Virus record (IMG/VR): IMGVR_UViG_3300032177_000022
Location: 1 to 45,331 of that record
DNA: 45,331 bases
Direction: 5' to 3' (one strand)
Source: a virus
The notes beneath the pieces are model-generated. The model saw nothing but the letters and a program-made list of their open reading frames with translations. It was not told the origin of the DNA and did not search any database. Of this stretch, positions 1-45,331 are shown in pieces. Position 1 is the stretch's first letter. Every line of letters starts with the position of its first letter. Both the position numbers and the translations under genes were made by a program.

Positions 1-87
1 GCTGATCTTCGCCGTGTACTTCTTGCCGAGGCTGATGCTCCCGAGCGTCACCTGGAGTTTCTTCTGATTCGCTGTTTCTTTCGCCAT
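1..87 (-). CDS. Partial CDS, N-terminal 29 residues, possibly joined to the repeat protein at the right edge
   Basis: Only the first 29 codons lie in the window, and the gene runs off the left edge. The visible peptide is lysine-rich with a short beta-prone stretch. ATG at 87 has GGTG 6 nt upstream. An in-frame ATG at 99 is possible but lies almost on top of the AGGA. It sits 26 nt downstream of the 114-368 gene and would share its promoter at 442-415. The codon boundary at position 1 is in phase with the open frame entering at 45331, so on a circular molecule it would be the N-terminus of the NSG-repeat protein. No family was recognised from 29 residues. Confidence 0.6.
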   Translation of the reverse strand, partial: MAKETANQKKLQVTLGSISLGKKYTAKIS

Positions 88-113
88 TCGCGTCACCATT
101 CTTCCTGCCGGCG

Positions 114-368
114 TCAGGCCGGCATTGTGGGGGTTTCGTCCTTGGGCTTCCGCGCCCGCGTCCGCTTGGGCTTGTTGTCCTCCTGATATTCCAGCCACTC
201 CGGCGCAATAAGGTCCCTGAACAGGGCCGTCAGGGACATCCTGGGCAGCTTCCGCTTCTTCGCCGCGGCGAAGAGCCGGGCGAACAACTCCGGCTCCCGG
301 ACGTTCAGGACGTTGTATGCCGGGATGTGCGCTGTCGGCCCCGCTTCCTTGCTCTTTGCTTTCGCCAT
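114..368 (-). CDS. Small basic protein, 84 aa, unknown function
   Basis: An open frame extends upstream to 653, but the ATG at 368 has AGGAG 10 nt before it, and the promoter at 442-415 ends just upstream, so this start is preferred. The product is highly charged. It has a central helical segment (about residues 27-58) with an RMSLTALFRDLI stretch that could be the helix of a small DNA-binding fold, and a Lys/Arg-rich tail ending in acidic and Pro/Thr residues. It is the first gene of a leftward transcript. No family was recognised. A small nucleic-acid-binding early protein is a guess from composition and position only. Confidence 0.7.
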   Translation of the reverse strand: MAKAKSKEAGPTAHIPAYNVLNVREPELFARLFAAAKKRKLPRMSLTALFRDLIAPEWLEYQEDNKPKRTRARKPKDETPTMPA

Positions 369-414
369 GAATCTCGTTCTCCTGTTCGTCGTCGGCCCAA
401 CTGATTTCATAGGA

Positions 415-442
415 ATAATAGCACGGAGATTTTCCTTGTCAA
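415..442 (-). promoter_or_regulatory. Strong sigma70-type promoter for the leftward early transcript
   Basis: On the minus strand the -35 hexamer is TTGACA (442-437, perfect), followed by a 16-nt spacer and TATTAT (420-415, one mismatch). The region is AT-rich in an otherwise GC-rich genome. Transcription would start near 408 and reach the AGGAG and ATG of the 114-368 gene. The -35 and spacing match those of the other strong leftward promoter at 35183-35156. Confidence 0.8.
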
Positions 443-488
443 TAGAAAAACAAAAATATATTTTGATTTTCTTTGGCGACCGTGCCGA

Positions 489-497
489 TGATAGAAT
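489..497 (+). promoter_or_regulatory. Candidate extended -10 promoter for the 3D-domain gene
   Basis: TG at 489-490, one base, then TAGAAT at 492-497 forms an extended -10 element on the plus strand, 29 bases upstream of the ATG at 526, with the ribosome binding site AAAGGG between. An alternative pair is TTGTCA (436-441), 17 nt, TATTTT (459-464). Either would be divergent from the leftward promoter and overlap its AT-rich region. Confidence 0.4.
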
Positions 498-525
498 TGG
501 CTTTAGAGAACGAAAGGGCAAACTC

Positions 526-951
526 ATGTGCAAGGCGATATTGGCTCTGACACTGGCGGCTTCGATCTCGGCGGCGGGGGATTCGCGGCGGACCTTCACC
601 CTGACCGGCGTGCGAATCACCGCGTACTGCATCTGCGAGAAATGCTGCGGCAAGGCCCCCGACCATCCCCTCTACGGCGTTACGGCCACCGGCCACAAGG
701 TCAAGGACGGGGATCGGATCGTCGCCGTGGACCGCAGGCTCATCCCGCTCTACTCAACGGTCATCATCGGCGGGGTGAGCTACTTGGCCCTGGACACCGG
801 CGGGGCGATCAAGGGCAGGCGGATCGACGTGCTTGTCACCGGGACGGATGCGCATCGGCGGGCGATGGCTATGGGGGTCCGGCGGGGGACGGTGGTGGTG
901 CAAAAGCGGTTGCAAAAGCGCGCAAGCGGTTCAAAAGCGGTTCCCAAATAA
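526..951 (+). CDS. Secreted 3D-domain protein, probable peptidoglycan-acting enzyme
   Basis: The product is 141 aa. Residues 1-17 form a hydrophobic signal-like segment. The rest matches the 3D (Asp-Asp-Asp) domain: ITAYC near residue 31, an AVDRR..PLYS block with D69, LDTGG with D90, and RIDV with D101. In known proteins this double-psi beta-barrel is related to the MltA lytic transglycosylase core. Four cysteines (35, 37, 40, 41) cluster near the N-terminus. The C-terminus is a lysine-rich tail from near-repeats of an AAAAGCGGTT unit. It is the only rightward gene in the left 35 kb, lying between the early promoter and the late terminator. Host-wall cleavage at lysis or entry is inferred from family and position. 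ATG at 526 has AAAGGG upstream; the longer frame to 313 has no such site. Confidence 0.75.
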   Translation: MCKAILALTLAASISAAGDSRRTFTLTGVRITAYCICEKCCGKAPDHPLYGVTATGHKVKDGDRIVAVDRRLIPLYSTVIIGGVSYLALDTGGAIKGRRIDVLVTGTDAHRRAMAMGVRRGTVVVQKRLQKRASGSKAVPK

Positions 952-979
952 AAGCCCCCGGCTGAGGGTGACCGGGGGC
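946..979 (-). terminator. Rho-independent terminator of the long leftward transcript
   Basis: Perfect 8-bp GC-only stem GCCCCCGG (954-961) with CCGGGGGC (972-979) and a 10-nt loop. On the minus strand the stem is followed by TTTTATTT. It lies 48 nt past the last late gene (stop at 1028) and at the end of the convergent 3D-domain gene. Confidence 0.85.
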
Positions 980-1027
980 GAGCAGGTGGGCCGGGGAGAC
1001 GGGCCGGCCACGCTCAGGCGAAGGCGA

Positions 1028-1933
1028 TCAAATGTCCGCCACGGTGTACTTCTTGTGGCTGCCCACGTCGATCGTCACGTCCTTCAAGGCACAGAATGGC
1101 GTCTGGAAGGGGTTGGTGAAATCGACCATGCCGTTGGGATCGCTCAGCACCGAGCCCTTGAAGAACTTCCAGCCCGTGGGCGCCACCTTGGCCCGCAGGT
1201 CCTCGGTCGAGAAATCCACCTTGCCGTAAGCCTCCAGGGCCGTCAGTGCGCCGACGGAGTTGTAGAAGAGGGTCGCCCCCGCCTGCTGGTAGATCGCCGC
1301 AACTATGCCGCTCTGGTGAGCAGCCACGCCGTTGTCGTAGTGCCGCCACGTGCCGCCGTACTGGTTGACGGTGGCCAGCCGCGAGTAGGTTTTCAGGTTC
1401 ACCTGGCCGTCGATCTTGGTGATGGGAACGGCCGTGCCTGCCGCCTTGGTGACGTTCTCCAGGTTCACCGTGCCGCTGCCGGCAATCAGGGCTATCGTCT
1501 CGACCTGGCAGGGGGTGCCAGGGACCGGCCCGACAGTAACCGTGCCTGTCGTGTTGATCCGCAAGGTCGTGTTGGCCAGGCCGTCGAACTCGACCGTGCC
1601 GCGGCCCTGAATGTTCGCACTGACGGTGTTGGCGACGCTCATGTAGCGGATGCCCGTGCCGTAGTCGTCAAACAGGTTGGCGTGGCCGGAGAAGACCGAG
1701 CCGACGTTGAACTTCACCGGCGCCGCCGAGGATGCCCCGAAGTTACAGTTGGACAGGTTGATCACGCTGTTGACCGCCGTGGCCGACAGGTCGCCGGTCA
1801 GGGTGTAGGTCGTCGGTGCATCGGCGGGAAAGATCAGGTTTTGGTCTGCCGCGATTGCGACAGTCCAGTTGCCCGTCGTGGCCAGGTTGCCGGTCCCTGC
1901 GCCGCCCGTGAAAATGTTATCCGCTATCGCCAT
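1028..1933 (-). CDS. Probable distal tail or virion structural protein, 301 aa, beta-repeat type
   Basis: This is the last gene of the late transcript, with AAGGAG before the ATG at 1933. The protein is rich in Thr, Val, Asn and Gly and poor in charge, with many short alternating beta-strand-like stretches (for example VNSVINLSNCNFG, GTVNLENVT, GQVNLKTYS), which suggests a beta-solenoid or beta-sandwich appendage. There is no signal peptide or membrane segment. It follows the glycosyltransferase-like gene by 5 nt. A tail-tip, fibre or decoration role is inferred from composition and position. No named family was recognised. Confidence 0.7.
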   Translation of the reverse strand: MAIADNIFTGGAGTGNLATTGNWTVAIAADQNLIFPADAPTTYTLTGDLSATAVNSVINLSNCNFGASSAAPVKFNVGSVFSGHANLFDDYGTGIRYMSVANTVSANIQGRGTVEFDGLANTTLRINTTGTVTVGPVPGTPCQVETIALIAGSGTVNLENVTKAAGTAVPITKIDGQVNLKTYSRLATVNQYGGTWRHYDNGVAAHQSGIVAAIYQQAGATLFYNSVGALTALEAYGKVDFSTEDLRAKVAPTGWKFFKGSVLSDPNGMVDFTNPFQTPFCALKDVTIDVGSHKKYTVADI

Positions 1934-1938
1934 GATCG

Positions 1939-2643
1939 TTACTCCTTGTCTTTTTCGCCTGGGTCGCCTATAATCGGGGCATGAAGATCATCGCATACAT
2001 CTGCTACGCCGCTCTTGCCGCCGTCGTCCTTGGCACCCTGGGTACGCTGGCCGTCGTAGGCGTCCAGGTCGCATCGACTTGTTGGAAGATCGGGTATGTT
2101 CCCATGCCGTGACATGCCGGCTTCTAGTTTCTCATCCGTCACAAACGCCGGCCCCGGAAACACCGTTACTGGAACCCGGTGACCCACTGTGCCCGCCTTA
2201 GCGACCCCGAGTCCCGCTTTGCGGCATTCGTTGTAGAGCATATTGCATCCGCAAGTGCCATCAACGGGAGCCGCCCAGCATTGGTCAAGCCGCCCTACCG
2301 CCCGCCGACTGAACTTGATAGCTCCGCTGGCAAGGCCGGTCGGGTGCGCCTCACGGCCACGGGCATCGACTACGTGCGGCCCGGTCACGTCGGCTTCGCC
2401 GAGGATGAACGGCTCGCTCTCGACCGTTAGGACAATATCGTCGTCGAGCATAACCAGCCAGGGCAGGTCCGTTTCAGTGATGAACCATCGGAATATCTCG
2501 TTGCGGACGGCGAACGTGCCTTTCCACGTGGCCGAGCCGATGAACTCGCGGTAGTGGGCGACGGACTGGCCGAAGCGGCGCAGGTGCCGATTGACCGTCG
2601 GCCGGCCTTTGAGAACCGCGAATTGAATCTCCGGGTATATCAT
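1939..2643 (-). CDS. GT-A-type glycosyltransferase-like protein, 234 aa
   Basis: The ATG at 2643 overlaps the previous stop by ATGA, so it is preferred over the longer frame to 2766. The layout is that of a GT-A nucleotide-sugar transferase: an AVRNEI segment near residue 45, then a hydrophobic strand running into the metal-binding DDD at 67-69, and a later GTCGCNMLYNECRKAGL block followed by a GH pair that could supply the metal-ligand His. It probably glycosylates a virion protein or a cell-surface or DNA target; the substrate cannot be read from the sequence. Its place between structural genes favours virion decoration. Confidence 0.65.
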   Translation of the reverse strand: MIYPEIQFAVLKGRPTVNRHLRRFGQSVAHYREFIGSATWKGTFAVRNEIFRWFITETDLPWLVMLDDDIVLTVESEPFILGEADVTGPHVVDARGREAHPTGLASGAIKFSRRAVGRLDQCWAAPVDGTCGCNMLYNECRKAGLGVAKAGTVGHRVPVTVFPGPAFVTDEKLEAGMSRHGNIPDLPTSRCDLDAYDGQRTQGAKDDGGKSGVADVCDDLHAPIIGDPGEKDKE

Positions 2644-3707
2644 GCCGGCGGCTCCCATACGCCGTCGCCCCATTCCGTGTCGTCGTGGCAGCCGCCTGCC
2701 CCAAACTCGATAGTGCCGGTGCCTCCTGGGTAGCTCTTGCGCCAGACGGCGCCGGAGATTACGCAACTCAACGTCAGGCTATCGTTCGTCGTGCGCAGTT
2801 CCAATAGGCCGGCGGTGGTGACGCGGGCATGAATATGAAAGTCAGCGATAGCCTCAACGCCCGTGGCGATTAGGACCCCGTCCTTATCATGCGCGGTGTA
2901 TGAAAGTTCAATCCACTCGCTGTCGTCGCCTAGCCAGGACGCGATGCCGTTGCCGGCAAACCCGCCATTTGTGCGGGCTTCGGTGTTTCCGGGGTGATTC
3001 CCAATGAATAAGTCATACTCGCACCGCCGCAAGTCAAGGGCAATTTGCAGAAATGAATTGAGGCAACCAGCCAATGTCCAAAAGGTGCATTCTTCCGGGT
3101 AACTTTCATAATACCGGCTCATGCTGTAGTGAGCCGTGAACGAAGCTGTAGTATCGGCCCCGCCGCCACCCGCGCCCCCGCATCCGATCAAACACGCGCA
3201 CCAGACCGTCCCTGCCCCGGTCCCCTCGCGCCAGAGTATCTTCGCCGAGCCGGTAGCGGCGGCGGTCAATGTGGCCGTCGAGCCGTCGGTGATGTCCGCC
3301 CACTTCTCCGTACCCGTGGCGAATATCACCTTCACGCGGACGACGCCCTGAATGATAGCCAGGCCGCGGCCGCTTTTGGGAATGGCCTGTTGGAGCACGG
3401 CGAACCTGCCCTCATGCCCGCGCGCCACGGAAGGCACGATGGTAGTGAAGGCGATGTCGCTGTACATGAAGGTGGCGGGGTCCTCCGTCGGTTCCTTGTG
3501 GACGGGATTCTCAAGGCCGACGACGGCCGCGAATTCGAGATCGAGATCGGAGTAATTCTCGATGTATACGAGAGTCTGCTCGATGTCCCGATGATCGTGG
3601 GGGTTCCCGCCGACGATGGCCTGAAGCTCCTGAATCGCCAGCGCATGCGAGTCGATCAGTTGCTGTGTGAGCAGGTCCTGCGGGTTGAATCGTATCGGCT
3701 TTATCAT
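2640..3707 (-). CDS. Virion structural protein, unknown, 355 aa
   Basis: It starts at ATG 3707 (ATGA overlap with the upstream gene) and ends in ATGA with the glycosyltransferase gene. The N-terminal 50 residues look alpha-helical with a Gln-rich stretch. The middle has a CACLIGCGGAGGGG hinge near residue 170, and the C-terminal half is beta-rich with Trp and Tyr, ending in EWGDGVWEPPA. The layout suggests an N-terminal virion-docking region, a flexible Gly hinge and a C-terminal beta domain, as in receptor-binding or distal tail proteins. No family was recognised. Confidence 0.7.
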   Translation of the reverse strand: MIKPIRFNPQDLLTQQLIDSHALAIQELQAIVGGNPHDHRDIEQTLVYIENYSDLDLEFAAVVGLENPVHKEPTEDPATFMYSDIAFTTIVPSVARGHEGRFAVLQQAIPKSGRGLAIIQGVVRVKVIFATGTEKWADITDGSTATLTAAATGSAKILWREGTGAGTVWCACLIGCGGAGGGGADTTASFTAHYSMSRYYESYPEECTFWTLAGCLNSFLQIALDLRRCEYDLFIGNHPGNTEARTNGGFAGNGIASWLGDDSEWIELSYTAHDKDGVLIATGVEAIADFHIHARVTTAGLLELRTTNDSLTLSCVISGAVWRKSYPGGTGTIEFGAGGCHDDTEWGDGVWEPPA

Positions 3708-4429
3708 GGCGGATTAAGGAGTCCTGCGAAGCTGACTGCCTCAAACTTGCGATTTACGCCGTCAGGTAAAACGTATTCCCATTTTCCGGTAATTTCGTTG
3801 TAGTCCTTGTTCCACTCTTCCGACCGAGAGGCGACCGTCACTTGATGCTTGTACGCCTTGCGGCCGTCAGGCAATTGGAAGGGGTCGGCGCTGCCGCCTC
3901 TGAACAAAACATGCCCCGGCGCGCCGCCGAGGAACGTATCGGAGTTCACCTTGTCTGCCCACTGTGTGTAGGTATTCAGCCCCGCGGTCATGCGCACCCC
4001 GAAAAGGATCGCCTCCGTGATCGACAGCACCTTGCGGGGCAGGACTTCCCTATTCTCAACCGACTTGCCCGATTCCCACTTGGCTTTGGGATTCTTGATG
4101 TTAAAGGTGAACCCGTCGGCGGAATAGTTGTACCTGATTGCGAAAGCCGCGGCGGGGTCCAGGGCGTCCACCTTCCAGGCCGGGACAAACTCGGCTACGG
4201 TTGTCGCCTTGTTGCCAGCAGGGTCGTCGCTGCCCGTTCCGTACCGCGTCTCCACCGACATGCACTTGAGGAGGCCATTGACGGCGCCGCCGGATGTGTC
4301 CTGGGAACCAAGAAGGGACTGCCTCACGGCCTCGATCTCGCTGATGTCGCTGACGACGACGTGGGTACTGCTCGAACCGCCGTCGAGGCTGAGACGATTG
4401 CGCCAACCTTTTGAAGGGTCTATTGCCAT
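3704..4429 (-). CDS. Phage structural or distal-tail protein, unknown, 241 aa
   Basis: It lies immediately downstream of the tape measure gene (3 nt apart) and upstream of the 355-aa structural gene (ATGA overlap). This is where the distal tail protein or tail hub usually lies in siphophages. The sequence is soluble, mixed alpha/beta and aromatic-rich (KWESG, YTQWADK, EEWNKDYNEITGKWEYVL). No recognisable enzymatic motif is present. Distal-tail function is inferred from synteny only. Confidence 0.7.
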   Translation of the reverse strand: MAIDPSKGWRNRLSLDGGSSSTHVVVSDISEIEAVRQSLLGSQDTSGGAVNGLLKCMSVETRYGTGSDDPAGNKATTVAEFVPAWKVDALDPAAAFAIRYNYSADGFTFNIKNPKAKWESGKSVENREVLPRKVLSITEAILFGVRMTAGLNTYTQWADKVNSDTFLGGAPGHVLFRGGSADPFQLPDGRKAYKHQVTVASRSEEWNKDYNEITGKWEYVLPDGVNRKFEAVSFAGLLNPP

Positions 4430-4432
4430 TGG

Positions 4433-7084
4433 TCAACCTCTCAAGGGTATCCCGTCTCGGACCATGATCGCCACAGAAGCCACAAGGGCGTTGATGCCGT
4501 CCCTGGTCTCTTTGGGAATGTTCGCGTCGGCAAGAAGGGCCGTCTGCGTGTTGCGGACATAACTCATCGCGTCCATAAACTGCCCATCCGTGCGGCCAAG
4601 AAGTTCCTGGGCCTTGTCCATCTTCCGCCGATCATACTCCGCCTTGGTGATCTCTTTGTTGCCCAGCGCCTGCAAAAGTGACTTGTTGTATTCGTCGTAG
4701 ACCTTGTAGGGGTCTTTCTTCATCCGCTCCTGCTTGACAAACGTGGCGGAGTCCCCGCGAGCTTCGCCCCGGACAATGGACTCAATCTCTGCCGGGGTGT
4801 ACTTATTCTGCCTGCGAAGCTCTTCTCTCTTGGCCTCGTAGGGGTCTATCGTGCCGTGAATCATGCCAAGTCTGATCCGCTGGCCCGCGGCAATGTCCGC
4901 GAGTTCCATTTGGTGCTTGTCGCTAAAATACTTCTGTGTCGCGGCGGCTACGTCCTGGATTTCCGCCCGGCGGCCCTCTCCCCATGATCTAACAAGAGAC
5001 CGCTCGGTTTGATTCCATTGCACCTGCTCTTCGGTGGTCTGCCGCGTCACCAGCGACTGCTTGTCCCTGATGTCATCGAGCGTGTCCTTGACGTTCTCCC
5101 CATATTGCTTGTCAAGAATGGCCAGTTTGAGAGTCTTGTCCGCCTCGATCTTCGTAACGTCATCGCCAGCTTTCTTGCCCTTGTCGATCTCAAAATCGTA
5201 CTGCTGAACGAGGGAAGCCCGCTGCTGCTCGTATCCCCTTTTGTAGAGTTGGATTTTGTTCAGGGCGTTCTCTTGGTCCTGCTTCTTATCTTCCTCTCTG
5301 TCCTTCGTGTCCAACTCGTGCCTTCGCTGCTCCTGTGCGAAGGCTAGCCTCGCCGCCTCATTCCTCTGCTTCTCTGGCAGGCTTTTGACCACCTTGTCGG
5401 CCTCTATCGAAGCCCTTGCCGCGACCACAATCTTTGCTTCGAGGCCTGGTATGAGTTCCTTTTGCCCCTTCTTCCTCACTTCTTCCAGTTGTGTGTCAAG
5501 TTTGTGGAGTATATTCGAGCTTTGTTCGGCGGCGAACTTAGCCTCCTCCGTTTGCATTTGGTGGCCCTGCGCCATCGCCTCCGTTTCTATATTGGCCTGG
5601 GCGCCGAGAATTCCCCATCGGCGATTTCTGCCCTCTGGATTCGCTTGTTCTTTTACTAGCCGCCTCTGAAGTTCCGTGTTTCGACTATCATTCCTCTCGG
5701 CCAAGTTCGACTGCTTATCGGCGGCTTCCTGACCGGCCACGTAAACCATGTCATTGATTGCCGTTTCCTGCTTTATAACTTCCATCTCCCGGCCGATGCC
5801 GGTCTGGCCCATGCTTCTGCCAAGGATTGTCCGCTCAAAGGCATTGCCAAGCACCTTACTGACAGACATCTCCGCCAGGTTCGCGTACCTCTGCGCCACT
5901 GACACCTGGTTCTCGCCGGCCTGCGCGGCCAGCCCGGCCGCCTTCGCTCCGAACGGCGTGGTGGTGGCGCTTCCCGCGCTCATTGAGGCAATCTCTTTTG
6001 AGAGGGATGAAAGGCGGTCGGAAAACTCAGTCATGGCCTGCTTGGCACTATTGTTGGCATCCGTCATTCCCTTGAGGGTTTCGCCAACAACAACGGCGGC
6101 CGCCATTACCGCGCCAAGCATCGGACTGCCATACAGAAATCCGCCGGCGATCAGCCCCGCCTCCTGGCCTATTCCGGGAATGTTTCCAAGTGCGCGGGAC
6201 GCCTCAAAGCCGATCATCTGGCGAAGGATTCGCTTTTGGCCCATGCCGGAGAACGTGCCGCCTTGCCCACCCCCGGCGGTTTCGGCCTGAATCTCCCCGC
6301 GTTGCCGCAGGTATGCCTGGTCGATGCGGGCAAGCTCCTGAGCGTTCCCGGCGTGAAGCTGCCGCATGGCGCTGTACTGCTCGGTCAGGACGCGAAGCTT
6401 CCGCTCGCCCGTCGTCTCGGTTGACCGCTGGAATCCATCCTCAATCTTCGCCCGCTCTTTGGCCCCCTGTGCGGCGAGTTTGGTCTTTTCCTTTTCGGAT
6501 GCGACGTTGGCGGCTATCTCGGCCAGGGCGATCTTGTTGTGAGCCTTATTGGCATCGAGCCGGCGCTTTTCGTCCTCCTGCTCGGCCCGCGTGACCATCA
6601 CGCCGCCAGCGCGTTCTTCCTTGGCTTGGTTAGCTTTGGCGTTCGCCAACTCATTATTATCTCTCAAGCCCACGGACAAAGCGGCGGCCAGTTCTTTTTC
6701 ACGCGCGTTGTATTCTTGATCTTTACGCTTCGCTATGCTCTCAAAAGCTTTTTCGCCCTCCCGTGATTCTTTGAATGACTCCTTAGTACGCTGCCGGGCG
6801 CCGGATTCTCGTGCCGCTTCAAGCTGCAAGCGCCGCTGGGCCGTAATCGCCTGGTCGGTCATCTTCCATAGGCTGTGGTAGCCTACCAGTTGCTTCTCTA
6901 TGTCGCGGACAGTTTCACGGGCCGCAATCCCTTCCGGGGTACGCGGCGTTGTCTGCCGGGCAACTTCATAAGCCCTTTGCAGATTGCGAGCCGTCCGAAA
7001 GCCGGCGGCTTCAATCTGTGACAGATCGTTCTTGACCGTCTCTGTGCCGACGACCTTCAGCCGCAATATGGATTCGCGTCCCAT
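4433..7084 (-). CDS. Tail tape measure protein, 883 aa
   Basis: This is the longest gene in the tail block. Its product is dominated by charged helical, coiled-coil-like sequence (Glu, Lys, Gln, Arg, Ala) over about residues 1-270 and 430-830. Between them lies a hydrophobic helical stretch around 285-350 (IGFEASRALGNI through LGAVMAAAVVVGET), the usual tape-measure arrangement for tail-length setting and later membrane insertion. It follows the chaperone and gp10-like genes; its ATG abuts the upstream TAA. If about 1.5 angstrom per residue applies, the tail would be near 130 nm. No muralytic domain was recognised. Confidence 0.88.
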   Translation of the reverse strand: MGRESILRLKVVGTETVKNDLSQIEAAGFRTARNLQRAYEVARQTTPRTPEGIAARETVRDIEKQLVGYHSLWKMTDQAITAQRRLQLEAARESGARQRTKESFKESREGEKAFESIAKRKDQEYNAREKELAAALSVGLRDNNELANAKANQAKEERAGGVMVTRAEQEDEKRRLDANKAHNKIALAEIAANVASEKEKTKLAAQGAKERAKIEDGFQRSTETTGERKLRVLTEQYSAMRQLHAGNAQELARIDQAYLRQRGEIQAETAGGGQGGTFSGMGQKRILRQMIGFEASRALGNIPGIGQEAGLIAGGFLYGSPMLGAVMAAAVVVGETLKGMTDANNSAKQAMTEFSDRLSSLSKEIASMSAGSATTTPFGAKAAGLAAQAGENQVSVAQRYANLAEMSVSKVLGNAFERTILGRSMGQTGIGREMEVIKQETAINDMVYVAGQEAADKQSNLAERNDSRNTELQRRLVKEQANPEGRNRRWGILGAQANIETEAMAQGHQMQTEEAKFAAEQSSNILHKLDTQLEEVRKKGQKELIPGLEAKIVVAARASIEADKVVKSLPEKQRNEAARLAFAQEQRRHELDTKDREEDKKQDQENALNKIQLYKRGYEQQRASLVQQYDFEIDKGKKAGDDVTKIEADKTLKLAILDKQYGENVKDTLDDIRDKQSLVTRQTTEEQVQWNQTERSLVRSWGEGRRAEIQDVAAATQKYFSDKHQMELADIAAGQRIRLGMIHGTIDPYEAKREELRRQNKYTPAEIESIVRGEARGDSATFVKQERMKKDPYKVYDEYNKSLLQALGNKEITKAEYDRRKMDKAQELLGRTDGQFMDAMSYVRNTQTALLADANIPKETRDGINALVASVAIMVRDGIPLRG

Positions 7085-7621
7085 TTATCCGCCCTCGATG
7101 AAGTTCATAACTTCGGTTTCGGCGGCGTCCAGGGCCTGCTCGGCGCCCTGCTCGGCCGCGCGCCTGGCGAAGTAGACGGGGGCGGTCCTGGGCCTCTTGC
7201 TCGACTGGACCAGATTCCCCGCCTTGTCGCGGTAGACGATCCTGTGCCCAAGCTCGACCATTTCGTCATAGAAGACCCGCTTGGCGCGGCCCTTCTTTTT
7301 CTTCTCCTTCTCCGCCCAGCCCCGCTGCTGCTTTCGCCCGCCCTCCCACTTCTTGATGAGCTTGGCGCGGGTCATCTTCGACGACGAGAAAACGCTGATG
7401 ACGTTGGGCCGGTCTCCGCTGCCAGCCCTTGCGGCAAGGCTGGCCGACAGGGCCCCTGACTCGCTGTGTATGTTGCCCTTCTCCAAGGCAACAAGGGGCT
7501 GGAGGTGCTTCAGCAGGATCGGGCGGATTTCCTTATCGGCCATCCGCTTGACCATGCCGTCGAGATACCGCGAGAAGGCCGCGATGTCTTCGGGCTGATA
7601 GATGACACTCAATGTCGGCAT
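7085..7621 (-). CDS. HK97 gp10-like minor tail or neck protein, 178 aa
   Basis: The product has the usual size and make-up of the HK97 gp10 family of head-tail or tail components. It has an N-terminal helix, a GNIHSESGALSASLA segment of the kind seen as TG.L..S in that family, a lysine-rich loop around 97-113, and a C-terminal helical end. A paired domain such as YFARRAAEQGAEQALD is typical of the family's C-terminus. In most siphophages this gene lies before the major tail gene; here it lies between the frameshifted chaperone and the tape measure, which is unusual. The assignment comes from pattern only. Confidence 0.65.
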   Translation of the reverse strand: MPTLSVIYQPEDIAAFSRYLDGMVKRMADKEIRPILLKHLQPLVALEKGNIHSESGALSASLAARAGSGDRPNVISVFSSSKMTRAKLIKKWEGGRKQQRGWAEKEKKKKGRAKRVFYDEMVELGHRIVYRDKAGNLVQSSKRPRTAPVYFARRAAEQGAEQALDAAETEVMNFIEGG

Positions 7622-7927
7622 TTACCATCCTGCCTTCTGAAACTTTCGCCGAATCTCTCGGGAACTCATCGACCGCTTCTTTGCCCGGCCCTGGGCCTTC
7701 ATGCGCCGCTGGTGGTCTTCCTTCATGTCCTGAATCCAGTCCGGCGGCTCATACTTGCAATCCGCCAGCGCCGCCGCTTCCGCAATGTCCCACGGCTCCA
7801 TGATGTACCGTGCTTCCCAGAACTTCAAGACGCTGGGCGGGATCTCGTTGCGGATGAAGTCGAGGTCCCAGATTCCAAACCGCAGCCCGAACGTGGCGGC
7901 AAAGGCAAGGTCGGGCTGCTCTATCAG
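7622..7927 (-). CDS. Tail assembly chaperone, frameshift extension (T-type domain)
   Basis: This reading frame is open from 8068 to the stop at 7622 and has no credible start of its own. It is entered by a minus-1 shift at AAAAAAC (7933-7927) at the end of the upstream chaperone gene, giving a 228-aa fusion (127 + 101 residues). The added part begins LIEQPDLAF, carries FWEARYIMEPWD and ends in a basic tail. The W..(5-10)..EPW pattern and the position before the tape measure are those of the GT-type extension of lambda-like tail chaperones, which bind and hold the tape measure during tail assembly. A TTG at 7828 is an alternative internal start but has weak support. Confidence 0.8.
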   Translation of the reverse strand: MIEQPDLAFAATFGLRFGIWDLDFIRNEIPPSVLKFWEARYIMEPWDIAEAAALADCKYEPPDWIQDMKEDHQRRMKAQGRAKKRSMSSREIRRKFQKAGW

Positions 7928-7933
7928 TTTTTT
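7882..7933 (-). promoter_or_regulatory. Programmed minus-1 ribosomal frameshift signal
   Basis: On the minus strand the zero frame reads GTA AAA AAC TGA. The heptamer A AAA AAC (7933-7927) fits the X XXY YYZ rule, with the stop directly after it. A 7-nt spacer leads to a perfect 9-bp stem, GCAGCCCGA (7919-7911) with TCGGGCTGC (7890-7882), enclosing a 20-nt loop. Slippery site, adjacent stop, spacer length and stem are all as expected for a minus-1 site, and the host gene pair is the one known to use such sites in siphophages. Confidence 0.88.
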
Positions 7934-8307
7934 ACGGCGTCCTTCGCCTCATAGCCGTTCACCGCCCTGGCGGCGTTGTAGAGGTCGATGATCAGCGAGT
8001 CGGGCCACTCCGGGCCAAGCAGTTGATCGACCGTCACCGGGGGTTCCATCGTGGCCGCGATCCACTCCTCAAGGAAGTGGGCGCCTTCGACCTCCTTCAC
8101 ATCCTTGCCGTTGGGGTCCGGCTTGCCATCGGTGTGCGTGAGGGGGTTGCCGTCCGGGCCGCACACCCACACACGGGCCTTGAGCGCCGCCAGTTCGGGC
8201 CGAAGCAACTCCCGAAGCTCGACCTTCACGTCGCCGATGGGGAAAGACTTCCGCTTGACCGCCTTCTTTGCCGCCGCCGCCAGTTTCTCGTAATCCAGTG
8301 CTGCCAT
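7924..8307 (-). CDS. Tail assembly chaperone, short form (G-type), 127 aa
   Basis: It starts at ATG 8307 with AGGAG upstream and ends at the TGA that follows the slippery heptamer. The N-terminus is a Lys/Ala helix, the centre is beta-like (VWVCGPDGNPL, with a DGKPDPNG turn), and the C-terminus is a helical region ending VNGYEAKDAVKN. It lies between the major-tail-like gene and the tape measure, as G does in lambda. Most ribosomes would stop here, giving the short chaperone in excess over the frameshifted form; that ratio matters for tail assembly in related phages. Confidence 0.8.
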   Translation of the reverse strand: MAALDYEKLAAAAKKAVKRKSFPIGDVKVELRELLRPELAALKARVWVCGPDGNPLTHTDGKPDPNGKDVKEVEGAHFLEEWIAATMEPPVTVDQLLGPEWPDSLIIDLYNAARAVNGYEAKDAVKN

Positions 8308-8333
8308 TTCGCGTTACTCCTGTCTCTGTTAAT

Positions 8334-8382
8334 TGCCAACTGCCAACTGTCAACTGTCAATTGCCAACTGTCCACTGTCCAC
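8334..8382. repeat. Seven tandem copies of a degenerate 7-bp unit
   Basis: Plus strand units are TGCCAAC, TGCCAAC, TGTCAAC, TGTCAAT, TGCCAAC, TGTCCAC and TGTCCAC. They lie between the major-tail-like gene and the chaperone gene, just beyond the hairpin at 8395-8437 and 27 nt upstream of the chaperone start. On the minus strand several units read TTGACA or TTGGCA, resembling -35 hexamers. Confidence 0.85.
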
Positions 8383-8385
8383 TGT

Positions 8386-8437
8386 AAAAAGGTCACCAAG
8401 GGCCGGACACGGCGCGGATGACCGGCCGGCCCCTGGT
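8386..8437 (-). terminator. Probable terminator after the major tail gene
   Basis: On the minus strand a 12-bp stem (8437-8426 with 8406-8395, one G-T wobble, 19-nt loop) is followed four bases later by TTTTT (8390-8386). It lies 15 nt after the stop of the 8453-9241 gene. A terminator or attenuator here would raise the major tail mRNA over downstream tail genes. Confidence 0.6.
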
Positions 8438-8452
8438 AACGCGAATCCGTAA

Positions 8453-9241
8453 TCAAGCCGCCAGGATGGCCCGGAATCGGACCTGGAGCGCCTGCGTGAG
8501 CGTGCCAGCAAGGTCAATTTCCTTGTCCCCGGAAGCAACCGTGATCCGGTTGGCTGCCGCGAACGTGATCGTGTGTTCGTTGCCGGGCTCCACAACCGCC
8601 GTATCGACGAGCGTGTACCCGTCGCTGGCGCCCGACGACACGGTAACGTCGTTGGCATTCGTGGCTGGGGCCTTGAAGTACATCTCGGTGATCTTGTAGC
8701 CGGTCAGGTTCACCGTGCCGGCCGATCCGCAGGCCGTCAGGTCAATCGTGGCCACGCCAGCCGCCATCGTGACGGTGTAGAGCGGAACAACGACTTCGCC
8801 GGCAACCGCACTGCCGTCTGTCATCGTCCAACCCGCGTTCAGGGCGATGGTGAAGTCCGACGTGTTATGCTTGCTGTCCTCCATCCGGCCGAGGCTCATC
8901 TTCTCGATGCCGCCCGTGCCCGCAATGGTCAGACCGTCAGACAGGAGCAACGAGATCGCGCAGCCGTTGATGCCTACAACGTCGTTGATCTCTTTCTGCC
9001 GGACCTTCTCGTAGGTCAGGGTGGCCTCGATGGTCGCCGACTGCTGGCTGCAAAGCGCCTGCTGCTCAAAGCCGGTGCGGTCGCCGCTGATGGGCGTCCA
9101 CGTGTCCTTCTTGTGCTGCCTGCCGGGCGGGGTCAGGTTCTCGACGCCCTGAATGTCCACCGTGACTGTGCCGCCGCCGGGCGTGACGACCGTAAGGTGC
9201 GCCACCGTGTTAAAACTTCCGTCAAAATCGTCCGTTGCCAT
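8453..9241 (-). CDS. Putative major tail (tube) protein, 262 aa
   Basis: The ATG at 9241 has AAGGAG 9 nt upstream; the frame extends upstream to 9700 but only as a shadow. The protein is beta-rich and mildly acidic, starting with a soluble segment that includes GGGTVTVDIQGVENL. It then has a long beta region with two Gly/Ser/Thr-rich parts, the later one (about 170-262) resembling an Ig-like addition. Position between the tail-terminator-like gene and the chaperone gene, and the following terminator, fit the tail tube subunit. The assignment is by synteny and composition; no diagnostic motif exists for this family. Confidence 0.65.
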   Translation of the reverse strand: MATDDFDGSFNTVAHLTVVTPGGGTVTVDIQGVENLTPPGRQHKKDTWTPISGDRTGFEQQALCSQQSATIEATLTYEKVRQKEINDVVGINGCAISLLLSDGLTIAGTGGIEKMSLGRMEDSKHNTSDFTIALNAGWTMTDGSAVAGEVVVPLYTVTMAAGVATIDLTACGSAGTVNLTGYKITEMYFKAPATNANDVTVSSGASDGYTLVDTAVVEPGNEHTITFAAANRITVASGDKEIDLAGTLTQALQVRFRAILAA

Positions 9242-9258
9242 GGTTGATTCTCCTTGTG

Positions 9259-9783
9259 TTAGGTTCGGCGGCGCAACCCGACCGCCCGATACGTGACAAT
9301 GATGTCCGAGTAAAACAACGACGCCTCGGTTTCGAGGCGCAAACGATCGTAAGCACCCTCTGGGCCGTGCCGCACGGAAATCACCTGTGCGCCGGCAAAG
9401 GGGTGGACCGCCGCCGGGCAAGCCAACTGCCGGGCGCACAGCCATTCGATGATCTCCGAACGCAACTGCATCAGGAGGGCGGCCTGGCTCTCGCTGATGC
9501 CGCCGCTGGTGAGGTCCGCGATCCGCTGGAGCATGACGACGTGGACGCCGAACGTGTCGTCGTAGAGTCCGTTCATGCTCAGGCGGTCGGAAAGGTCGTC
9601 GCCCGGAATGACCTGGAGCATCACGGCCTGTCCAATCTCGGGGATTGAGGCCAGGTCCAGCTTGCGGGCGAAGAGCCGCACGGCGGACACCGCCAGGCAA
9701 AAGGTGGCTGAGCCTGTGGTCAGGCTTGTCACGACCGCCCTGGCGGCGGCATCGGTCTGTCCAAATGTGGTCTGTGTGGCCAT
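9259..9783 (-). CDS. Putative tail terminator or tail completion protein, 174 aa
   Basis: The gene lies directly upstream of the tail tube gene, the usual site for the tail terminator (lambda U or HK97 gp10-region equivalents). The protein is mixed alpha/beta, with an N-terminal Thr/Ala-rich segment and a central FGVHVVMLQRI strand-helix. A RSEIIEWL helix near residue 108 and a C-terminal YSDIIVTYRAVG strand follow. These resemble the short strand-helix layout of tail-terminator proteins, which cap the tail tube and join it to the head. No catalytic motif is present. The call rests on synteny and pattern. Confidence 0.55.
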   Translation of the reverse strand: MATQTTFGQTDAAARAVVTSLTTGSATFCLAVSAVRLFARKLDLASIPEIGQAVMLQVIPGDDLSDRLSMNGLYDDTFGVHVVMLQRIADLTSGGISESQAALLMQLRSEIIEWLCARQLACPAAVHPFAGAQVISVRHGPEGAYDRLRLETEASLFYSDIIVTYRAVGLRRRT

Positions 9784-9784
9784 G

Positions 9785-10147
9785 TCAGATTGGACCCTTC
9801 GTGTGAATCTTCAGTGCTGTGCCGGCCGGGCCGATGCGGTCGTAGACGTTCATCGGCGCCGGGGCCGTGACCTCGTACATGGCCCCCGTCTGGTCTGCGA
9901 TCCGGTCGCCGCGGGCGGGGATGAAGGCGGCGCCCAGGCTTGCCGCCGCCACGATGAAATCGACGAACTCGTGAGTGATCGGCACTTCGCCGTCGAGGAT
10001 TTCACAGCCGCCGCGGGTGAGGGTCGCGTCCACGTTGGCAATGGTATCCCCGCCGCGCATGTAGGTGATCGGCGTGTTGGCGTGTGCAGCGAAGTCGCCC
10101 GCGAGCTTCGATACCGCCTCGGCCATTCTGTTTGCGTTCCGTGTCAT
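9785..10147 (-). CDS. Putative head-tail joining or completion protein, 120 aa
   Basis: The frame could begin at TTG 10159, which overlaps the upstream stop as TTGA, but the ATG at 10147 has GGAG upstream (13 nt) and is given here. The protein has a helical N-terminus, a YMRGG turn followed by beta strands, and an IPARGDRI..QTGAMYEVTAPAP stretch. That stretch is like the barrel of head-closure or stopper proteins, which often read as arGD.I..ggt.Y.V. It lies between the large fibre-like gene and the tail terminator. Head-closure function is inferred. Confidence 0.6.
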   Translation of the reverse strand: MTRNANRMAEAVSKLAGDFAAHANTPITYMRGGDTIANVDATLTRGGCEILDGEVPITHEFVDFIVAAASLGAAFIPARGDRIADQTGAMYEVTAPAPMNVYDRIGPAGTALKIHTKGPI

Positions 10148-10155
10148 CGGGTCGT

Positions 10156-11997
10156 TCAAACTCCGGCGGCAATCGCCTTCTTGACAGTCATCCGGCCATG
10201 TGTGCGGTATCCGATATGTCCATTGGCCAGCGTGCAGACGAACTCATAGACGTAATTGTGCGCCAACTGGGGCGGGCTGGTCTCGAAGGCCGCCGTCTGT
10301 GCCGCCGTCAGGTCGGCGGCAAAGGTGATCGTGGTGCCGTCGATGGCGATGGTGGCCGCGACTTGCAGGTCGGCCTTCACAGACACGCCGTCGACCGCCG
10401 AGAGGTACTGCACGGAGTCCATGATTCGCAGCACGGCCGTGGCGGTGGCAAGGCTGGGCCCGGCGTAGTCTGTGACGGTGATGGAGAACTGTGTGCCGTC
10501 GGCTGCCCGGTAGTCATCGCCGGCCCACAGCGTGGCCAGGCTGGCCTCGCCGACGGTGGATGCGTAGGTGATCCGCCCGCTGCCGATGGTGTCGGTCTTG
10601 ACCTTGATCGCGTCGACGACGGTGTCGATGGCGTCCAGTTCGGCGTCGACGCTTCCCGCCGCCGGCGTTCCGGTGGAAGGCGCGAGCTTTAGTGCGTTGC
10701 GGGTTTCCTGGGCGGTCAGGCCGCCGGTCTTGTCGGCCAGGGCCTCGTTGCTGTCGGTGGCGTTGTCGAAGGTTCCGCCGATGTCGCTTGGCAGGGTCGC
10801 TCCGCTGTCCTTGCGGAACAATGCGCGGAAGAAGCCCAGGACCGTGTTGACGGTCGTGCCCGTGAAGGCCCCGATGCGAGCCAACAGGGTTGTAACGCCG
10901 GCGGAGTCCGGCGGCGCATTCGTCAGGCTCGTAACCGTGCCGCTGTCAACAATCACGTGCTGGTTTGCGGCGAGAGAGACGCCGCTTGCCGCCGTTATAT
11001 TTGTCGGCGTGGCGAAGCCGGTCGGGGTAATCCAGGCCGCATCGCCGCGATCCCGCAGGGCCTCCGCGCTGTCGGTGGTCGGGTCGAACGTGCCGGTGGT
11101 GTCCTGGATTTCCGCCAGTGCTGCGGAGTTCATAGTCCGCTTGTTGTAGAGTCCCCTCAGCCAGTGTGCCAGGCTCGTGATGCCAGCCAGGATGGTTGCG
11201 ATTGCACCCACGCTGGCTTCCTTGGCCACGCCGCCGTTGCTGTCATACGCGGCCAGGGCGGCGGCGGCTCCGATCTGAACCACGTTGCCGGAGGAGTTGA
11301 GGAACGTGCCTGTGCCAGTAAGATAAATGTCGGAGACAACCCCGTAATTGGACTGGCCGACAGAACCCCCGATGTTGGTCTGGCCGTTACCTATGATTCC
11401 TTGATTGACCTGGCCATCGCCGCTATATCCGTAATTGTACAGCCCATAGGCGCCGCCGATATTGTTCTGGCCGTTTCTTATTCCTTCGCAGTGCAAACCG
11501 TCCTTGTCGTTCGCCGTGCTCTCCGTCCTTACCGCGTGATCCGTGTCGCTGAAGACATGGAAGTTACGCATCACAAGGTCCACGTCGTCAACGTCGCCCG
11601 TGCCGAGGAACACGCTCGCCACGTTCGCCGCCGCCGGTGCGCTGGCGTTAATCTGCCGCACATCCGCCGCCCCGCCGGCCGGGACAAGCGTCGTGCCATT
11701 CCAGTACCACAAGCACGAGCACACGCGATAGTCTGTCTGCGCAGGGTTCGCCCCGGCCTGAACGTACACATCGAGCCAGTAGAATCCCGCCGCGACTGCC
11801 GGGAAAGTGGCTTGCACGGCCACGTTGCCGCTGGAGGCGGCATGGACCTCGATCAGGGCGATGTCGTAGTCGCCCCAGTTGGCATCGTCGAACGCCTCGG
11901 GGTTCGTGCCGTGATACCAGTTGCCGAGCATGTCGCGCACTATGGCATAGACCGTCTCGGCCCCATCGTCATGGATCAGTTGGATTTCGTTAGCCAT
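10156..11997 (-). CDS. Large baseplate or tail-fibre-like protein, 613 aa
   Basis: Start ATG 11997 has GAGGAG 8 nt upstream. The N-terminal 130 residues look like a beta-sandwich. Residues about 170-235 hold repeated Asn/Gly motifs (GQNNIGG, GQTNIGG, QSNYG), as in fibre shafts. The centre has long low-complexity Thr/Ala/Ser repeats with a VDAIKVKTD coil typical of phage appendage proteins. The last 130 residues (an FSITVTDYAG strand through FAADLTAAQTAAF to a YVYEFVC..NGHIGY end) follow the pattern of the BppU-type N-terminal domain of baseplate upper proteins. The protein is probably a multi-domain virion appendage. It overlaps the next upstream gene by 8 nt. Confidence 0.7.
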   Translation of the reverse strand: MANEIQLIHDDGAETVYAIVRDMLGNWYHGTNPEAFDDANWGDYDIALIEVHAASSGNVAVQATFPAVAAGFYWLDVYVQAGANPAQTDYRVCSCLWYWNGTTLVPAGGAADVRQINASAPAAANVASVFLGTGDVDDVDLVMRNFHVFSDTDHAVRTESTANDKDGLHCEGIRNGQNNIGGAYGLYNYGYSGDGQVNQGIIGNGQTNIGGSVGQSNYGVVSDIYLTGTGTFLNSSGNVVQIGAAAALAAYDSNGGVAKEASVGAIATILAGITSLAHWLRGLYNKRTMNSAALAEIQDTTGTFDPTTDSAEALRDRGDAAWITPTGFATPTNITAASGVSLAANQHVIVDSGTVTSLTNAPPDSAGVTTLLARIGAFTGTTVNTVLGFFRALFRKDSGATLPSDIGGTFDNATDSNEALADKTGGLTAQETRNALKLAPSTGTPAAGSVDAELDAIDTVVDAIKVKTDTIGSGRITYASTVGEASLATLWAGDDYRAADGTQFSITVTDYAGPSLATATAVLRIMDSVQYLSAVDGVSVKADLQVAATIAIDGTTITFAADLTAAQTAAFETSPPQLAHNYVYEFVCTLANGHIGYRTHGRMTVKKAIAAGV

Positions 11998-12241
11998 GCG
12001 ACTGCTCCTCGACCGCATCGAGTATCTCGCGGATCACGTCCTGGTCGCGCGGTTCGGGGTCGTCGTAGCTCACCATCGCTCGCATCGCCCGCGCGTACAG
12101 GATACTTGCCGCGTCGAAGTCCCGCTGTGCCGCCGCCAGCAATCCGGCGTAGTGGGCCATGGACCGCCCCGCGATTCCCGCTGTCCGCTCCGCGTCGCTG
12201 GCTGTCGGTCTTGGTCGTGGTGTTGTGATTTCATTCGCCAT
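11990..12241 (-). CDS. Small helical protein, 83 aa, unknown
   Basis: It starts with ATG 12241 (GAGGAG 7 nt upstream) and overlaps the fibre gene by 8 nt, so the two are probably translated together. The N-terminus begins MANEI, as does the product of the next gene downstream, but the rest differs. The body is alpha-helical (SMAHYAGLLAAAQRDF, ASILYARAMRAM) with an acidic C-terminus. A chaperone or assembly factor for the adjacent fibre is possible but unproven. Confidence 0.65.
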   Translation of the reverse strand: MANEITTPRPRPTASDAERTAGIAGRSMAHYAGLLAAAQRDFDAASILYARAMRAMVSYDDPEPRDQDVIREILDAVEEQSHG

Positions 12242-12284
12242 TCATCTTCTCCTCGGCGTAGAACTGCCCGGACTGGTTCTTTTT

Positions 12285-13277
12285 TTACGCATTGATTCGG
12301 CCTCCTCTCACCGGGCGAACCACAAGCGTTGCGGTGGTCTTGAGCGATACACTCACACGAGGGTAGGATTGCGACCAGTCTACGTAATCTGCGTAAGTGC
12401 TACTGGCCCCGAATGTGGATGACCAGTAGAACAATATACTTGTGCCTGGAAATGCAACACGATTTACGGACGGCCCGGCAGAGGTCAGCGAGCAATCGCT
12501 CAGCAAGAACAACTCAAAAAGGTTCGGCACTCGCCAGTCCGCGCTGAAGCCCGCGTAATTCAGGGCCAGGGAGTTTGTCAGGGCGCTGGCCCACGTCACC
12601 TGTGCCACTGCCGCTCCCAGGACCGTACCCCCGGCCTGCGTCGTGTCCTCGGCTGATGAGTTCACGTTGATGGTGATCGTGTTGGCCGCGATGGCGTAGA
12701 TGATATGGTTGCCGTTGACCGTTGGCGAGGCGACGCCATGATGGTCCGTCACCCCCGATATATTCACCAGTTGCCCGATGCGGAAGGTGTGGGCCGTCAT
12801 CGTCAATACGGAGGTGGCTCCCTTCGTCCACGACTCCACAGTATCGGTGTTGATGGTCGCCCAGACCGTCTCTCGCCAGTATGTCGGGAAGTTGGCAATA
12901 TCTGCGGCCAGGGTCGCCCCGGCGGCGTGGGCAACGGCGCACACATAATACTTGACCGCGCCGACGGAATCGAAAATCAGGTCAGCCGCCGCGTAGTTAT
13001 TGGTCGTCGCCCAGTTGCCCCGAACGATCTGTACCTGGTTGGTCGCGTGTACGCCCGTCGCGCCGGGGATGATAAGCTCCGGCTGCTTGACCCATTGCAG
13101 GCCGGTGGCGCGGTCGCTGATGGTGCCGTTGCCGAGGTCGAGGAACCGCGTGGCCTGGATTGCGCCGCCGCTGACCCCGCGCGGGTTGCCGGCCTGGAGG
13201 TCGCCGTCATCGCCGGTGGCGTAGCTCGTCACCTGCCCGGTGCGCGGCAAGTACAATCTAGGCGTTTCTGTTTTCAT
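12285..13277 (-). CDS. Lcl/DUF1566-domain protein, probable receptor-binding or adhesin, 330 aa
   Basis: The product has the conserved elements of the Lcl C-terminal (DUF1566) domain: TGQVTSYATGDDGDLQAG at 13-30, RFLDLGNGTISDRATGLQW at about 44-62, FSADWRVPN near 245, YWSS near 285 and VVRPVRGG at the end. A 100-residue insertion (about 140-235) splits the domain. The fold is C-type-lectin-like in relatives and often acts in surface binding, so a host-recognition role is likely. Its ATG overlaps the HNH gene stop by ATGA. The gene is of the type often used as the variable target of diversity-generating retroelements, but no reverse transcriptase or template repeat was found here. Confidence 0.8.
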   Translation of the reverse strand: MKTETPRLYLPRTGQVTSYATGDDGDLQAGNPRGVSGGAIQATRFLDLGNGTISDRATGLQWVKQPELIIPGATGVHATNQVQIVRGNWATTNNYAAADLIFDSVGAVKYYVCAVAHAAGATLAADIANFPTYWRETVWATINTDTVESWTKGATSVLTMTAHTFRIGQLVNISGVTDHHGVASPTVNGNHIIYAIAANTITINVNSSAEDTTQAGGTVLGAAVAQVTWASALTNSLALNYAGFSADWRVPNLFELFLLSDCSLTSAGPSVNRVAFPGTSILFYWSSTFGASSTYADYVDWSQSYPRVSVSLKTTATLVVRPVRGGRINA

Positions 13278-13783
13278 GCCACATGTTTCCAGATGCGTCT
13301 TGACAGAATCTCGTTGATGGTGCTCTTGCCAACATTGTACATCTTCGCCAATGCGCGTTGAGTAACGCCGCCGATCGCGTAGGCAAAACGAATGGACCGT
13401 ACACTGGATTCGGTTAGAATAACCCGGCCATGCTGTTCGCCTCGCATCACTCTTTCAGGATGGGTATAAGCACCATTACGTGCGCCGACTGCTATTCTCC
13501 CCTTGGCAACTGCATCCTGCATGTTGTCAGACTTCGTGCCAAGAAAGAGATGGTCCGGCCTTACACATTGCCTTACATCGCAATGATGCAGACAACAGAT
13601 ACCGATAGGAATAACGCCCACAATCATTTCGTAGGCAACGCGATGCGCCCGATGCCCCTTGCCGTTTATTGCAATCTGCCCGTATCCTTGGGTGTCTGTC
13701 GAACCTCTCCACAACCAACAACCGTCGAGATCGGTAGACTTATCGACTTTCGCCCAGAAACGCTCAGACAGAGTTTTTCTCAT
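13274..13783 (-). CDS. HNH homing endonuclease (HNH_3 type) with C-terminal HTH, 169 aa
   Basis: ATG at 13783 has AGGTG 8 nt upstream and is preferred over the longer frame to 13831. The N-terminus has the classic order of this family: ERFWAKV, CWLWRGS, GYGQI, HRVAYEM, GICCLHHCDVRQCVRPDHL, then LGTKSDN. The HNH motif residues are the His-His pair, the Asn-equivalent Asp/Arg segment and PDHL. The C-terminal 50 residues read as a helix-turn-helix (VTQRALAKMYNVGKSTI), the usual DNA-recognition module. Base composition is lower in GC than neighbours, as for an inserted mobile gene. It probably nicks or cuts related genomes lacking the insertion. Confidence 0.9.
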   Translation of the reverse strand: MRKTLSERFWAKVDKSTDLDGCWLWRGSTDTQGYGQIAINGKGHRAHRVAYEMIVGVIPIGICCLHHCDVRQCVRPDHLFLGTKSDNMQDAVAKGRIAVGARNGAYTHPERVMRGEQHGRVILTESSVRSIRFAYAIGGVTQRALAKMYNVGKSTINEILSRRIWKHVA

Positions 13784-13843
13784 TATAAGTTCACCTTCTA
13801 AGTGCGCGGCAGCCACAGTTTGTTGAGGCATTGAATCATTGGT

Positions 13844-14062
13844 TCACTTCTCGCAAAGCTGGAACTCCAGCCGGTCAATCAAATGCACGTCGCAGCCTAT
13901 CCTGTGGTCCTGCCAAAGCTCCATCGCCGTGTTCCGCAGGGCCGCAAGCTGGTCGCGGGCCAAGCCCTGCAACTGCACGCGGGTCAGCGGCCCGGTGTCG
14001 ATGTCCTGGTTGTCCGGCTCGTCGGCGTATAGGTCATCGTCGATGTACGGCGTCTTGGCCAT
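13844..14062 (-). CDS. Small acidic protein, 72 aa, unknown
   Basis: It starts at ATG 14062 just after the stop of the membrane protein gene (14065); GTG at 14068 is an alternative that would overlap that stop. The N-terminus is acidic (DDDLYADEPDNQDID) and the rest helical (LQGLARDQLAALRNTAMELW). It has no membrane segment. Position beside the membrane and lipoprotein genes suggests a part of that block. No family was recognised. Confidence 0.6.
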   Translation of the reverse strand: MAKTPYIDDDLYADEPDNQDIDTGPLTRVQLQGLARDQLAALRNTAMELWQDHRIGCDVHLIDRLEFQLCEK

Positions 14063-14064
14063 CT

Positions 14065-14844
14065 TCACACTTCCGCACCGTTCTTCACGGCGGTAATGGT
14101 CGTCTTCACACCGAGCGGGTCACCAGTGAGCGTAGCCGCCGTGGCGATAGCCGCCTTGACGGGTTCCTGGGCCTCGGGCGGCGCGGCCTCCACGCCCTGG
14201 ACGACGGCACCCAGCGCAGCCGTCACACGGTCTACCGTGCCGGTAAGCGTCGTCTTTGCCGCAACCAGCGACCGGCTGGACAGCAGCCACCACACGCCGA
14301 CGCCAACCATCAGCACCAGGGCCACAATGGCAATCCAAGGGTACACCTCAAAGAGCACGCCAGTGACCACCAGGGCCAACCCAGCGGCGGCGATTGCCAG
14401 GCCGAGCATGATCTGCTTTGCCCATATCGCCAGGATGATGCCGGCGGCCAGCATCAGCCCGCCGAAAATGCACAGCACGATTGGCCCGCGCCGAACCGTG
14501 TCCTTCCAGTCGGCGATTCCGCCGCCGGCAAACACGCCGCCGGACCCCTCGCCCACCGCGTAGTTCTGTCCCGTGAACGATGGGCTTTTGGAGTCGCGGC
14601 CCTTGAACGGCTCGATGCCGGACACCGCCTTGCTGGGATCGTTCCACAGCCAGACGGGCACTTCGACCTTGCGGGTGTAGCTGCCGCTGTTACCGTCAAA
14701 GGCTACCGGCGGCGGCGGCGTCTGCGTCGGAACAATGAGCAGGTCCAGAAGCGGCGTCGGGCGGTCGAGCGAGTTGCCATCGGCAGCCAGCACCGATACC
14801 GCCAGGGAGAGAATGACGAGAGCCAGAAAGATTAGACGTTTCAT
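14065..14844 (-). CDS. Exported membrane protein with three transmembrane segments, 259 aa
   Basis: Residues 1-20 form a signal peptide (Met-Lys-Arg, hydrophobic core, Ala-Ala end). An extracytoplasmic Pro-rich loop follows to about 120, then three hydrophobic helices at roughly 121-140, 141-163 and 167-190. The C-terminal 70 residues are Ala/Val/Thr-rich and soluble. It overlaps the next upstream lipoprotein gene by ATGA. The set of small envelope proteins here (14065-15639) may be a lysis or superinfection block. A holin-like role is possible, but the long soluble parts are not typical. Confidence 0.65.
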   Translation of the reverse strand: MKRLIFLALVILSLAVSVLAADGNSLDRPTPLLDLLIVPTQTPPPPVAFDGNSGSYTRKVEVPVWLWNDPSKAVSGIEPFKGRDSKSPSFTGQNYAVGEGSGGVFAGGGIADWKDTVRRGPIVLCIFGGLMLAAGIILAIWAKQIMLGLAIAAAGLALVVTGVLFEVYPWIAIVALVLMVGVGVWWLLSSRSLVAAKTTLTGTVDRVTAALGAVVQGVEAAPPEAQEPVKAAIATAATLTGDPLGVKTTITAVKNGAEV

Positions 14845-15101
14845 TTTCCACCTCCTGCCACGGGGCGCTTTACAAACACCATCTCGCGGTATTCCTTGCC
14901 CTTCAGGTCCCGCCAGGTGTAGTAGCCAACCGGAATGAACTCCTCGCCGCCCGCCTTAACGCTGAGGTCGGTCGGCTGTGGATTGCCTACCGGCACGGCT
15001 TTGCCGGCCGGCCCGCGCCAGGTCTCGCTGTACGTGGCGGAGCAGGAGGCGACCAGAAACAAGGCCACCACCACCATCAGCATCAATATCAGTCGCTTCA
15101 T
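14841..15101 (-). CDS. Small lipoprotein, 86 aa
   Basis: From ATG 15101 (AGGAG upstream) the sequence is MKR, a hydrophobic core, and the lipobox VASC with Cys20, so cleavage and lipidation at C20 are predicted. The mature part is about 67 aa and soluble, with Pro and aromatic residues (WRGPAG, PVGYYTW). It is followed with an ATGA overlap by the three-TM protein gene. Outer-membrane spanin subunits are small lipoproteins of this type, so an o-spanin role is one option. A longer frame to 15125 lacks a ribosome binding site. Confidence 0.65.
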   Translation of the reverse strand: MKRLILMLMVVVALFLVASCSATYSETWRGPAGKAVPVGNPQPTDLSVKAGGEEFIPVGYYTWRDLKGKEYREMVFVKRPVAGGGK

Positions 15102-15121
15102 GTTCGGTCTCCTCTTGTGTC

Positions 15122-15379
15122 TCATTTGGGTTTCGGCAAGCCGCCGTCCACGCCGTCCCGCGCATCCTGGATTTGCTTGGCCCTGGCGTAGTGGTCAACA
15201 AGGGCCGAGGTCATGTCGTTCGCGTCCAGTTTCTTATTCAGGGCCAACGTGGCGTCCAGTTTTGTCTCTGCGACAAACGAATCCAGCAGGGCGCTGTACT
15301 TCGCGTTCATAATCACGTCGCCGCATCCGGCGGTCGCCGGCATCAGCCCCACGAGGGCAATCAGAATCAGTCGCTTCAT
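15122..15379 (-). CDS. Small lipoprotein, 85 aa, helical
   Basis: The start MKRLILIALVG is nearly the same as in the neighbouring lipoprotein, and the lipobox is TAGC with Cys19. The mature part is helical (NAKYSALLDSFVAETKLDATLALNKKL) with a short Pro/Lys tail. It lies between the other lipoprotein gene and a small single-TM protein gene. The near-identical signal peptides suggest duplication or shared selection. A role in lysis (spanin pair) or exclusion is inferred only from class and context. Confidence 0.65.
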   Translation of the reverse strand: MKRLILIALVGLMPATAGCGDVIMNAKYSALLDSFVAETKLDATLALNKKLDANDMTSALVDHYARAKQIQDARDGVDGGLPKPK

Positions 15380-15390
15380 GGTCGGTCTCC

Positions 15391-15639
15391 TTACGGTTTC
15401 GCCGCCGTTTTGGGCGGCTTGACCGCCTCTTTGATTTCGCGTATGTCTTCAGCTATCCGTTCGAGATTGACCTCGGTGCTGGCCCGGAATTGCTCGTTCG
15501 CCCGGATTCGCACTTCGAGCAAACTCGCGTTGGCCTGCTGATTCCACCAGAACCCGGCAAGCAGTGCCGCAACCAACCCCAAAATTGACAGCATCAGCGC
15601 CAAGTGTTTTCTGCCGCAATCACTCACCTTTAGCACCAT
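15391..15639 (-). CDS. Small single-TM protein with periplasmic helix, 82 aa
   Basis: There is one hydrophobic segment at about residues 13-30 (LALMLSILGLVAALLAGF) followed by a charged helical region (about 35-72) and a Pro/Lys tail. The topology (short inside N-terminus, one TM, coiled-coil-like outside part) matches inner-membrane spanins as well as some holins. Next to it are two lipoprotein genes, which makes an inner/outer spanin pair conceivable. No sequence family was recognised. Confidence 0.6.
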   Translation of the reverse strand: MVLKVSDCGRKHLALMLSILGLVAALLAGFWWNQQANASLLEVRIRANEQFRASTEVNLERIAEDIREIKEAVKPPKTAAKP

Positions 15640-15672
15640 CGTTCGTTTCCATTCCTGGGCCCCTGGCCCGGC

Positions 15673-16731
15673 TCATGCTTTCGCGTATTTGCTCAAATCT
15701 ATCGGCGTCAACTGATACCCATCACCAAGCGTGGTCATCATCGCGTTGATGTCATCAGTGAACGCTTGTATATCAGTACCAGATTCCCCACCTGTAATAA
15801 CCGTAAGGATTACCAACTCTCCATCAATCACCATGAACATCGGATTACCCGAATCGCCACTAACACCCACTTCATAGAATGGGGACCGTAGTACATCCTG
15901 TGGCTCGCAAGTATAAACCTTCTGCTGTGCCGGCTTGGGTCCGCTCTCTGAAACATTACTTAGGTTATAGATCAGGGCCTTTTCTTCCTGGTCCAAAACC
16001 ATCACAGGTACGCCTGGCACTGTATTGTAGTCCCTTTGCGGTGGAAAATAGTCTTTCCAGTCCGCCGGCAGAACTTTGGCGAATGTGATGGTTCCCGGAA
16101 CAATACTATCAAGCACACCCACGGCCAGGTCGGGATAGTTGGAACTATCCACGTAATCCGGGTGAAGCAATACGGCCGTCAATGTACGTTCAACCACTAT
16201 ATTACCCTGCGTCACAAACCGGACCACAGATCCGACAGACAACGGATAGTGAGCCGCAAAGATTATGTGCTTGGGGCTGACGAGCGTTCCGGCGCGCCAA
16301 TGCTGACTGGGGGAGTTCCACGGGCTAATACATGTCAGATCAAACGGGTATGCCCAACAATCAACATTGCGTGTATATTCCACAGGCGGTTCAACTACCC
16401 TATAAAACCAACACTGGCCGGCCCAGTACGATGTAATATCAATGGCAGACCCGCCAGGAGTGGCCGCCAGAGAGAACTCGTAATCGGTCATGTCCGATCT
16501 GACATAATACGTCGTATCCTCCACCAGTGGGTCTGGATAATAGGCTGGATTATGCTCGGCAGTAACCATCTTTACAGCCAAGTCGGTGGTGAATTGGTGG
16601 GGGTAGAAGGCACAGGTAAATCTATCGGTCAACAGATTGACACCGTCCATTATTGCGAAGTAGCGGTCTGCCTGTTTAGAGAAAATGTCCTTCTCTTTGC
16701 CTTCTGTCAGGTTGCCATCTATCTCATCCAT
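15673..16731 (-). CDS. Trypsin-like serine protease, 352 aa
   Basis: The residues of a chymotrypsin-fold catalytic triad are in the right order: FAAHY with H161, DLAVGVL with D201 and VSGDSGNP with S294. About 140 residues precede the protease domain; they are aromatic-rich and may dock to the virion. No signal peptide is visible. The gene lies among structural genes, between a beta-rich structural gene and the lysis-like block. It may process a virion or host-surface protein; the real substrate is unknown. The ATG at 16731 has a weak ribosome binding site. Confidence 0.85.
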   Translation of the reverse strand: MDEIDGNLTEGKEKDIFSKQADRYFAIMDGVNLLTDRFTCAFYPHQFTTDLAVKMVTAEHNPAYYPDPLVEDTTYYVRSDMTDYEFSLAATPGGSAIDITSYWAGQCWFYRVVEPPVEYTRNVDCWAYPFDLTCISPWNSPSQHWRAGTLVSPKHIIFAAHYPLSVGSVVRFVTQGNIVVERTLTAVLLHPDYVDSSNYPDLAVGVLDSIVPGTITFAKVLPADWKDYFPPQRDYNTVPGVPVMVLDQEEKALIYNLSNVSESGPKPAQQKVYTCEPQDVLRSPFYEVGVSGDSGNPMFMVIDGELVILTVITGGESGTDIQAFTDDINAMMTTLGDGYQLTPIDLSKYAKA

Positions 16732-16746
16732 CGTGCTGTCTCGGAG

Positions 16747-17664
16747 TCACAGGGGATAACTCGCTACCGACAAGACCGACACAATCGTTCCGTTGCCGCC
16801 GGTCCAGCCAACCGCATTGACCAGCGTTGCCGATGTGTTGTAATTGCTTACGCCGTTATTAAACCTCCAGACGGTGCCGGTATGGGATATGTTCCAGACC
16901 TCGCCGCTGTGCAGCCACTTGGCCGCACCCGCGTGATCGTCCGTCCACGTGTACGTGCCGTTGGCCCCGGCCAGATCGCCTGTCCCCCCGGACACTATGA
17001 GCGTCTGCTCGTCAGAGTTGATCGTGATGGTCCACCCGTTAAAGATTGCCAGGCCGATATAGTCCCAATCCGCCGCGTTCGGCGTAGCATTCGTGCCGCC
17101 CGATACGTTAATTTCGCCCACGGCTGCACTCGTCGAAGCGTCCGCGAACAGGTTGTCGTAACCGTCTGTGATGTCATTGCCGCTTAGTATGACTGTAGGT
17201 GCGGCATCGCCACTGACATTGCCAAAGCCGTTCGTCCAGGTCAGTGAAGTCACATGCCCGTCTATTATGCTCAGAGTGGCGTCACCAGCGGCGGCTTTGT
17301 AGTACACTCCAAACTTGTTCACGGTAAGAGCCATGGGAGTCTGGTTGTTTGTAATCGTGAACAAGTATGGAGCAGCACCCGAGGTATCGGATGCATCGAA
17401 GGAGACATCCACGGAACTGAATGCCGTATCGGTATACTCGCAGGTGAAGAAGCCCTTGAGGTACGCATTCATCTTACCGATAATCAGTTCTCCGCCGAGT
17501 TTCGACCCACTGAAGAGCGGAACCCCACCGATAATACTCATATACGGCTTATTATCCAGCGTCCCCGTCACACCCAACAGCGAGACGGACGGCAGGATGC
17601 TGCCCGCGACGGCGGTGACGGCGGCAACGCAGTTGGCATATTCGTTATCAAGTTTCACGCCCAT
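16747..17664 (-). CDS. Virion structural protein, beta-rich, 305 aa
   Basis: It starts at 17664 with GAGGAG upstream. The sequence is Gly/Asn/Thr/Ser-rich with alternating hydrophobic strands and few charges. It has an early GVTGTLDNKPYMSIIGG segment and an Ig-like or repeat region (about 140-290) with several Gly-Gly turns. It follows the small Ala/Gly-rich protein gene in the same order as head-decoration and appendage genes in many siphophages. No enzymatic motif was found and the family was not recognised. Confidence 0.65.
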   Translation of the reverse strand: MGVKLDNEYANCVAAVTAVAGSILPSVSLLGVTGTLDNKPYMSIIGGVPLFSGSKLGGELIIGKMNAYLKGFFTCEYTDTAFSSVDVSFDASDTSGAAPYLFTITNNQTPMALTVNKFGVYYKAAAGDATLSIIDGHVTSLTWTNGFGNVSGDAAPTVILSGNDITDGYDNLFADASTSAAVGEINVSGGTNATPNAADWDYIGLAIFNGWTITINSDEQTLIVSGGTGDLAGANGTYTWTDDHAGAAKWLHSGEVWNISHTGTVWRFNNGVSNYNTSATLVNAVGWTGGNGTIVSVLSVASYPL

Positions 17665-17674
17665 TGGTCGCTCC

Positions 17675-18073
17675 TCACGCTATCGAGAGCGTTTGATACG
17701 CGATGCTGTTCGACGCGCCCACGCTGTAGCTGTTGATCGCCAGCGCGGCCCCGGCACCAGAGATGTCGCAGGAGCCGCCAACGGACCCGGCCGCGGCAGC
17801 CGCCGCCAACGGGATGCCCTTGCCGGACTCCGCCGCCACGCCGACCGCGATGTACACCACGACAGTAGACAGATTGGTCAGCGTAACCGACCGCCTGCCA
17901 GTCGCCGCGGCCAGCACAACTGCCGTTGCGCTACTCCCGGCGTTCACCGCCCCGATCGCGCCAACAGTGACGCCGCCGCCCGCCGCCGCCAGGAGGTCCT
18001 GCAACGCCTGCAAGGCGTCGCCGCCAAGATCGTGCCGGGCCGTTGTCTGCTTCTGCTGCTCTGTGATTGCCAT
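17675..18073 (-). CDS. Small Ala/Gly/Val-rich structural protein, 132 aa
   Basis: The N-terminus is polar (MAITEQQKQTTARHDLGGDA), followed by Gly/Ala stretches and beta-like segments such as RRSVTLTNLSTVVVYIAVG. This composition is common in small head-fibre or decoration subunits. It is separated by a hairpin region from the capsid-associated gene upstream and followed 10 nt later by the 305-aa structural gene. Head-decoration or head-fibre function is inferred; no motif settles it. Confidence 0.6.
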   Translation of the reverse strand: MAITEQQKQTTARHDLGGDALQALQDLLAAAGGGVTVGAIGAVNAGSSATAVVLAAATGRRSVTLTNLSTVVVYIAVGVAAESGKGIPLAAAAAAGSVGGSCDISGAGAALAINSYSVGASNSIAYQTLSIA

Positions 18074-18123
18074 AGTGTGCCTCGCCTTCGCGTAAGCGTT
18101 CGCGTTCGTTTCCTATCCCCCCG

Positions 18124-18159
18124 AAAGCCCGGCCGGGGGTGTTTCGTCCCGGCCGGACT
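18124..18159 (-). terminator. Terminator-like hairpin after the decoration gene
   Basis: Minus-strand stem of 12 bp with one wobble (18159-18148 with 18137-18126), a 10-nt loop, then only TTT before GC-rich sequence. It lies 19 nt after the stop of the 18179-19381 gene. It could be a leaky terminator or RNA-stability element that raises the capsid-proximal mRNA. Confidence 0.45.
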
Positions 18160-18178
18160 GAAGCAGCGAAGATGGCTA

Positions 18179-19381
18179 TTACGACTCCAGTTCCAGGTCC
18201 ACGAACGGGGCGTTGCTCGCGGAACTGCCGCTCATGTCGATTGCCTTGCCGGCGATCTGGAAGCCGCTCTCCACCGTGATGTCGTCGCTCGATACGACGG
18301 AACCATTGGAGGCGAAGACCAACGTGCGGTCTCCGGCCGAGTTGCAGGTGTTGCTGTTGCTGGTGATCCAGCACGGACCCTTGGTTTGGGCCCAGCCGAA
18401 ATAGTTGATTGTCATGCGCCTGGCGGGCATTCCCCGGGCGGTAACGTAGGCCGAGTTGGTCACGTTCATGTCCGAGAGAATCCAGCGGTTCATCAGGGTT
18501 TCGACGCCCCGGCCGACAGCGTTCTCAACCAGGGGTTCGTCCAGTGTCAAAATGCTCGTCCCGCCGTTGGCGGCGACAACCGTGTTGCCGACGATGAGGC
18601 GGTTCTCCGGGTGCTCCGAGCTGCCGTTGCCGATGACGACGTGCCCGCCAACGAGTTCGTCGGCGGCAATGGCGCCGTTGCCGGCAAGGCCATCGGTTGC
18701 CCCGACCGTAATCTTGACGGTGTAGCCGGCGGCCAGGCCGATGCCGCTGCCCTGCGTGGGCGCCACGGCCTGGGTGATCGTCTTGGCCGCGTAGGCGGCG
18801 CCGAACTCCGGCTCCAGGGCCGTGCGGGCCTTGATGTACCGGAATCGCCGCCCGTCGGCATATTCCCGCTTGGTGCCGAGGGCGTAGTTCTGCGTTTCCG
18901 ACTGCTCGCGGGTTCCCTGCGGGGCGCCGCCGGACAGCACGTCTCCGTAGGTAGCGTAGGGATAGCTGCCGCGGAGGATGTTGACGTTTTCCAGTAACTT
19001 GACTTCAACGGTCGCCACGCCGGTCGCGGCGGATTTGGTGGCCTGACCCATCAAATATCCGCCGACGGCGACGTTGTTGGCCGCGCCGCTGCTGGCGTCG
19101 CCGACAACGGGAGAGCCGGTGGTGTGCCAGTAGATCGCGTCACCAACGACAATCGTGGACGTGTCCTTCTTGACCCGCAAGCGGCCCCTGGTTTTGAGGG
19201 TGCCTTTGACGCTCGCCGGCGTCGCGTGAGGGGCGAACATCGGTTGCACGCCGAACATCACGATCTGGCCGGCCTTGACGGCCGTTCCGCCATTGGTGAA
19301 GTCAATGGTGTCGCCTTCGTCGATGTATTCGGCCTGGAAAGTCTCGGTTGCTACTGTCGGTGTGGGTCCATAATCTACCAT
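18179..19381 (-). CDS. Capsid-associated (DUF2190-like) decoration protein, 400 aa
   Basis: The N-terminal 130 residues (EGDTIDFTNGGTAVKAGQIV, then VGDAIYW and GGYLMGQA) have the pattern of the DUF2190 capsid-cement fold: an early strand pair, the VKAGQIV turn and Gly-rich loops. Residues about 160-400 add a second, larger beta-rich domain with many Gly/Asn/Thr residues that DUF2190 proteins usually lack. The gene directly follows the protease-capsid gene, as expected for a head protein. The ATG at 19381 has AGGAGA upstream. Confidence 0.7.
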   Translation of the reverse strand: MVDYGPTPTVATETFQAEYIDEGDTIDFTNGGTAVKAGQIVMFGVQPMFAPHATPASVKGTLKTRGRLRVKKDTSTIVVGDAIYWHTTGSPVVGDASSGAANNVAVGGYLMGQATKSAATGVATVEVKLLENVNILRGSYPYATYGDVLSGGAPQGTREQSETQNYALGTKREYADGRRFRYIKARTALEPEFGAAYAAKTITQAVAPTQGSGIGLAAGYTVKITVGATDGLAGNGAIAADELVGGHVVIGNGSSEHPENRLIVGNTVVAANGGTSILTLDEPLVENAVGRGVETLMNRWILSDMNVTNSAYVTARGMPARRMTINYFGWAQTKGPCWITSNSNTCNSAGDRTLVFASNGSVVSSDDITVESGFQIAGKAIDMSGSSASNAPFVDLELES

Positions 19382-19437
19382 GTGTGTTTCTCCTAAAGTT
19401 GATTGATTCGTTTTGTCTAGTGGTTATCGGCCAGGCA

Positions 19438-21873
19438 TCAGGCCGCGTTCTTCTGTCCGGCGCGGGGCTCGCCCATCGCTACGCCGTAATCCAGGAAGGC
19501 CCGGAAGCTGATCCCGAGCCTGTTGAAGTCGGCCTCGGCCCGCTCAATCGTCGGGTTCTGCTGGCCGTTGAGGAAGCCGACGTCGATGACGTAGGCGGCC
19601 TTGACGGGGTCAGTGGTCAGGAACCAGTCGGAAGCCGAGCCGGTCAGGGCCGTCGAGCCGTCGCTTGGGTTGGCGCCGTTGGCGAGATACCCGCTGGATA
19701 CCGGCTTCTGCATACCCTTAAGGGTGTTGTTGGCCGGGACGCCGCGGGCATTGCCGCCCGTCGAGAGGCTGGCGATGAGCATGTCAGACTCGCACAACTG
19801 GCGGGCAAGCCCGGCAAGCTGCGGGGGAACCAGCAGGATGCGGGGCAGGAGCCCGGCAGGCCCGCCGGTGGGCTTGGTCTGGAGGCCGAAGGACGCGCGG
19901 CCGCTTTCCAGGGTGGAGAAGGAAAGGCCGCTGCTCGTGCGCGAGTTCGCCTTCATCAGATTGCCCGCCGCCGTGACGGCCGAGGTCGTCCAGAAGGCCG
20001 TCGAACCGTCCGACTGATACCCGGTCAGGAAGCACGAGTAGATGTCGTTGGCGACGGTCTCGCCGGCTGCGAGGCCGAACTGCGACGGCAGGCTGCTGAG
20101 GACACTCTGATCGTCATTGATCAGGTCCTTGCGGGTCAGGCCGAGCATGATGGCCTTGGTATCGGCCGTCAGTGTATAGCTCTGCTCGCCGATGGTGCCG
20201 TGCTGGATCTCGCCGCCCTGGAGCAGCTTCTTCAGCAGGATGGAGGGAACCAGCCGCAGGCGGAAGTGCGTCTTGAAGTCCTGCACGCTCGACACGCGGC
20301 AGAACTGGCGCCACGCGACGCCGCCGGCGGGGTCGCACTCGTTGGGGTCCACCGAGTCGTATCCGGCCAGGACGAACTTGTTCATCACGTTGGACAGCGC
20401 CACGGGCAGGCTCAGCGTGCTGAAGGCGGCGCTGATGCGCTGGCCCCCGCGCGGGCATATCCGCTCGTTGGAGAGGACTTCCTGCCAGAAGTCGTCGCCG
20501 TGGCCGTGGGGCAGGTTGCCGATGCCGAGATGCTTGGCGCAGATCGCCGCGATGTGGCTGGGCGTCATCGCGCTTCCCTCGGCCCGGAAGAGTTTGTCCG
20601 TCTCGTTGACGGCCTTCTCCCCATATGCCCGATCCTTGACGAGCTGTTCGCCGTTGTAGCCGCAACTCAGCAGCACGGCGGCCTCCAGGACGCGAGACCC
20701 GCCTTCGGCGGCGAGGCTATGCCCGCCGCGCCCGATATTGGGCGTGCCAAACGTGCCCTGCGTCAGCGCGTCGCGCTGCGCCCGCAGCACGGCGTTGTCC
20801 GCCTTCTCGACCGTCCAGCCGTCGCGGATGGCCTCGGCGGCGATGGCGGGGAAGTCCTTGGCCGCCTCGTTGATCTTGGTGATGCGGGTCAGGTTCGCCG
20901 AGACCGCATCGTTCTGTGCCTTGATCAGATCGCCGGCGTCGGTGACGGCCCCGGAGGCCTCGATCTTCTTGTCGTCGGCCTTGGCCTTGTCGTCGGCCTT
21001 GCCGCCGGTATCGAACTCGGCCTTGACCTTGGTTTGCCGAGCGTCGGGGAGCTTCTTGAAAGCCTCCTCGTCCATGCCATACTCGGCCTGAAGCCATGCT
21101 GTGAATTCCATGTGTGTTTCTCCTGCCGCGTTTTGGGCGGCGATGCGGGCCGATGTTGATGTGTCGGCGCCAAGGGGAAGAATAGCTATGTGGTCGAGCA
21201 CCGACTGTCTCGCCACCGTCGCGGGCCCCGCGATCAGGCGCCCGTTTACAATCTCTGTCTGGCCGGCCCTGATGAAACCCAGCGGCTCAATGGGCCGACC
21301 GTGAATGCTGGCTTGGAACTTAAAACCCCTGCGTTCGTGTTCGAGCATCAGGCCGATGGTTTTGCTTGACCCGGTGACCGTCCCCGCCGCGGTTATGCGG
21401 CCGTTCTCCGTTACGCAAGGGGCCTGGCCGACAAGAACCTCCATCAATTCACTGGCCGGGGCATCCGGCGCCGGGTGCCCCACGTATATCGGCAGGTCTT
21501 CAGACGCCGATCGTACCCCGGCGGCCTCGATGACCACCGGGAACTTGAACCCCCCCAGCCTCATAGGTCCGCCGTTGTATGCCGCGAGCGAGAAGCCTCT
21601 CGGCTTCTTTTCCGCACCATCGGGCATTGTGGCCACCGCGGAGAACGTAACCTCCCCGCCCCATGCTTCACTGATGATCGCGTCTCCGGTCGCACCGCCG
21701 GCCTCGACCTTCTTTTCTTCGGCCTTGGCGTTCTTGATCGCCGTGGCGATGGCGACGGATTCCTCCGCGCCGTTCTTCAGCATCTCGTTGGCAATGCCGG
21801 CGGCCTTGGCGGCCTGTGCGTCGGTCGCGTCTTTCCAGTGCTTGTCCCGGAAATCACTTGCTGACCACGGCAT
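19438..21873 (-). CDS. Prohead protease, scaffold and major capsid protein fused in one gene, 811 aa
   Basis: ATG 21873 has AAGGAG 8 nt upstream and is preferred over a frame running to 21963. Residues 1-50 form a short helical domain (ASDFRDKHW, then AAGIANEML). Residues about 75-250 look like a Mu I-type prohead protease, with FQASIHGRP (Ser189 a candidate nucleophile), VNGRLIAGPATVARQ and a LPLGADTSTSA end. Residues 265-345 are charged and helical, like a scaffold or delta region (Asp/Lys/Ala). The remainder (about 360-811) resembles a Mu gpT-like or HK97-fold major capsid protein. A single polyprotein would deliver protease, scaffold and coat in equal amounts and be self-cleaved. It overlaps the portal gene by 20 nt. 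Confidence 0.8.
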   Translation of the reverse strand: MPWSASDFRDKHWKDATDAQAAKAAGIANEMLKNGAEESVAIATAIKNAKAEEKKVEAGGATGDAIISEAWGGEVTFSAVATMPDGAEKKPRGFSLAAYNGGPMRLGGFKFPVVIEAAGVRSASEDLPIYVGHPAPDAPASELMEVLVGQAPCVTENGRITAAGTVTGSSKTIGLMLEHERRGFKFQASIHGRPIEPLGFIRAGQTEIVNGRLIAGPATVARQSVLDHIAILPLGADTSTSARIAAQNAAGETHMEFTAWLQAEYGMDEEAFKKLPDARQTKVKAEFDTGGKADDKAKADDKKIEASGAVTDAGDLIKAQNDAVSANLTRITKINEAAKDFPAIAAEAIRDGWTVEKADNAVLRAQRDALTQGTFGTPNIGRGGHSLAAEGGSRVLEAAVLLSCGYNGEQLVKDRAYGEKAVNETDKLFRAEGSAMTPSHIAAICAKHLGIGNLPHGHGDDFWQEVLSNERICPRGGQRISAAFSTLSLPVALSNVMNKFVLAGYDSVDPNECDPAGGVAWRQFCRVSSVQDFKTHFRLRLVPSILLKKLLQGGEIQHGTIGEQSYTLTADTKAIMLGLTRKDLINDDQSVLSSLPSQFGLAAGETVANDIYSCFLTGYQSDGSTAFWTTSAVTAAGNLMKANSRTSSGLSFSTLESGRASFGLQTKPTGGPAGLLPRILLVPPQLAGLARQLCESDMLIASLSTGGNARGVPANNTLKGMQKPVSSGYLANGANPSDGSTALTGSASDWFLTTDPVKAAYVIDVGFLNGQQNPTIERAEADFNRLGISFRAFLDYGVAMGEPRAGQKNAA

Positions 21874-23641
21874 CTTTCGACTCCTTCGATTTTGCTGAAT
21901 CTTGCGGCTTGGCCTGTTTCTCATCGTCGGCGTCCTCTTCGTCCACAGGTTCCTGTGCTCCACCCGCCTTGGCCAGCAGATGCGGGATAAGAACCTGCTC
22001 GCGGTATTCCTCGACCGTCAGGCCGAGTGCTTTGGCGTTTACAGCAAACGCCTTGCGATAGTCCTGACCTTTGCGGCCCCACACGCGGGCATAAGTATCG
22101 CAACCCGTCCGCAGGTTGGTTTCATCGGCATTGGCCGCCTGCATGGGGTTCGCCCATTCGTGGCCGACCCAGTTGTAGGTGTGAGTCGGCAGAAACGCGG
22201 CCTCTCGCGTGATGACGCCAAGGGCCTGCCGGACCTCGGCGGGCATGTAAGGGCTTCCGAAATCGTTCTGGCCGTTGACGCGGATTTGTGCGGCGTCGTA
22301 GAGCCACGCGGCCAGGATGGTGTCGAGCACCTGGTATTCCAGGTCCTTGCGGGTTTCTTCCAACAGTCGGAAATAATTCTGCCAGTCGAGGTTGCTGGAT
22401 GAATAGTTTCCCTGGCTTGAGTCGCCGGCCGCAACGCTGTAGGGCAGCCGCAGGCAACGCGCTATCTCCCGCAGGATGGTGCGGACAAACATTTCGTGGG
22501 TGGTCGTCGGCTGTTCCGCCCGCGTCTGGCCGATGTCGTAGCCGTCCGGCAGCGTCGTGACGATGTTCCGTTGAAGCGGGAACAGGTCGAATGGGTTGGG
22601 AACCTCGATCACTTCGTTGGAGTCGTCGGCCATGCCATCGGCGGCCAACGGCGTCTTCATCCACAACGCGATGTCCGCGGCCGTCTCGGCGGCTTGAATC
22701 ACGGCGAGTGTGTATCGGCGAAGCTGGGCGAACAATGGCAGGGCCGCGAGGGTTTCCGGCAGGCCCCGGTGCTGCTCGGGGCGGTCCTGCTGAAACCAGT
22801 GCATTACCAGCGCGGCGGGCCACTTGTCGTATTCCCATGGCGCCCCCATCGAGCCGCCATAGCCCCAATAGCCCGGATGGACGCGGAGGATGTGATACTC
22901 GACCGGGTTTCCGTAGGCGTCCATCACGATGCCATCGACGCCCGGCTGGCTGAGCATGTCCGAGTCCACGAATTGCAGGCGGTCGCTCTCGACGATCCGC
23001 AAGTCGATCTTGACCGGCAGCGGCAGTTTGGGGTTGCCGACCTGAAGGGCGATCGCCTCGCCGTCCTGGAGTTTTGCCCTGGTCATAGTGCGAAGTTTCT
23101 CGACGAGCCTGACGCTACGACACCACCGGGAAAACTCCGCCTCGATCCATTCATCCGCCGCATCGTCACCCGTTTCCATCTGGAGCCGCGGGCCGGTGCC
23201 GATCATGTCCGTTGCAATGGTGCCGATCATGCCGCGGCAGTAGGAGTTGTTCGCCGCCTCGTAGCGAGAGCGGTTGCGAAGCACGTACCGGATGCCGGGG
23301 CTGGCCGCACTGTCGGCGGCCATGCCGTCGGCCCATTGCCAATGCGCGGCGTTGTCGGGCGTGGTCTGTGCTGAATCGAACCGAGCGGCAAAGACGTTGC
23401 CGAACATGCCGGAATGGACGGCGGCGGCGCGCTCCCGCTCGTTGCCCAGGGGCAGGCCGCCGGCGAGTTTGATCGCGGCGGCAAGTTCGGTGTCGCCGGC
23501 CAGGAGGGCGGCGCGTTCGATGTTCATCACGCGACCGACCGAGAGATTGAAGGCGGCGGCCGGGGACCGGCGGGTGCGCCGGACTGTCCGCTTCCTGCCG
23601 GCCTTGGGGGTCGCTTTCGATTTGTCCTTGGTCTTGGTCAA
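21854..23641 (-). CDS. Portal protein, lambda-family, 595 aa
   Basis: The start is TTG 23641, overlapping the upstream stop as TTGA, with GGGAGG 6 nt before it. The protein has the lambda-type portal features: Lys/Arg-rich N-terminus, NNSYCRGMIGTIATDMIG near 132-149, IRYVLRNRSRYEAAN, LVMHWFQQDRPEQHRGLP and ALPLFAQLRRYTLAVIQAAETAADI in the wing and stem region. An acidic/lysine C-terminal tail follows (EEDADDEKQ). The portal ring is the DNA entry channel and head-tail vertex. It is positioned between the terminase and capsid genes as expected. Confidence 0.93.
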   Translation of the reverse strand: MTKTKDKSKATPKAGRKRTVRRTRRSPAAAFNLSVGRVMNIERAALLAGDTELAAAIKLAGGLPLGNERERAAAVHSGMFGNVFAARFDSAQTTPDNAAHWQWADGMAADSAASPGIRYVLRNRSRYEAANNSYCRGMIGTIATDMIGTGPRLQMETGDDAADEWIEAEFSRWCRSVRLVEKLRTMTRAKLQDGEAIALQVGNPKLPLPVKIDLRIVESDRLQFVDSDMLSQPGVDGIVMDAYGNPVEYHILRVHPGYWGYGGSMGAPWEYDKWPAALVMHWFQQDRPEQHRGLPETLAALPLFAQLRRYTLAVIQAAETAADIALWMKTPLAADGMADDSNEVIEVPNPFDLFPLQRNIVTTLPDGYDIGQTRAEQPTTTHEMFVRTILREIARCLRLPYSVAAGDSSQGNYSSSNLDWQNYFRLLEETRKDLEYQVLDTILAAWLYDAAQIRVNGQNDFGSPYMPAEVRQALGVITREAAFLPTHTYNWVGHEWANPMQAANADETNLRTGCDTYARVWGRKGQDYRKAFAVNAKALGLTVEEYREQVLIPHLLAKAGGAQEPVDEEDADDEKQAKPQDSAKSKESKDAVVSK

Positions 23642-23844
23642 ACCGGGCCTCCCGCGGTGGCTTTGGTGAACTTGATCCCGCCACCGATTCGGCTGCGGGT
23701 CGCCGTGGACGGGCGGAACTTTGCGGCGGCGATCTGGTCGGCGAGTGGGTGTTCCTCGGAACTGCCCATGCCTGTCACGGCGATGGCCTTGGGTCCGTTG
23801 GCTGATGCCGCCACCGCGTCGGCGAGATTCGTTTCGTCGGTCAT
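23638..23844 (-). CDS. Small head-joining-type protein (gpW position), 68 aa
   Basis: It starts at ATG 23844 (the frame is open to 23880) and ends in TTGA overlap with the portal gene. The sequence has a short helix (TNLADAVAASANGP), then EEHPLADQIAAAKF and a basic Gly/Ile end (RIGGGIKFTKATAGG). A small protein is regularly found between the large terminase and the lambda-type portal genes. In lambda this is gpW, a head-completion protein, so a related role is inferred by position rather than by clear sequence identity. Confidence 0.65.
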   Translation of the reverse strand: MTDETNLADAVAASANGPKAIAVTGMGSSEEHPLADQIAAAKFRPSTATRSRIGGGIKFTKATAGGPV

Positions 23845-23939
23845 ACCCGAATTGATTACAGGGTAAATCTGGAAAAACAAGAGAAAAATATGCAGAATGC
23901 TAAAATCGTGCTACTGGTAGCGTGGAAAGGCAAAAATCT

Positions 23940-24152
23940 TCATTTTTCGACCGTCCACCACTCGGTGCCGCAATTTCGGCACCAGCGACGCCGACGAACT
24001 GTTCCATCCTCGGTCGGAACCGTGTTGATGACCGTTTTCCCACCCTGGGCAAACAGTACGCAATGGCATTCAGGGCACCTGATGCCAAGATTCGAGTTTC
24101 CCTGGTTGGCCCCCGCGAGCATCTCTTCTATCGGGCGGCGCACTTTTTTCAT
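23940..24152 (-). CDS. Small zinc-ribbon protein, 70 aa
   Basis: ATG 24152 overlaps the terminase stop as ATGA, which settles the start even though a longer frame to 24338 exists. The protein has two Cys knuckles, CPECHC (about residues 26-31) and CRNCG (58-62), separated by a basic stretch (RRRRW), and ends WWTVEK. This is the layout of a compact zinc ribbon. A DNA- or RNA-binding helper next to terminase and portal genes, perhaps a Com-like regulator, is possible but speculative. Confidence 0.8.
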   Translation of the reverse strand: MKKVRRPIEEMLAGANQGNSNLGIRCPECHCVLFAQGGKTVINTVPTEDGTVRRRRWCRNCGTEWWTVEK

Positions 24153-26362
24153 GTCTTGCCTCCGATCTGATTTCTCCGCGCCAGCATCTCGTCGATGCTG
24201 ACTCGCCTGCGCCTGACAACGCCCGTGCCGGTCGCCGCCGCGTTTGGCGCGGCGATCCCCTGCATGGACGCCGCGACCGCCGCGTACACGCTCGCGTCGA
24301 GCCAGTGGTTGTCGGGCTTCTGCGGCCGCAGGGTCCACTCCTGCACGTCGCGCCCATACCCGTGCGTCGGCTCAAATGTCTCGGCGGTGATATGCGAAGC
24401 GAACAGGGCATGGTCCGCCGGCTGACCGTAGATCGTCATCGCTCCGGGATCCCCGGCGGGAGTCAGAAACGCCGCGTGGATGAAGCTCTTCCAGTAGTTC
24501 GTGTCGATGGCAACGTAGGGGAACTCGCGGGTCCCCCTGGTTTGCGGCATATACCAGTGTTCGCCATGGCGCTCGCCGGGCTTCCGATTGTTCTTGTAGC
24601 TGCTCATCGGCTTCGTGCCGGCCCTGATGCCGACGCCCTTGCAGAGCGTGGTGGCGGCGCCGCCGACCTTCCGCTTGACTGCCGCCACGGCGGCCGCCCA
24701 TCTGCCGCCGAGGTCGATTGTCAGCCGCCCTATTCGCATGAGCCCCGCCCCGCCGACCTTGACGTACTCCCGGTTGAGGAGCAGCGGCACTAACTCTTCC
24801 AGGCCGGCATATATGGCGCCGTCTATGCCGCGCTTGGGATATTTGGCCGCGAGATTGCTAGGCCCTTCAGCCACGTCGCGCAGGGTGAAGACGCGGCGGT
24901 TCTGCTTGGGCCAGACGCCGTAGTCCAGGATGTAGCCGGTGAAGTTTGGTTGCCATGCTATGACGACGTACCAGAGGCTCGACTGCTGGACGTCGAGGCC
25001 GGCGGTGATCTCCGTGCATTCAATCGGCACCTCGTTCGCGGCCCGGGCGTTGACCTTGGCCGCACAGGCCGCGGCGGTCAGAATCTTGTCCGCCGCCTCG
25101 GACGACAGCGGGTCGTTCTGAAACTCCGCGGCGAAGCCCGCCGGGCCGTATTTGTAGAAGGCGTGCATCGTCGCCTGCACGGCGGATAGGTTTCGTTTGT
25201 CATCGAGCCGATCCGCCCAGTCAACTTGAGCGCCGCAATCCATGCAGTTTGCCCGCCACTTGCAATCGGGGCAGGATTTGGGCGGGTCGTCCATCGCCCG
25301 GCCGCACTTGGCTTGTCGCTTGCGGTAGAAGGCGAATGATTCGTCCAGCGGCTCATCGGCGCGAAGGGCGCGGTCCCTCAACTCGCGGTATTCCTCCCAG
25401 AGGGCCTTGTTCTCCGGCCAGGAGTAGAATCGCCTCGTCCTCTCGCCGCGATAATTGGGGTATGACTTGCGGTCCAGAAGCTGGTCGGCCAGGTCGCCCG
25501 GGAGGATGACGGTGCAAGGCACCAGGATGGCCGTCTGGCGGTCCGGCCCGGCGAGGCCCTGCACGTCCTCGTTGATGACCTGCAACCGAAACGTGGTTTG
25601 GCCGCCGGGTCCCTGCGACCTCGCGGACTCTCTCGTTTGCGGGTCATCGCAGATGGCCAGTGTCGGGCGGGCAACGCTTCCGTCCGGCATGGACTTCCAA
25701 GCCCCGCGTATGTGGCCTTCAAGGCTATTGCACTCTATGATTGCGCCCGACGCCCGGCTTCCCTTGATGGTTGGCAGGACAATCGCGTCTATCCCCCACG
25801 AGATATTCGTCCGTTGCCCTTTGTGCCGCTGTCCCGGACATTTTCTGCCCTCGTTGTCAATCCTGTGGATCGGATAACAGACTTCGGGGAAGTCCTCCAG
25901 GAGCAGCGGATTTCCCGAGAGTTGGTCCTTGAACCAGGTGATGGCCTTCTTGGCGTCCGCAACCACGGCGCCGATGAGTTTCACGTAAGGGTGCCGCCAG
26001 GTCAGAACGGCCCAGAGCGCGGCGGCCTGGCAGAGCCTCGTCTTGCCGCTGCCGCGGGGCATGGCGACCGCGAGTGTTTCACCATCGACAACCACCGACT
26101 CGATCTTTCGGATTACCCGTAGAAGATCCTTGGACCATTTGTAGAAAAAGATCGCCGGAAAGTATGCTTCACAGAAATAGCGGAAAGATGCGGTGGCCTT
26201 TTGGCGGCGATTGCGGTTCTTGATCGGCGGGATGCGGCCAATATCCTGAGAGAGAAAGGTTTTGGCCCGAATCCTGTCCTGATCCTGCTTGCGCCGGTGC
26301 TTGGCGAGCAGTTCCGCCTCGGCCTTTGTGCGGCGCACCGGCTTTCGTCCCCTTTTGGCCAA
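24149..26362 (-). CDS. Large terminase subunit, GpA family, 737 aa
   Basis: TTG 26362 is chosen: AGGAAGG lies 8 nt upstream and it follows the previous stop by 4 nt. An extension to 26416 would overlap that gene. The ATPase part shows Walker A PRGSGKT (about residues 102-108) and a Walker B-like TLAICDD. A CPDCKWRANCMDC zinc-finger-like insertion lies in the middle. Nuclease-domain acidic residues appear as TAGLDVQQ, IDLGGRW and HWLDAS. The protein cuts and pumps DNA into the prohead. No small terminase gene is recognised nearby, as is frequent for GpA-type systems. The stop overlaps the zinc-ribbon gene start. Confidence 0.92.
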   Translation of the reverse strand: MAKRGRKPVRRTKAEAELLAKHRRKQDQDRIRAKTFLSQDIGRIPPIKNRNRRQKATASFRYFCEAYFPAIFFYKWSKDLLRVIRKIESVVVDGETLAVAMPRGSGKTRLCQAAALWAVLTWRHPYVKLIGAVVADAKKAITWFKDQLSGNPLLLEDFPEVCYPIHRIDNEGRKCPGQRHKGQRTNISWGIDAIVLPTIKGSRASGAIIECNSLEGHIRGAWKSMPDGSVARPTLAICDDPQTRESARSQGPGGQTTFRLQVINEDVQGLAGPDRQTAILVPCTVILPGDLADQLLDRKSYPNYRGERTRRFYSWPENKALWEEYRELRDRALRADEPLDESFAFYRKRQAKCGRAMDDPPKSCPDCKWRANCMDCGAQVDWADRLDDKRNLSAVQATMHAFYKYGPAGFAAEFQNDPLSSEAADKILTAAACAAKVNARAANEVPIECTEITAGLDVQQSSLWYVVIAWQPNFTGYILDYGVWPKQNRRVFTLRDVAEGPSNLAAKYPKRGIDGAIYAGLEELVPLLLNREYVKVGGAGLMRIGRLTIDLGGRWAAAVAAVKRKVGGAATTLCKGVGIRAGTKPMSSYKNNRKPGERHGEHWYMPQTRGTREFPYVAIDTNYWKSFIHAAFLTPAGDPGAMTIYGQPADHALFASHITAETFEPTHGYGRDVQEWTLRPQKPDNHWLDASVYAAVAASMQGIAAPNAAATGTGVVRRRRVSIDEMLARRNQIGGKT

Positions 26363-26366
26363 TGTG

Positions 26367-26840
26367 TCAGCCTTCCTCTTCCGTGAAGAAGCCGAGGGTT
26401 TGCTGGGGTTCACCAATCGGCGTGATGGTTACGATGCACTTGCCGCCGGGGACTACGCCGGCCTTGACTGTATGCAGGTCGATGACCTGGCTGTCATCGG
26501 TGGCGAATATCCACGCCGTCTGATCTTCGTCCTTGGGGCGGCGCTTCAGGGCGTCGAGGAGAGGCTTCTGCCTGTTGTCCGTGTCGATGCTCCGCCGGTC
26601 GGGCGGGCAAAGGGTGATATGGACCTTCAGGGGCCCGTCCACCGGCCCATGGCCAAGGCCGCGAAGAACGCGGTCCACGTCCTTGAGGTACTGCCTGCCG
26701 TCCCGCGAGAGCAAGGCCCGCACCGAAGTCCCGCAGCGCTTGCAATAGGGGCAAGCCCGGCTGATGGGAATCTGCACGTGCCTCGTGTAGTGGTTGGCTG
26801 ATGGGGGCCAAGGTAGTTCGATGGTGATGCTGTTATCCAT
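26367..26840 (-). CDS. rusA: RusA-family Holliday junction resolvase, 157 aa
   Basis: ATG at 26840 has GGAG 9 nt upstream; the ATG at 26858 has none. The order of motifs is that of RusA: LPWPPSANHYTRH at the start, YLKDV, then the catalytic D86-T-D88-N with K92, and the later DDSQV with D115/D116. An extra CPYCKRC zinc-knuckle-like insertion (30-36) is unusual for the family. RusA cuts four-way junctions symmetrically. Here it lies between helicase and terminase genes, so it may clear branched concatemers before packaging. The phage also has a RuvB-like motor elsewhere (38404-39675). Confidence 0.9.
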   Translation of the reverse strand: MDNSITIELPWPPSANHYTRHVQIPISRACPYCKRCGTSVRALLSRDGRQYLKDVDRVLRGLGHGPVDGPLKVHITLCPPDRRSIDTDNRQKPLLDALKRRPKDEDQTAWIFATDDSQVIDLHTVKAGVVPGGKCIVTITPIGEPQQTLGFFTEEEG

Positions 26841-26859
26841 GATCGCGTTCTCCGCCATG

Positions 26860-27063
26860 TCAGAAAGGCGTGTTTTTGAGATCGTCCGGGTCGATTCGTG
26901 GTTCAGGCCCCGGCTTAGGGACCTTGCCGTCGAAGAAGTCCATCATCGCCGCCCGCAAGCTGCCGCCGACAGGCGCGGGCGGCGGCCGCTGCTTCACTAT
27001 CCGCAGTTTGATGTCGGCCATTACGCGGGGTAGAATGTCGCCGATGCGTTCCGGGTCACTCAT
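26860..27063 (-). CDS. Small protein between helicase and resolvase, 67 aa
   Basis: ATG 27063 (AAAGG 8 nt upstream) overlaps the helicase stop by 8 nt. ATG 27069 is an alternative. The sequence is a helix (RIGDILPRVMADIKLRI), a Pro-rich linker (RPPPAPVGG), a LRAAMMDFFDGK helix and a Pro-rich end. It has no membrane segment or Cys. Position suggests a replication accessory factor. No family was recognised. Confidence 0.65.
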   Translation of the reverse strand: MSDPERIGDILPRVMADIKLRIVKQRPPPAPVGGSLRAAMMDFFDGKVPKPGPEPRIDPDDLKNTPF

Positions 27064-28441
27064 CGTCATCGCCTTTCCTTTTCCGCTTTGGCTTCGGAAG
27101 TATCGCCCCGAGTTCTTCAAGCCACAGTGATTCGCTATTGAATCTCATTGCAATCGCTATCCCTTGGCCCGTGGAGTCCCTGGTCTTGCATAGGTGCATT
27201 GTCCGATTCCATTCTTCCTGCGATGGGCCGAGTTCCCGTTTGACCTTGCCCTCCTTGGGCGGGTTGTGTGATTGGAGCCACATCACGCAGTCCACGAGGC
27301 GGCTGTAGGCCCTTCCGCCGGCCAGGGCGTCCATGCTCGGTGCCGTGTTACTTGCGGTTCTTGGATGCGTGACCAGCACGATAGAGCATCCGTGATGGGC
27401 GGCGAGGGATTCACAACTCAAAACAAACGCGCGGTCTCCCTCCCACGGCTTGTTGCCCGACTCCAGGGCCGTAACCGGATCGACGCCGATGATCCGTGTG
27501 CCTTCCTGCGCCCGGGCGGAAATCCACGCCTTTACCTGGTCTTGGTTCATCGCGGCGTCGGGGTCGTCGTAGATCGTCTCGCCGAAACCGTCGAGGACTT
27601 CGCGGTGCTGCTCCTCTATGGAGCGGGCTTCGGTGGGGTTTTGCTTCTGCCAATGATCCGAGAGCGCGCATGACATCCCCGCCAGTTGGGCAAGTGCCCG
27701 GTGCTGGTGATAATCCCGATCTTTCTCCAGATGCAGCGTTGCGACTTTGTGGCCCGATTTGTGCCAGCAGAGCATTGCCTGTTGAAATGCGAACGACTTG
27801 CCGCTGCCGGGTTCGCCGCACAAGCTCGTAACTGTACCGGGTGCGCATGGGTTGGCGCGTTCAGTCACGGTCTTCCAAGGCCAGGCGACAGACTCTCTCC
27901 GACCAGCAATGGCATCCTCAATTCTATTGCGTATGGCGATTGATGATCTTGATCTTCGCCGAGCCGGCAATCGAGTGGCTTGTTCCATGGTGCCTGCGGC
28001 GGCGGTGATTATGCCCGCGGCCTCGCCGCCATCGAATGCCGACTGCGCGATCATCGTACCGGCGACGATGAGGTTCCGCAACCTGGACTTGTCGCGCACG
28101 ACGCGGGCATAGTATTCGACATTGGCGGCAGAGGGGACCCCTTCGGCAAGAGCCACTAGATATTCGACGCCGCCCACGGCGTCTAATTTGTCCCGCTCAG
28201 CCAGGGCGGCGCGGATGGTTACGAGATCCGGCAACCCCCACTTGGCTGGATGATCGGCCATGTATGACAGGGCGGTAAAGATTAATTGGTGGGCTGGGCG
28301 GTAAAAATCCGTTTCCGAGAGAATCTCGCGGGCAACCGCAATGGCCGGCGTGTGAATCATCATCGCGCCGAGAACTGACGCCTCGGCCTGAATGTCCTGG
28401 GGTGGAACTCGCGGGCTATCACAGGAGGGTACAGCACTCAT
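27056..28441 (-). CDS. dnaB: DnaB-type replicative helicase, 461 aa
   Basis: ATG 28441 overlaps the upstream stop as ATGA; the frame to 28750 is a shadow. Residues 10-150 match the DnaB N-terminal domain (PPQDIQAEASVLGAMM, then TDFYRPAHQLIFTAL). The RecA-like motor has Walker A GEPGSGKS (209-216), LHLEKDRDYHQHRAL, Walker B IIGVDP with D321 and VTHPRTAS. The linker between them is arginine-rich. It unwinds DNA at the phage fork with the organiser protein encoded just upstream. A basic tail (PKPKRKRKGDDDE) ends the protein. Confidence 0.9.
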   Translation of the reverse strand: MSAVPSCDSPRVPPQDIQAEASVLGAMMIHTPAIAVAREILSETDFYRPAHQLIFTALSYMADHPAKWGLPDLVTIRAALAERDKLDAVGGVEYLVALAEGVPSAANVEYYARVVRDKSRLRNLIVAGTMIAQSAFDGGEAAGIITAAAGTMEQATRLPARRRSRSSIAIRNRIEDAIAGRRESVAWPWKTVTERANPCAPGTVTSLCGEPGSGKSFAFQQAMLCWHKSGHKVATLHLEKDRDYHQHRALAQLAGMSCALSDHWQKQNPTEARSIEEQHREVLDGFGETIYDDPDAAMNQDQVKAWISARAQEGTRIIGVDPVTALESGNKPWEGDRAFVLSCESLAAHHGCSIVLVTHPRTASNTAPSMDALAGGRAYSRLVDCVMWLQSHNPPKEGKVKRELGPSQEEWNRTMHLCKTRDSTGQGIAIAMRFNSESLWLEELGAILPKPKRKRKGDDDE

Positions 28442-29514
28442 ACCGCCGCCGCCTTTCCGGCCAAGGCCTCGGCCTCCTCGCGGTGGATGTCGGCCCAGAC
28501 TTTGGCCAGCCGGGCGACCGTCTCTGGTTCCCTGACCTGGTGGGTTTCGACGAGGTGCTTTTCGAACGCCTCGATCTCCGCGCGCTTGACCGCCGTGGGT
28601 TTGGCGTCGAAGGCGTCGTACATCTCCTGGGTTTCCTCCTCGGTTGGACCGCGGGAATCGGGCATCCGCCCGCCTTGATCTTCCGCCGAGTCCCAATGCT
28701 TCAGTAGGGCTTCTGGGGTAACGACGGCCGGCTCGTCGTTTTTTGCCCATCGGGCAGCCAGCACGTCGCGGCGGGCCTCAATTTCTTCGGGGGCAACTCC
28801 GGCGGCATCACACTTGAGCTTGAAGTCGCGCGAGAGCTTTCCTAACCTGGACTTGTCCTGTTTTGTTACGGGCTTCATGCCGAAGATGTCGCAGATGGCG
28901 TCCCACCAGATATTCCGGGGCCGGGGGGCAGGCGGATCGTCGGGCTTCTTCTTGACTTTCTTCTCCTTTTTGGGTCCTGGTTTCGCAGATTCAGAAATCT
29001 GGTCGCCGCCGCCTGGCGGCAATGTTGTTTCTTCTTCTACGTCTGTGTCTACATCTACGTCTACGTCTACGTCTACGTGGCGTTTCTTGCGTTTCGGAGC
29101 GTTACCTTGCGTTACAGGTGCGTTACTGTGCGGGTTTTCCCGTACTTTATCGCGGTATTTAGTGACTCTCTCCCTCGTCTTGGCTCGGCGGGCTTCTTCG
29201 CTGGCGAGCTTGTGAAAGCGGTCAAAGTTGATAATGCACCAGCCCCAGTCGCGGTGCGTGTCAAGGCGTTTCAACCGCGCACCATCCTCGTCGGGCGTCC
29301 GGCTCTGGGGGTCCGGAGCCTCTAACTCGGCAATGGTTGCCCGGATGATTTCGAGGGGCCGGTTGGTGCGGCGGGCAATGGCTTCATGGGTCATGTCCAC
29401 CACGCCGTCCGGGTCAGCCAGCACCAGCAAGTCCATGAACGTAAACCGGACTTCGGGCTTCTCAACTATGCTACTGTCAAATATCTGCGCAAAATACCTT
29501 GGCGTACATGCCAT
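28438..29514 (-). CDS. Phage replisome organiser-like protein, 358 aa
   Basis: ATG 29514 overlaps the upstream stop as TGATG and ends in ATGA with the helicase gene. Residues 1-120 look like a winged helix as in phage replisome organisers (RYFAQIFDSSIVEKPEVRF, then MTHEAIARRTNRPLEII, and WGWCIINFDRFH). A VDVDVDVDVDTDVEE repeat follows near 165, then a Lys/Pro linker and a helical C-terminal domain. Such proteins bind the phage origin and load the helicase encoded next door. The origin itself was not identified; in related phages it often lies inside this gene. Confidence 0.8.
   Translation of the reverse strand: MACTPRYFAQIFDSSIVEKPEVRFTFMDLLVLADPDGVVDMTHEAIARRTNRPLEIIRATIAELEAPDPQSRTPDEDGARLKRLDTHRDWGWCIINFDRFHKLASEEARRAKTRERVTKYRDKVRENPHSNAPVTQGNAPKRKKRHVDVDVDVDVDTDVEEETTLPPGGGDQISESAKPGPKKEKKVKKKPDDPPAPRPRNIWWDAICDIFGMKPVTKQDKSRLGKLSRDFKLKCDAAGVAPEEIEARRDVLAARWAKNDEPAVVTPEALLKHWDSAEDQGGRMPDSRGPTEEETQEMYDAFDAKPTAVKRAEIEAFEKHLVETHQVREPETVARLAKVWADIHREEAEALAGKAAAV
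29037..29078. repeat. Hexanucleotide microsatellite coding for (Val-Asp)n
   Basis: About seven near-perfect copies of the plus-strand unit GTCTAC (or ACGTCT) lie inside the replisome organiser gene. They encode the alternating Val-Asp tract at about residue 165 on the minus strand. Such tracts can change length by slippage without a frameshift. Confidence 0.85.
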
Positions 29515-29702
29515 CACCGCCTTTCTTTTAAGTACATGACAAGCATCCTTTCCGCGTCCATAAGAGCGCAGAACCGGCAGCCCGGTTGTAGGTTGGAAAA
29601 CACACGCTGGGCGTGAATTATCCACCGGGCGGCCGATTTTGCGTTCTTGTGGTCATGTGTCTTCCAACCTACGCCTGCATTGTAGGCCGCCGCGTCCTGC
29701 AA
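29514..29702 (-). CDS. Small protein, 62 aa, TTG start
   Basis: The frame begins at TTG 29702, one base after the stop of the zinc-ribbon gene, and stops at 29514 in a TGATG overlap with the replisome organiser, an arrangement seen throughout this operon. The peptide is coherent (WKTHDHKNAKSAARWI, a CRFC knuckle, then a DAERMLVMYL helix). The ribosome binding site is weak (AAGAAG), so translation may depend on coupling. No family was recognised. Confidence 0.5.
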   Translation of the reverse strand: MQDAAAYNAGVGWKTHDHKNAKSAARWIIHAQRVFSNLQPGCRFCALMDAERMLVMYLKERR

Positions 29703-29703
29703 G

Positions 29704-30147
29704 TCAAGGCTTCTTCTTTTTCTCGTTTTTCTTCTTCTCCGCCGCCGGCTTCTGGCTTTGTTGCTTCTGCGCAGCCATATAGGCCCGGTGGTAAACCGCC
29801 TTGAACTCGCGGCTGCCCTTGGGGTAGCCGGAGGCCCTGGCGATGGCGGCCGGCGAGCCGGGCGGGGCGGGTCTTGCCGCCGCGGCCTGGTGGGATGACT
29901 GGCCGGCCTGGTGTTTTTCGAGCAGTTCGGACAGATCCCGCCGCACGAAGGCGGTGGCTATCTCGCGGGTGCTGCTGGCGCACTTTGGGCAGGGTCCGGG
30001 GTCGGTGAGGCTGAAGCCGCACCCGGCACAGATGGCCGGGGAGTTGGCGGCGCCTTCGTAGGGTGCCCGCTCTTGGCGGGGTGTTTCGGCTGGGCCCCCG
30101 TCGAGTTCCAGGGCGAGAAGCCTACGTACCAGGTCGGGGTCCTTCAT
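29704..30147 (-). CDS. Zinc-ribbon protein with basic tail, 147 aa
   Basis: ATG 30147 has AAAGG 8 nt upstream and overlaps the radical-SAM gene stop by ATGA. A short N-terminal helix (DLVRRLLALELDGG) is followed by a CAGCG..CPKC zinc ribbon (about 38-56) and a helix (FVRRDLSELLEKH). The C-terminal half has a SGYPKGSREFKAVYHRAYM segment and a very lysine-rich end. Its start region carries one copy of the cassette linker repeat also seen at 31023. Nucleic-acid binding is likely from the ribbon and charge. Confidence 0.75.
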   Translation of the reverse strand: MKDPDLVRRLLALELDGGPAETPRQERAPYEGAANSPAICAGCGFSLTDPGPCPKCASSTREIATAFVRRDLSELLEKHQAGQSSHQAAAARPAPPGSPAAIARASGYPKGSREFKAVYHRAYMAAQKQQSQKPAAEKKKNEKKKKP

Positions 30148-31025
30148 GGTATCAGCCTTTCTTGTGCCCGCATCAGGGGGCCGGTGGAGTGTGCGGCGTA
30201 GATTAGGGCGGGTCGGTTCCATTTGCGGATCAGGTCTCGCCATTCTTGAGGCGGCTTGGCTTTCGAGTCACCGTCACGATAGAACATGGCGCAGGGAGTC
30301 GCCCCTATCTCAAAAACCCATTCAAGCCGGTCAGCCGCGGCGGAAACCGTGTCGCCCCCTTGTCCGATCAGGACATAGCAGCCCACAGCCCGTTGCCGCA
30401 GGCCCGCGTCTCGCAACAGCTCTATGGCCCGCTCTACTGAGTCTTTCTGCTCCGGCGTGTCGAAAGCGGTGTACAGAATCTGCACGCGCATCCGCCCCAG
30501 TCGTTCGGCAAACCACGGCTCACACAGGCGGGCATCAATTCCGCCAGTGAACCGGGCGGGCTTGGACTGCGTTTCCAGCATGGCCAGTACAGCCTCGATG
30601 TGCGGGCGTGGGCAGGCGAGTAGGTTATTGTCCAGGATGTCCCATCCGGGCTTGATAGGAAGCAGCGTCAGTTTGCCTTCTCGCTTGGGCACAAAACAGA
30701 ATGAGCATCGACGGATGCAGCCCCGGCTCGTAATGGTCATGCCAGGCTTGACGTACATGCCGGGAATGAAGTCGCCTGCGGGGGCGTCATAGGCAGGACC
30801 GCCGACGCTGACTGTGTATCCTTGATTCGCCCATGTTTTAGCAAGGCGGTCGGCTTCGGGCCGGTCCCAAGTGAACGTACAGGACACATGCACTTCATCA
30901 GTGCGAGGCAGAAACAGTGGCGGGTCGCCGACGAATGATAGGTTGTCATCCGGCGTGGCGGCGGTTCGGCGCGGAAATACGCGGACGATGTTGCCGCCGT
31001 CGAGGATGGTGGGGTCGGGGGTCAT
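30144..31025 (-). CDS. Radical-SAM protein, 293 aa
   Basis: The start ATG 31025 overlaps the upstream stop (ATGA). A canonical radical-SAM cluster site CIRRCSFC (Cys103, Cys107, Cys110; CxxxCxxC) follows TITSRG. Before it, residues 42-80 (VHVSCTFTWDRPEADRL, then GYTVSVGGPAYD) look like the half-domain that precedes the barrel in B12-binding or elongator-type radical-SAM proteins. Residues after it (FTGGIDARLCEPWFAERL and ILYTAFDTPEQKDSVERA) fit the barrel's later strands. Substrate is unknown. The first codons (MTPDPTILDGG) and the last (STGPLMR..) are shared with the neighbouring deoxyribosyltransferase-like gene. Confidence 0.8.
   Translation of the reverse strand: MTPDPTILDGGNIVRVFPRRTAATPDDNLSFVGDPPLFLPRTDEVHVSCTFTWDRPEADRLAKTWANQGYTVSVGGPAYDAPAGDFIPGMYVKPGMTITSRGCIRRCSFCFVPKREGKLTLLPIKPGWDILDNNLLACPRPHIEAVLAMLETQSKPARFTGGIDARLCEPWFAERLGRMRVQILYTAFDTPEQKDSVERAIELLRDAGLRQRAVGCYVLIGQGGDTVSAAADRLEWVFEIGATPCAMFYRDGDSKAKPPQEWRDLIRKWNRPALIYAAHSTGPLMRAQERLIP
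30145..30188. repeat. Linker repeat I, copy 1 (gene end plus next start)
   Basis: The first 23 bp are identical to 31023-31045. The remainder is the same apart from a 3-nt difference in length and one mismatch. It encodes the end of the radical-SAM protein (STGPLMRAQERLIP) and the ribosome binding site and ATG of the next gene. Confidence 0.95.
30994..31025. repeat. Linker repeat II, copy 1 (gene start, codes MTPDPTILDGG)
   Basis: These 32 bp at the start of the radical-SAM gene are identical to 31461-31492 at the start of the deoxyribosyltransferase-like gene. On the minus strand they begin with the ATG and encode the same first ten residues. Confidence 0.95.
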
Positions 31026-31492
31026 GGTATCAGCCTTTCTTGTGCTCGCCGCATGAGGGGGCCGGTGGACAGCCCAAGCCAATCGTGAAGTAGGTCTTGG
31101 AATGTGTTGAATCTTGTGACTTCTTTGCACGCATGGAACACGTTTTCTTCCGGCCCCACAACAATAAGTCTTACATCGTTGGTACTCAGTCGGCGATGCA
31201 GCATAAAACCAAACTCAACATGCCTCCCTCCGCGCCCCTTGTTTGTTGCTTCTCCTGGCGGCTCAGTAAAGGCTATGAGTGTTCCGGCCCGCCCCATATC
31301 CTCAATGTCTTCGATGGCACACGCCAACTTCGGGAGGCCGTCATTGAGGCCAAGTATCCACCGCGAGGTTATATTACAACCTAGTGATTCGAGCAGGGCT
31401 GCGTACACTTGGAGTTCGGCTCGGCGACTATATCGTGCCGCAAGGTAGATGTTTCTGCTTCCGCCGTCGAGGATGGTGGGGTCGGGGGTCAT
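31022..31492 (-). CDS. Nucleoside 2-deoxyribosyltransferase-like protein, 156 aa
   Basis: ATG 31492 overlaps the HNH gene stop by ATGA; the longer frame to 31666 is a shadow. The protein has the pattern of the nucleoside 2-deoxyribosyltransferase superfamily: IYLAARYSRRAEL near residue 15, a TLIAFTEPPG segment, GRGGRHVEFGFML with the active-site-type Glu, and VVGPEENVFH near the end. Relatives exchange bases on deoxynucleosides or hydrolyse modified nucleotides. In this island it may supply or remove a modified nucleotide; that is inference. Length is normal for the family. Confidence 0.75.
   Translation of the reverse strand: MTPDPTILDGGSRNIYLAARYSRRAELQVYAALLESLGCNITSRWILGLNDGLPKLACAIEDIEDMGRAGTLIAFTEPPGEATNKGRGGRHVEFGFMLHRRLSTNDVRLIVVGPEENVFHACKEVTRFNTFQDLLHDWLGLSTGPLMRRAQERLIP
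31023..31069. repeat. Linker repeat I, copy 2
   Basis: Near-identical to 30145-30188. It encodes the end of the deoxyribosyltransferase-like protein (STGPLMRRAQERLIP) plus the next ATG, so two unrelated genes share one C-terminal tail. Confidence 0.95.
31461..31492. repeat. Linker repeat II, copy 2
   Basis: Identical to 30994-31025. It forms the first codons of the deoxyribosyltransferase-like gene and borders the HNH gene stop. Confidence 0.95.
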
Positions 31493-32025
31493 AGTGCGGC
31501 CTCCTGGAACAGGGGCAACCGGCGCAGTTCCGACTTTTGCTCGTTCAGCCGCTTCCGCAACTGCCCCGTCTCTTTCGGATGGCATCGCCAGCACAGGGTT
31601 TCGTAGTTGTCGAGTCCGCACTCGCCGCCGCCCTCGGCCACGGCGAACTTGTGGTGAGCTTCCCAATGGGATTTGTTGAATCGCAGGCCGTTTTCCCGCA
31701 GAAAGGCGCGGTAGGTCCGCGACGGCTCGCAGGAGTAATAATTGACTCCACAGCAGTAGTATCGCGGGGGCGAAAGCTCTTTGACTGCCTCGTCGAGCGC
31801 GGCCGCGTCAAAGCCGCACTTCGCGCAAATGCCGTGGTCACGCTTGAAAACCAACTGCCGGGCCATTTGCGGCCAAGCCTTGATTCCCGCTTCCTGCTCG
31901 CAGGCTTTGTTGCACCAGGAACGCCGGCCCTCGGGCACGACCTTGCCGCAGTTGCGGCATATCCAGCCGCCGAGGGCCTCGTCGTATCGCTGGCGAGGTA
32001 GCTTTCCTATCCGGCGGGTGGTCAT
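31489..32025 (-). CDS. HNH nuclease with zinc knuckles, 178 aa
   Basis: ATG 32025 overlaps the radical-SAM gene stop by ATGA. The N-terminus has CRNCG and WCNKAC knuckles, then RQLVFKRDHGICAKCG. The nuclease core is HWEAHHKFAVAEGGGECGLDNYETLCWRCH: the HH pair, the Asn of DNYETL and the Cys/His of CWRCH. A 45-residue insertion (SPPRYYCCGVNYYSCEPSRT) splits the domain. It is unrelated in detail to the homing-type HNH at 13274. Possible roles are host DNA degradation, packaging-linked nicking or attack on competing phages. Confidence 0.88.
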   Translation of the reverse strand: MTTRRIGKLPRQRYDEALGGWICRNCGKVVPEGRRSWCNKACEQEAGIKAWPQMARQLVFKRDHGICAKCGFDAAALDEAVKELSPPRYYCCGVNYYSCEPSRTYRAFLRENGLRFNKSHWEAHHKFAVAEGGGECGLDNYETLCWRCHPKETGQLRKRLNEQKSELRRLPLFQEAAL

Positions 32026-32825
32026 GCCGGCTCCTCTCCGTTGACCGGTCCGGCCAAGCCGAGCACTTGTTGGTAGCTATCTTTGAAGCGCACTTTCGGG
32101 TTGTTCTTGAGGGCATTATAAACCTGTCGGGCAGCTTCCGGCGTCTGGCGGGCCTCGATGGCCTTGATGGACTGGCGCAGGTCGTATCGCTGGTCGGGCG
32201 AGAAGCAGGAGTTGGTCTCAAATGCCCACTGCGTCCGCTGGCGGAGTTTGTTGGCGTGGCCGATCCAGACGGTCTGGTTGACGAATTGAACCCAAAAGGC
32301 GACACTGTCGATCAGGTTTTCGATGGTGTCAAGCCAAGGCTCACAGGATACCGACGTGCGGATGTCATAGCGCGGCTCGATTGCCAAGGCATCGAACCGT
32401 TCATCGACTGTCGGCGCGTTTGGTTCCCATAAGCGCCCCACAGCAGGCTCATGATGTGTCAGCGTGAACCGAATTTCGGATTGCTCGCGGGGATATTGCC
32501 GCAACACAGTCACGATACGCTGGACAATCACCCGCTCCGCCTTTGTCACCACCAGCACCATATTCCCGGCATCAAGCAAATGGTCAAGGTACGTCAGACA
32601 GTGATCGACGTTGCCAGGCGTGAAATCATGCGAGGTGGGGAACATGACGACGCCCGGCCACTTGCGCACCTTGGGAAACGTCAGTTCCTCTTTCGCCCAG
32701 TCCAAGCCTCGTTTGGTGTTGAAGCGGCTGTCACGCGCGTAACAATAGATACAAGAATTCGCGCAACCCTTGCAGCAGTTGAAACTATGATTGCTCCATT
32801 CGCGGGTTCCGGTTTTTGGTTTCAT
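32022..32825 (-). CDS. Radical-SAM protein of the photolyase-like (SPL/COG1533) type, 267 aa
   Basis: ATG 32825 has AGGAG 8 nt upstream (ATG 32831 is too close). The site CANSCIYC (Cys21, Cys25, Cys28; CxxxCxxC) lies right at the N-terminus after REWSNHSFNCC, as in spore photoproduct lyase-like and phage Gp37/Gp68-like proteins. Later blocks (VVMFPTSHDF, VLVVTKAERV, IRFTLTHHEP, RTSVSCEPWLD) match the barrel strands of that group. SPL repairs a thymine dimer; many relatives have unknown substrates, so DNA-base chemistry is plausible but unproven. Confidence 0.78.
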   Translation of the reverse strand: MKPKTGTREWSNHSFNCCKGCANSCIYCYARDSRFNTKRGLDWAKEELTFPKVRKWPGVVMFPTSHDFTPGNVDHCLTYLDHLLDAGNMVLVVTKAERVIVQRIVTVLRQYPREQSEIRFTLTHHEPAVGRLWEPNAPTVDERFDALAIEPRYDIRTSVSCEPWLDTIENLIDSVAFWVQFVNQTVWIGHANKLRQRTQWAFETNSCFSPDQRYDLRQSIKAIEARQTPEAARQVYNALKNNPKVRFKDSYQQVLGLAGPVNGEEPA

Positions 32826-32846
32826 TGTCATTGCTCCTGCTCTGCC
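32823..32846. repeat. Linker repeat III, copy 1
   Basis: 24 bp identical to 33428-33451. On the minus strand it holds the end of one gene (codons for AEQEQ and stop), an AGGAG ribosome binding site and the next ATG. Confidence 0.95.
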
Positions 32847-33430
32847 GTGGCGAGGCGGTAGGCATACACCCACACCCACGGGTTTGACTCCCACGGGAAG
32901 CCGCGTTTGGCATTGATCGAGTTCCAGAGTAGGGCGAAGTCGCGTAGTTGCTTGTCCGGGTTGCATGGGTTTGTGGCAATGCCCTCCCTTGCCGCATCGC
33001 CCGCCGGCATGGCCTGCAACCGCTCCACCCGCACATCAGTAATCAGCAAAAACGTCCGCGCGGCCCAGCGGGGCATGTACATGGAGGAAAGGGTGTTGTG
33101 TTTGTAGAGCCATTGGGGCGAGCGGATTGGTTGTTCATCCCACTTGTAGGCATAATTGCCGTCATCCAGATACAAAGACTCGCCCTTCATGCCCAGCATT
33201 AGTGGCTCCCTCATATACCATACGTCGTCGGGTCCGCCGTGGGGCGATTTTGCGCTAGTGCCATCGGGCCAAACCCACATGTCGCCGTCGAGTTGCGGCG
33301 GGGCCATATCTGTTTGTGTTTCGACAAACACACCAAGTCCACGTATTACCCGCCGCGTCATGGTCTTGTGCCCGTCGCGGTTGACCTGGCGGAGTTCGGG
33401 CTTGAATAGGGGGGATGGTAGGGTTCTCAT
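32828..33430 (-). CDS. ASCH-like phage protein, 200 aa
   Basis: ATG 33430 has AGGAG 8 nt upstream within linker repeat III. The pattern is that of the phage ASCH/PUA-like family: FKPELRQVNRDGHKTMTRRVI at the start, DVWYMREPLML, SSMYMPRWAARTFLLITDVRVERLQ, AAREGI, and a LLWNSINAKRGFPWESNPWVWVYAY end. ASCH domains bind RNA or modified nucleobases, and some hydrolyse N4-acetylcytidine. Here it sits between a DNA methyltransferase and radical-SAM genes. The function in phages is not known. Confidence 0.78.
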   Translation of the reverse strand: MRTLPSPLFKPELRQVNRDGHKTMTRRVIRGLGVFVETQTDMAPPQLDGDMWVWPDGTSAKSPHGGPDDVWYMREPLMLGMKGESLYLDDGNYAYKWDEQPIRSPQWLYKHNTLSSMYMPRWAARTFLLITDVRVERLQAMPAGDAAREGIATNPCNPDKQLRDFALLWNSINAKRGFPWESNPWVWVYAYRLATAEQEQ

Positions 33431-33451
33431 TGTCATTGCTCCTGCTCTGCC
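33428..33451. repeat. Linker repeat III, copy 2
   Basis: Identical to 32823-32846. It joins the methyltransferase end (AAEQEQ) to the ASCH-like gene start, whereas the other copy joins the ASCH-like end (TAEQEQ) to the radical-SAM start. Confidence 0.95.
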
Positions 33452-34894
33452 GCCATCGTGGCTCCCCACAGCGGCCCGGCGGCGTCCATCGCGGGGGCCT
33501 GGCCTTTTGGCACGAGGTAGGCGCTCAGCCGCTCGATGGCGTACTGGACGTACTGTGGGTTCAACTCGATCCCGTCGGCCTCACAGCCGAGTTCCAGGGC
33601 GGCTTGAAGGGTTGTGGCGGTCCCGGCGTAGGGGTCCTGGACTCGGCAGGGCACGCTTGGCAGCGGCGGGCAGGAGCAGGAGGGGCGATAGCCGAGAAGT
33701 TTGCCGGGTTCGCCTTGGGCGTTTCCGCCGTTTCTATGCAGGCCCTTACTTGTCTGGCGATTCCCACCCATATTGGCCGCACCGCCCGTCAAATCCTCGC
33801 CGGCGTTGAACTCCTTGCTCGGATTCATTTCCCGCTCCACCACCGGGCTGTACGGAATCCCGCAGGTGGGGCAGCAGCCCTTGGGTGAAGTCGCGGCTTT
33901 GATGAAGAACCGCGGCAATTTTTTGGGAAAACTTGCATAATGACTGAACTTGCACGGCTCCGGCCCCCAGGTCTGGACGCTGCGGGGGTTGCGGGTTGCG
34001 CCGGTGAACTCGTGGTCATGCACCACGGCGTACTGCTCGTCGGGGTCGTCGATGACGCGGCTGTACTGGTTGCGGGCGATCGTCGCGCCCGTGGCCGGTT
34101 CCTTCACCCCGGCGGCGTCGGTGTAGTATTTGTCGCTCTTGACGAACATGAAGCAGTACTCATGCGCCGTCGTCGTTCGCCACTGGCCCTTGCGGAGGAC
34201 GTAGCCGCCGTGGGGGAGGCACTTGGCACATCCCGGGCAGTCGGCCCAGGTGGCGTTATTCCTCGATTCCAAAAACGTGATACCTTCTCGCCGCAAGCCG
34301 TTTGCACCTATGCCCAATCCAATTCCGCCCGCGCCCGTCTTGCCGCCCTTCACCTTCACCTTGCAGCGTTCCCATCGCCACCCGGAAATCGACTGTGGCA
34401 TACAACTAGGTTTTTTCCATATCACGGTGTCCCTGTGCCGCCAGCCGTCGGCGCGGAGGGCGTTCTTGAGCATGTCGGGAATGCCGACGGGCTCGCCGTC
34501 CTGTACGCCCGGCGTGTCGGGACAGGGGGGAGTTAAACTGCCCGCATTCGTGGCTTGCTTTCGATAGGTCGATTCGGCGGGGTTTCCGCCCCTACCACCA
34601 CCAGCATAAGTTTCTCCGATGTTCACCACCAGCACGCCGGTCGGGTGCAGCACGCGGCGGCACTCGCGGAACACCGCGACCTGGGCGGCGATGTACTCAG
34701 CGGGCGTCTTTTCCGAGCCGAGTTCGTACGCCTTCTCGGCGGAATCGGCCTTGCAATACGAGCGAAGGCCCCAGTCAATATGGCGGACTGCATATCACCA
34801 AATGGTAGCAGTCCGCCGGCATCTCCTTGAGGATGGTTAGAACATCGCCTTGATAAAGTTTTGCGCCACCATGATTGAATACTGGGCTTCTCAT
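33433..34894 (-). pseudogene. DNA methyltransferase (N4/N6 type), frameshifted at motif IV
   Basis: ATG 34894 with AAGGAG begins a coherent frame (KLYQGDVLTILKEMPADCYHLVICSPPY), which hits TGA at 34777-34775 immediately after the catalytic SPPY motif. Skipping one T (34777) restores DWGLRSYCKADSAEKAYELG and the rest to the stop at 33433. That includes a C-terminal S-adenosylmethionine site, QDPYAGTATTLQAALELG, as in beta-class enzymes. The intact product would be 486 aa. Motif order (IV first, I last) fits beta-class N4-cytosine or N6-adenine enzymes; SPPY favours N4. It may be a decayed gene, a natural +1 recoding site (TGA C context), or a sequencing error. A central CPTCG zinc-ribbon-like insertion is also present. 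Confidence 0.85.
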
Positions 34895-34998
34895 TCAGAC
34901 TCCTTTTTGTCCCTATGCCATCCGACGGGGCCATTGCCTTTTGGAATCGGCTTCCCATTGCGTTTCGCTTCCCAATATGCCGTCTTGTGTATGCTCAT
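34891..34998 (-). CDS. Small ORF upstream of the methyltransferase, 35 aa
   Basis: ATG 34998 opens a 35-codon frame whose stop overlaps the methyltransferase ATG as ATGA. The peptide (MSIHKTAYWEAKRNGKPIP, ending HRDKKESE) is basic and coherent. A GTG at 35049 would extend it by 17 hydrophobic residues, but neither start has a clear ribosome binding site. The coupling overlap is the main evidence. Confidence 0.45.
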   Translation of the reverse strand: MSIHKTAYWEAKRNGKPIPKGNGPVGWHRDKKESE

Positions 34999-35155
34999 GT
35001 GGCACGGGGGCGGGGTGTAGCCGTTTAGAATAATAATGATGGGCGCCACGTCCGATAGGTTGGTGCATCATCCCACTGGATAAGCGGAGTGATCCTGCCG
35101 GAGCGACGCCCGTTTTAATTGTTTGTTGCTTGTTTTCCATGATGCACCGGGGGGC

Positions 35156-35183
35156 AGTATATGGCGGCACTTCGGCTTGTCAA
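35156..35183 (-). promoter_or_regulatory. Strong sigma70-type promoter heading the long leftward operon
   Basis: Minus strand: TTGACA (35183-35178), 16-nt spacer, TATACT (35161-35156, one mismatch to TATAAT). It lies at the edge of an A/T-rich tract and is the only strong leftward promoter found before about 35 kb of co-directional genes. -35 sequence and spacer length are the same as for the promoter at 442-415. Confidence 0.8.
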
Positions 35184-35331
35184 GCGAAAAATAAAAAAAA
35201 CGACAATATTTTAGCGTTTGACCGCAACCCACAAGGTCTTGGGCTTATCTCCCTCTCGGAAGGACCCCGAAAACCTATGCGGATTGGTGCATATGTCCTG
35301 CTGGCCTAGTGCTCCGCCGGCGGCGGCGGAT

Positions 35332-35390
35332 GTTGCATTGTGTCAACGCGATGTTTCAATGTATCAACATTTGTGTTGCAAGGTGTCAAC
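35332..35390. promoter_or_regulatory. Three 16-bp dyad operator-like sites
   Basis: Sites GTTGCATTGTGTCAAC (35332-35347), GTTTCAATGTATCAAC (35353-35368) and GTTGCAAGGTGTCAAC (35375-35390) share GTT-CA...G-TCAAC, with inverted GTTG/CAAC ends in sites 1 and 3. Start-to-start spacing is 21 and 22 bp, two helical turns, so bound dimers would lie on one face of the DNA. They lie between the two divergent operons. Repressor or activator sites are most likely; iterons of an origin are the alternative. Confidence 0.7.
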
Positions 35391-35550
35391 AATTCGCCCA
35401 TGCCGAAAACCCTTGCACGGCGCAAGTGTGGTACAGTCCACGCCTTGCGATTTCTGGCCGCGATTGGTATGGCGCTTGCATGGTAGATAAGAGCATCACC
35501 AACGATGCGACGGCAAAGCCTGGCCGAGACAGGCATAGAGGAAGAGGACA

Positions 35551-35688
35551 ATGTCGAAGGCTAGATACAAGACAATTGATACGCGAACCCTTGCCGGTCT
35601 ACGTCGGGCCGAGCGCCTCCGCCGCTGCGGATGGCGGATCGGTTCTATTGGTTTCACTACGATTCAGTTCTACAAGCCCAAAGACTGA
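35551..35688 (+). CDS. Small basic protein, 45 aa, first gene of the rightward operon
   Basis: ATG 35551 follows GAGGAAGAGGACA. The sequence (MSKARYKTIDTRTLAGLRR, then AERLRRCGWRIGS and a FTTIQFYKPKD end) is coherent: an Arg-rich helix followed by two short strands, as in small phage proteins of this kind. It is the first candidate gene past the operator-like sites. No function is recognised. The leader AGGACAATGTC is shared with the next gene's start. Confidence 0.65.
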   Translation: MSKARYKTIDTRTLAGLRRAERLRRCGWRIGSIGFTTIQFYKPKD

Positions 35689-35785
35689 CCTTCCTGGGCG
35701 CACGGCGCGCCCTTGCCTCCAGGTCATGCTGGGCGCAAGGATGCGCCGGGTGAACTCGGCAAGCCTTAACTGAAGGGATAGGACA

Positions 35786-36016
35786 ATGTCATTGAAAGAA
35801 GCCAAGATGATCCTGGCATACGCCCGCAAGCGCGGTCTTCATGCTGCACAGATTGACCGTGGGCCGGTGGCTACATGCGCGTGCAAGAGGCACAACCCGG
35901 CGGACCGTGGCGAATACGCCGTGCTCGTGCCCGTTAATGCGTGGCGCGACGGTCAGTATGTATTCACCGTGGAGCATGTAGAAATCATCCGAGCCGGCTG
36001 CCTGGCGGCTGTGTAG
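35786..36016 (+). CDS. Small protein, 76 aa, unknown
   Basis: ATG 35786 is preceded by AAGGGATAGGACA. The N-terminal helix (LKEAKMILAYARKRGLHA) is followed by a CACK knuckle and a beta-like half (EYAVLVPVNAW, YVFTVEHVEIIRAG). Two small hairpins with GGCGC arms (35697-35745) separate it from the 45-aa gene. An early regulatory or host-interaction role is a guess from position. Confidence 0.7.
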   Translation: MSLKEAKMILAYARKRGLHAAQIDRGPVATCACKRHNPADRGEYAVLVPVNAWRDGQYVFTVEHVEIIRAGCLAAV

Positions 36017-36070
36017 CACCCTCCCCGCGCCGCTTCGTGGCGGCTGCCCTCGACGGCGAGCGGGGAATTG

Positions 36071-36093
36071 GGTCCGGCGGTGTACGCCGGGCC
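36071..36093 (+). other. RNA hairpin in the leader of the clamp-loader-like gene
   Basis: GGTCCGGCG (36071-36079) pairs with CGCCGGGCC (36085-36093), one G-T wobble, 5-nt loop. Another GCCGC/GCGGC hairpin lies just upstream (about 36033-36048). There is no T-run, so termination is unlikely; mRNA stability or translation control is possible. The 36017-36136 gap has no gene. Confidence 0.5.
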
Positions 36094-36136
36094 GGGCGTG
36101 CTGGCCTGGAAACCCTAACCGAAAGGATCGTGTACC

Positions 36137-36955
36137 ATGATTACCTATCGTGGCCGGGAGTTCCCCGACGCGCGGACTGCCCGCGCTTCAGTGTTGGAGT
36201 TTGCCGGGCCTGCCGTGGCCGTGGCTGAGGCCGAGCCGCCGATGCCCGTCGCGCCGATGCTCGAGCGCAGGCGGGATGAACCCAAGCGGCGGGCGCTCGT
36301 GGACAGGTATCGCCCGCGGACCCTGGCGGAAGTGGCCGGGCAGCCGGAAGTCCTGGCCGTGTTGCGCGACTTTGCGGCTATGCCTTACTCCTGGCCCTTC
36401 ATCCTGGCCGGGGATACAGGGACCGGCAAAACGTCGGCGGCCTGGGCGCTTGCGGCGGATCTGGGTTGCAACGTGGATTCGGCGCCGGCGGAGTTTGGCG
36501 GGGTGTTCTCGATACCGTCGGGTGAGCACAACTCCGAGGCGATCCGCGACCTCTGGCCGGCGCTCTGGCTGACGCCGTTTGATTCGGAGCGGGGCTGGAA
36601 AGTCTTGATCGTGAATGAAGTCGAGCAGGTAAGCGCCAAGGTCGAATTACTCTGGCTTGACCGCCTAGAGGACTTGCCCCCGCGAACCGTTATCATCTTC
36701 ACCACTAACGAGGTCGAGTCGTTGCCGGCCCGGTTCCGGGATCGGTGTACGGTCCTGGCCTTCGAGGCTTCCGCCGACCGCCTGGACGGCCCGGCGCGTG
36801 GCCTTGCCCGGCAGATATGGCAGCAAGAGACCGGCGAAGAGTGCCCGCCGGCAATCGTGCAAACAATCGTAGATCGTGCAACACAGTCCGGGCGGGTGTC
36901 GTTCCGGCGCGTTGTACAAAACATAGTGCCGCTGCTGGCGGCGAGAGGAAAGTGA
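36137..36955 (+). CDS. Clamp-loader-like AAA+ ATPase, 272 aa
   Basis: ATG 36137 has AAAGGA 11 nt upstream. The AAA+ core resembles DNA polymerase III gamma/tau or RFC small subunits: VDRYRPRTLAEVAGQPEVL at 55-73, Walker A GDTGTGKT (92-99), Walker B-like VLIVNEVE (157-163, with Asn in place of the usual Asp), sensor-1 FTTNE (188-192) and RFRDRC (199-204). The C-terminal part has helices like the lid domain. The first 50 residues are unlike clamp loaders. It may load a host or phage clamp or act with the RuvB-like protein encoded 1.5 kb downstream. The altered Walker B suggests slow or regulatory ATP use. Confidence 0.8.
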   Translation: MITYRGREFPDARTARASVLEFAGPAVAVAEAEPPMPVAPMLERRRDEPKRRALVDRYRPRTLAEVAGQPEVLAVLRDFAAMPYSWPFILAGDTGTGKTSAAWALAADLGCNVDSAPAEFGGVFSIPSGEHNSEAIRDLWPALWLTPFDSERGWKVLIVNEVEQVSAKVELLWLDRLEDLPPRTVIIFTTNEVESLPARFRDRCTVLAFEASADRLDGPARGLARQIWQQETGEECPPAIVQTIVDRATQSGRVSFRRVVQNIVPLLAARGK

Positions 36956-36958
36956 CCT

Positions 36959-37297
36959 ATGAAAGAGAACACGAAACATATGCCGGGAACATGGCGGCAA
37001 GGAACCCCGTTTTTAGGCAAAGACACGCTGCTCTGCCTGAGCATCGTGGACGACAGCGGGCGGGGCGTGGCAACTGTCTACGGTTGCGGCAACGGCGGGG
37101 TTGACGCGGGATTCCCGCCCGACGATGAGGCGCGCAGGTACGCCGCCCTGATAGCCGCCGCGCCGGACCTGCTGGCGGCGTGCAAGCTGGCCGTGCGGTT
37201 CGTGGAGGATGTGTGCAAAGGCCACCAGTGGCCGCATGAGAATTGCGAAGCGTGGAAGGCGGCTACCGCCGCTATCGCCAAAGCGAAAGGAGAGTAA
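36959..37297 (+). CDS. Phage protein of unknown function, 112 aa
   Basis: It begins 3 nt after the stop of the clamp-loader-like gene, in a TGACCTATG junction also seen before 37757. The first 60 residues are beta-like with Gly-rich turns. The centre has the common phage pattern EARRYAALIAAAPDLLAACK (about residues 57-76), and a C-terminal helix with two Cys/His-bearing loops follows (CKGHQWPHENC). This AAPDLLAAC module occurs in many phage early proteins without known function. Confidence 0.75.
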   Translation: MKENTKHMPGTWRQGTPFLGKDTLLCLSIVDDSGRGVATVYGCGNGGVDAGFPPDDEARRYAALIAAAPDLLAACKLAVRFVEDVCKGHQWPHENCEAWKAATAAIAKAKGE

Positions 37298-37301
37298 GAC
37301 C

Positions 37302-37742
37302 ATGCGTGGACAACTTGCAATGTATGACGTGCTTCCCTTTGAGGACACCATGAAGCCCGACGATCCGGGCGATGCCGACGCCGACGATGACCCGGATTGC
37401 GAGCGGGATGCCGACGCTTTCGCGGCGTTTGACGCCTGGCTGAAAGACAAGGGCTTCCCCTACGTCGAAGTAACGGAAGCGAAGCGGGCAATTTTTGCCG
37501 GGGCGAAGCTCGACGCTTTCGACTTCCTAGTATACTCCCAGGCCGGGCCGAATCTTCTCGTGCTGTTGACGGCGGATCCGACGCCCGATGACGTTGACTT
37601 GTTGCGGGAATGGGAGAAAACCTTTGGCCCTGGCTTTGCCGGGGCTTTCGTCTGGCAGGCCGACGGCGAATGGGTGACGGTCCTGTTGAATGACTGGAAC
37701 GGAAACAAGCTGCAAGCCCGGTCGTTGCGGGACCATCTATGA
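37302..37742 (+). CDS. Acidic protein, 146 aa, unknown
   Basis: ATG 37302 has AAAGGAGAG upstream; the longer frame from 37209 overlaps the preceding gene without a site. Residues 14-40 are very acidic (DDPGDADADDDPD). The rest is a mixed alpha/beta domain (FPYVEVTEAKRAIF, FDFLVYSQAGPNLLVLLTAD, WEKTFGPGFAGAFVW, GEWVTVLLND) that resembles nuclease-like or VRR-type folds in strand order, but no catalytic set can be named. It is part of the rightward operon. Confidence 0.7.
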   Translation: MRGQLAMYDVLPFEDTMKPDDPGDADADDDPDCERDADAFAAFDAWLKDKGFPYVEVTEAKRAIFAGAKLDAFDFLVYSQAGPNLLVLLTADPTPDDVDLLREWEKTFGPGFAGAFVWQADGEWVTVLLNDWNGNKLQARSLRDHL

Positions 37743-37756
37743 AGGGACACTGACCT

Positions 37757-38008
37757 ATGGGATACACGAGCGAACTAGACATCATTATCGGGAACCTGGC
37801 CGAGGCTTTCGTGAAGCAACACGGCCTCCGGGCGGATATGACTCCGCTGATCTACAAGGCCATGACCAACGGGGTTCAGGCGACAGTATCGTTTCTCAAT
37901 CGGACCACTGCCGATGGCGATGACGCCGGGAGCCTGCGGCCCTGCCGGGTGTGCGGCGGGCAATTCACTGGGCCGGGGGAGGTCTGCCCTGCCTGCGGGG
38001 GGCGATGA
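37757..38008 (+). CDS. Zinc-ribbon protein, 83 aa
   Basis: A helical N-terminal half (SELDIIIGNLAEAFVKQH, MTPLIYKAM) is followed by CRVCG...CPACGG, a zinc ribbon at about 63-81. The start follows AAGGGACACTGACCT. Its stop (38006-38008) overlaps the start of the duplicated N-terminal fragment. Nucleic-acid or protein contact through the ribbon is likely; exact role unknown. Confidence 0.75.
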   Translation: MGYTSELDIIIGNLAEAFVKQHGLRADMTPLIYKAMTNGVQATVSFLNRTTADGDDAGSLRPCRVCGGQFTGPGEVCPACGGR

Positions 38009-38073
38009 TGGGAACCGCGACCTATAACGGAGTGACCTACGATACGGCCGTGGAAGCCCTGACCGAGGAGTGA
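38005..38073 (+). pseudogene. Duplicated N-terminal fragment of the RuvB-like gene, 22 codons
   Basis: ATG 38005 begins MMGTATYNGVTYDTAVEAL, the same as residues 4-18 of the RuvB-like protein, then ends TEE and stop. Codons 4-19 come from an exact 48-bp repeat (38014-38061 = 38410-38457). It looks like a remnant of a duplication or of insertion of the 38078-38407 gene next to the RuvB-like gene start. It may still be translated as a short leader. Confidence 0.75.
38014..38061. repeat. 48-bp exact direct repeat, copy 1
   Basis: Identical to 38410-38457. The two copies flank the 109-aa gene at 38078-38407. Confidence 0.95.
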
Positions 38074-38077
38074 CCCT

Positions 38078-38407
38078 ATGCAACTTACCCTATTTAGCGA
38101 TGCGACGGATCCGGCGAGCAAGCCGGAAGTGCGGCATACTCCCAAGACCCCCCTTGCCCCCGCCGAGCGGGCTGGCGCCGTCGGGCCAAGCAACCTCGAA
38201 CTAACCCTGCGGGGCCACATTGGCGTGCCTGTCGCCGCCGATGAGCAGTGGATGTGGCGGTGCGAGTGCGTCAACTACTCGCGCGGCATGTGCGTGTTCA
38301 CAAACCGCGTATGCCCGCTGACATCGCATTCGGCGGCATGTGAATCTCACCGACTGCCGGCCAGCGAGCGCGAGATACTCGCCATTCTGGAGAAGCGTGC
38401 CCGATGA
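38078..38407 (+). CDS. Cys-rich small protein, 109 aa
   Basis: ATG 38078 follows a TGACCCTATG junction. The N-terminal half is polar and Pro-rich (PASKPEVRHTPKTPLAP). The second half has WMWRCECVNYSRGMC, then VCPLTSHSAACESH, a Cys/His-rich segment that could bind zinc. A short LPASEREILAILEK helix ends it. The stop overlaps the RuvB-like ATG (ATGA). The gene lies between two 48-bp repeats, as if inserted as a cassette. No family was recognised. Confidence 0.7.
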   Translation: MQLTLFSDATDPASKPEVRHTPKTPLAPAERAGAVGPSNLELTLRGHIGVPVAADEQWMWRCECVNYSRGMCVFTNRVCPLTSHSAACESHRLPASEREILAILEKRAR

Positions 38408-39675
38408 CCACCGCGACCTATAACGGAGTGACCTACGATACGGCCGTGGAAGCCCTGGGCGCGGCGTGGAAGGCCGAGAATCCCGAAGTCGTTTGGGCCT
38501 GCTTCAAGTGCGGTAAGAAGTGGCGACTGCTTCAGGCCGATGGGAGCATGTCCCTGACGTGCCCGAATTGCGGCGCGGAGACCAGCGAAGAGACGGCCCG
38601 CGGCGCCCTGCGATACTTCAACGAGCGTATCGAGGCCGGCCAAGCTGAAGAGCGGAAGGTGGCCGAGAAGGACCGCCGCGAGCGGGCGGCGCGCAATGCC
38701 AAAGCCGCCAAGACCAAGCCCGCCCCGCCCAAGCTGGACGACGTGATCGGGAACCCCGCCGCCGTCATGCAAATCAGGACCGCCCTGGACGCTTTCGCCG
38801 GGCGGCGGGCGGCGGCGGAAGACCCCGGCTGGCTGGCTTTCCCCCACCTGCTGCTGTCCGGGCCGGCGGGGATGGGCAAGACAATGCTGAGCCGGATCGT
38901 AACCAAAGAGATCGGGGCGAAGATGCATCTTCAGATGGGCCAAACGCTCAAGAACCCGGCCCTCGTGGGCGAAATGCTGTTGGCCCTGGACCCCGGCGAT
39001 GTGCTTTTTATCGAAGAAGCGCATGGCCTCAAAACCACTTGCCAAGAGGCCCTGTACCTGGCGATGGAGGATGGGATTCTCGTGCCTGCCGCCCGCAAGG
39101 GACACGCCGGGGACAAGCCCATTGCCTTGCCGCCATTTACGATCATCGGCGCGACGACTGACGAATGGGCCTTACTGCCGAGCCTGTGCCGACGGTTCAG
39201 GTATCGGGTGAGGCTGAAGCGGTTGACGGCGGCGGAGATTGCCGAGGCTATCGCGGGCCTGGCCAAGCGCGGCGGCCTGGACCTGGACCCCGAAGCCGCC
39301 GCGATGATCGGCCAGCGGTCCCTTGGCACCCCCGGCTTGTCGATCAACCTGCTGGACGGCTGCGCGGATACCGCCATTGCCCAGGGGGGCCGGGCAATAA
39401 CCAAGGACATCGTGGCGATGACGTGCGAGATATGGGAGCGGGACTCCCTGGGCCTTGACCGCGTTGCCCGCGACTACCTGGGCTTCTTGCGGGACTCCGC
39501 AAGCGGACCCGTCCGCCTGAACGTGCTGGCTGCCCGCCTGGACGGGCTGAGCCGCCGGACCGTGGAAACAAAGGTCGAGCCTGATCTGGTCTGGCTTGGC
39601 CTGGTCGAGAAGAGCGCCGCCGGGCGGACGTTGACCGCCAGCGGCAAGGAACATTTGAGACGGAGCAAAGAATGA
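38404..39675 (+). CDS. RuvB-like Holliday junction motor with N-terminal zinc ribbon, 423 aa
   Basis: Residues 33-56 form a zinc ribbon (CFKCG, CPNCG), followed by a charged helix. From about 110 the protein is RuvB-like in order and spacing: LDDVIGNPAAVMQIRTAL, Walker A GPAGMGKT (153-160), DVLFIEEAH (199-207; RuvB has DEIH), LPPFTIIGATTDEW (242-255), an arginine-finger region LCRRF (261-265), GQRSLGTPGLSINLL near 305, and a winged-helix end with RTVETKVEPDLVWLGL. RuvB drives branch migration with RuvA; no RuvA was seen here, so the zinc ribbon may replace the DNA-targeting role. It is co-transcribed with a clamp-loader-like ATPase, and a RusA resolvase is encoded in the late operon. Confidence 0.85.
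   Translation: MTTATYNGVTYDTAVEALGAAWKAENPEVVWACFKCGKKWRLLQADGSMSLTCPNCGAETSEETARGALRYFNERIEAGQAEERKVAEKDRRERAARNAKAAKTKPAPPKLDDVIGNPAAVMQIRTALDAFAGRRAAAEDPGWLAFPHLLLSGPAGMGKTMLSRIVTKEIGAKMHLQMGQTLKNPALVGEMLLALDPGDVLFIEEAHGLKTTCQEALYLAMEDGILVPAARKGHAGDKPIALPPFTIIGATTDEWALLPSLCRRFRYRVRLKRLTAAEIAEAIAGLAKRGGLDLDPEAAAMIGQRSLGTPGLSINLLDGCADTAIAQGGRAITKDIVAMTCEIWERDSLGLDRVARDYLGFLRDSASGPVRLNVLAARLDGLSRRTVETKVEPDLVWLGLVEKSAAGRTLTASGKEHLRRSKE
38410..38457. repeat. 48-bp exact direct repeat, copy 2
   Basis: Identical to 38014-38061. It codes for residues 3-18 of the RuvB-like protein. Confidence 0.95.
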
Positions 39676-39884
39676 CACGCCCAACTGAAGCAAACATTCG
39701 TGAAGCACGCAGGATACTGACAGGATGCTTGGGCATGATCTGCAATGTGCAATATACCAGCAAGTCCCCGCGAGATTGTTCGGCCCCCGTCGTCATAGCC
39801 AATGTCGGCCAAGGCATAAAGGCCGTTCTGGCCCTGCTGGACGAGCCGATTCGGGACTGGGGAACCAAGAAGGCGAAGCTATGA
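39672..39884 (+). CDS. Small protein, 70 aa, unknown
   Basis: ATG 39672 overlaps the RuvB-like stop (ATGA), and its own stop overlaps the next start (ATGA at 39881). The sequence has an N-terminal helix (TEANIREARRILTG), two Cys (CLGMIC) and a helical C-terminus (VGQGIKAVLALLDEP). The tight coupling suggests equal expression with the RuvB-like protein. No family was recognised. Confidence 0.7.
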   Translation: MTRPTEANIREARRILTGCLGMICNVQYTSKSPRDCSAPVVIANVGQGIKAVLALLDEPIRDWGTKKAKL

Positions 39885-40090
39885 GGATATCCTGCCCCCA
39901 TTGCAGTAAGCGGTTTGACGTTCCCCACGTCGCGGTCCTGGTCGAATCCCGGCGGCTGGCCGACGTTGCCAAGGCGGGCAAGGCCCTGACCGGGGCCGAC
40001 GGGAACCGTCTTGATCCCGCCGACGATGCCGCCGCGGAACAACGGGCCGAGGCTATCCGGCGGCGGAAGCGCCAGAATAGCCCGCCCTGA
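39881..40090 (+). CDS. Short zinc-knuckle protein, 69 aa, last gene of the rightward operon
   Basis: ATG 39881 overlaps the previous stop. The start MRISCPHCSKRFDVPHV has one CxxC plus His, a half zinc ribbon of the type that opens many RNA/DNA-binding proteins. The rest is a charged helix (LVESRRLADVAKAGKAL, then AEQRAEAIRRRKRQN). The second metal-ligand pair is missing apart from His16, so dimerisation or another partner may complete it. It is followed by two hairpins including the terminator. Confidence 0.65.
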   Translation: MRISCPHCSKRFDVPHVAVLVESRRLADVAKAGKALTGADGNRLDPADDAAAEQRAEAIRRRKRQNSPP

Positions 40091-40125
40091 CGCCAGGCTG
40101 GCCCTGTTCGTGGCGTTATGACAAG

Positions 40126-40171
40126 AACGGCCTCTGGGGCGTCCAAACGGATCGTGCCTCTGGAGGCCGTT
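40126..40171 (+). other. Perfect 9-bp hairpin after the rightward operon
   Basis: AACGGCCTC (40126-40134) pairs with GAGGCCGTT (40163-40171) across a 28-nt loop, followed by TCT. It may support termination or protect the 3-prime end together with the stronger hairpin downstream. Confidence 0.5.
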
Positions 40172-40189
40172 TCTATGCGCCCAAAGGCA

Positions 40190-40227
40190 GGCCCCCGCCG
40201 GTCGTTACTTACCAGCGGGGGCCTTTT
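40190..40227 (+). terminator. Rho-independent terminator of the rightward operon
   Basis: GGCCCCCGC (40190-40198) and GCGGGGGCC (40215-40223) form a perfect 9-bp stem with a 16-nt loop, followed by TTTT. It lies between the two convergent operons, 100 nt after the last rightward stop and 35 nt before the RecT stop. The minus strand also has AAAGG before the stem, so weak bidirectional action is possible. Confidence 0.85.
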
Positions 40228-40261
40228 ACCAGCCGGACCTTCCAGCCGGGCCTTGGGGCGA

Positions 40262-41206
40262 CTATCTCTGCCGCCGCGGGGGCCTGGGCGGGACATCCTC
40301 GCTGCCGGGGACGGGCGGCGGGGGCGTGTTGAAGTCGTGGCCGTCGTCGAAGTCGTCCACCGGGGGCGGCGCAGGCTCGTCGGGGACCTCGGTCTCCGCC
40401 GGGGCTTCCGGCTTGCCGAACGGGATCTCGTCGGGGGCCTCGTCAGGGGCCTGCTCGTCAACAGGGGGCGGCGTGGGTGTGGCAGGGCGTGCCGGGGCCT
40501 GCTGGCGGGGCCTGGGGGCCTCCTTGGACGATCCGCCGGGCTTGGAGGTCTCTTCCCGGGCCGGGCCGAGAATCTTGTCAACGTCGATCTGCGCTTTCTC
40601 GCGGGAAACAACGCGGGACTCGACATAGTGCCGATCGTCCTCTTCCTCCGCCGAAGCCACGCCACCAGTTAGACCGGTATCGCGGAGCGCCCATGCCCGC
40701 GCCCGCATCTGAATCATCCGCTTGGGATAGTTCTTGTAAGTGTCCTTCTTGTCGAGGTTGGCGACCTTGGCGTCTGCCCATTCAAAGGTCCGCACGATTG
40801 GCGAGGGCTGGCCCTTCTTCTTGATCGTGCATGTCCAGGCCAGCGTGCCGTCCACCAGCGAGCCGGTCATTTCCTCGTTGATGTCCTCGATCATGCCCGT
40901 GTTCAACGCCGCCGCCAGTAGGCCGTCGCCCCACAGCGAAGCCCGGCTGTTGATGAAGCATGTGAACTGGAGGGCCTGGGTGAAGCTGATGCCCGTGTCG
41001 CACTTGATCTGGTACAACATCACGATCTGCGACGGGTTCTTGAACTGCGGGAACATGTTCGATGCGATGGCGAACTGCCCGAATCGGAAAACCGCCTCGA
41101 TGTTGGCGAAGTTCATCCCATCCGGGCCGACGCCGATCTCCTGCCGGATTTTGGCAAGCTCTGCCGGCGACAACTGTTCTGTTTTTGCAAGCTCGTTTTC
41201 TGCCAT
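40262..41206 (-). CDS. recT: RecT-family single-strand annealing protein, 314 aa
   Basis: ATG 41206 has AGGAG 9 nt upstream; ATG 41236 has none. The core (about 30-190) fits RecT: a block running into FTQALQFTCFINSRASLWGD, then ALNTGMIEDINEE, a KKKGQPSPIVRTFEWADAKV block and KNYPKRMIQMRARAWALRD. The C-terminal 110 residues are Pro/Asp/Glu-rich and disordered-looking, ending PPRPPRRQR, perhaps an SSB- or partner-binding tail. It anneals complementary single strands made by the exonuclease encoded next in the operon. The stop is 35 nt from the convergent terminator. Confidence 0.85.
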   Translation of the reverse strand: MAENELAKTEQLSPAELAKIRQEIGVGPDGMNFANIEAVFRFGQFAIASNMFPQFKNPSQIVMLYQIKCDTGISFTQALQFTCFINSRASLWGDGLLAAALNTGMIEDINEEMTGSLVDGTLAWTCTIKKKGQPSPIVRTFEWADAKVANLDKKDTYKNYPKRMIQMRARAWALRDTGLTGGVASAEEEDDRHYVESRVVSREKAQIDVDKILGPAREETSKPGGSSKEAPRPRQQAPARPATPTPPPVDEQAPDEAPDEIPFGKPEAPAETEVPDEPAPPPVDDFDDGHDFNTPPPPVPGSEDVPPRPPRRQR

Positions 41207-41277
41207 GTTTCTCGTCTCCTGTTGTTGATTGTCCATCGTTCTTGACTGTTACCTATCTTCTGGCGAGCCGGGTTGCC

Positions 41278-41321
41278 GGCGGCGCGGGGCTTGGAGCCAT
41301 ATCTGGCATGCCCGCGCCGCC
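41278..41321 (-). other. Long RNA hairpin between exonuclease and recT
   Basis: GGCGGCGCGGG (41278-41288) and CCCGCGCCGCC (41311-41321) pair perfectly (11 bp) around a 22-nt loop that itself holds a GCCA/TGGC inner stem. On the leftward mRNA it lies between the exonuclease stop (41343) and the recT start (41206). There is no T-run. An RNA-processing, stability or anti-terminator element is possible; nothing else explains the 136-nt gap. Confidence 0.55.
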
Positions 41322-41342
41322 GTCAACCGTCGCCGTCCTCGG

Positions 41343-42152
41343 TCATATCGTCACCGCCGCTCTTCGCCCGTAGGGGCAAACGTCGTTCCAATAGCCACAA
41401 AACTTAGGACCACAGAGCCAATGATCCGGCGAACACGGCGTGAAGGCGCCGGCCTCGATTGCCCGCGACACCGCCTCGACTCGCATCAGGAAGGCCCGGT
41501 AAGCCGCCTCCGTCCTCGTGGTCAACTGCGTTTCCAGCCGGGGCCGCTTGCCCCGCACAAGGAAGTCCAGGGCCAGCCGGGCGGGCGCCACGTGGTCAAG
41601 GGCCCGCGCCGCAAGCCCGTAGCACGTCAGGTCGAGGCTCTTGTCCGCAGCATCGTCACCGGGGGCCTTGCCGGTCGTTTTGAGATCCCGCAACGTGCCG
41701 TCGGCCTCCTGGAGGTCTATCGTGCCCGACAGGTCCACCGGGAAGTTCTGGAGTTCCACCGTGAAGGGCCGCTCGATGTGCTTGGGCGAGATCGTCGGGG
41801 CGAGCTTCGCGTGGTGAAGGCCGGCCAGGGCGACAGTGGCGTCGACCGCCTCGCCGCGGGTCCGCTTCTCGCCCATGAACTTCTCGGCGGGGTCAAGGGC
41901 GACGCCTTCCGCCTGCCAGGTCTCATTCAGCTTGTCGCGGGCGATGTCGCGGACCTGCGAGTCGGCAAGCAGGAAGCCGGAGTCCCGCTTGGCTGTCAGG
42001 TCCACCGCCGCCGCCTTGTGGGTGCTGATGCCGACCACCGCCGCCGTGCCGGGGGGAATGCGCAGGCCGTCAACATACCGAAACAGGTAGGCCATGCCGC
42101 ACTTGTCGAAGAGATTTATTTGACTTTTGTGGAGGACGGGCTTGCGGTTCAC
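41343..42152 (-). CDS. PD-(D/E)XK exonuclease with Fe-S cysteines (Cas4/RecB-like), 269 aa
   Basis: GTG 42152 overlaps the upstream stop as GTGA. The fold is RecB/Cas4-like: SQINLFDKCGMAYLFRY at the start with Cys18, GISTHKAAA with His45, GTIDLQEA with D146, and RDLKTTGK with D156 and K158. The C-terminal CGPKFCGYWNDVC has Cys247, Cys252 and Cys259. One N-terminal and three C-terminal cysteines are the arrangement that holds a 4Fe-4S cluster in Cas4 and AddB. It would resect DNA ends so that the RecT protein can anneal strands, as RecE or lambda Exo do. Confidence 0.88.
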   Translation of the reverse strand: MNRKPVLHKSQINLFDKCGMAYLFRYVDGLRIPPGTAAVVGISTHKAAAVDLTAKRDSGFLLADSQVRDIARDKLNETWQAEGVALDPAEKFMGEKRTRGEAVDATVALAGLHHAKLAPTISPKHIERPFTVELQNFPVDLSGTIDLQEADGTLRDLKTTGKAPGDDAADKSLDLTCYGLAARALDHVAPARLALDFLVRGKRPRLETQLTTRTEAAYRAFLMRVEAVSRAIEAGAFTPCSPDHWLCGPKFCGYWNDVCPYGRRAAVTI

Positions 42153-42652
42153 TTGCCGGCCTCCTGTGCGGCAGACGATTCCAGCATCCTTGACGGTTCG
42201 GTCAACGCCGGTAATGCCCCGCCTCGGCCAAGGCATTCCTCGACGGTAGGCAGAAGTGTATCGGCCGTCGTTCGCCCGTCGCCCCAAACCATGTAGGGCA
42301 TGAATATCTCAGCGAAATTGAGTATCCCATCCTCGACGCCAACGAGCATCGACTTGATAACCGTGCGAAGGGAGCGCCAGCGGCGAGCGTTCTCGTCCCC
42401 AATGATCTGTTCGACCTGATTACTGACCCTGAGCCGGCCCGATGCGGTGAACTTGACGGCCTTGTCGTTGGCGTCGGCCATTGGAAGCCGGAATAAGAAG
42501 TGAGCGCCCTTGTAGCGGAACCATAGTTTCGCGCACTTCGATACTTTGTCCATCGCGTAGCCGAACTGATCCGCACCGAACTTGCCTAAGACATACTCGA
42601 TTTCGGAGCGGGATCGTTCTGCGGTGACCGAGGTTCCTTGGGCGTATTTCAC
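42149..42652 (-). CDS. Conserved phage protein of the recombination operon, 167 aa
   Basis: GTG 42652 overlaps the upstream stop as GTGA, and the stop overlaps the exonuclease GTG. The sequence AERSRSEIEYVLGKFGADQF near residue 12, LWFRYKGAHFLFRLPMA, then RWRSLRTVIKSMLVGVEDGI and FAEIFMPYMVW fits a conserved phage family without known activity that often lies near recombination genes. It is soluble. A DNA-associated helper for the exonuclease or RecT is an inference from coupling. Confidence 0.75.
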   Translation of the reverse strand: MKYAQGTSVTAERSRSEIEYVLGKFGADQFGYAMDKVSKCAKLWFRYKGAHFLFRLPMADANDKAVKFTASGRLRVSNQVEQIIGDENARRWRSLRTVIKSMLVGVEDGILNFAEIFMPYMVWGDGRTTADTLLPTVEECLGRGGALPALTEPSRMLESSAAQEAGK

Positions 42653-42831
42653 TTGCCTACCTTCCCTTCCACCTTCCGCCGCAGGCCGCGGGCGATCTTG
42701 TCCCGGCTTGTGGGTAGTTTCTTGCACTGCCGCCGTCCAAGGTTCGCCCCCTTGTTTGCCGCCACGATTGCATCGACGTTCGATTCAAGCGGGCTTCGGT
42801 TGCGGATGATCGTGCCTCTATGCCATCTCAT
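42649..42831 (-). CDS. Small basic protein, 60 aa
   Basis: ATG 42831 overlaps the upstream stop (ATGA), and the stop overlaps the next GTG. The peptide is Lys/Arg-rich throughout (LGRRQCKKLPTSRDKIARGL, then KVEGKVGK). Small basic proteins in such positions often bind nucleic acid. No family was recognised. Confidence 0.65.
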   Translation of the reverse strand: MRWHRGTIIRNRSPLESNVDAIVAANKGANLGRRQCKKLPTSRDKIARGLRRKVEGKVGK

Positions 42832-43058
42832 TTCGTGGACTCCCTTCTGTAGCCCTGCTTGTCTCGCATGGCATCGCGGCTTAATTGAAACTCGCCATCA
42901 TGTATGGCAATCCGGTTCGCCGCCTCTTTCGTACATGGTTCAAGGAACGTTGAGCCGCAACCGCCACACCGCGGCCGGCACCGGCGGGCAAACTCATCCA
43001 TGAAAAACATGCCTTCCCATCCGCAATCGACGCAGAAATACTTGAAGCGGTTTTTCAT
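42828..43058 (-). CDS. Zinc-ribbon protein, 76 aa
   Basis: ATG 43058 overlaps the upstream stop (ATGA), which excludes the longer frame to 43118. The sequence NRFKYFCVDCGWEGMF is followed by CRPRCGGCGS and one further Cys, giving a two-knuckle zinc ribbon in the first 45 residues. A charged helical tail follows (KEAANRIAIHDGEF). It may be a nucleic-acid-binding part of the recombination operon. Confidence 0.75.
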   Translation of the reverse strand: MKNRFKYFCVDCGWEGMFFMDEFARRCRPRCGGCGSTFLEPCTKEAANRIAIHDGEFQLSRDAMRDKQGYRRESTK

Positions 43059-43462
43059 TTGCCCGACTCCCTTCTCCGCTTCTCGGCGATCATGGCGTCG
43101 GCGAGCATATATGCGCATTGCGCAATATGCTCATCCGTACATTCTGGATGCTTTGCCAACAAGATTTGCATCGCCTGCCCCGCAAAGTAGTCCAGCAGGG
43201 TCATGCCGGCATATGCTCCGCCAGTGACGAGACTCGAATCAGGGGGAAGTTCTCCGAGAATCAACCCATAGGCCTGCAACCATGACCGCAGTTCCAAGAT
43301 CGTCGTCTGCCCCACATTCCGCTCTAGCCCTAATTCTCTTGGCGATGTTGCCGCAACGTCGCGCAACGTCTTTTTCCCCAATCGCATGAGGGCGTTCCTT
43401 AGGCGAACAGAACAATGTGGCAGGGCCGTCTGGAACGGCATGTCCAAATCTATGTCAGCCAT
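43055..43462 (-). CDS. Helix-hairpin-helix (RNAP alpha-CTD-like) phage protein, 135 aa
   Basis: ATG 43462 overlaps the SMC-like gene stop by 8 nt. Residues about 18-65 (SVRLRNALMRLGKKTLRDV, then SPRELGLERNVGQTTILELR and SWLQAYGL) match the alpha-CTD or helix-hairpin-helix layout of RNA polymerase alpha. The C-terminal 55 residues (YAGMTLLDYFAGQAMQILL through AYMLADAMIAEK) belong to a frequent phage module of unknown function. The two seldom occur in one protein. DNA minor-groove or UP-element binding, or contact with host polymerase, are possible uses. Confidence 0.75.
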   Translation of the reverse strand: MADIDLDMPFQTALPHCSVRLRNALMRLGKKTLRDVAATSPRELGLERNVGQTTILELRSWLQAYGLILGELPPDSSLVTGGAYAGMTLLDYFAGQAMQILLAKHPECTDEHIAQCAYMLADAMIAEKRRRESGK

Positions 43463-44714
43463 TTTCCACCGCCTTCCCGTCAACCATCAAGAACTCGCAC
43501 TCGCCGCCGGTGGACGCCCGGAAGCAGAGCACCTGGAAGTCGTTCTTCTCCGCCCAGTCGCCAAGTTCCTTCAGCCGGGGCAACATCAGCCGCTCCGCGT
43601 CGTCGATGAAGATCGTGCGAAGCTCCGGGTTCAGGGCCGCGACAAGCTCGACCGCCCGGATCATCTGCCCGCTGCCGGAGTCCTGGCTGAGCGGCAGGCC
43701 GTTGAACAGCACGCCGTCGTCGGTGAACTCCAGACCGTCAACGGGGGCCTTGGCCATGGAGAGCCGGGCCTGCTTCTCGGCGTCGATGGCCTTGAGGTCT
43801 TCGCCAAGCTCCGCGAACCGGGCGTGGTCTTCCTTAAACTGCGCCTCCAAGGCGGCTCGGGCCTGGTTGGCCCTCACCTTGCGGTTGACCTCATCGACCT
43901 CGGCAAGCCGGGCAGTCAGGGGGGCCGTGTCGATGGGGGTGAGTTTGTCGAGGACAGCGGCGACCTCGGCCAGGTTGTTCTTTGCCGACGCAAGGCGGAC
44001 GTGGGCGGCTTTCAATAGGTACTGGAGCCGCACAATCTCTGCCGCGGCCTCGTTGCCCTCTTGCGTCCACTCCCCTACCGCCTTCTCGTATTCCTTTCGG
44101 TTGGCGTTGCGTGCGGTCGCCTTCTGTAGCTCCGCGGCCAGAGCCGACGCGCTGGTTTCCTCGGCGGGGGCATTGGGGAACGCCTCCATGTGGTCAAGCT
44201 GCCGCTGCCGACCGGCCACGTCGCGGCTGACCACGGATCGTTGCTCTTTGATCTTCTCGGCCCGCTCTTCGAGGTCGTCGAAATCCACGCCGAGGCATTG
44301 CAGGAGCGTGTCGCGCTGCTCGCGGCCCCGGAGCTTCATAATCGAGAACGGGTCGAAGCTGAAGCTGTTGACCAGGGCCTTGAGCATCGTGGCGGGCGAC
44401 TTGAACCGCGGCCCGTCTTTCTGCCGCACGTTCACCTTCATCTCGCGGTCCTCGCCGACCTCGACCTCGACGAACGCCGTCCTGCCCTCGCCGTCCAGGG
44501 TGATCGTGCCGAGGGCCTGCTTGGCCCCCTTGTTTCGCACCGGCTTGTCGGGCAACTCGACCTTGCCCTTGAAGGCCGCCAGCAGGAACGCCCACAGGCT
44601 GCTCTTGCCGCTACCGTTCTCGCCGCCAATCGATATTACGCCGTTCGGCTTGAAGGTCATATTGGCGACCTCGACCTTCATCCACTCTTGCAGTTTTAGT
44701 CCGCTGATTTTCAT
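43455..44714 (-). CDS. SMC/Rad50-like ATPase, 419 aa
   Basis: ATG 44714 has AAGGAG upstream. The N-terminal half-ATPase has Walker A GGENGSGKSS (30-39) after an LQEWMKVEVANMTF strand. A coiled-coil region covers about 140-300. The C-terminal half has LSQDSGSGQMIRAVELVAAL (ABC signature) and IFIDDAERL (Walker B). At 419 aa it is short for Rad50 or SbcC, with a brief coil, more like RecF- or phage RecN-type ATPases. It may hold or open DNA ends for the exonuclease and RecT encoded downstream. Confidence 0.85.
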   Translation of the reverse strand: MKISGLKLQEWMKVEVANMTFKPNGVISIGGENGSGKSSLWAFLLAAFKGKVELPDKPVRNKGAKQALGTITLDGEGRTAFVEVEVGEDREMKVNVRQKDGPRFKSPATMLKALVNSFSFDPFSIMKLRGREQRDTLLQCLGVDFDDLEERAEKIKEQRSVVSRDVAGRQRQLDHMEAFPNAPAEETSASALAAELQKATARNANRKEYEKAVGEWTQEGNEAAAEIVRLQYLLKAAHVRLASAKNNLAEVAAVLDKLTPIDTAPLTARLAEVDEVNRKVRANQARAALEAQFKEDHARFAELGEDLKAIDAEKQARLSMAKAPVDGLEFTDDGVLFNGLPLSQDSGSGQMIRAVELVAALNPELRTIFIDDAERLMLPRLKELGDWAEKNDFQVLCFRASTGGECEFLMVDGKAVENG

Positions 44715-44749
44715 GGTGTCTCCTTAGTGATAGTTGCGTAAAGGTAATC

Positions 44750-45331
44750 TCAGACCAGCCTGTATCTCACGCCGTTCAGTACGATCTCGTCGGCGGGCGC
44801 GGCTGTTACACTCACAAGCATCTCTGTCCGCACGTCAACGCCGGTGCATTTCAAAAACTTCTCGGCGTCGAAGTTCGGCAGGTCGAGGAAACGCCGCTTG
44901 GTCGCGGCGTCCATCTTCGCCCATGCCAGGGGGAACGCCTCCTGCACTGTGCGACAGAGAATCCGCAGGAAGCCGCCAGTCGTTTTATGCGCCGGGGCGT
45001 ACGCCTTCTCGGCGTCAGTCATCTGGTCCACAGGCACCCACTCACAACCCATCGGCAGTTCGATGTAAGGAATGAGACCCTCCGCCTCTTCCCACGTGCC
45101 GTTGAATGGTTTGTCAAAGAAAGAGGGCGCGGGCGTTTCGGCGCAGAAGTTGCCGGAGTTCCGGTTGCCGGAGTTCCAGTTGCCGGAGTTCCAGTCGCCG
45201 GAGTTCCGGTTGCCGGAGTTCCGGTTGCCAGAGTTCCAGTTGCCGGAGTTCCGGCTGCCGGAGTTCAGGTCGCCGGAGTTCAGGTCGCCGGAGTTCCGGC
45301 TGCCGGAGTTCAGGTCGCCGGAGTTCAGGTC
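44750..45331 (-). CDS. NSG-pentapeptide-repeat phage protein, C-terminal 193 residues, 5-prime partial
   Basis: The frame is open from the right edge to the stop at 44750 with no start in the window. The first 12 repeats read D/N-x-N-S-G (DLNSG, SRNSG, NWNSG, NRNSG), then NFCAETPAPSFFDKPFNGTW and a conserved domain (PMGCEWVPVDQMTDAEK, THKTTGGFLRI-type segment, FLDLPNFDAEKFLKCTGVDV). Pentapeptide-like arrays joined to this domain occur in several phages, and the array may form a right-handed beta-helix. It is the first gene seen on the recombination operon, so its promoter lies outside or across a circular junction. Confidence 0.8.
   Translation of the reverse strand, partial: DLNSGDLNSGSRNSGDLNSGDLNSGSRNSGNWNSGNRNSGNRNSGDWNSGNWNSGNRNSGNFCAETPAPSFFDKPFNGTWEEAEGLIPYIELPMGCEWVPVDQMTDAEKAYAPAHKTTGGFLRILCRTVQEAFPLAWAKMDAATKRRFLDLPNFDAEKFLKCTGVDVRTEMLVSVTAAPADEIVLNGVRYRLV
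45150..45331. repeat. 15-bp tandem repeat at the right edge
   Basis: About twelve copies of a TTGCCGGAGTTCCGG-type unit code for the NSG pentapeptides. Towards the edge a 45-bp higher-order unit (SRNSG-DLNSG-DLNSG) is repeated almost exactly, a likely reason for the sequence to end here. Confidence 0.95.

Follow-up and report, generated by a model that had tools for sequence, protein, structure and literature searches.

We analysed a viral window of 45,331 nucleotides, that is, the whole stretch of DNA, in which a series of minus-strand genes leads from a DNA methyltransferase to a Zn-ribbon gene, with short sequences repeated at the gene junctions. The genes and repeats are as follows, RBS denoting a ribosome-binding site.

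33433..34674 (-), N6/N4 DNA methyltransferase, the C-terminal ORF of a frame that is interrupted upstream (PF01555, E 4e-22)
33427..33452 (-), linker a, copy 1: AEQEQ-stop end of the methyltransferase, AGGAG RBS, MTM start of the ASCH-like gene
32828..33430 (-), ASCH-like / DUF3850-related phage gene flanked by both copies of linker a (phrog_874, E 2.5e-32)
32822..32847 (-), linker a, copy 2: AEQEQ-stop end of the ASCH-like gene, RBS, MTM start of radical-SAM gene 2
32022..32825 (-), radical-SAM gene 2, PA0069-like (Radical_SAM, E 0.0013, below the Pfam cut-off; NF033668, E 1.4e-6, likewise below cut-off)
31489..32025 (-), HNH endonuclease (PF01844, above cut-off)
31461..31492 (-), first copy of start tag S (MTPDPTILDGG), opening the deoxyribosyltransferase-like gene
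31022..31492 (-), nucleoside 2-deoxyribosyltransferase-like (DUF4406-type) gene, built as S-core-E (41% to the RHph_TM26 DUF4406 protein, residues 12-96)
31022..31069 (-), first copy of end tag E (STGPLMRRAQERLIP and stop), with an RBS-like GAAAGG for the next gene inside
30994..31025 (-), second copy of start tag S, opening radical-SAM gene 1
30144..31025 (-), radical-SAM gene 1, built as S-core-E (phrog_9298, E 2.5e-27; homologues at 67-71% in L005-L010)
30144..30188 (-), second copy of end tag E (STGPLMRAQERLIP and stop), closing radical-SAM gene 1
29704..30147 (-), Zn-ribbon gene, conserved flank (62% to L016)

The gene at 32828..33430 is probably ASCH-like; its homologue laban6-1 carries the PF12961 annotation. 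The three repeat pairs claimed in the sequence-only reading are all present where that reading placed them, on the minus, coding strand, measuring 26, 32 and 44/48 bp. Linker a is identical at 26 of 26 positions (32822-32847 vs 33427-33452), a span that contains the 24 bp originally given. The S copies are identical over 32/32 positions and both begin exactly at the ATG codon, and the E copies agree in 44 of 48 aligned columns, the differences being one synonymous CTG/CTC and one extra in-frame CGA codon, and both terminate exactly at an ATGA stop/start overlap. The protein ends reported for these genes (STGPLMR..AQERLIP, AEQEQ and MTPDPTILDGG) were read correctly, and the genes that share them are otherwise unrelated, as reported, with no match below E 0.6 in a blastp of their cores.

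We also found two further junction repeats in the window, d and e, that had been overlooked.

15366..15391 (-), first copy of repeat d, comprising the RBS and the MKRLIL start of the gene at 15122-15379
15088..15113 (-), second copy of repeat d, comprising the RBS and the MKRLIL start of the gene at 14841-15101
38005..38074 (+), orphan ORF of ~22 codons that copies the start of the RuvB-like gene (repeat e identity)
38078..38407 (+), gene between the repeat e copies
38404..39675 (+), RuvB-like AAA gene with a duplicated start (PF05496, E 4e-27; PF05491, E 4e-13)

Repeat e is identical over 48/48 positions (38014-38061 vs 38410-38457). Repeat d could consist of convergent signal-peptide starts, which counts against reading it as a recombination scar. 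All five repeat pairs lie at gene termini and each surrounds exactly one gene, where 0.08 are expected and none of 300 shifts reaches five. Neither 60 dinucleotide nor 60 codon shuffles produced a pair within 4 kb that scored comparably, and the chance expectation for linker a and S, with <=3 mismatches allowed, is 0 matches. Among 14 control phages, picked for convenience and examined with the same home-made gene caller, 11 have no such pair and three have one, a comparison that overstates the excess because the window was picked for its repeats. Upon simulated deletion between the copies of each of the five pairs, as well as of a pair in the close relative L012, the flanking ORFs stay open. 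An assembly artefact seems extremely improbable; the window is a metagenomic IMG/VR contig and a second assembly of 29-39 kb was not found, but frames and overlaps are intact at every repeat and the same pattern occurs in the independent contigs L012, G009 and L009 and in the isolate Island3.

The sequence-only reading would have been contradicted by homologues bearing the same tails as conserved parts, and the homologues that we found lack the tags. The eight homologues of radical-SAM gene 1 begin M[RKT][IV]AR, without S, and E is also absent from them; the TM26 homologue of the deoxyribosyltransferase-like gene begins MKLTKNIY, without S; and the L016 methyltransferase, to which that of the window is 68% identical, ends in GPLFCGR, without AEQEQ. 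Since the tags are absent from these eight, one and one relatives, we regard them as local additions. It is very unlikely that the repeats were instead selected as good translation initiation regions, being functional start-associated sequences of the kind found in cluster K mycobacteriophages. Linker a and repeat d do contain AGGAG and ATG, and E contains GAAAGG, but S is wholly coding downstream of its ATG, e is coding and E reaches ~40 nt into the upstream gene, the trend across the junctions being identity that extends far into coding sequence and shows no excess at the RBS. The SAS/ESAS of cluster K are 13 bp long, precede the start codon in 11-19 copies spread across the genome (PMC3203893) and likewise sit beside translation starts of unrelated genes, whereas the window repeats are 26-48 bp long, extend into coding sequence and are present in two copies each, in adjacent genes and not at many starts. 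The same pipeline detects the SAS of TM4 across several genes.

Upon comparison with L012, a further junction was observed.

15632..15678 (-), stop-to-start linker, present once in the window and twice in L012, where the copies enclose an extra gene (87.5% over 48 nt)

L012 carries an identical 43-bp linker twice, around a 108-aa gene that is missing from the window, so that the two genomes form a filled/empty pair; the genes on both sides of the linker differ between them. The two L012 copies are closer to each other than to the window, and the duplication is therefore younger than the split, unless the copies were homogenised. The expectation that linkers persist while genes change thus holds at 15632-15678 against L012, within the same phage group, but is not borne out for the named linkers in L016, a distant syntenic relative in which every gene between the methyltransferase and the Zn-ribbon gene is different and the window's linkers are absent. 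The only linker for which an empty site was found is that of L012; none turned up for a, S, E or e. Linker a and S were detected in no other IMG/VR contig, and IMG/VR scans gave no relatives of radical-SAM gene 2 or of the deoxyribosyltransferase-like gene. An 18-mer from E matches only two IMG/VR contigs, L003 and L004, at stop/start junctions (ERLIP-stop, ATGA); their genes and tails are otherwise unrelated, and we therefore took the matches as chance or shared RBS words and rejected them as relatives. A repeat at 8865/9193 in L003 was also rejected as a junction case, the two genes appearing to be paralogues that share an AKAKGE end. The window DNA has no match in known phages, its terminase shows only distant similarity to Pseudomonas and Mannheimia phages, and no terminase relatives were found in species genomes.

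We consider it likely that the repeats were left as scars when genes were gained or swapped by recombination at short stop/RBS/start junctions. A new ORF would enter at the boundary of two existing genes, whose short junction, comprising the upstream gene end, the RBS and the downstream start, would be duplicated so that one copy ends up on either side of the newcomer, allowing both the newcomer and the downstream gene to keep translation signals. Where the RBS lies inside the upstream coding end, as at ATGA overlaps, duplication would give the new protein a foreign tail or head, and the shared protein ends are best read as by-products of junction duplication. This reading is supported by the holin-like ORF of L012, an ORF-exact exchange: it is 97.6% identical to G009 over the ORF alone, from 5 nt before the ATG to the stop, with unrelated flanks. 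The likely recombination engine would be a RecT-like annealing protein with an exonuclease, acting on tens of bases of homology or on microhomology at start and stop codons; the window encodes the following candidates.

40262..41206 (-), RecT-like single-strand annealing protein (phrog_561, E 1.3e-10)
41343..42152 (-), PD-(D/E)XK exonuclease (PF12705, E 8e-17; phrog_69)
26367..26840 (-), RusA-like Holliday junction resolvase (phrog_34, E 1e-28)

We infer gain as the direction, together with the enzyme and the use of homology, insertion and deletion being equally compatible with the window's own pairs. Exchange by homology at the linkers, as first proposed, is plausible; the repeats are compatible with recombination at short homology, with template switching and with tandem duplication plus core replacement. 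As a separate explanation, a gene may have been duplicated in tandem and the middle of one copy then replaced or deeply diverged, with the ends alone kept, but this appears unlikely. In the S-core-E genes a whole ORF, running from one ATGA to the next, is repeated, and unequal crossover at 4-nt overlaps (present in 16/55 adjacent same-strand gene pairs of the window) would duplicate such a unit exactly; however, the cores show no similarity, and linker a and the L012 linker run from stop to start and do not cover whole genes. Furthermore, 32 bp of identical S beside unrelated cores excludes gradual divergence, so that a core swap is needed in any case. A dedicated cassette system, integron-like or resembling the T4-like PeSL element, that uses the linkers as recognition sites is highly improbable. 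The L012 linker contains a 5-bp GGGCC/GGCCC hairpin and encloses a gene between its two copies, but the linker sequence differs from site to site, with no common recognition sequence so far, genes adjoining the repeats matched no integrase family, and folding the five linkers gave nothing better than shuffles (z -0.63 to 1.43), for which reason a hairpin function was rejected. PeSL elements of T4-like phages are described as intergenic, with a promoter and stem-loop, and as proposed mediators of gene shuffling (PMC4503421), whereas the five folded linkers of the window group lack a stem-loop better than shuffles.

The scar reading describes a kind of process that is already known, having been described once, in a mycobacteriophage, and of which the window is an unusually frequent case. 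Island3 has an extra gene, 68, between two ~60-bp copies of a sequence that is present once in its relative Brujita and that forms the common 3' end of the unrelated neighbouring genes gp67/gp68 (PMC3029335); our pipeline recovered this repeat (58 nt, 91%). As in Island3, an extra gene lies between the junction copies in the window, with one gene in each of the five pairs and in the L012 pair, and the genes sharing ends are otherwise unrelated. Island3 shows one event, at 3' ends, whereas a single genome here contains five pairs, some of them at gene starts, and two of its genes have both ends in common. The conserved boundary sequences of lambdoid phages are short gene-border sequences that allow module exchange by homologous recombination (cited in PMC3029335 and PMC2327257) and are common to several phages at fixed borders, in contrast to the window linkers, which are duplicated in one genome and mostly private. 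Additionally, Lambda Red / RecET recombination between diverged or very short homologous sequences is a proposed engine of phage mosaicism (PMC2327257), and the RecT-like protein and exonuclease encoded in the window may provide a counterpart.

How phages acquire single genes without breaking dense, overlapping operons is still argued between illegitimate and short-homology recombination. Junction duplications would be readable scars, identifying the gene that arrived and the homology or microhomology by which it did so, and they predict gene loss that is exact and reversible. They also imply that phage protein ends can be by-products of recombination and not functional parts, and the occurrence of several cases within one phage group makes the question countable across public genomes.

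The best explanation of the deoxyribosyltransferase-like and radical-SAM genes is that they are different cores in one S...E frame, two alternatives for one site that now stand in tandem. The deoxyribosyltransferase-like gene has a low GC3 of 0.55, which fits a recent arrival; the remaining genes are within range, and composition was therefore left out as evidence. The L016 Zn-ribbon homologue begins ATGACCCCCGACC, the same as S, and the first 13 nt of S equal the start of that gene, such a start being found in 3/1033 genes. It is a doubtful further idea that S and E serve as a reusable in-frame landing frame just upstream of the Zn-ribbon gene, in which accessory cores are captured in succession between the same tags and the duplicate left by each capture permits exact later loss. 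If so, gain and loss would be built into an accessory site that the phage keeps, and the 13-nt match would mean that tag S derived from the Zn gene.

On the minus strand of the window (an IMG/VR virus record, 45,331 bases, GC 61%), from 34674 to 29704, lie genes for a DNA methyltransferase, an ASCH-like protein, radical-SAM 2, an HNH endonuclease, a deoxyribosyltransferase-like protein, radical-SAM 1 and a Zn-ribbon protein. The three repeat pairs of the sequence-only reading were all recovered exactly where it had placed them, and we observe two additional pairs that it had not listed, d and e.

32822-32847 and 33427-33452, minus: linker a, 26/26 identical, covering AEQEQ-stop, AGGAG and ATGACAATG
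30994-31025 and 31461-31492, minus: tag S, 32/32 identical, beginning at the ATG start codons of two genes that are unrelated to one another
30144-30188 and 31022-31069, minus: tag E, 44/48 identical, running up to the ATGA overlap in the two genes that also carry S
15088-15113 and 15366-15391: pair d, an RBS and MKRLIL
38014-38061 and 38410-38457: pair e, an orphan ORF of ~22 codons duplicating the start of a RuvB-like gene, with a single gene in between

Gene calls in the window are from a home-made caller, and 29-39 kb rests on a single assembly. Shuffles keeping dinucleotides or codons produced no comparable pair. Five pairs have both copies at gene termini against 0.08 expected under random shifts of the termini (five reached in 0/300 shifts), an excess that is biased because the window was selected for its repeats. 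In a small control set of 14 other phages, the same pipeline found single-gene-flanking pairs in three, one each: Island3, where the pair is an already published case, TM4, which belongs to cluster K and has ESAS repeats, and a Methanoculleus virus. The remaining 11 had no such pair. Such pairs also occur in L012 (a fragment of a close relative), G009 (the contig of the distant syntenic relative L016) and the radical-SAM homologue contig L009, all three fetched by protein similarity only.

Comparison with homologous proteins indicates that the tags do not belong to the families of these proteins. In eight homologues of the radical-SAM protein (49-71% identity), one of them from a Phycisphaerae MAG, the sequence opens with M[RKT][IV]AR and the C-terminal tails are unrelated. 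The radical-SAM homologue L078 (68%), on a Phycisphaerae MAG contig, is a possible hint at the host. The deoxyribosyltransferase-like homologue of Rhizobium phage RHph_TM26 starts with MKLTKNIY, against MTPDPTILDGGSRNIY in the window; some of E may belong natively to this gene. The methyltransferase ends in GPLFCGR in L016 and in GPLWGATMAAEQEQ in the window, and four ASCH-like homologues have variable tails, AEQEQ occurring in 0/4. Tails shared as conserved parts of each protein, which the sequence-only reading itself had named as evidence against cassette exchange, were found in none of the homologues compared.

That linkers persist while the genes around them change was borne out at 15632-15678 against L012, but the three named linkers a, S and E are absent from L016/G009. 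L012, with 93% DNA identity across window 17975-26172, carries TGAACCGGGCCAGGGGCCCAGGGATGAGAACTGAACGATGGCG in two identical copies (10140-10182 and 10501-10543) enclosing a 108-aa gene, whereas the window has one such copy at 15632-15678 (87% identical to L012). The genes flanking this linker differ on both sides, DNA similarity there being confined to the linker and the next, lipoprotein-like gene. The L012 copies are closer to each other than to that of the window, which probably places the duplication after the split, unless homogenisation made the L012 copies alike. At window 17675-18073, the first ~28 codons are close to L012 and L013 and the remaining protein is unrelated, the start being kept and the body swapped.

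The next gene in L012 is a small ORF, called holin-like by inference. It matches G009 at 97.6% over 291 bp that begin five bases ahead of the ATG and finish at the stop; the flanks are unrelated and the neighbour is 78% identical, which marks an ORF-exact exchange. GAACGATGG at its junction is common to all three phages (window, L012, G009).

In L016/G009 the methyltransferase (68%), the Zn-ribbon gene (62%) and the replisome organiser (71%) lie in the same order as in the window, and all genes between the first two differ from the window. Of S, only the initial 13 nt recur there, where they begin the Zn gene of L016; 3/1033 ATG starts surveyed carry them, which is suggestive, though post hoc. 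Ahead of two successive genes, G009 also has an intergenic linker of 59 nt that includes RBS and start (12590-12644 and 13439-13495; copies 85% identical). Its direct terminal repeat (1-148 and 49430-49577; 148 bp, 99% identical) points to a complete genome of ~49.4 kb. In L009, a methyltransferase 3' end occurs three times (1528-1664, 2647-2757, 3525-3661; 85-86%) at successive junctions, flanking a radical-SAM homologue and the next gene, and the arrangement resembles an earlier, aged phase of this process.

The junction placement, the privacy of the tags, one filled and empty site and one ORF-exact exchange are directly supported. We infer that an ORF would be captured at a gene junction, duplicating the junction, and that survivors would be captures in which both genes retain RBS and frame. 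The simplest history for the genes carrying S and E would be that a single site had two alternative cores, which then came to lie in tandem. When the stretch between the copies is deleted in silico, for the L012 pair and for each of the five pairs of the window, the flanking ORFs stay open, and exact gene loss is therefore possible. Short homology is one possible route and template switching another. Among the phage's gene products are a RecT-like annealing protein, a PD-(D/E)XK exonuclease and a RusA resolvase. Recombination by Red/RecET systems works on diverged sequences and, at low frequency, on stretches of 5-13 bp (PMC2327257).

Among known cases, gene 68 of Island3 comes nearest: its final 18 residues match the end of the upstream gene, and Brujita has one copy. 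The authors of that study described it as the first event of its type in mycobacteriophages and linked it to conserved boundary sequences (PMC3029335). The window repeats lack features that define SAS/ESAS (PMC3203893) and PeSL, and we therefore file them under a known kind, in which the window stands out by the number of pairs and by having two genes tagged at both ends.

Elsewhere in the window, the phage encodes a RuvB-like AAA protein (RuvB_N and RuvB_C; 38404-39675) and, nearby, a second, clamp-loader-like AAA gene (36137-36955). Compared with L016, the reading frame of the methyltransferase is interrupted at 34771-34778 by about four additional bases within the SPPYW motif, separating the N-terminal part from ORF 33433-34674, and this may be a sequencing error. 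An imperfect, CTGTCAATTGCCAA-like 14-bp tandem repeat lies in an intergenic gap (8326-8381), and at the end of the contig (45118-45331) tandem units of 15 bp code for NSG-rich repeats (DLNSG, NWNSG).
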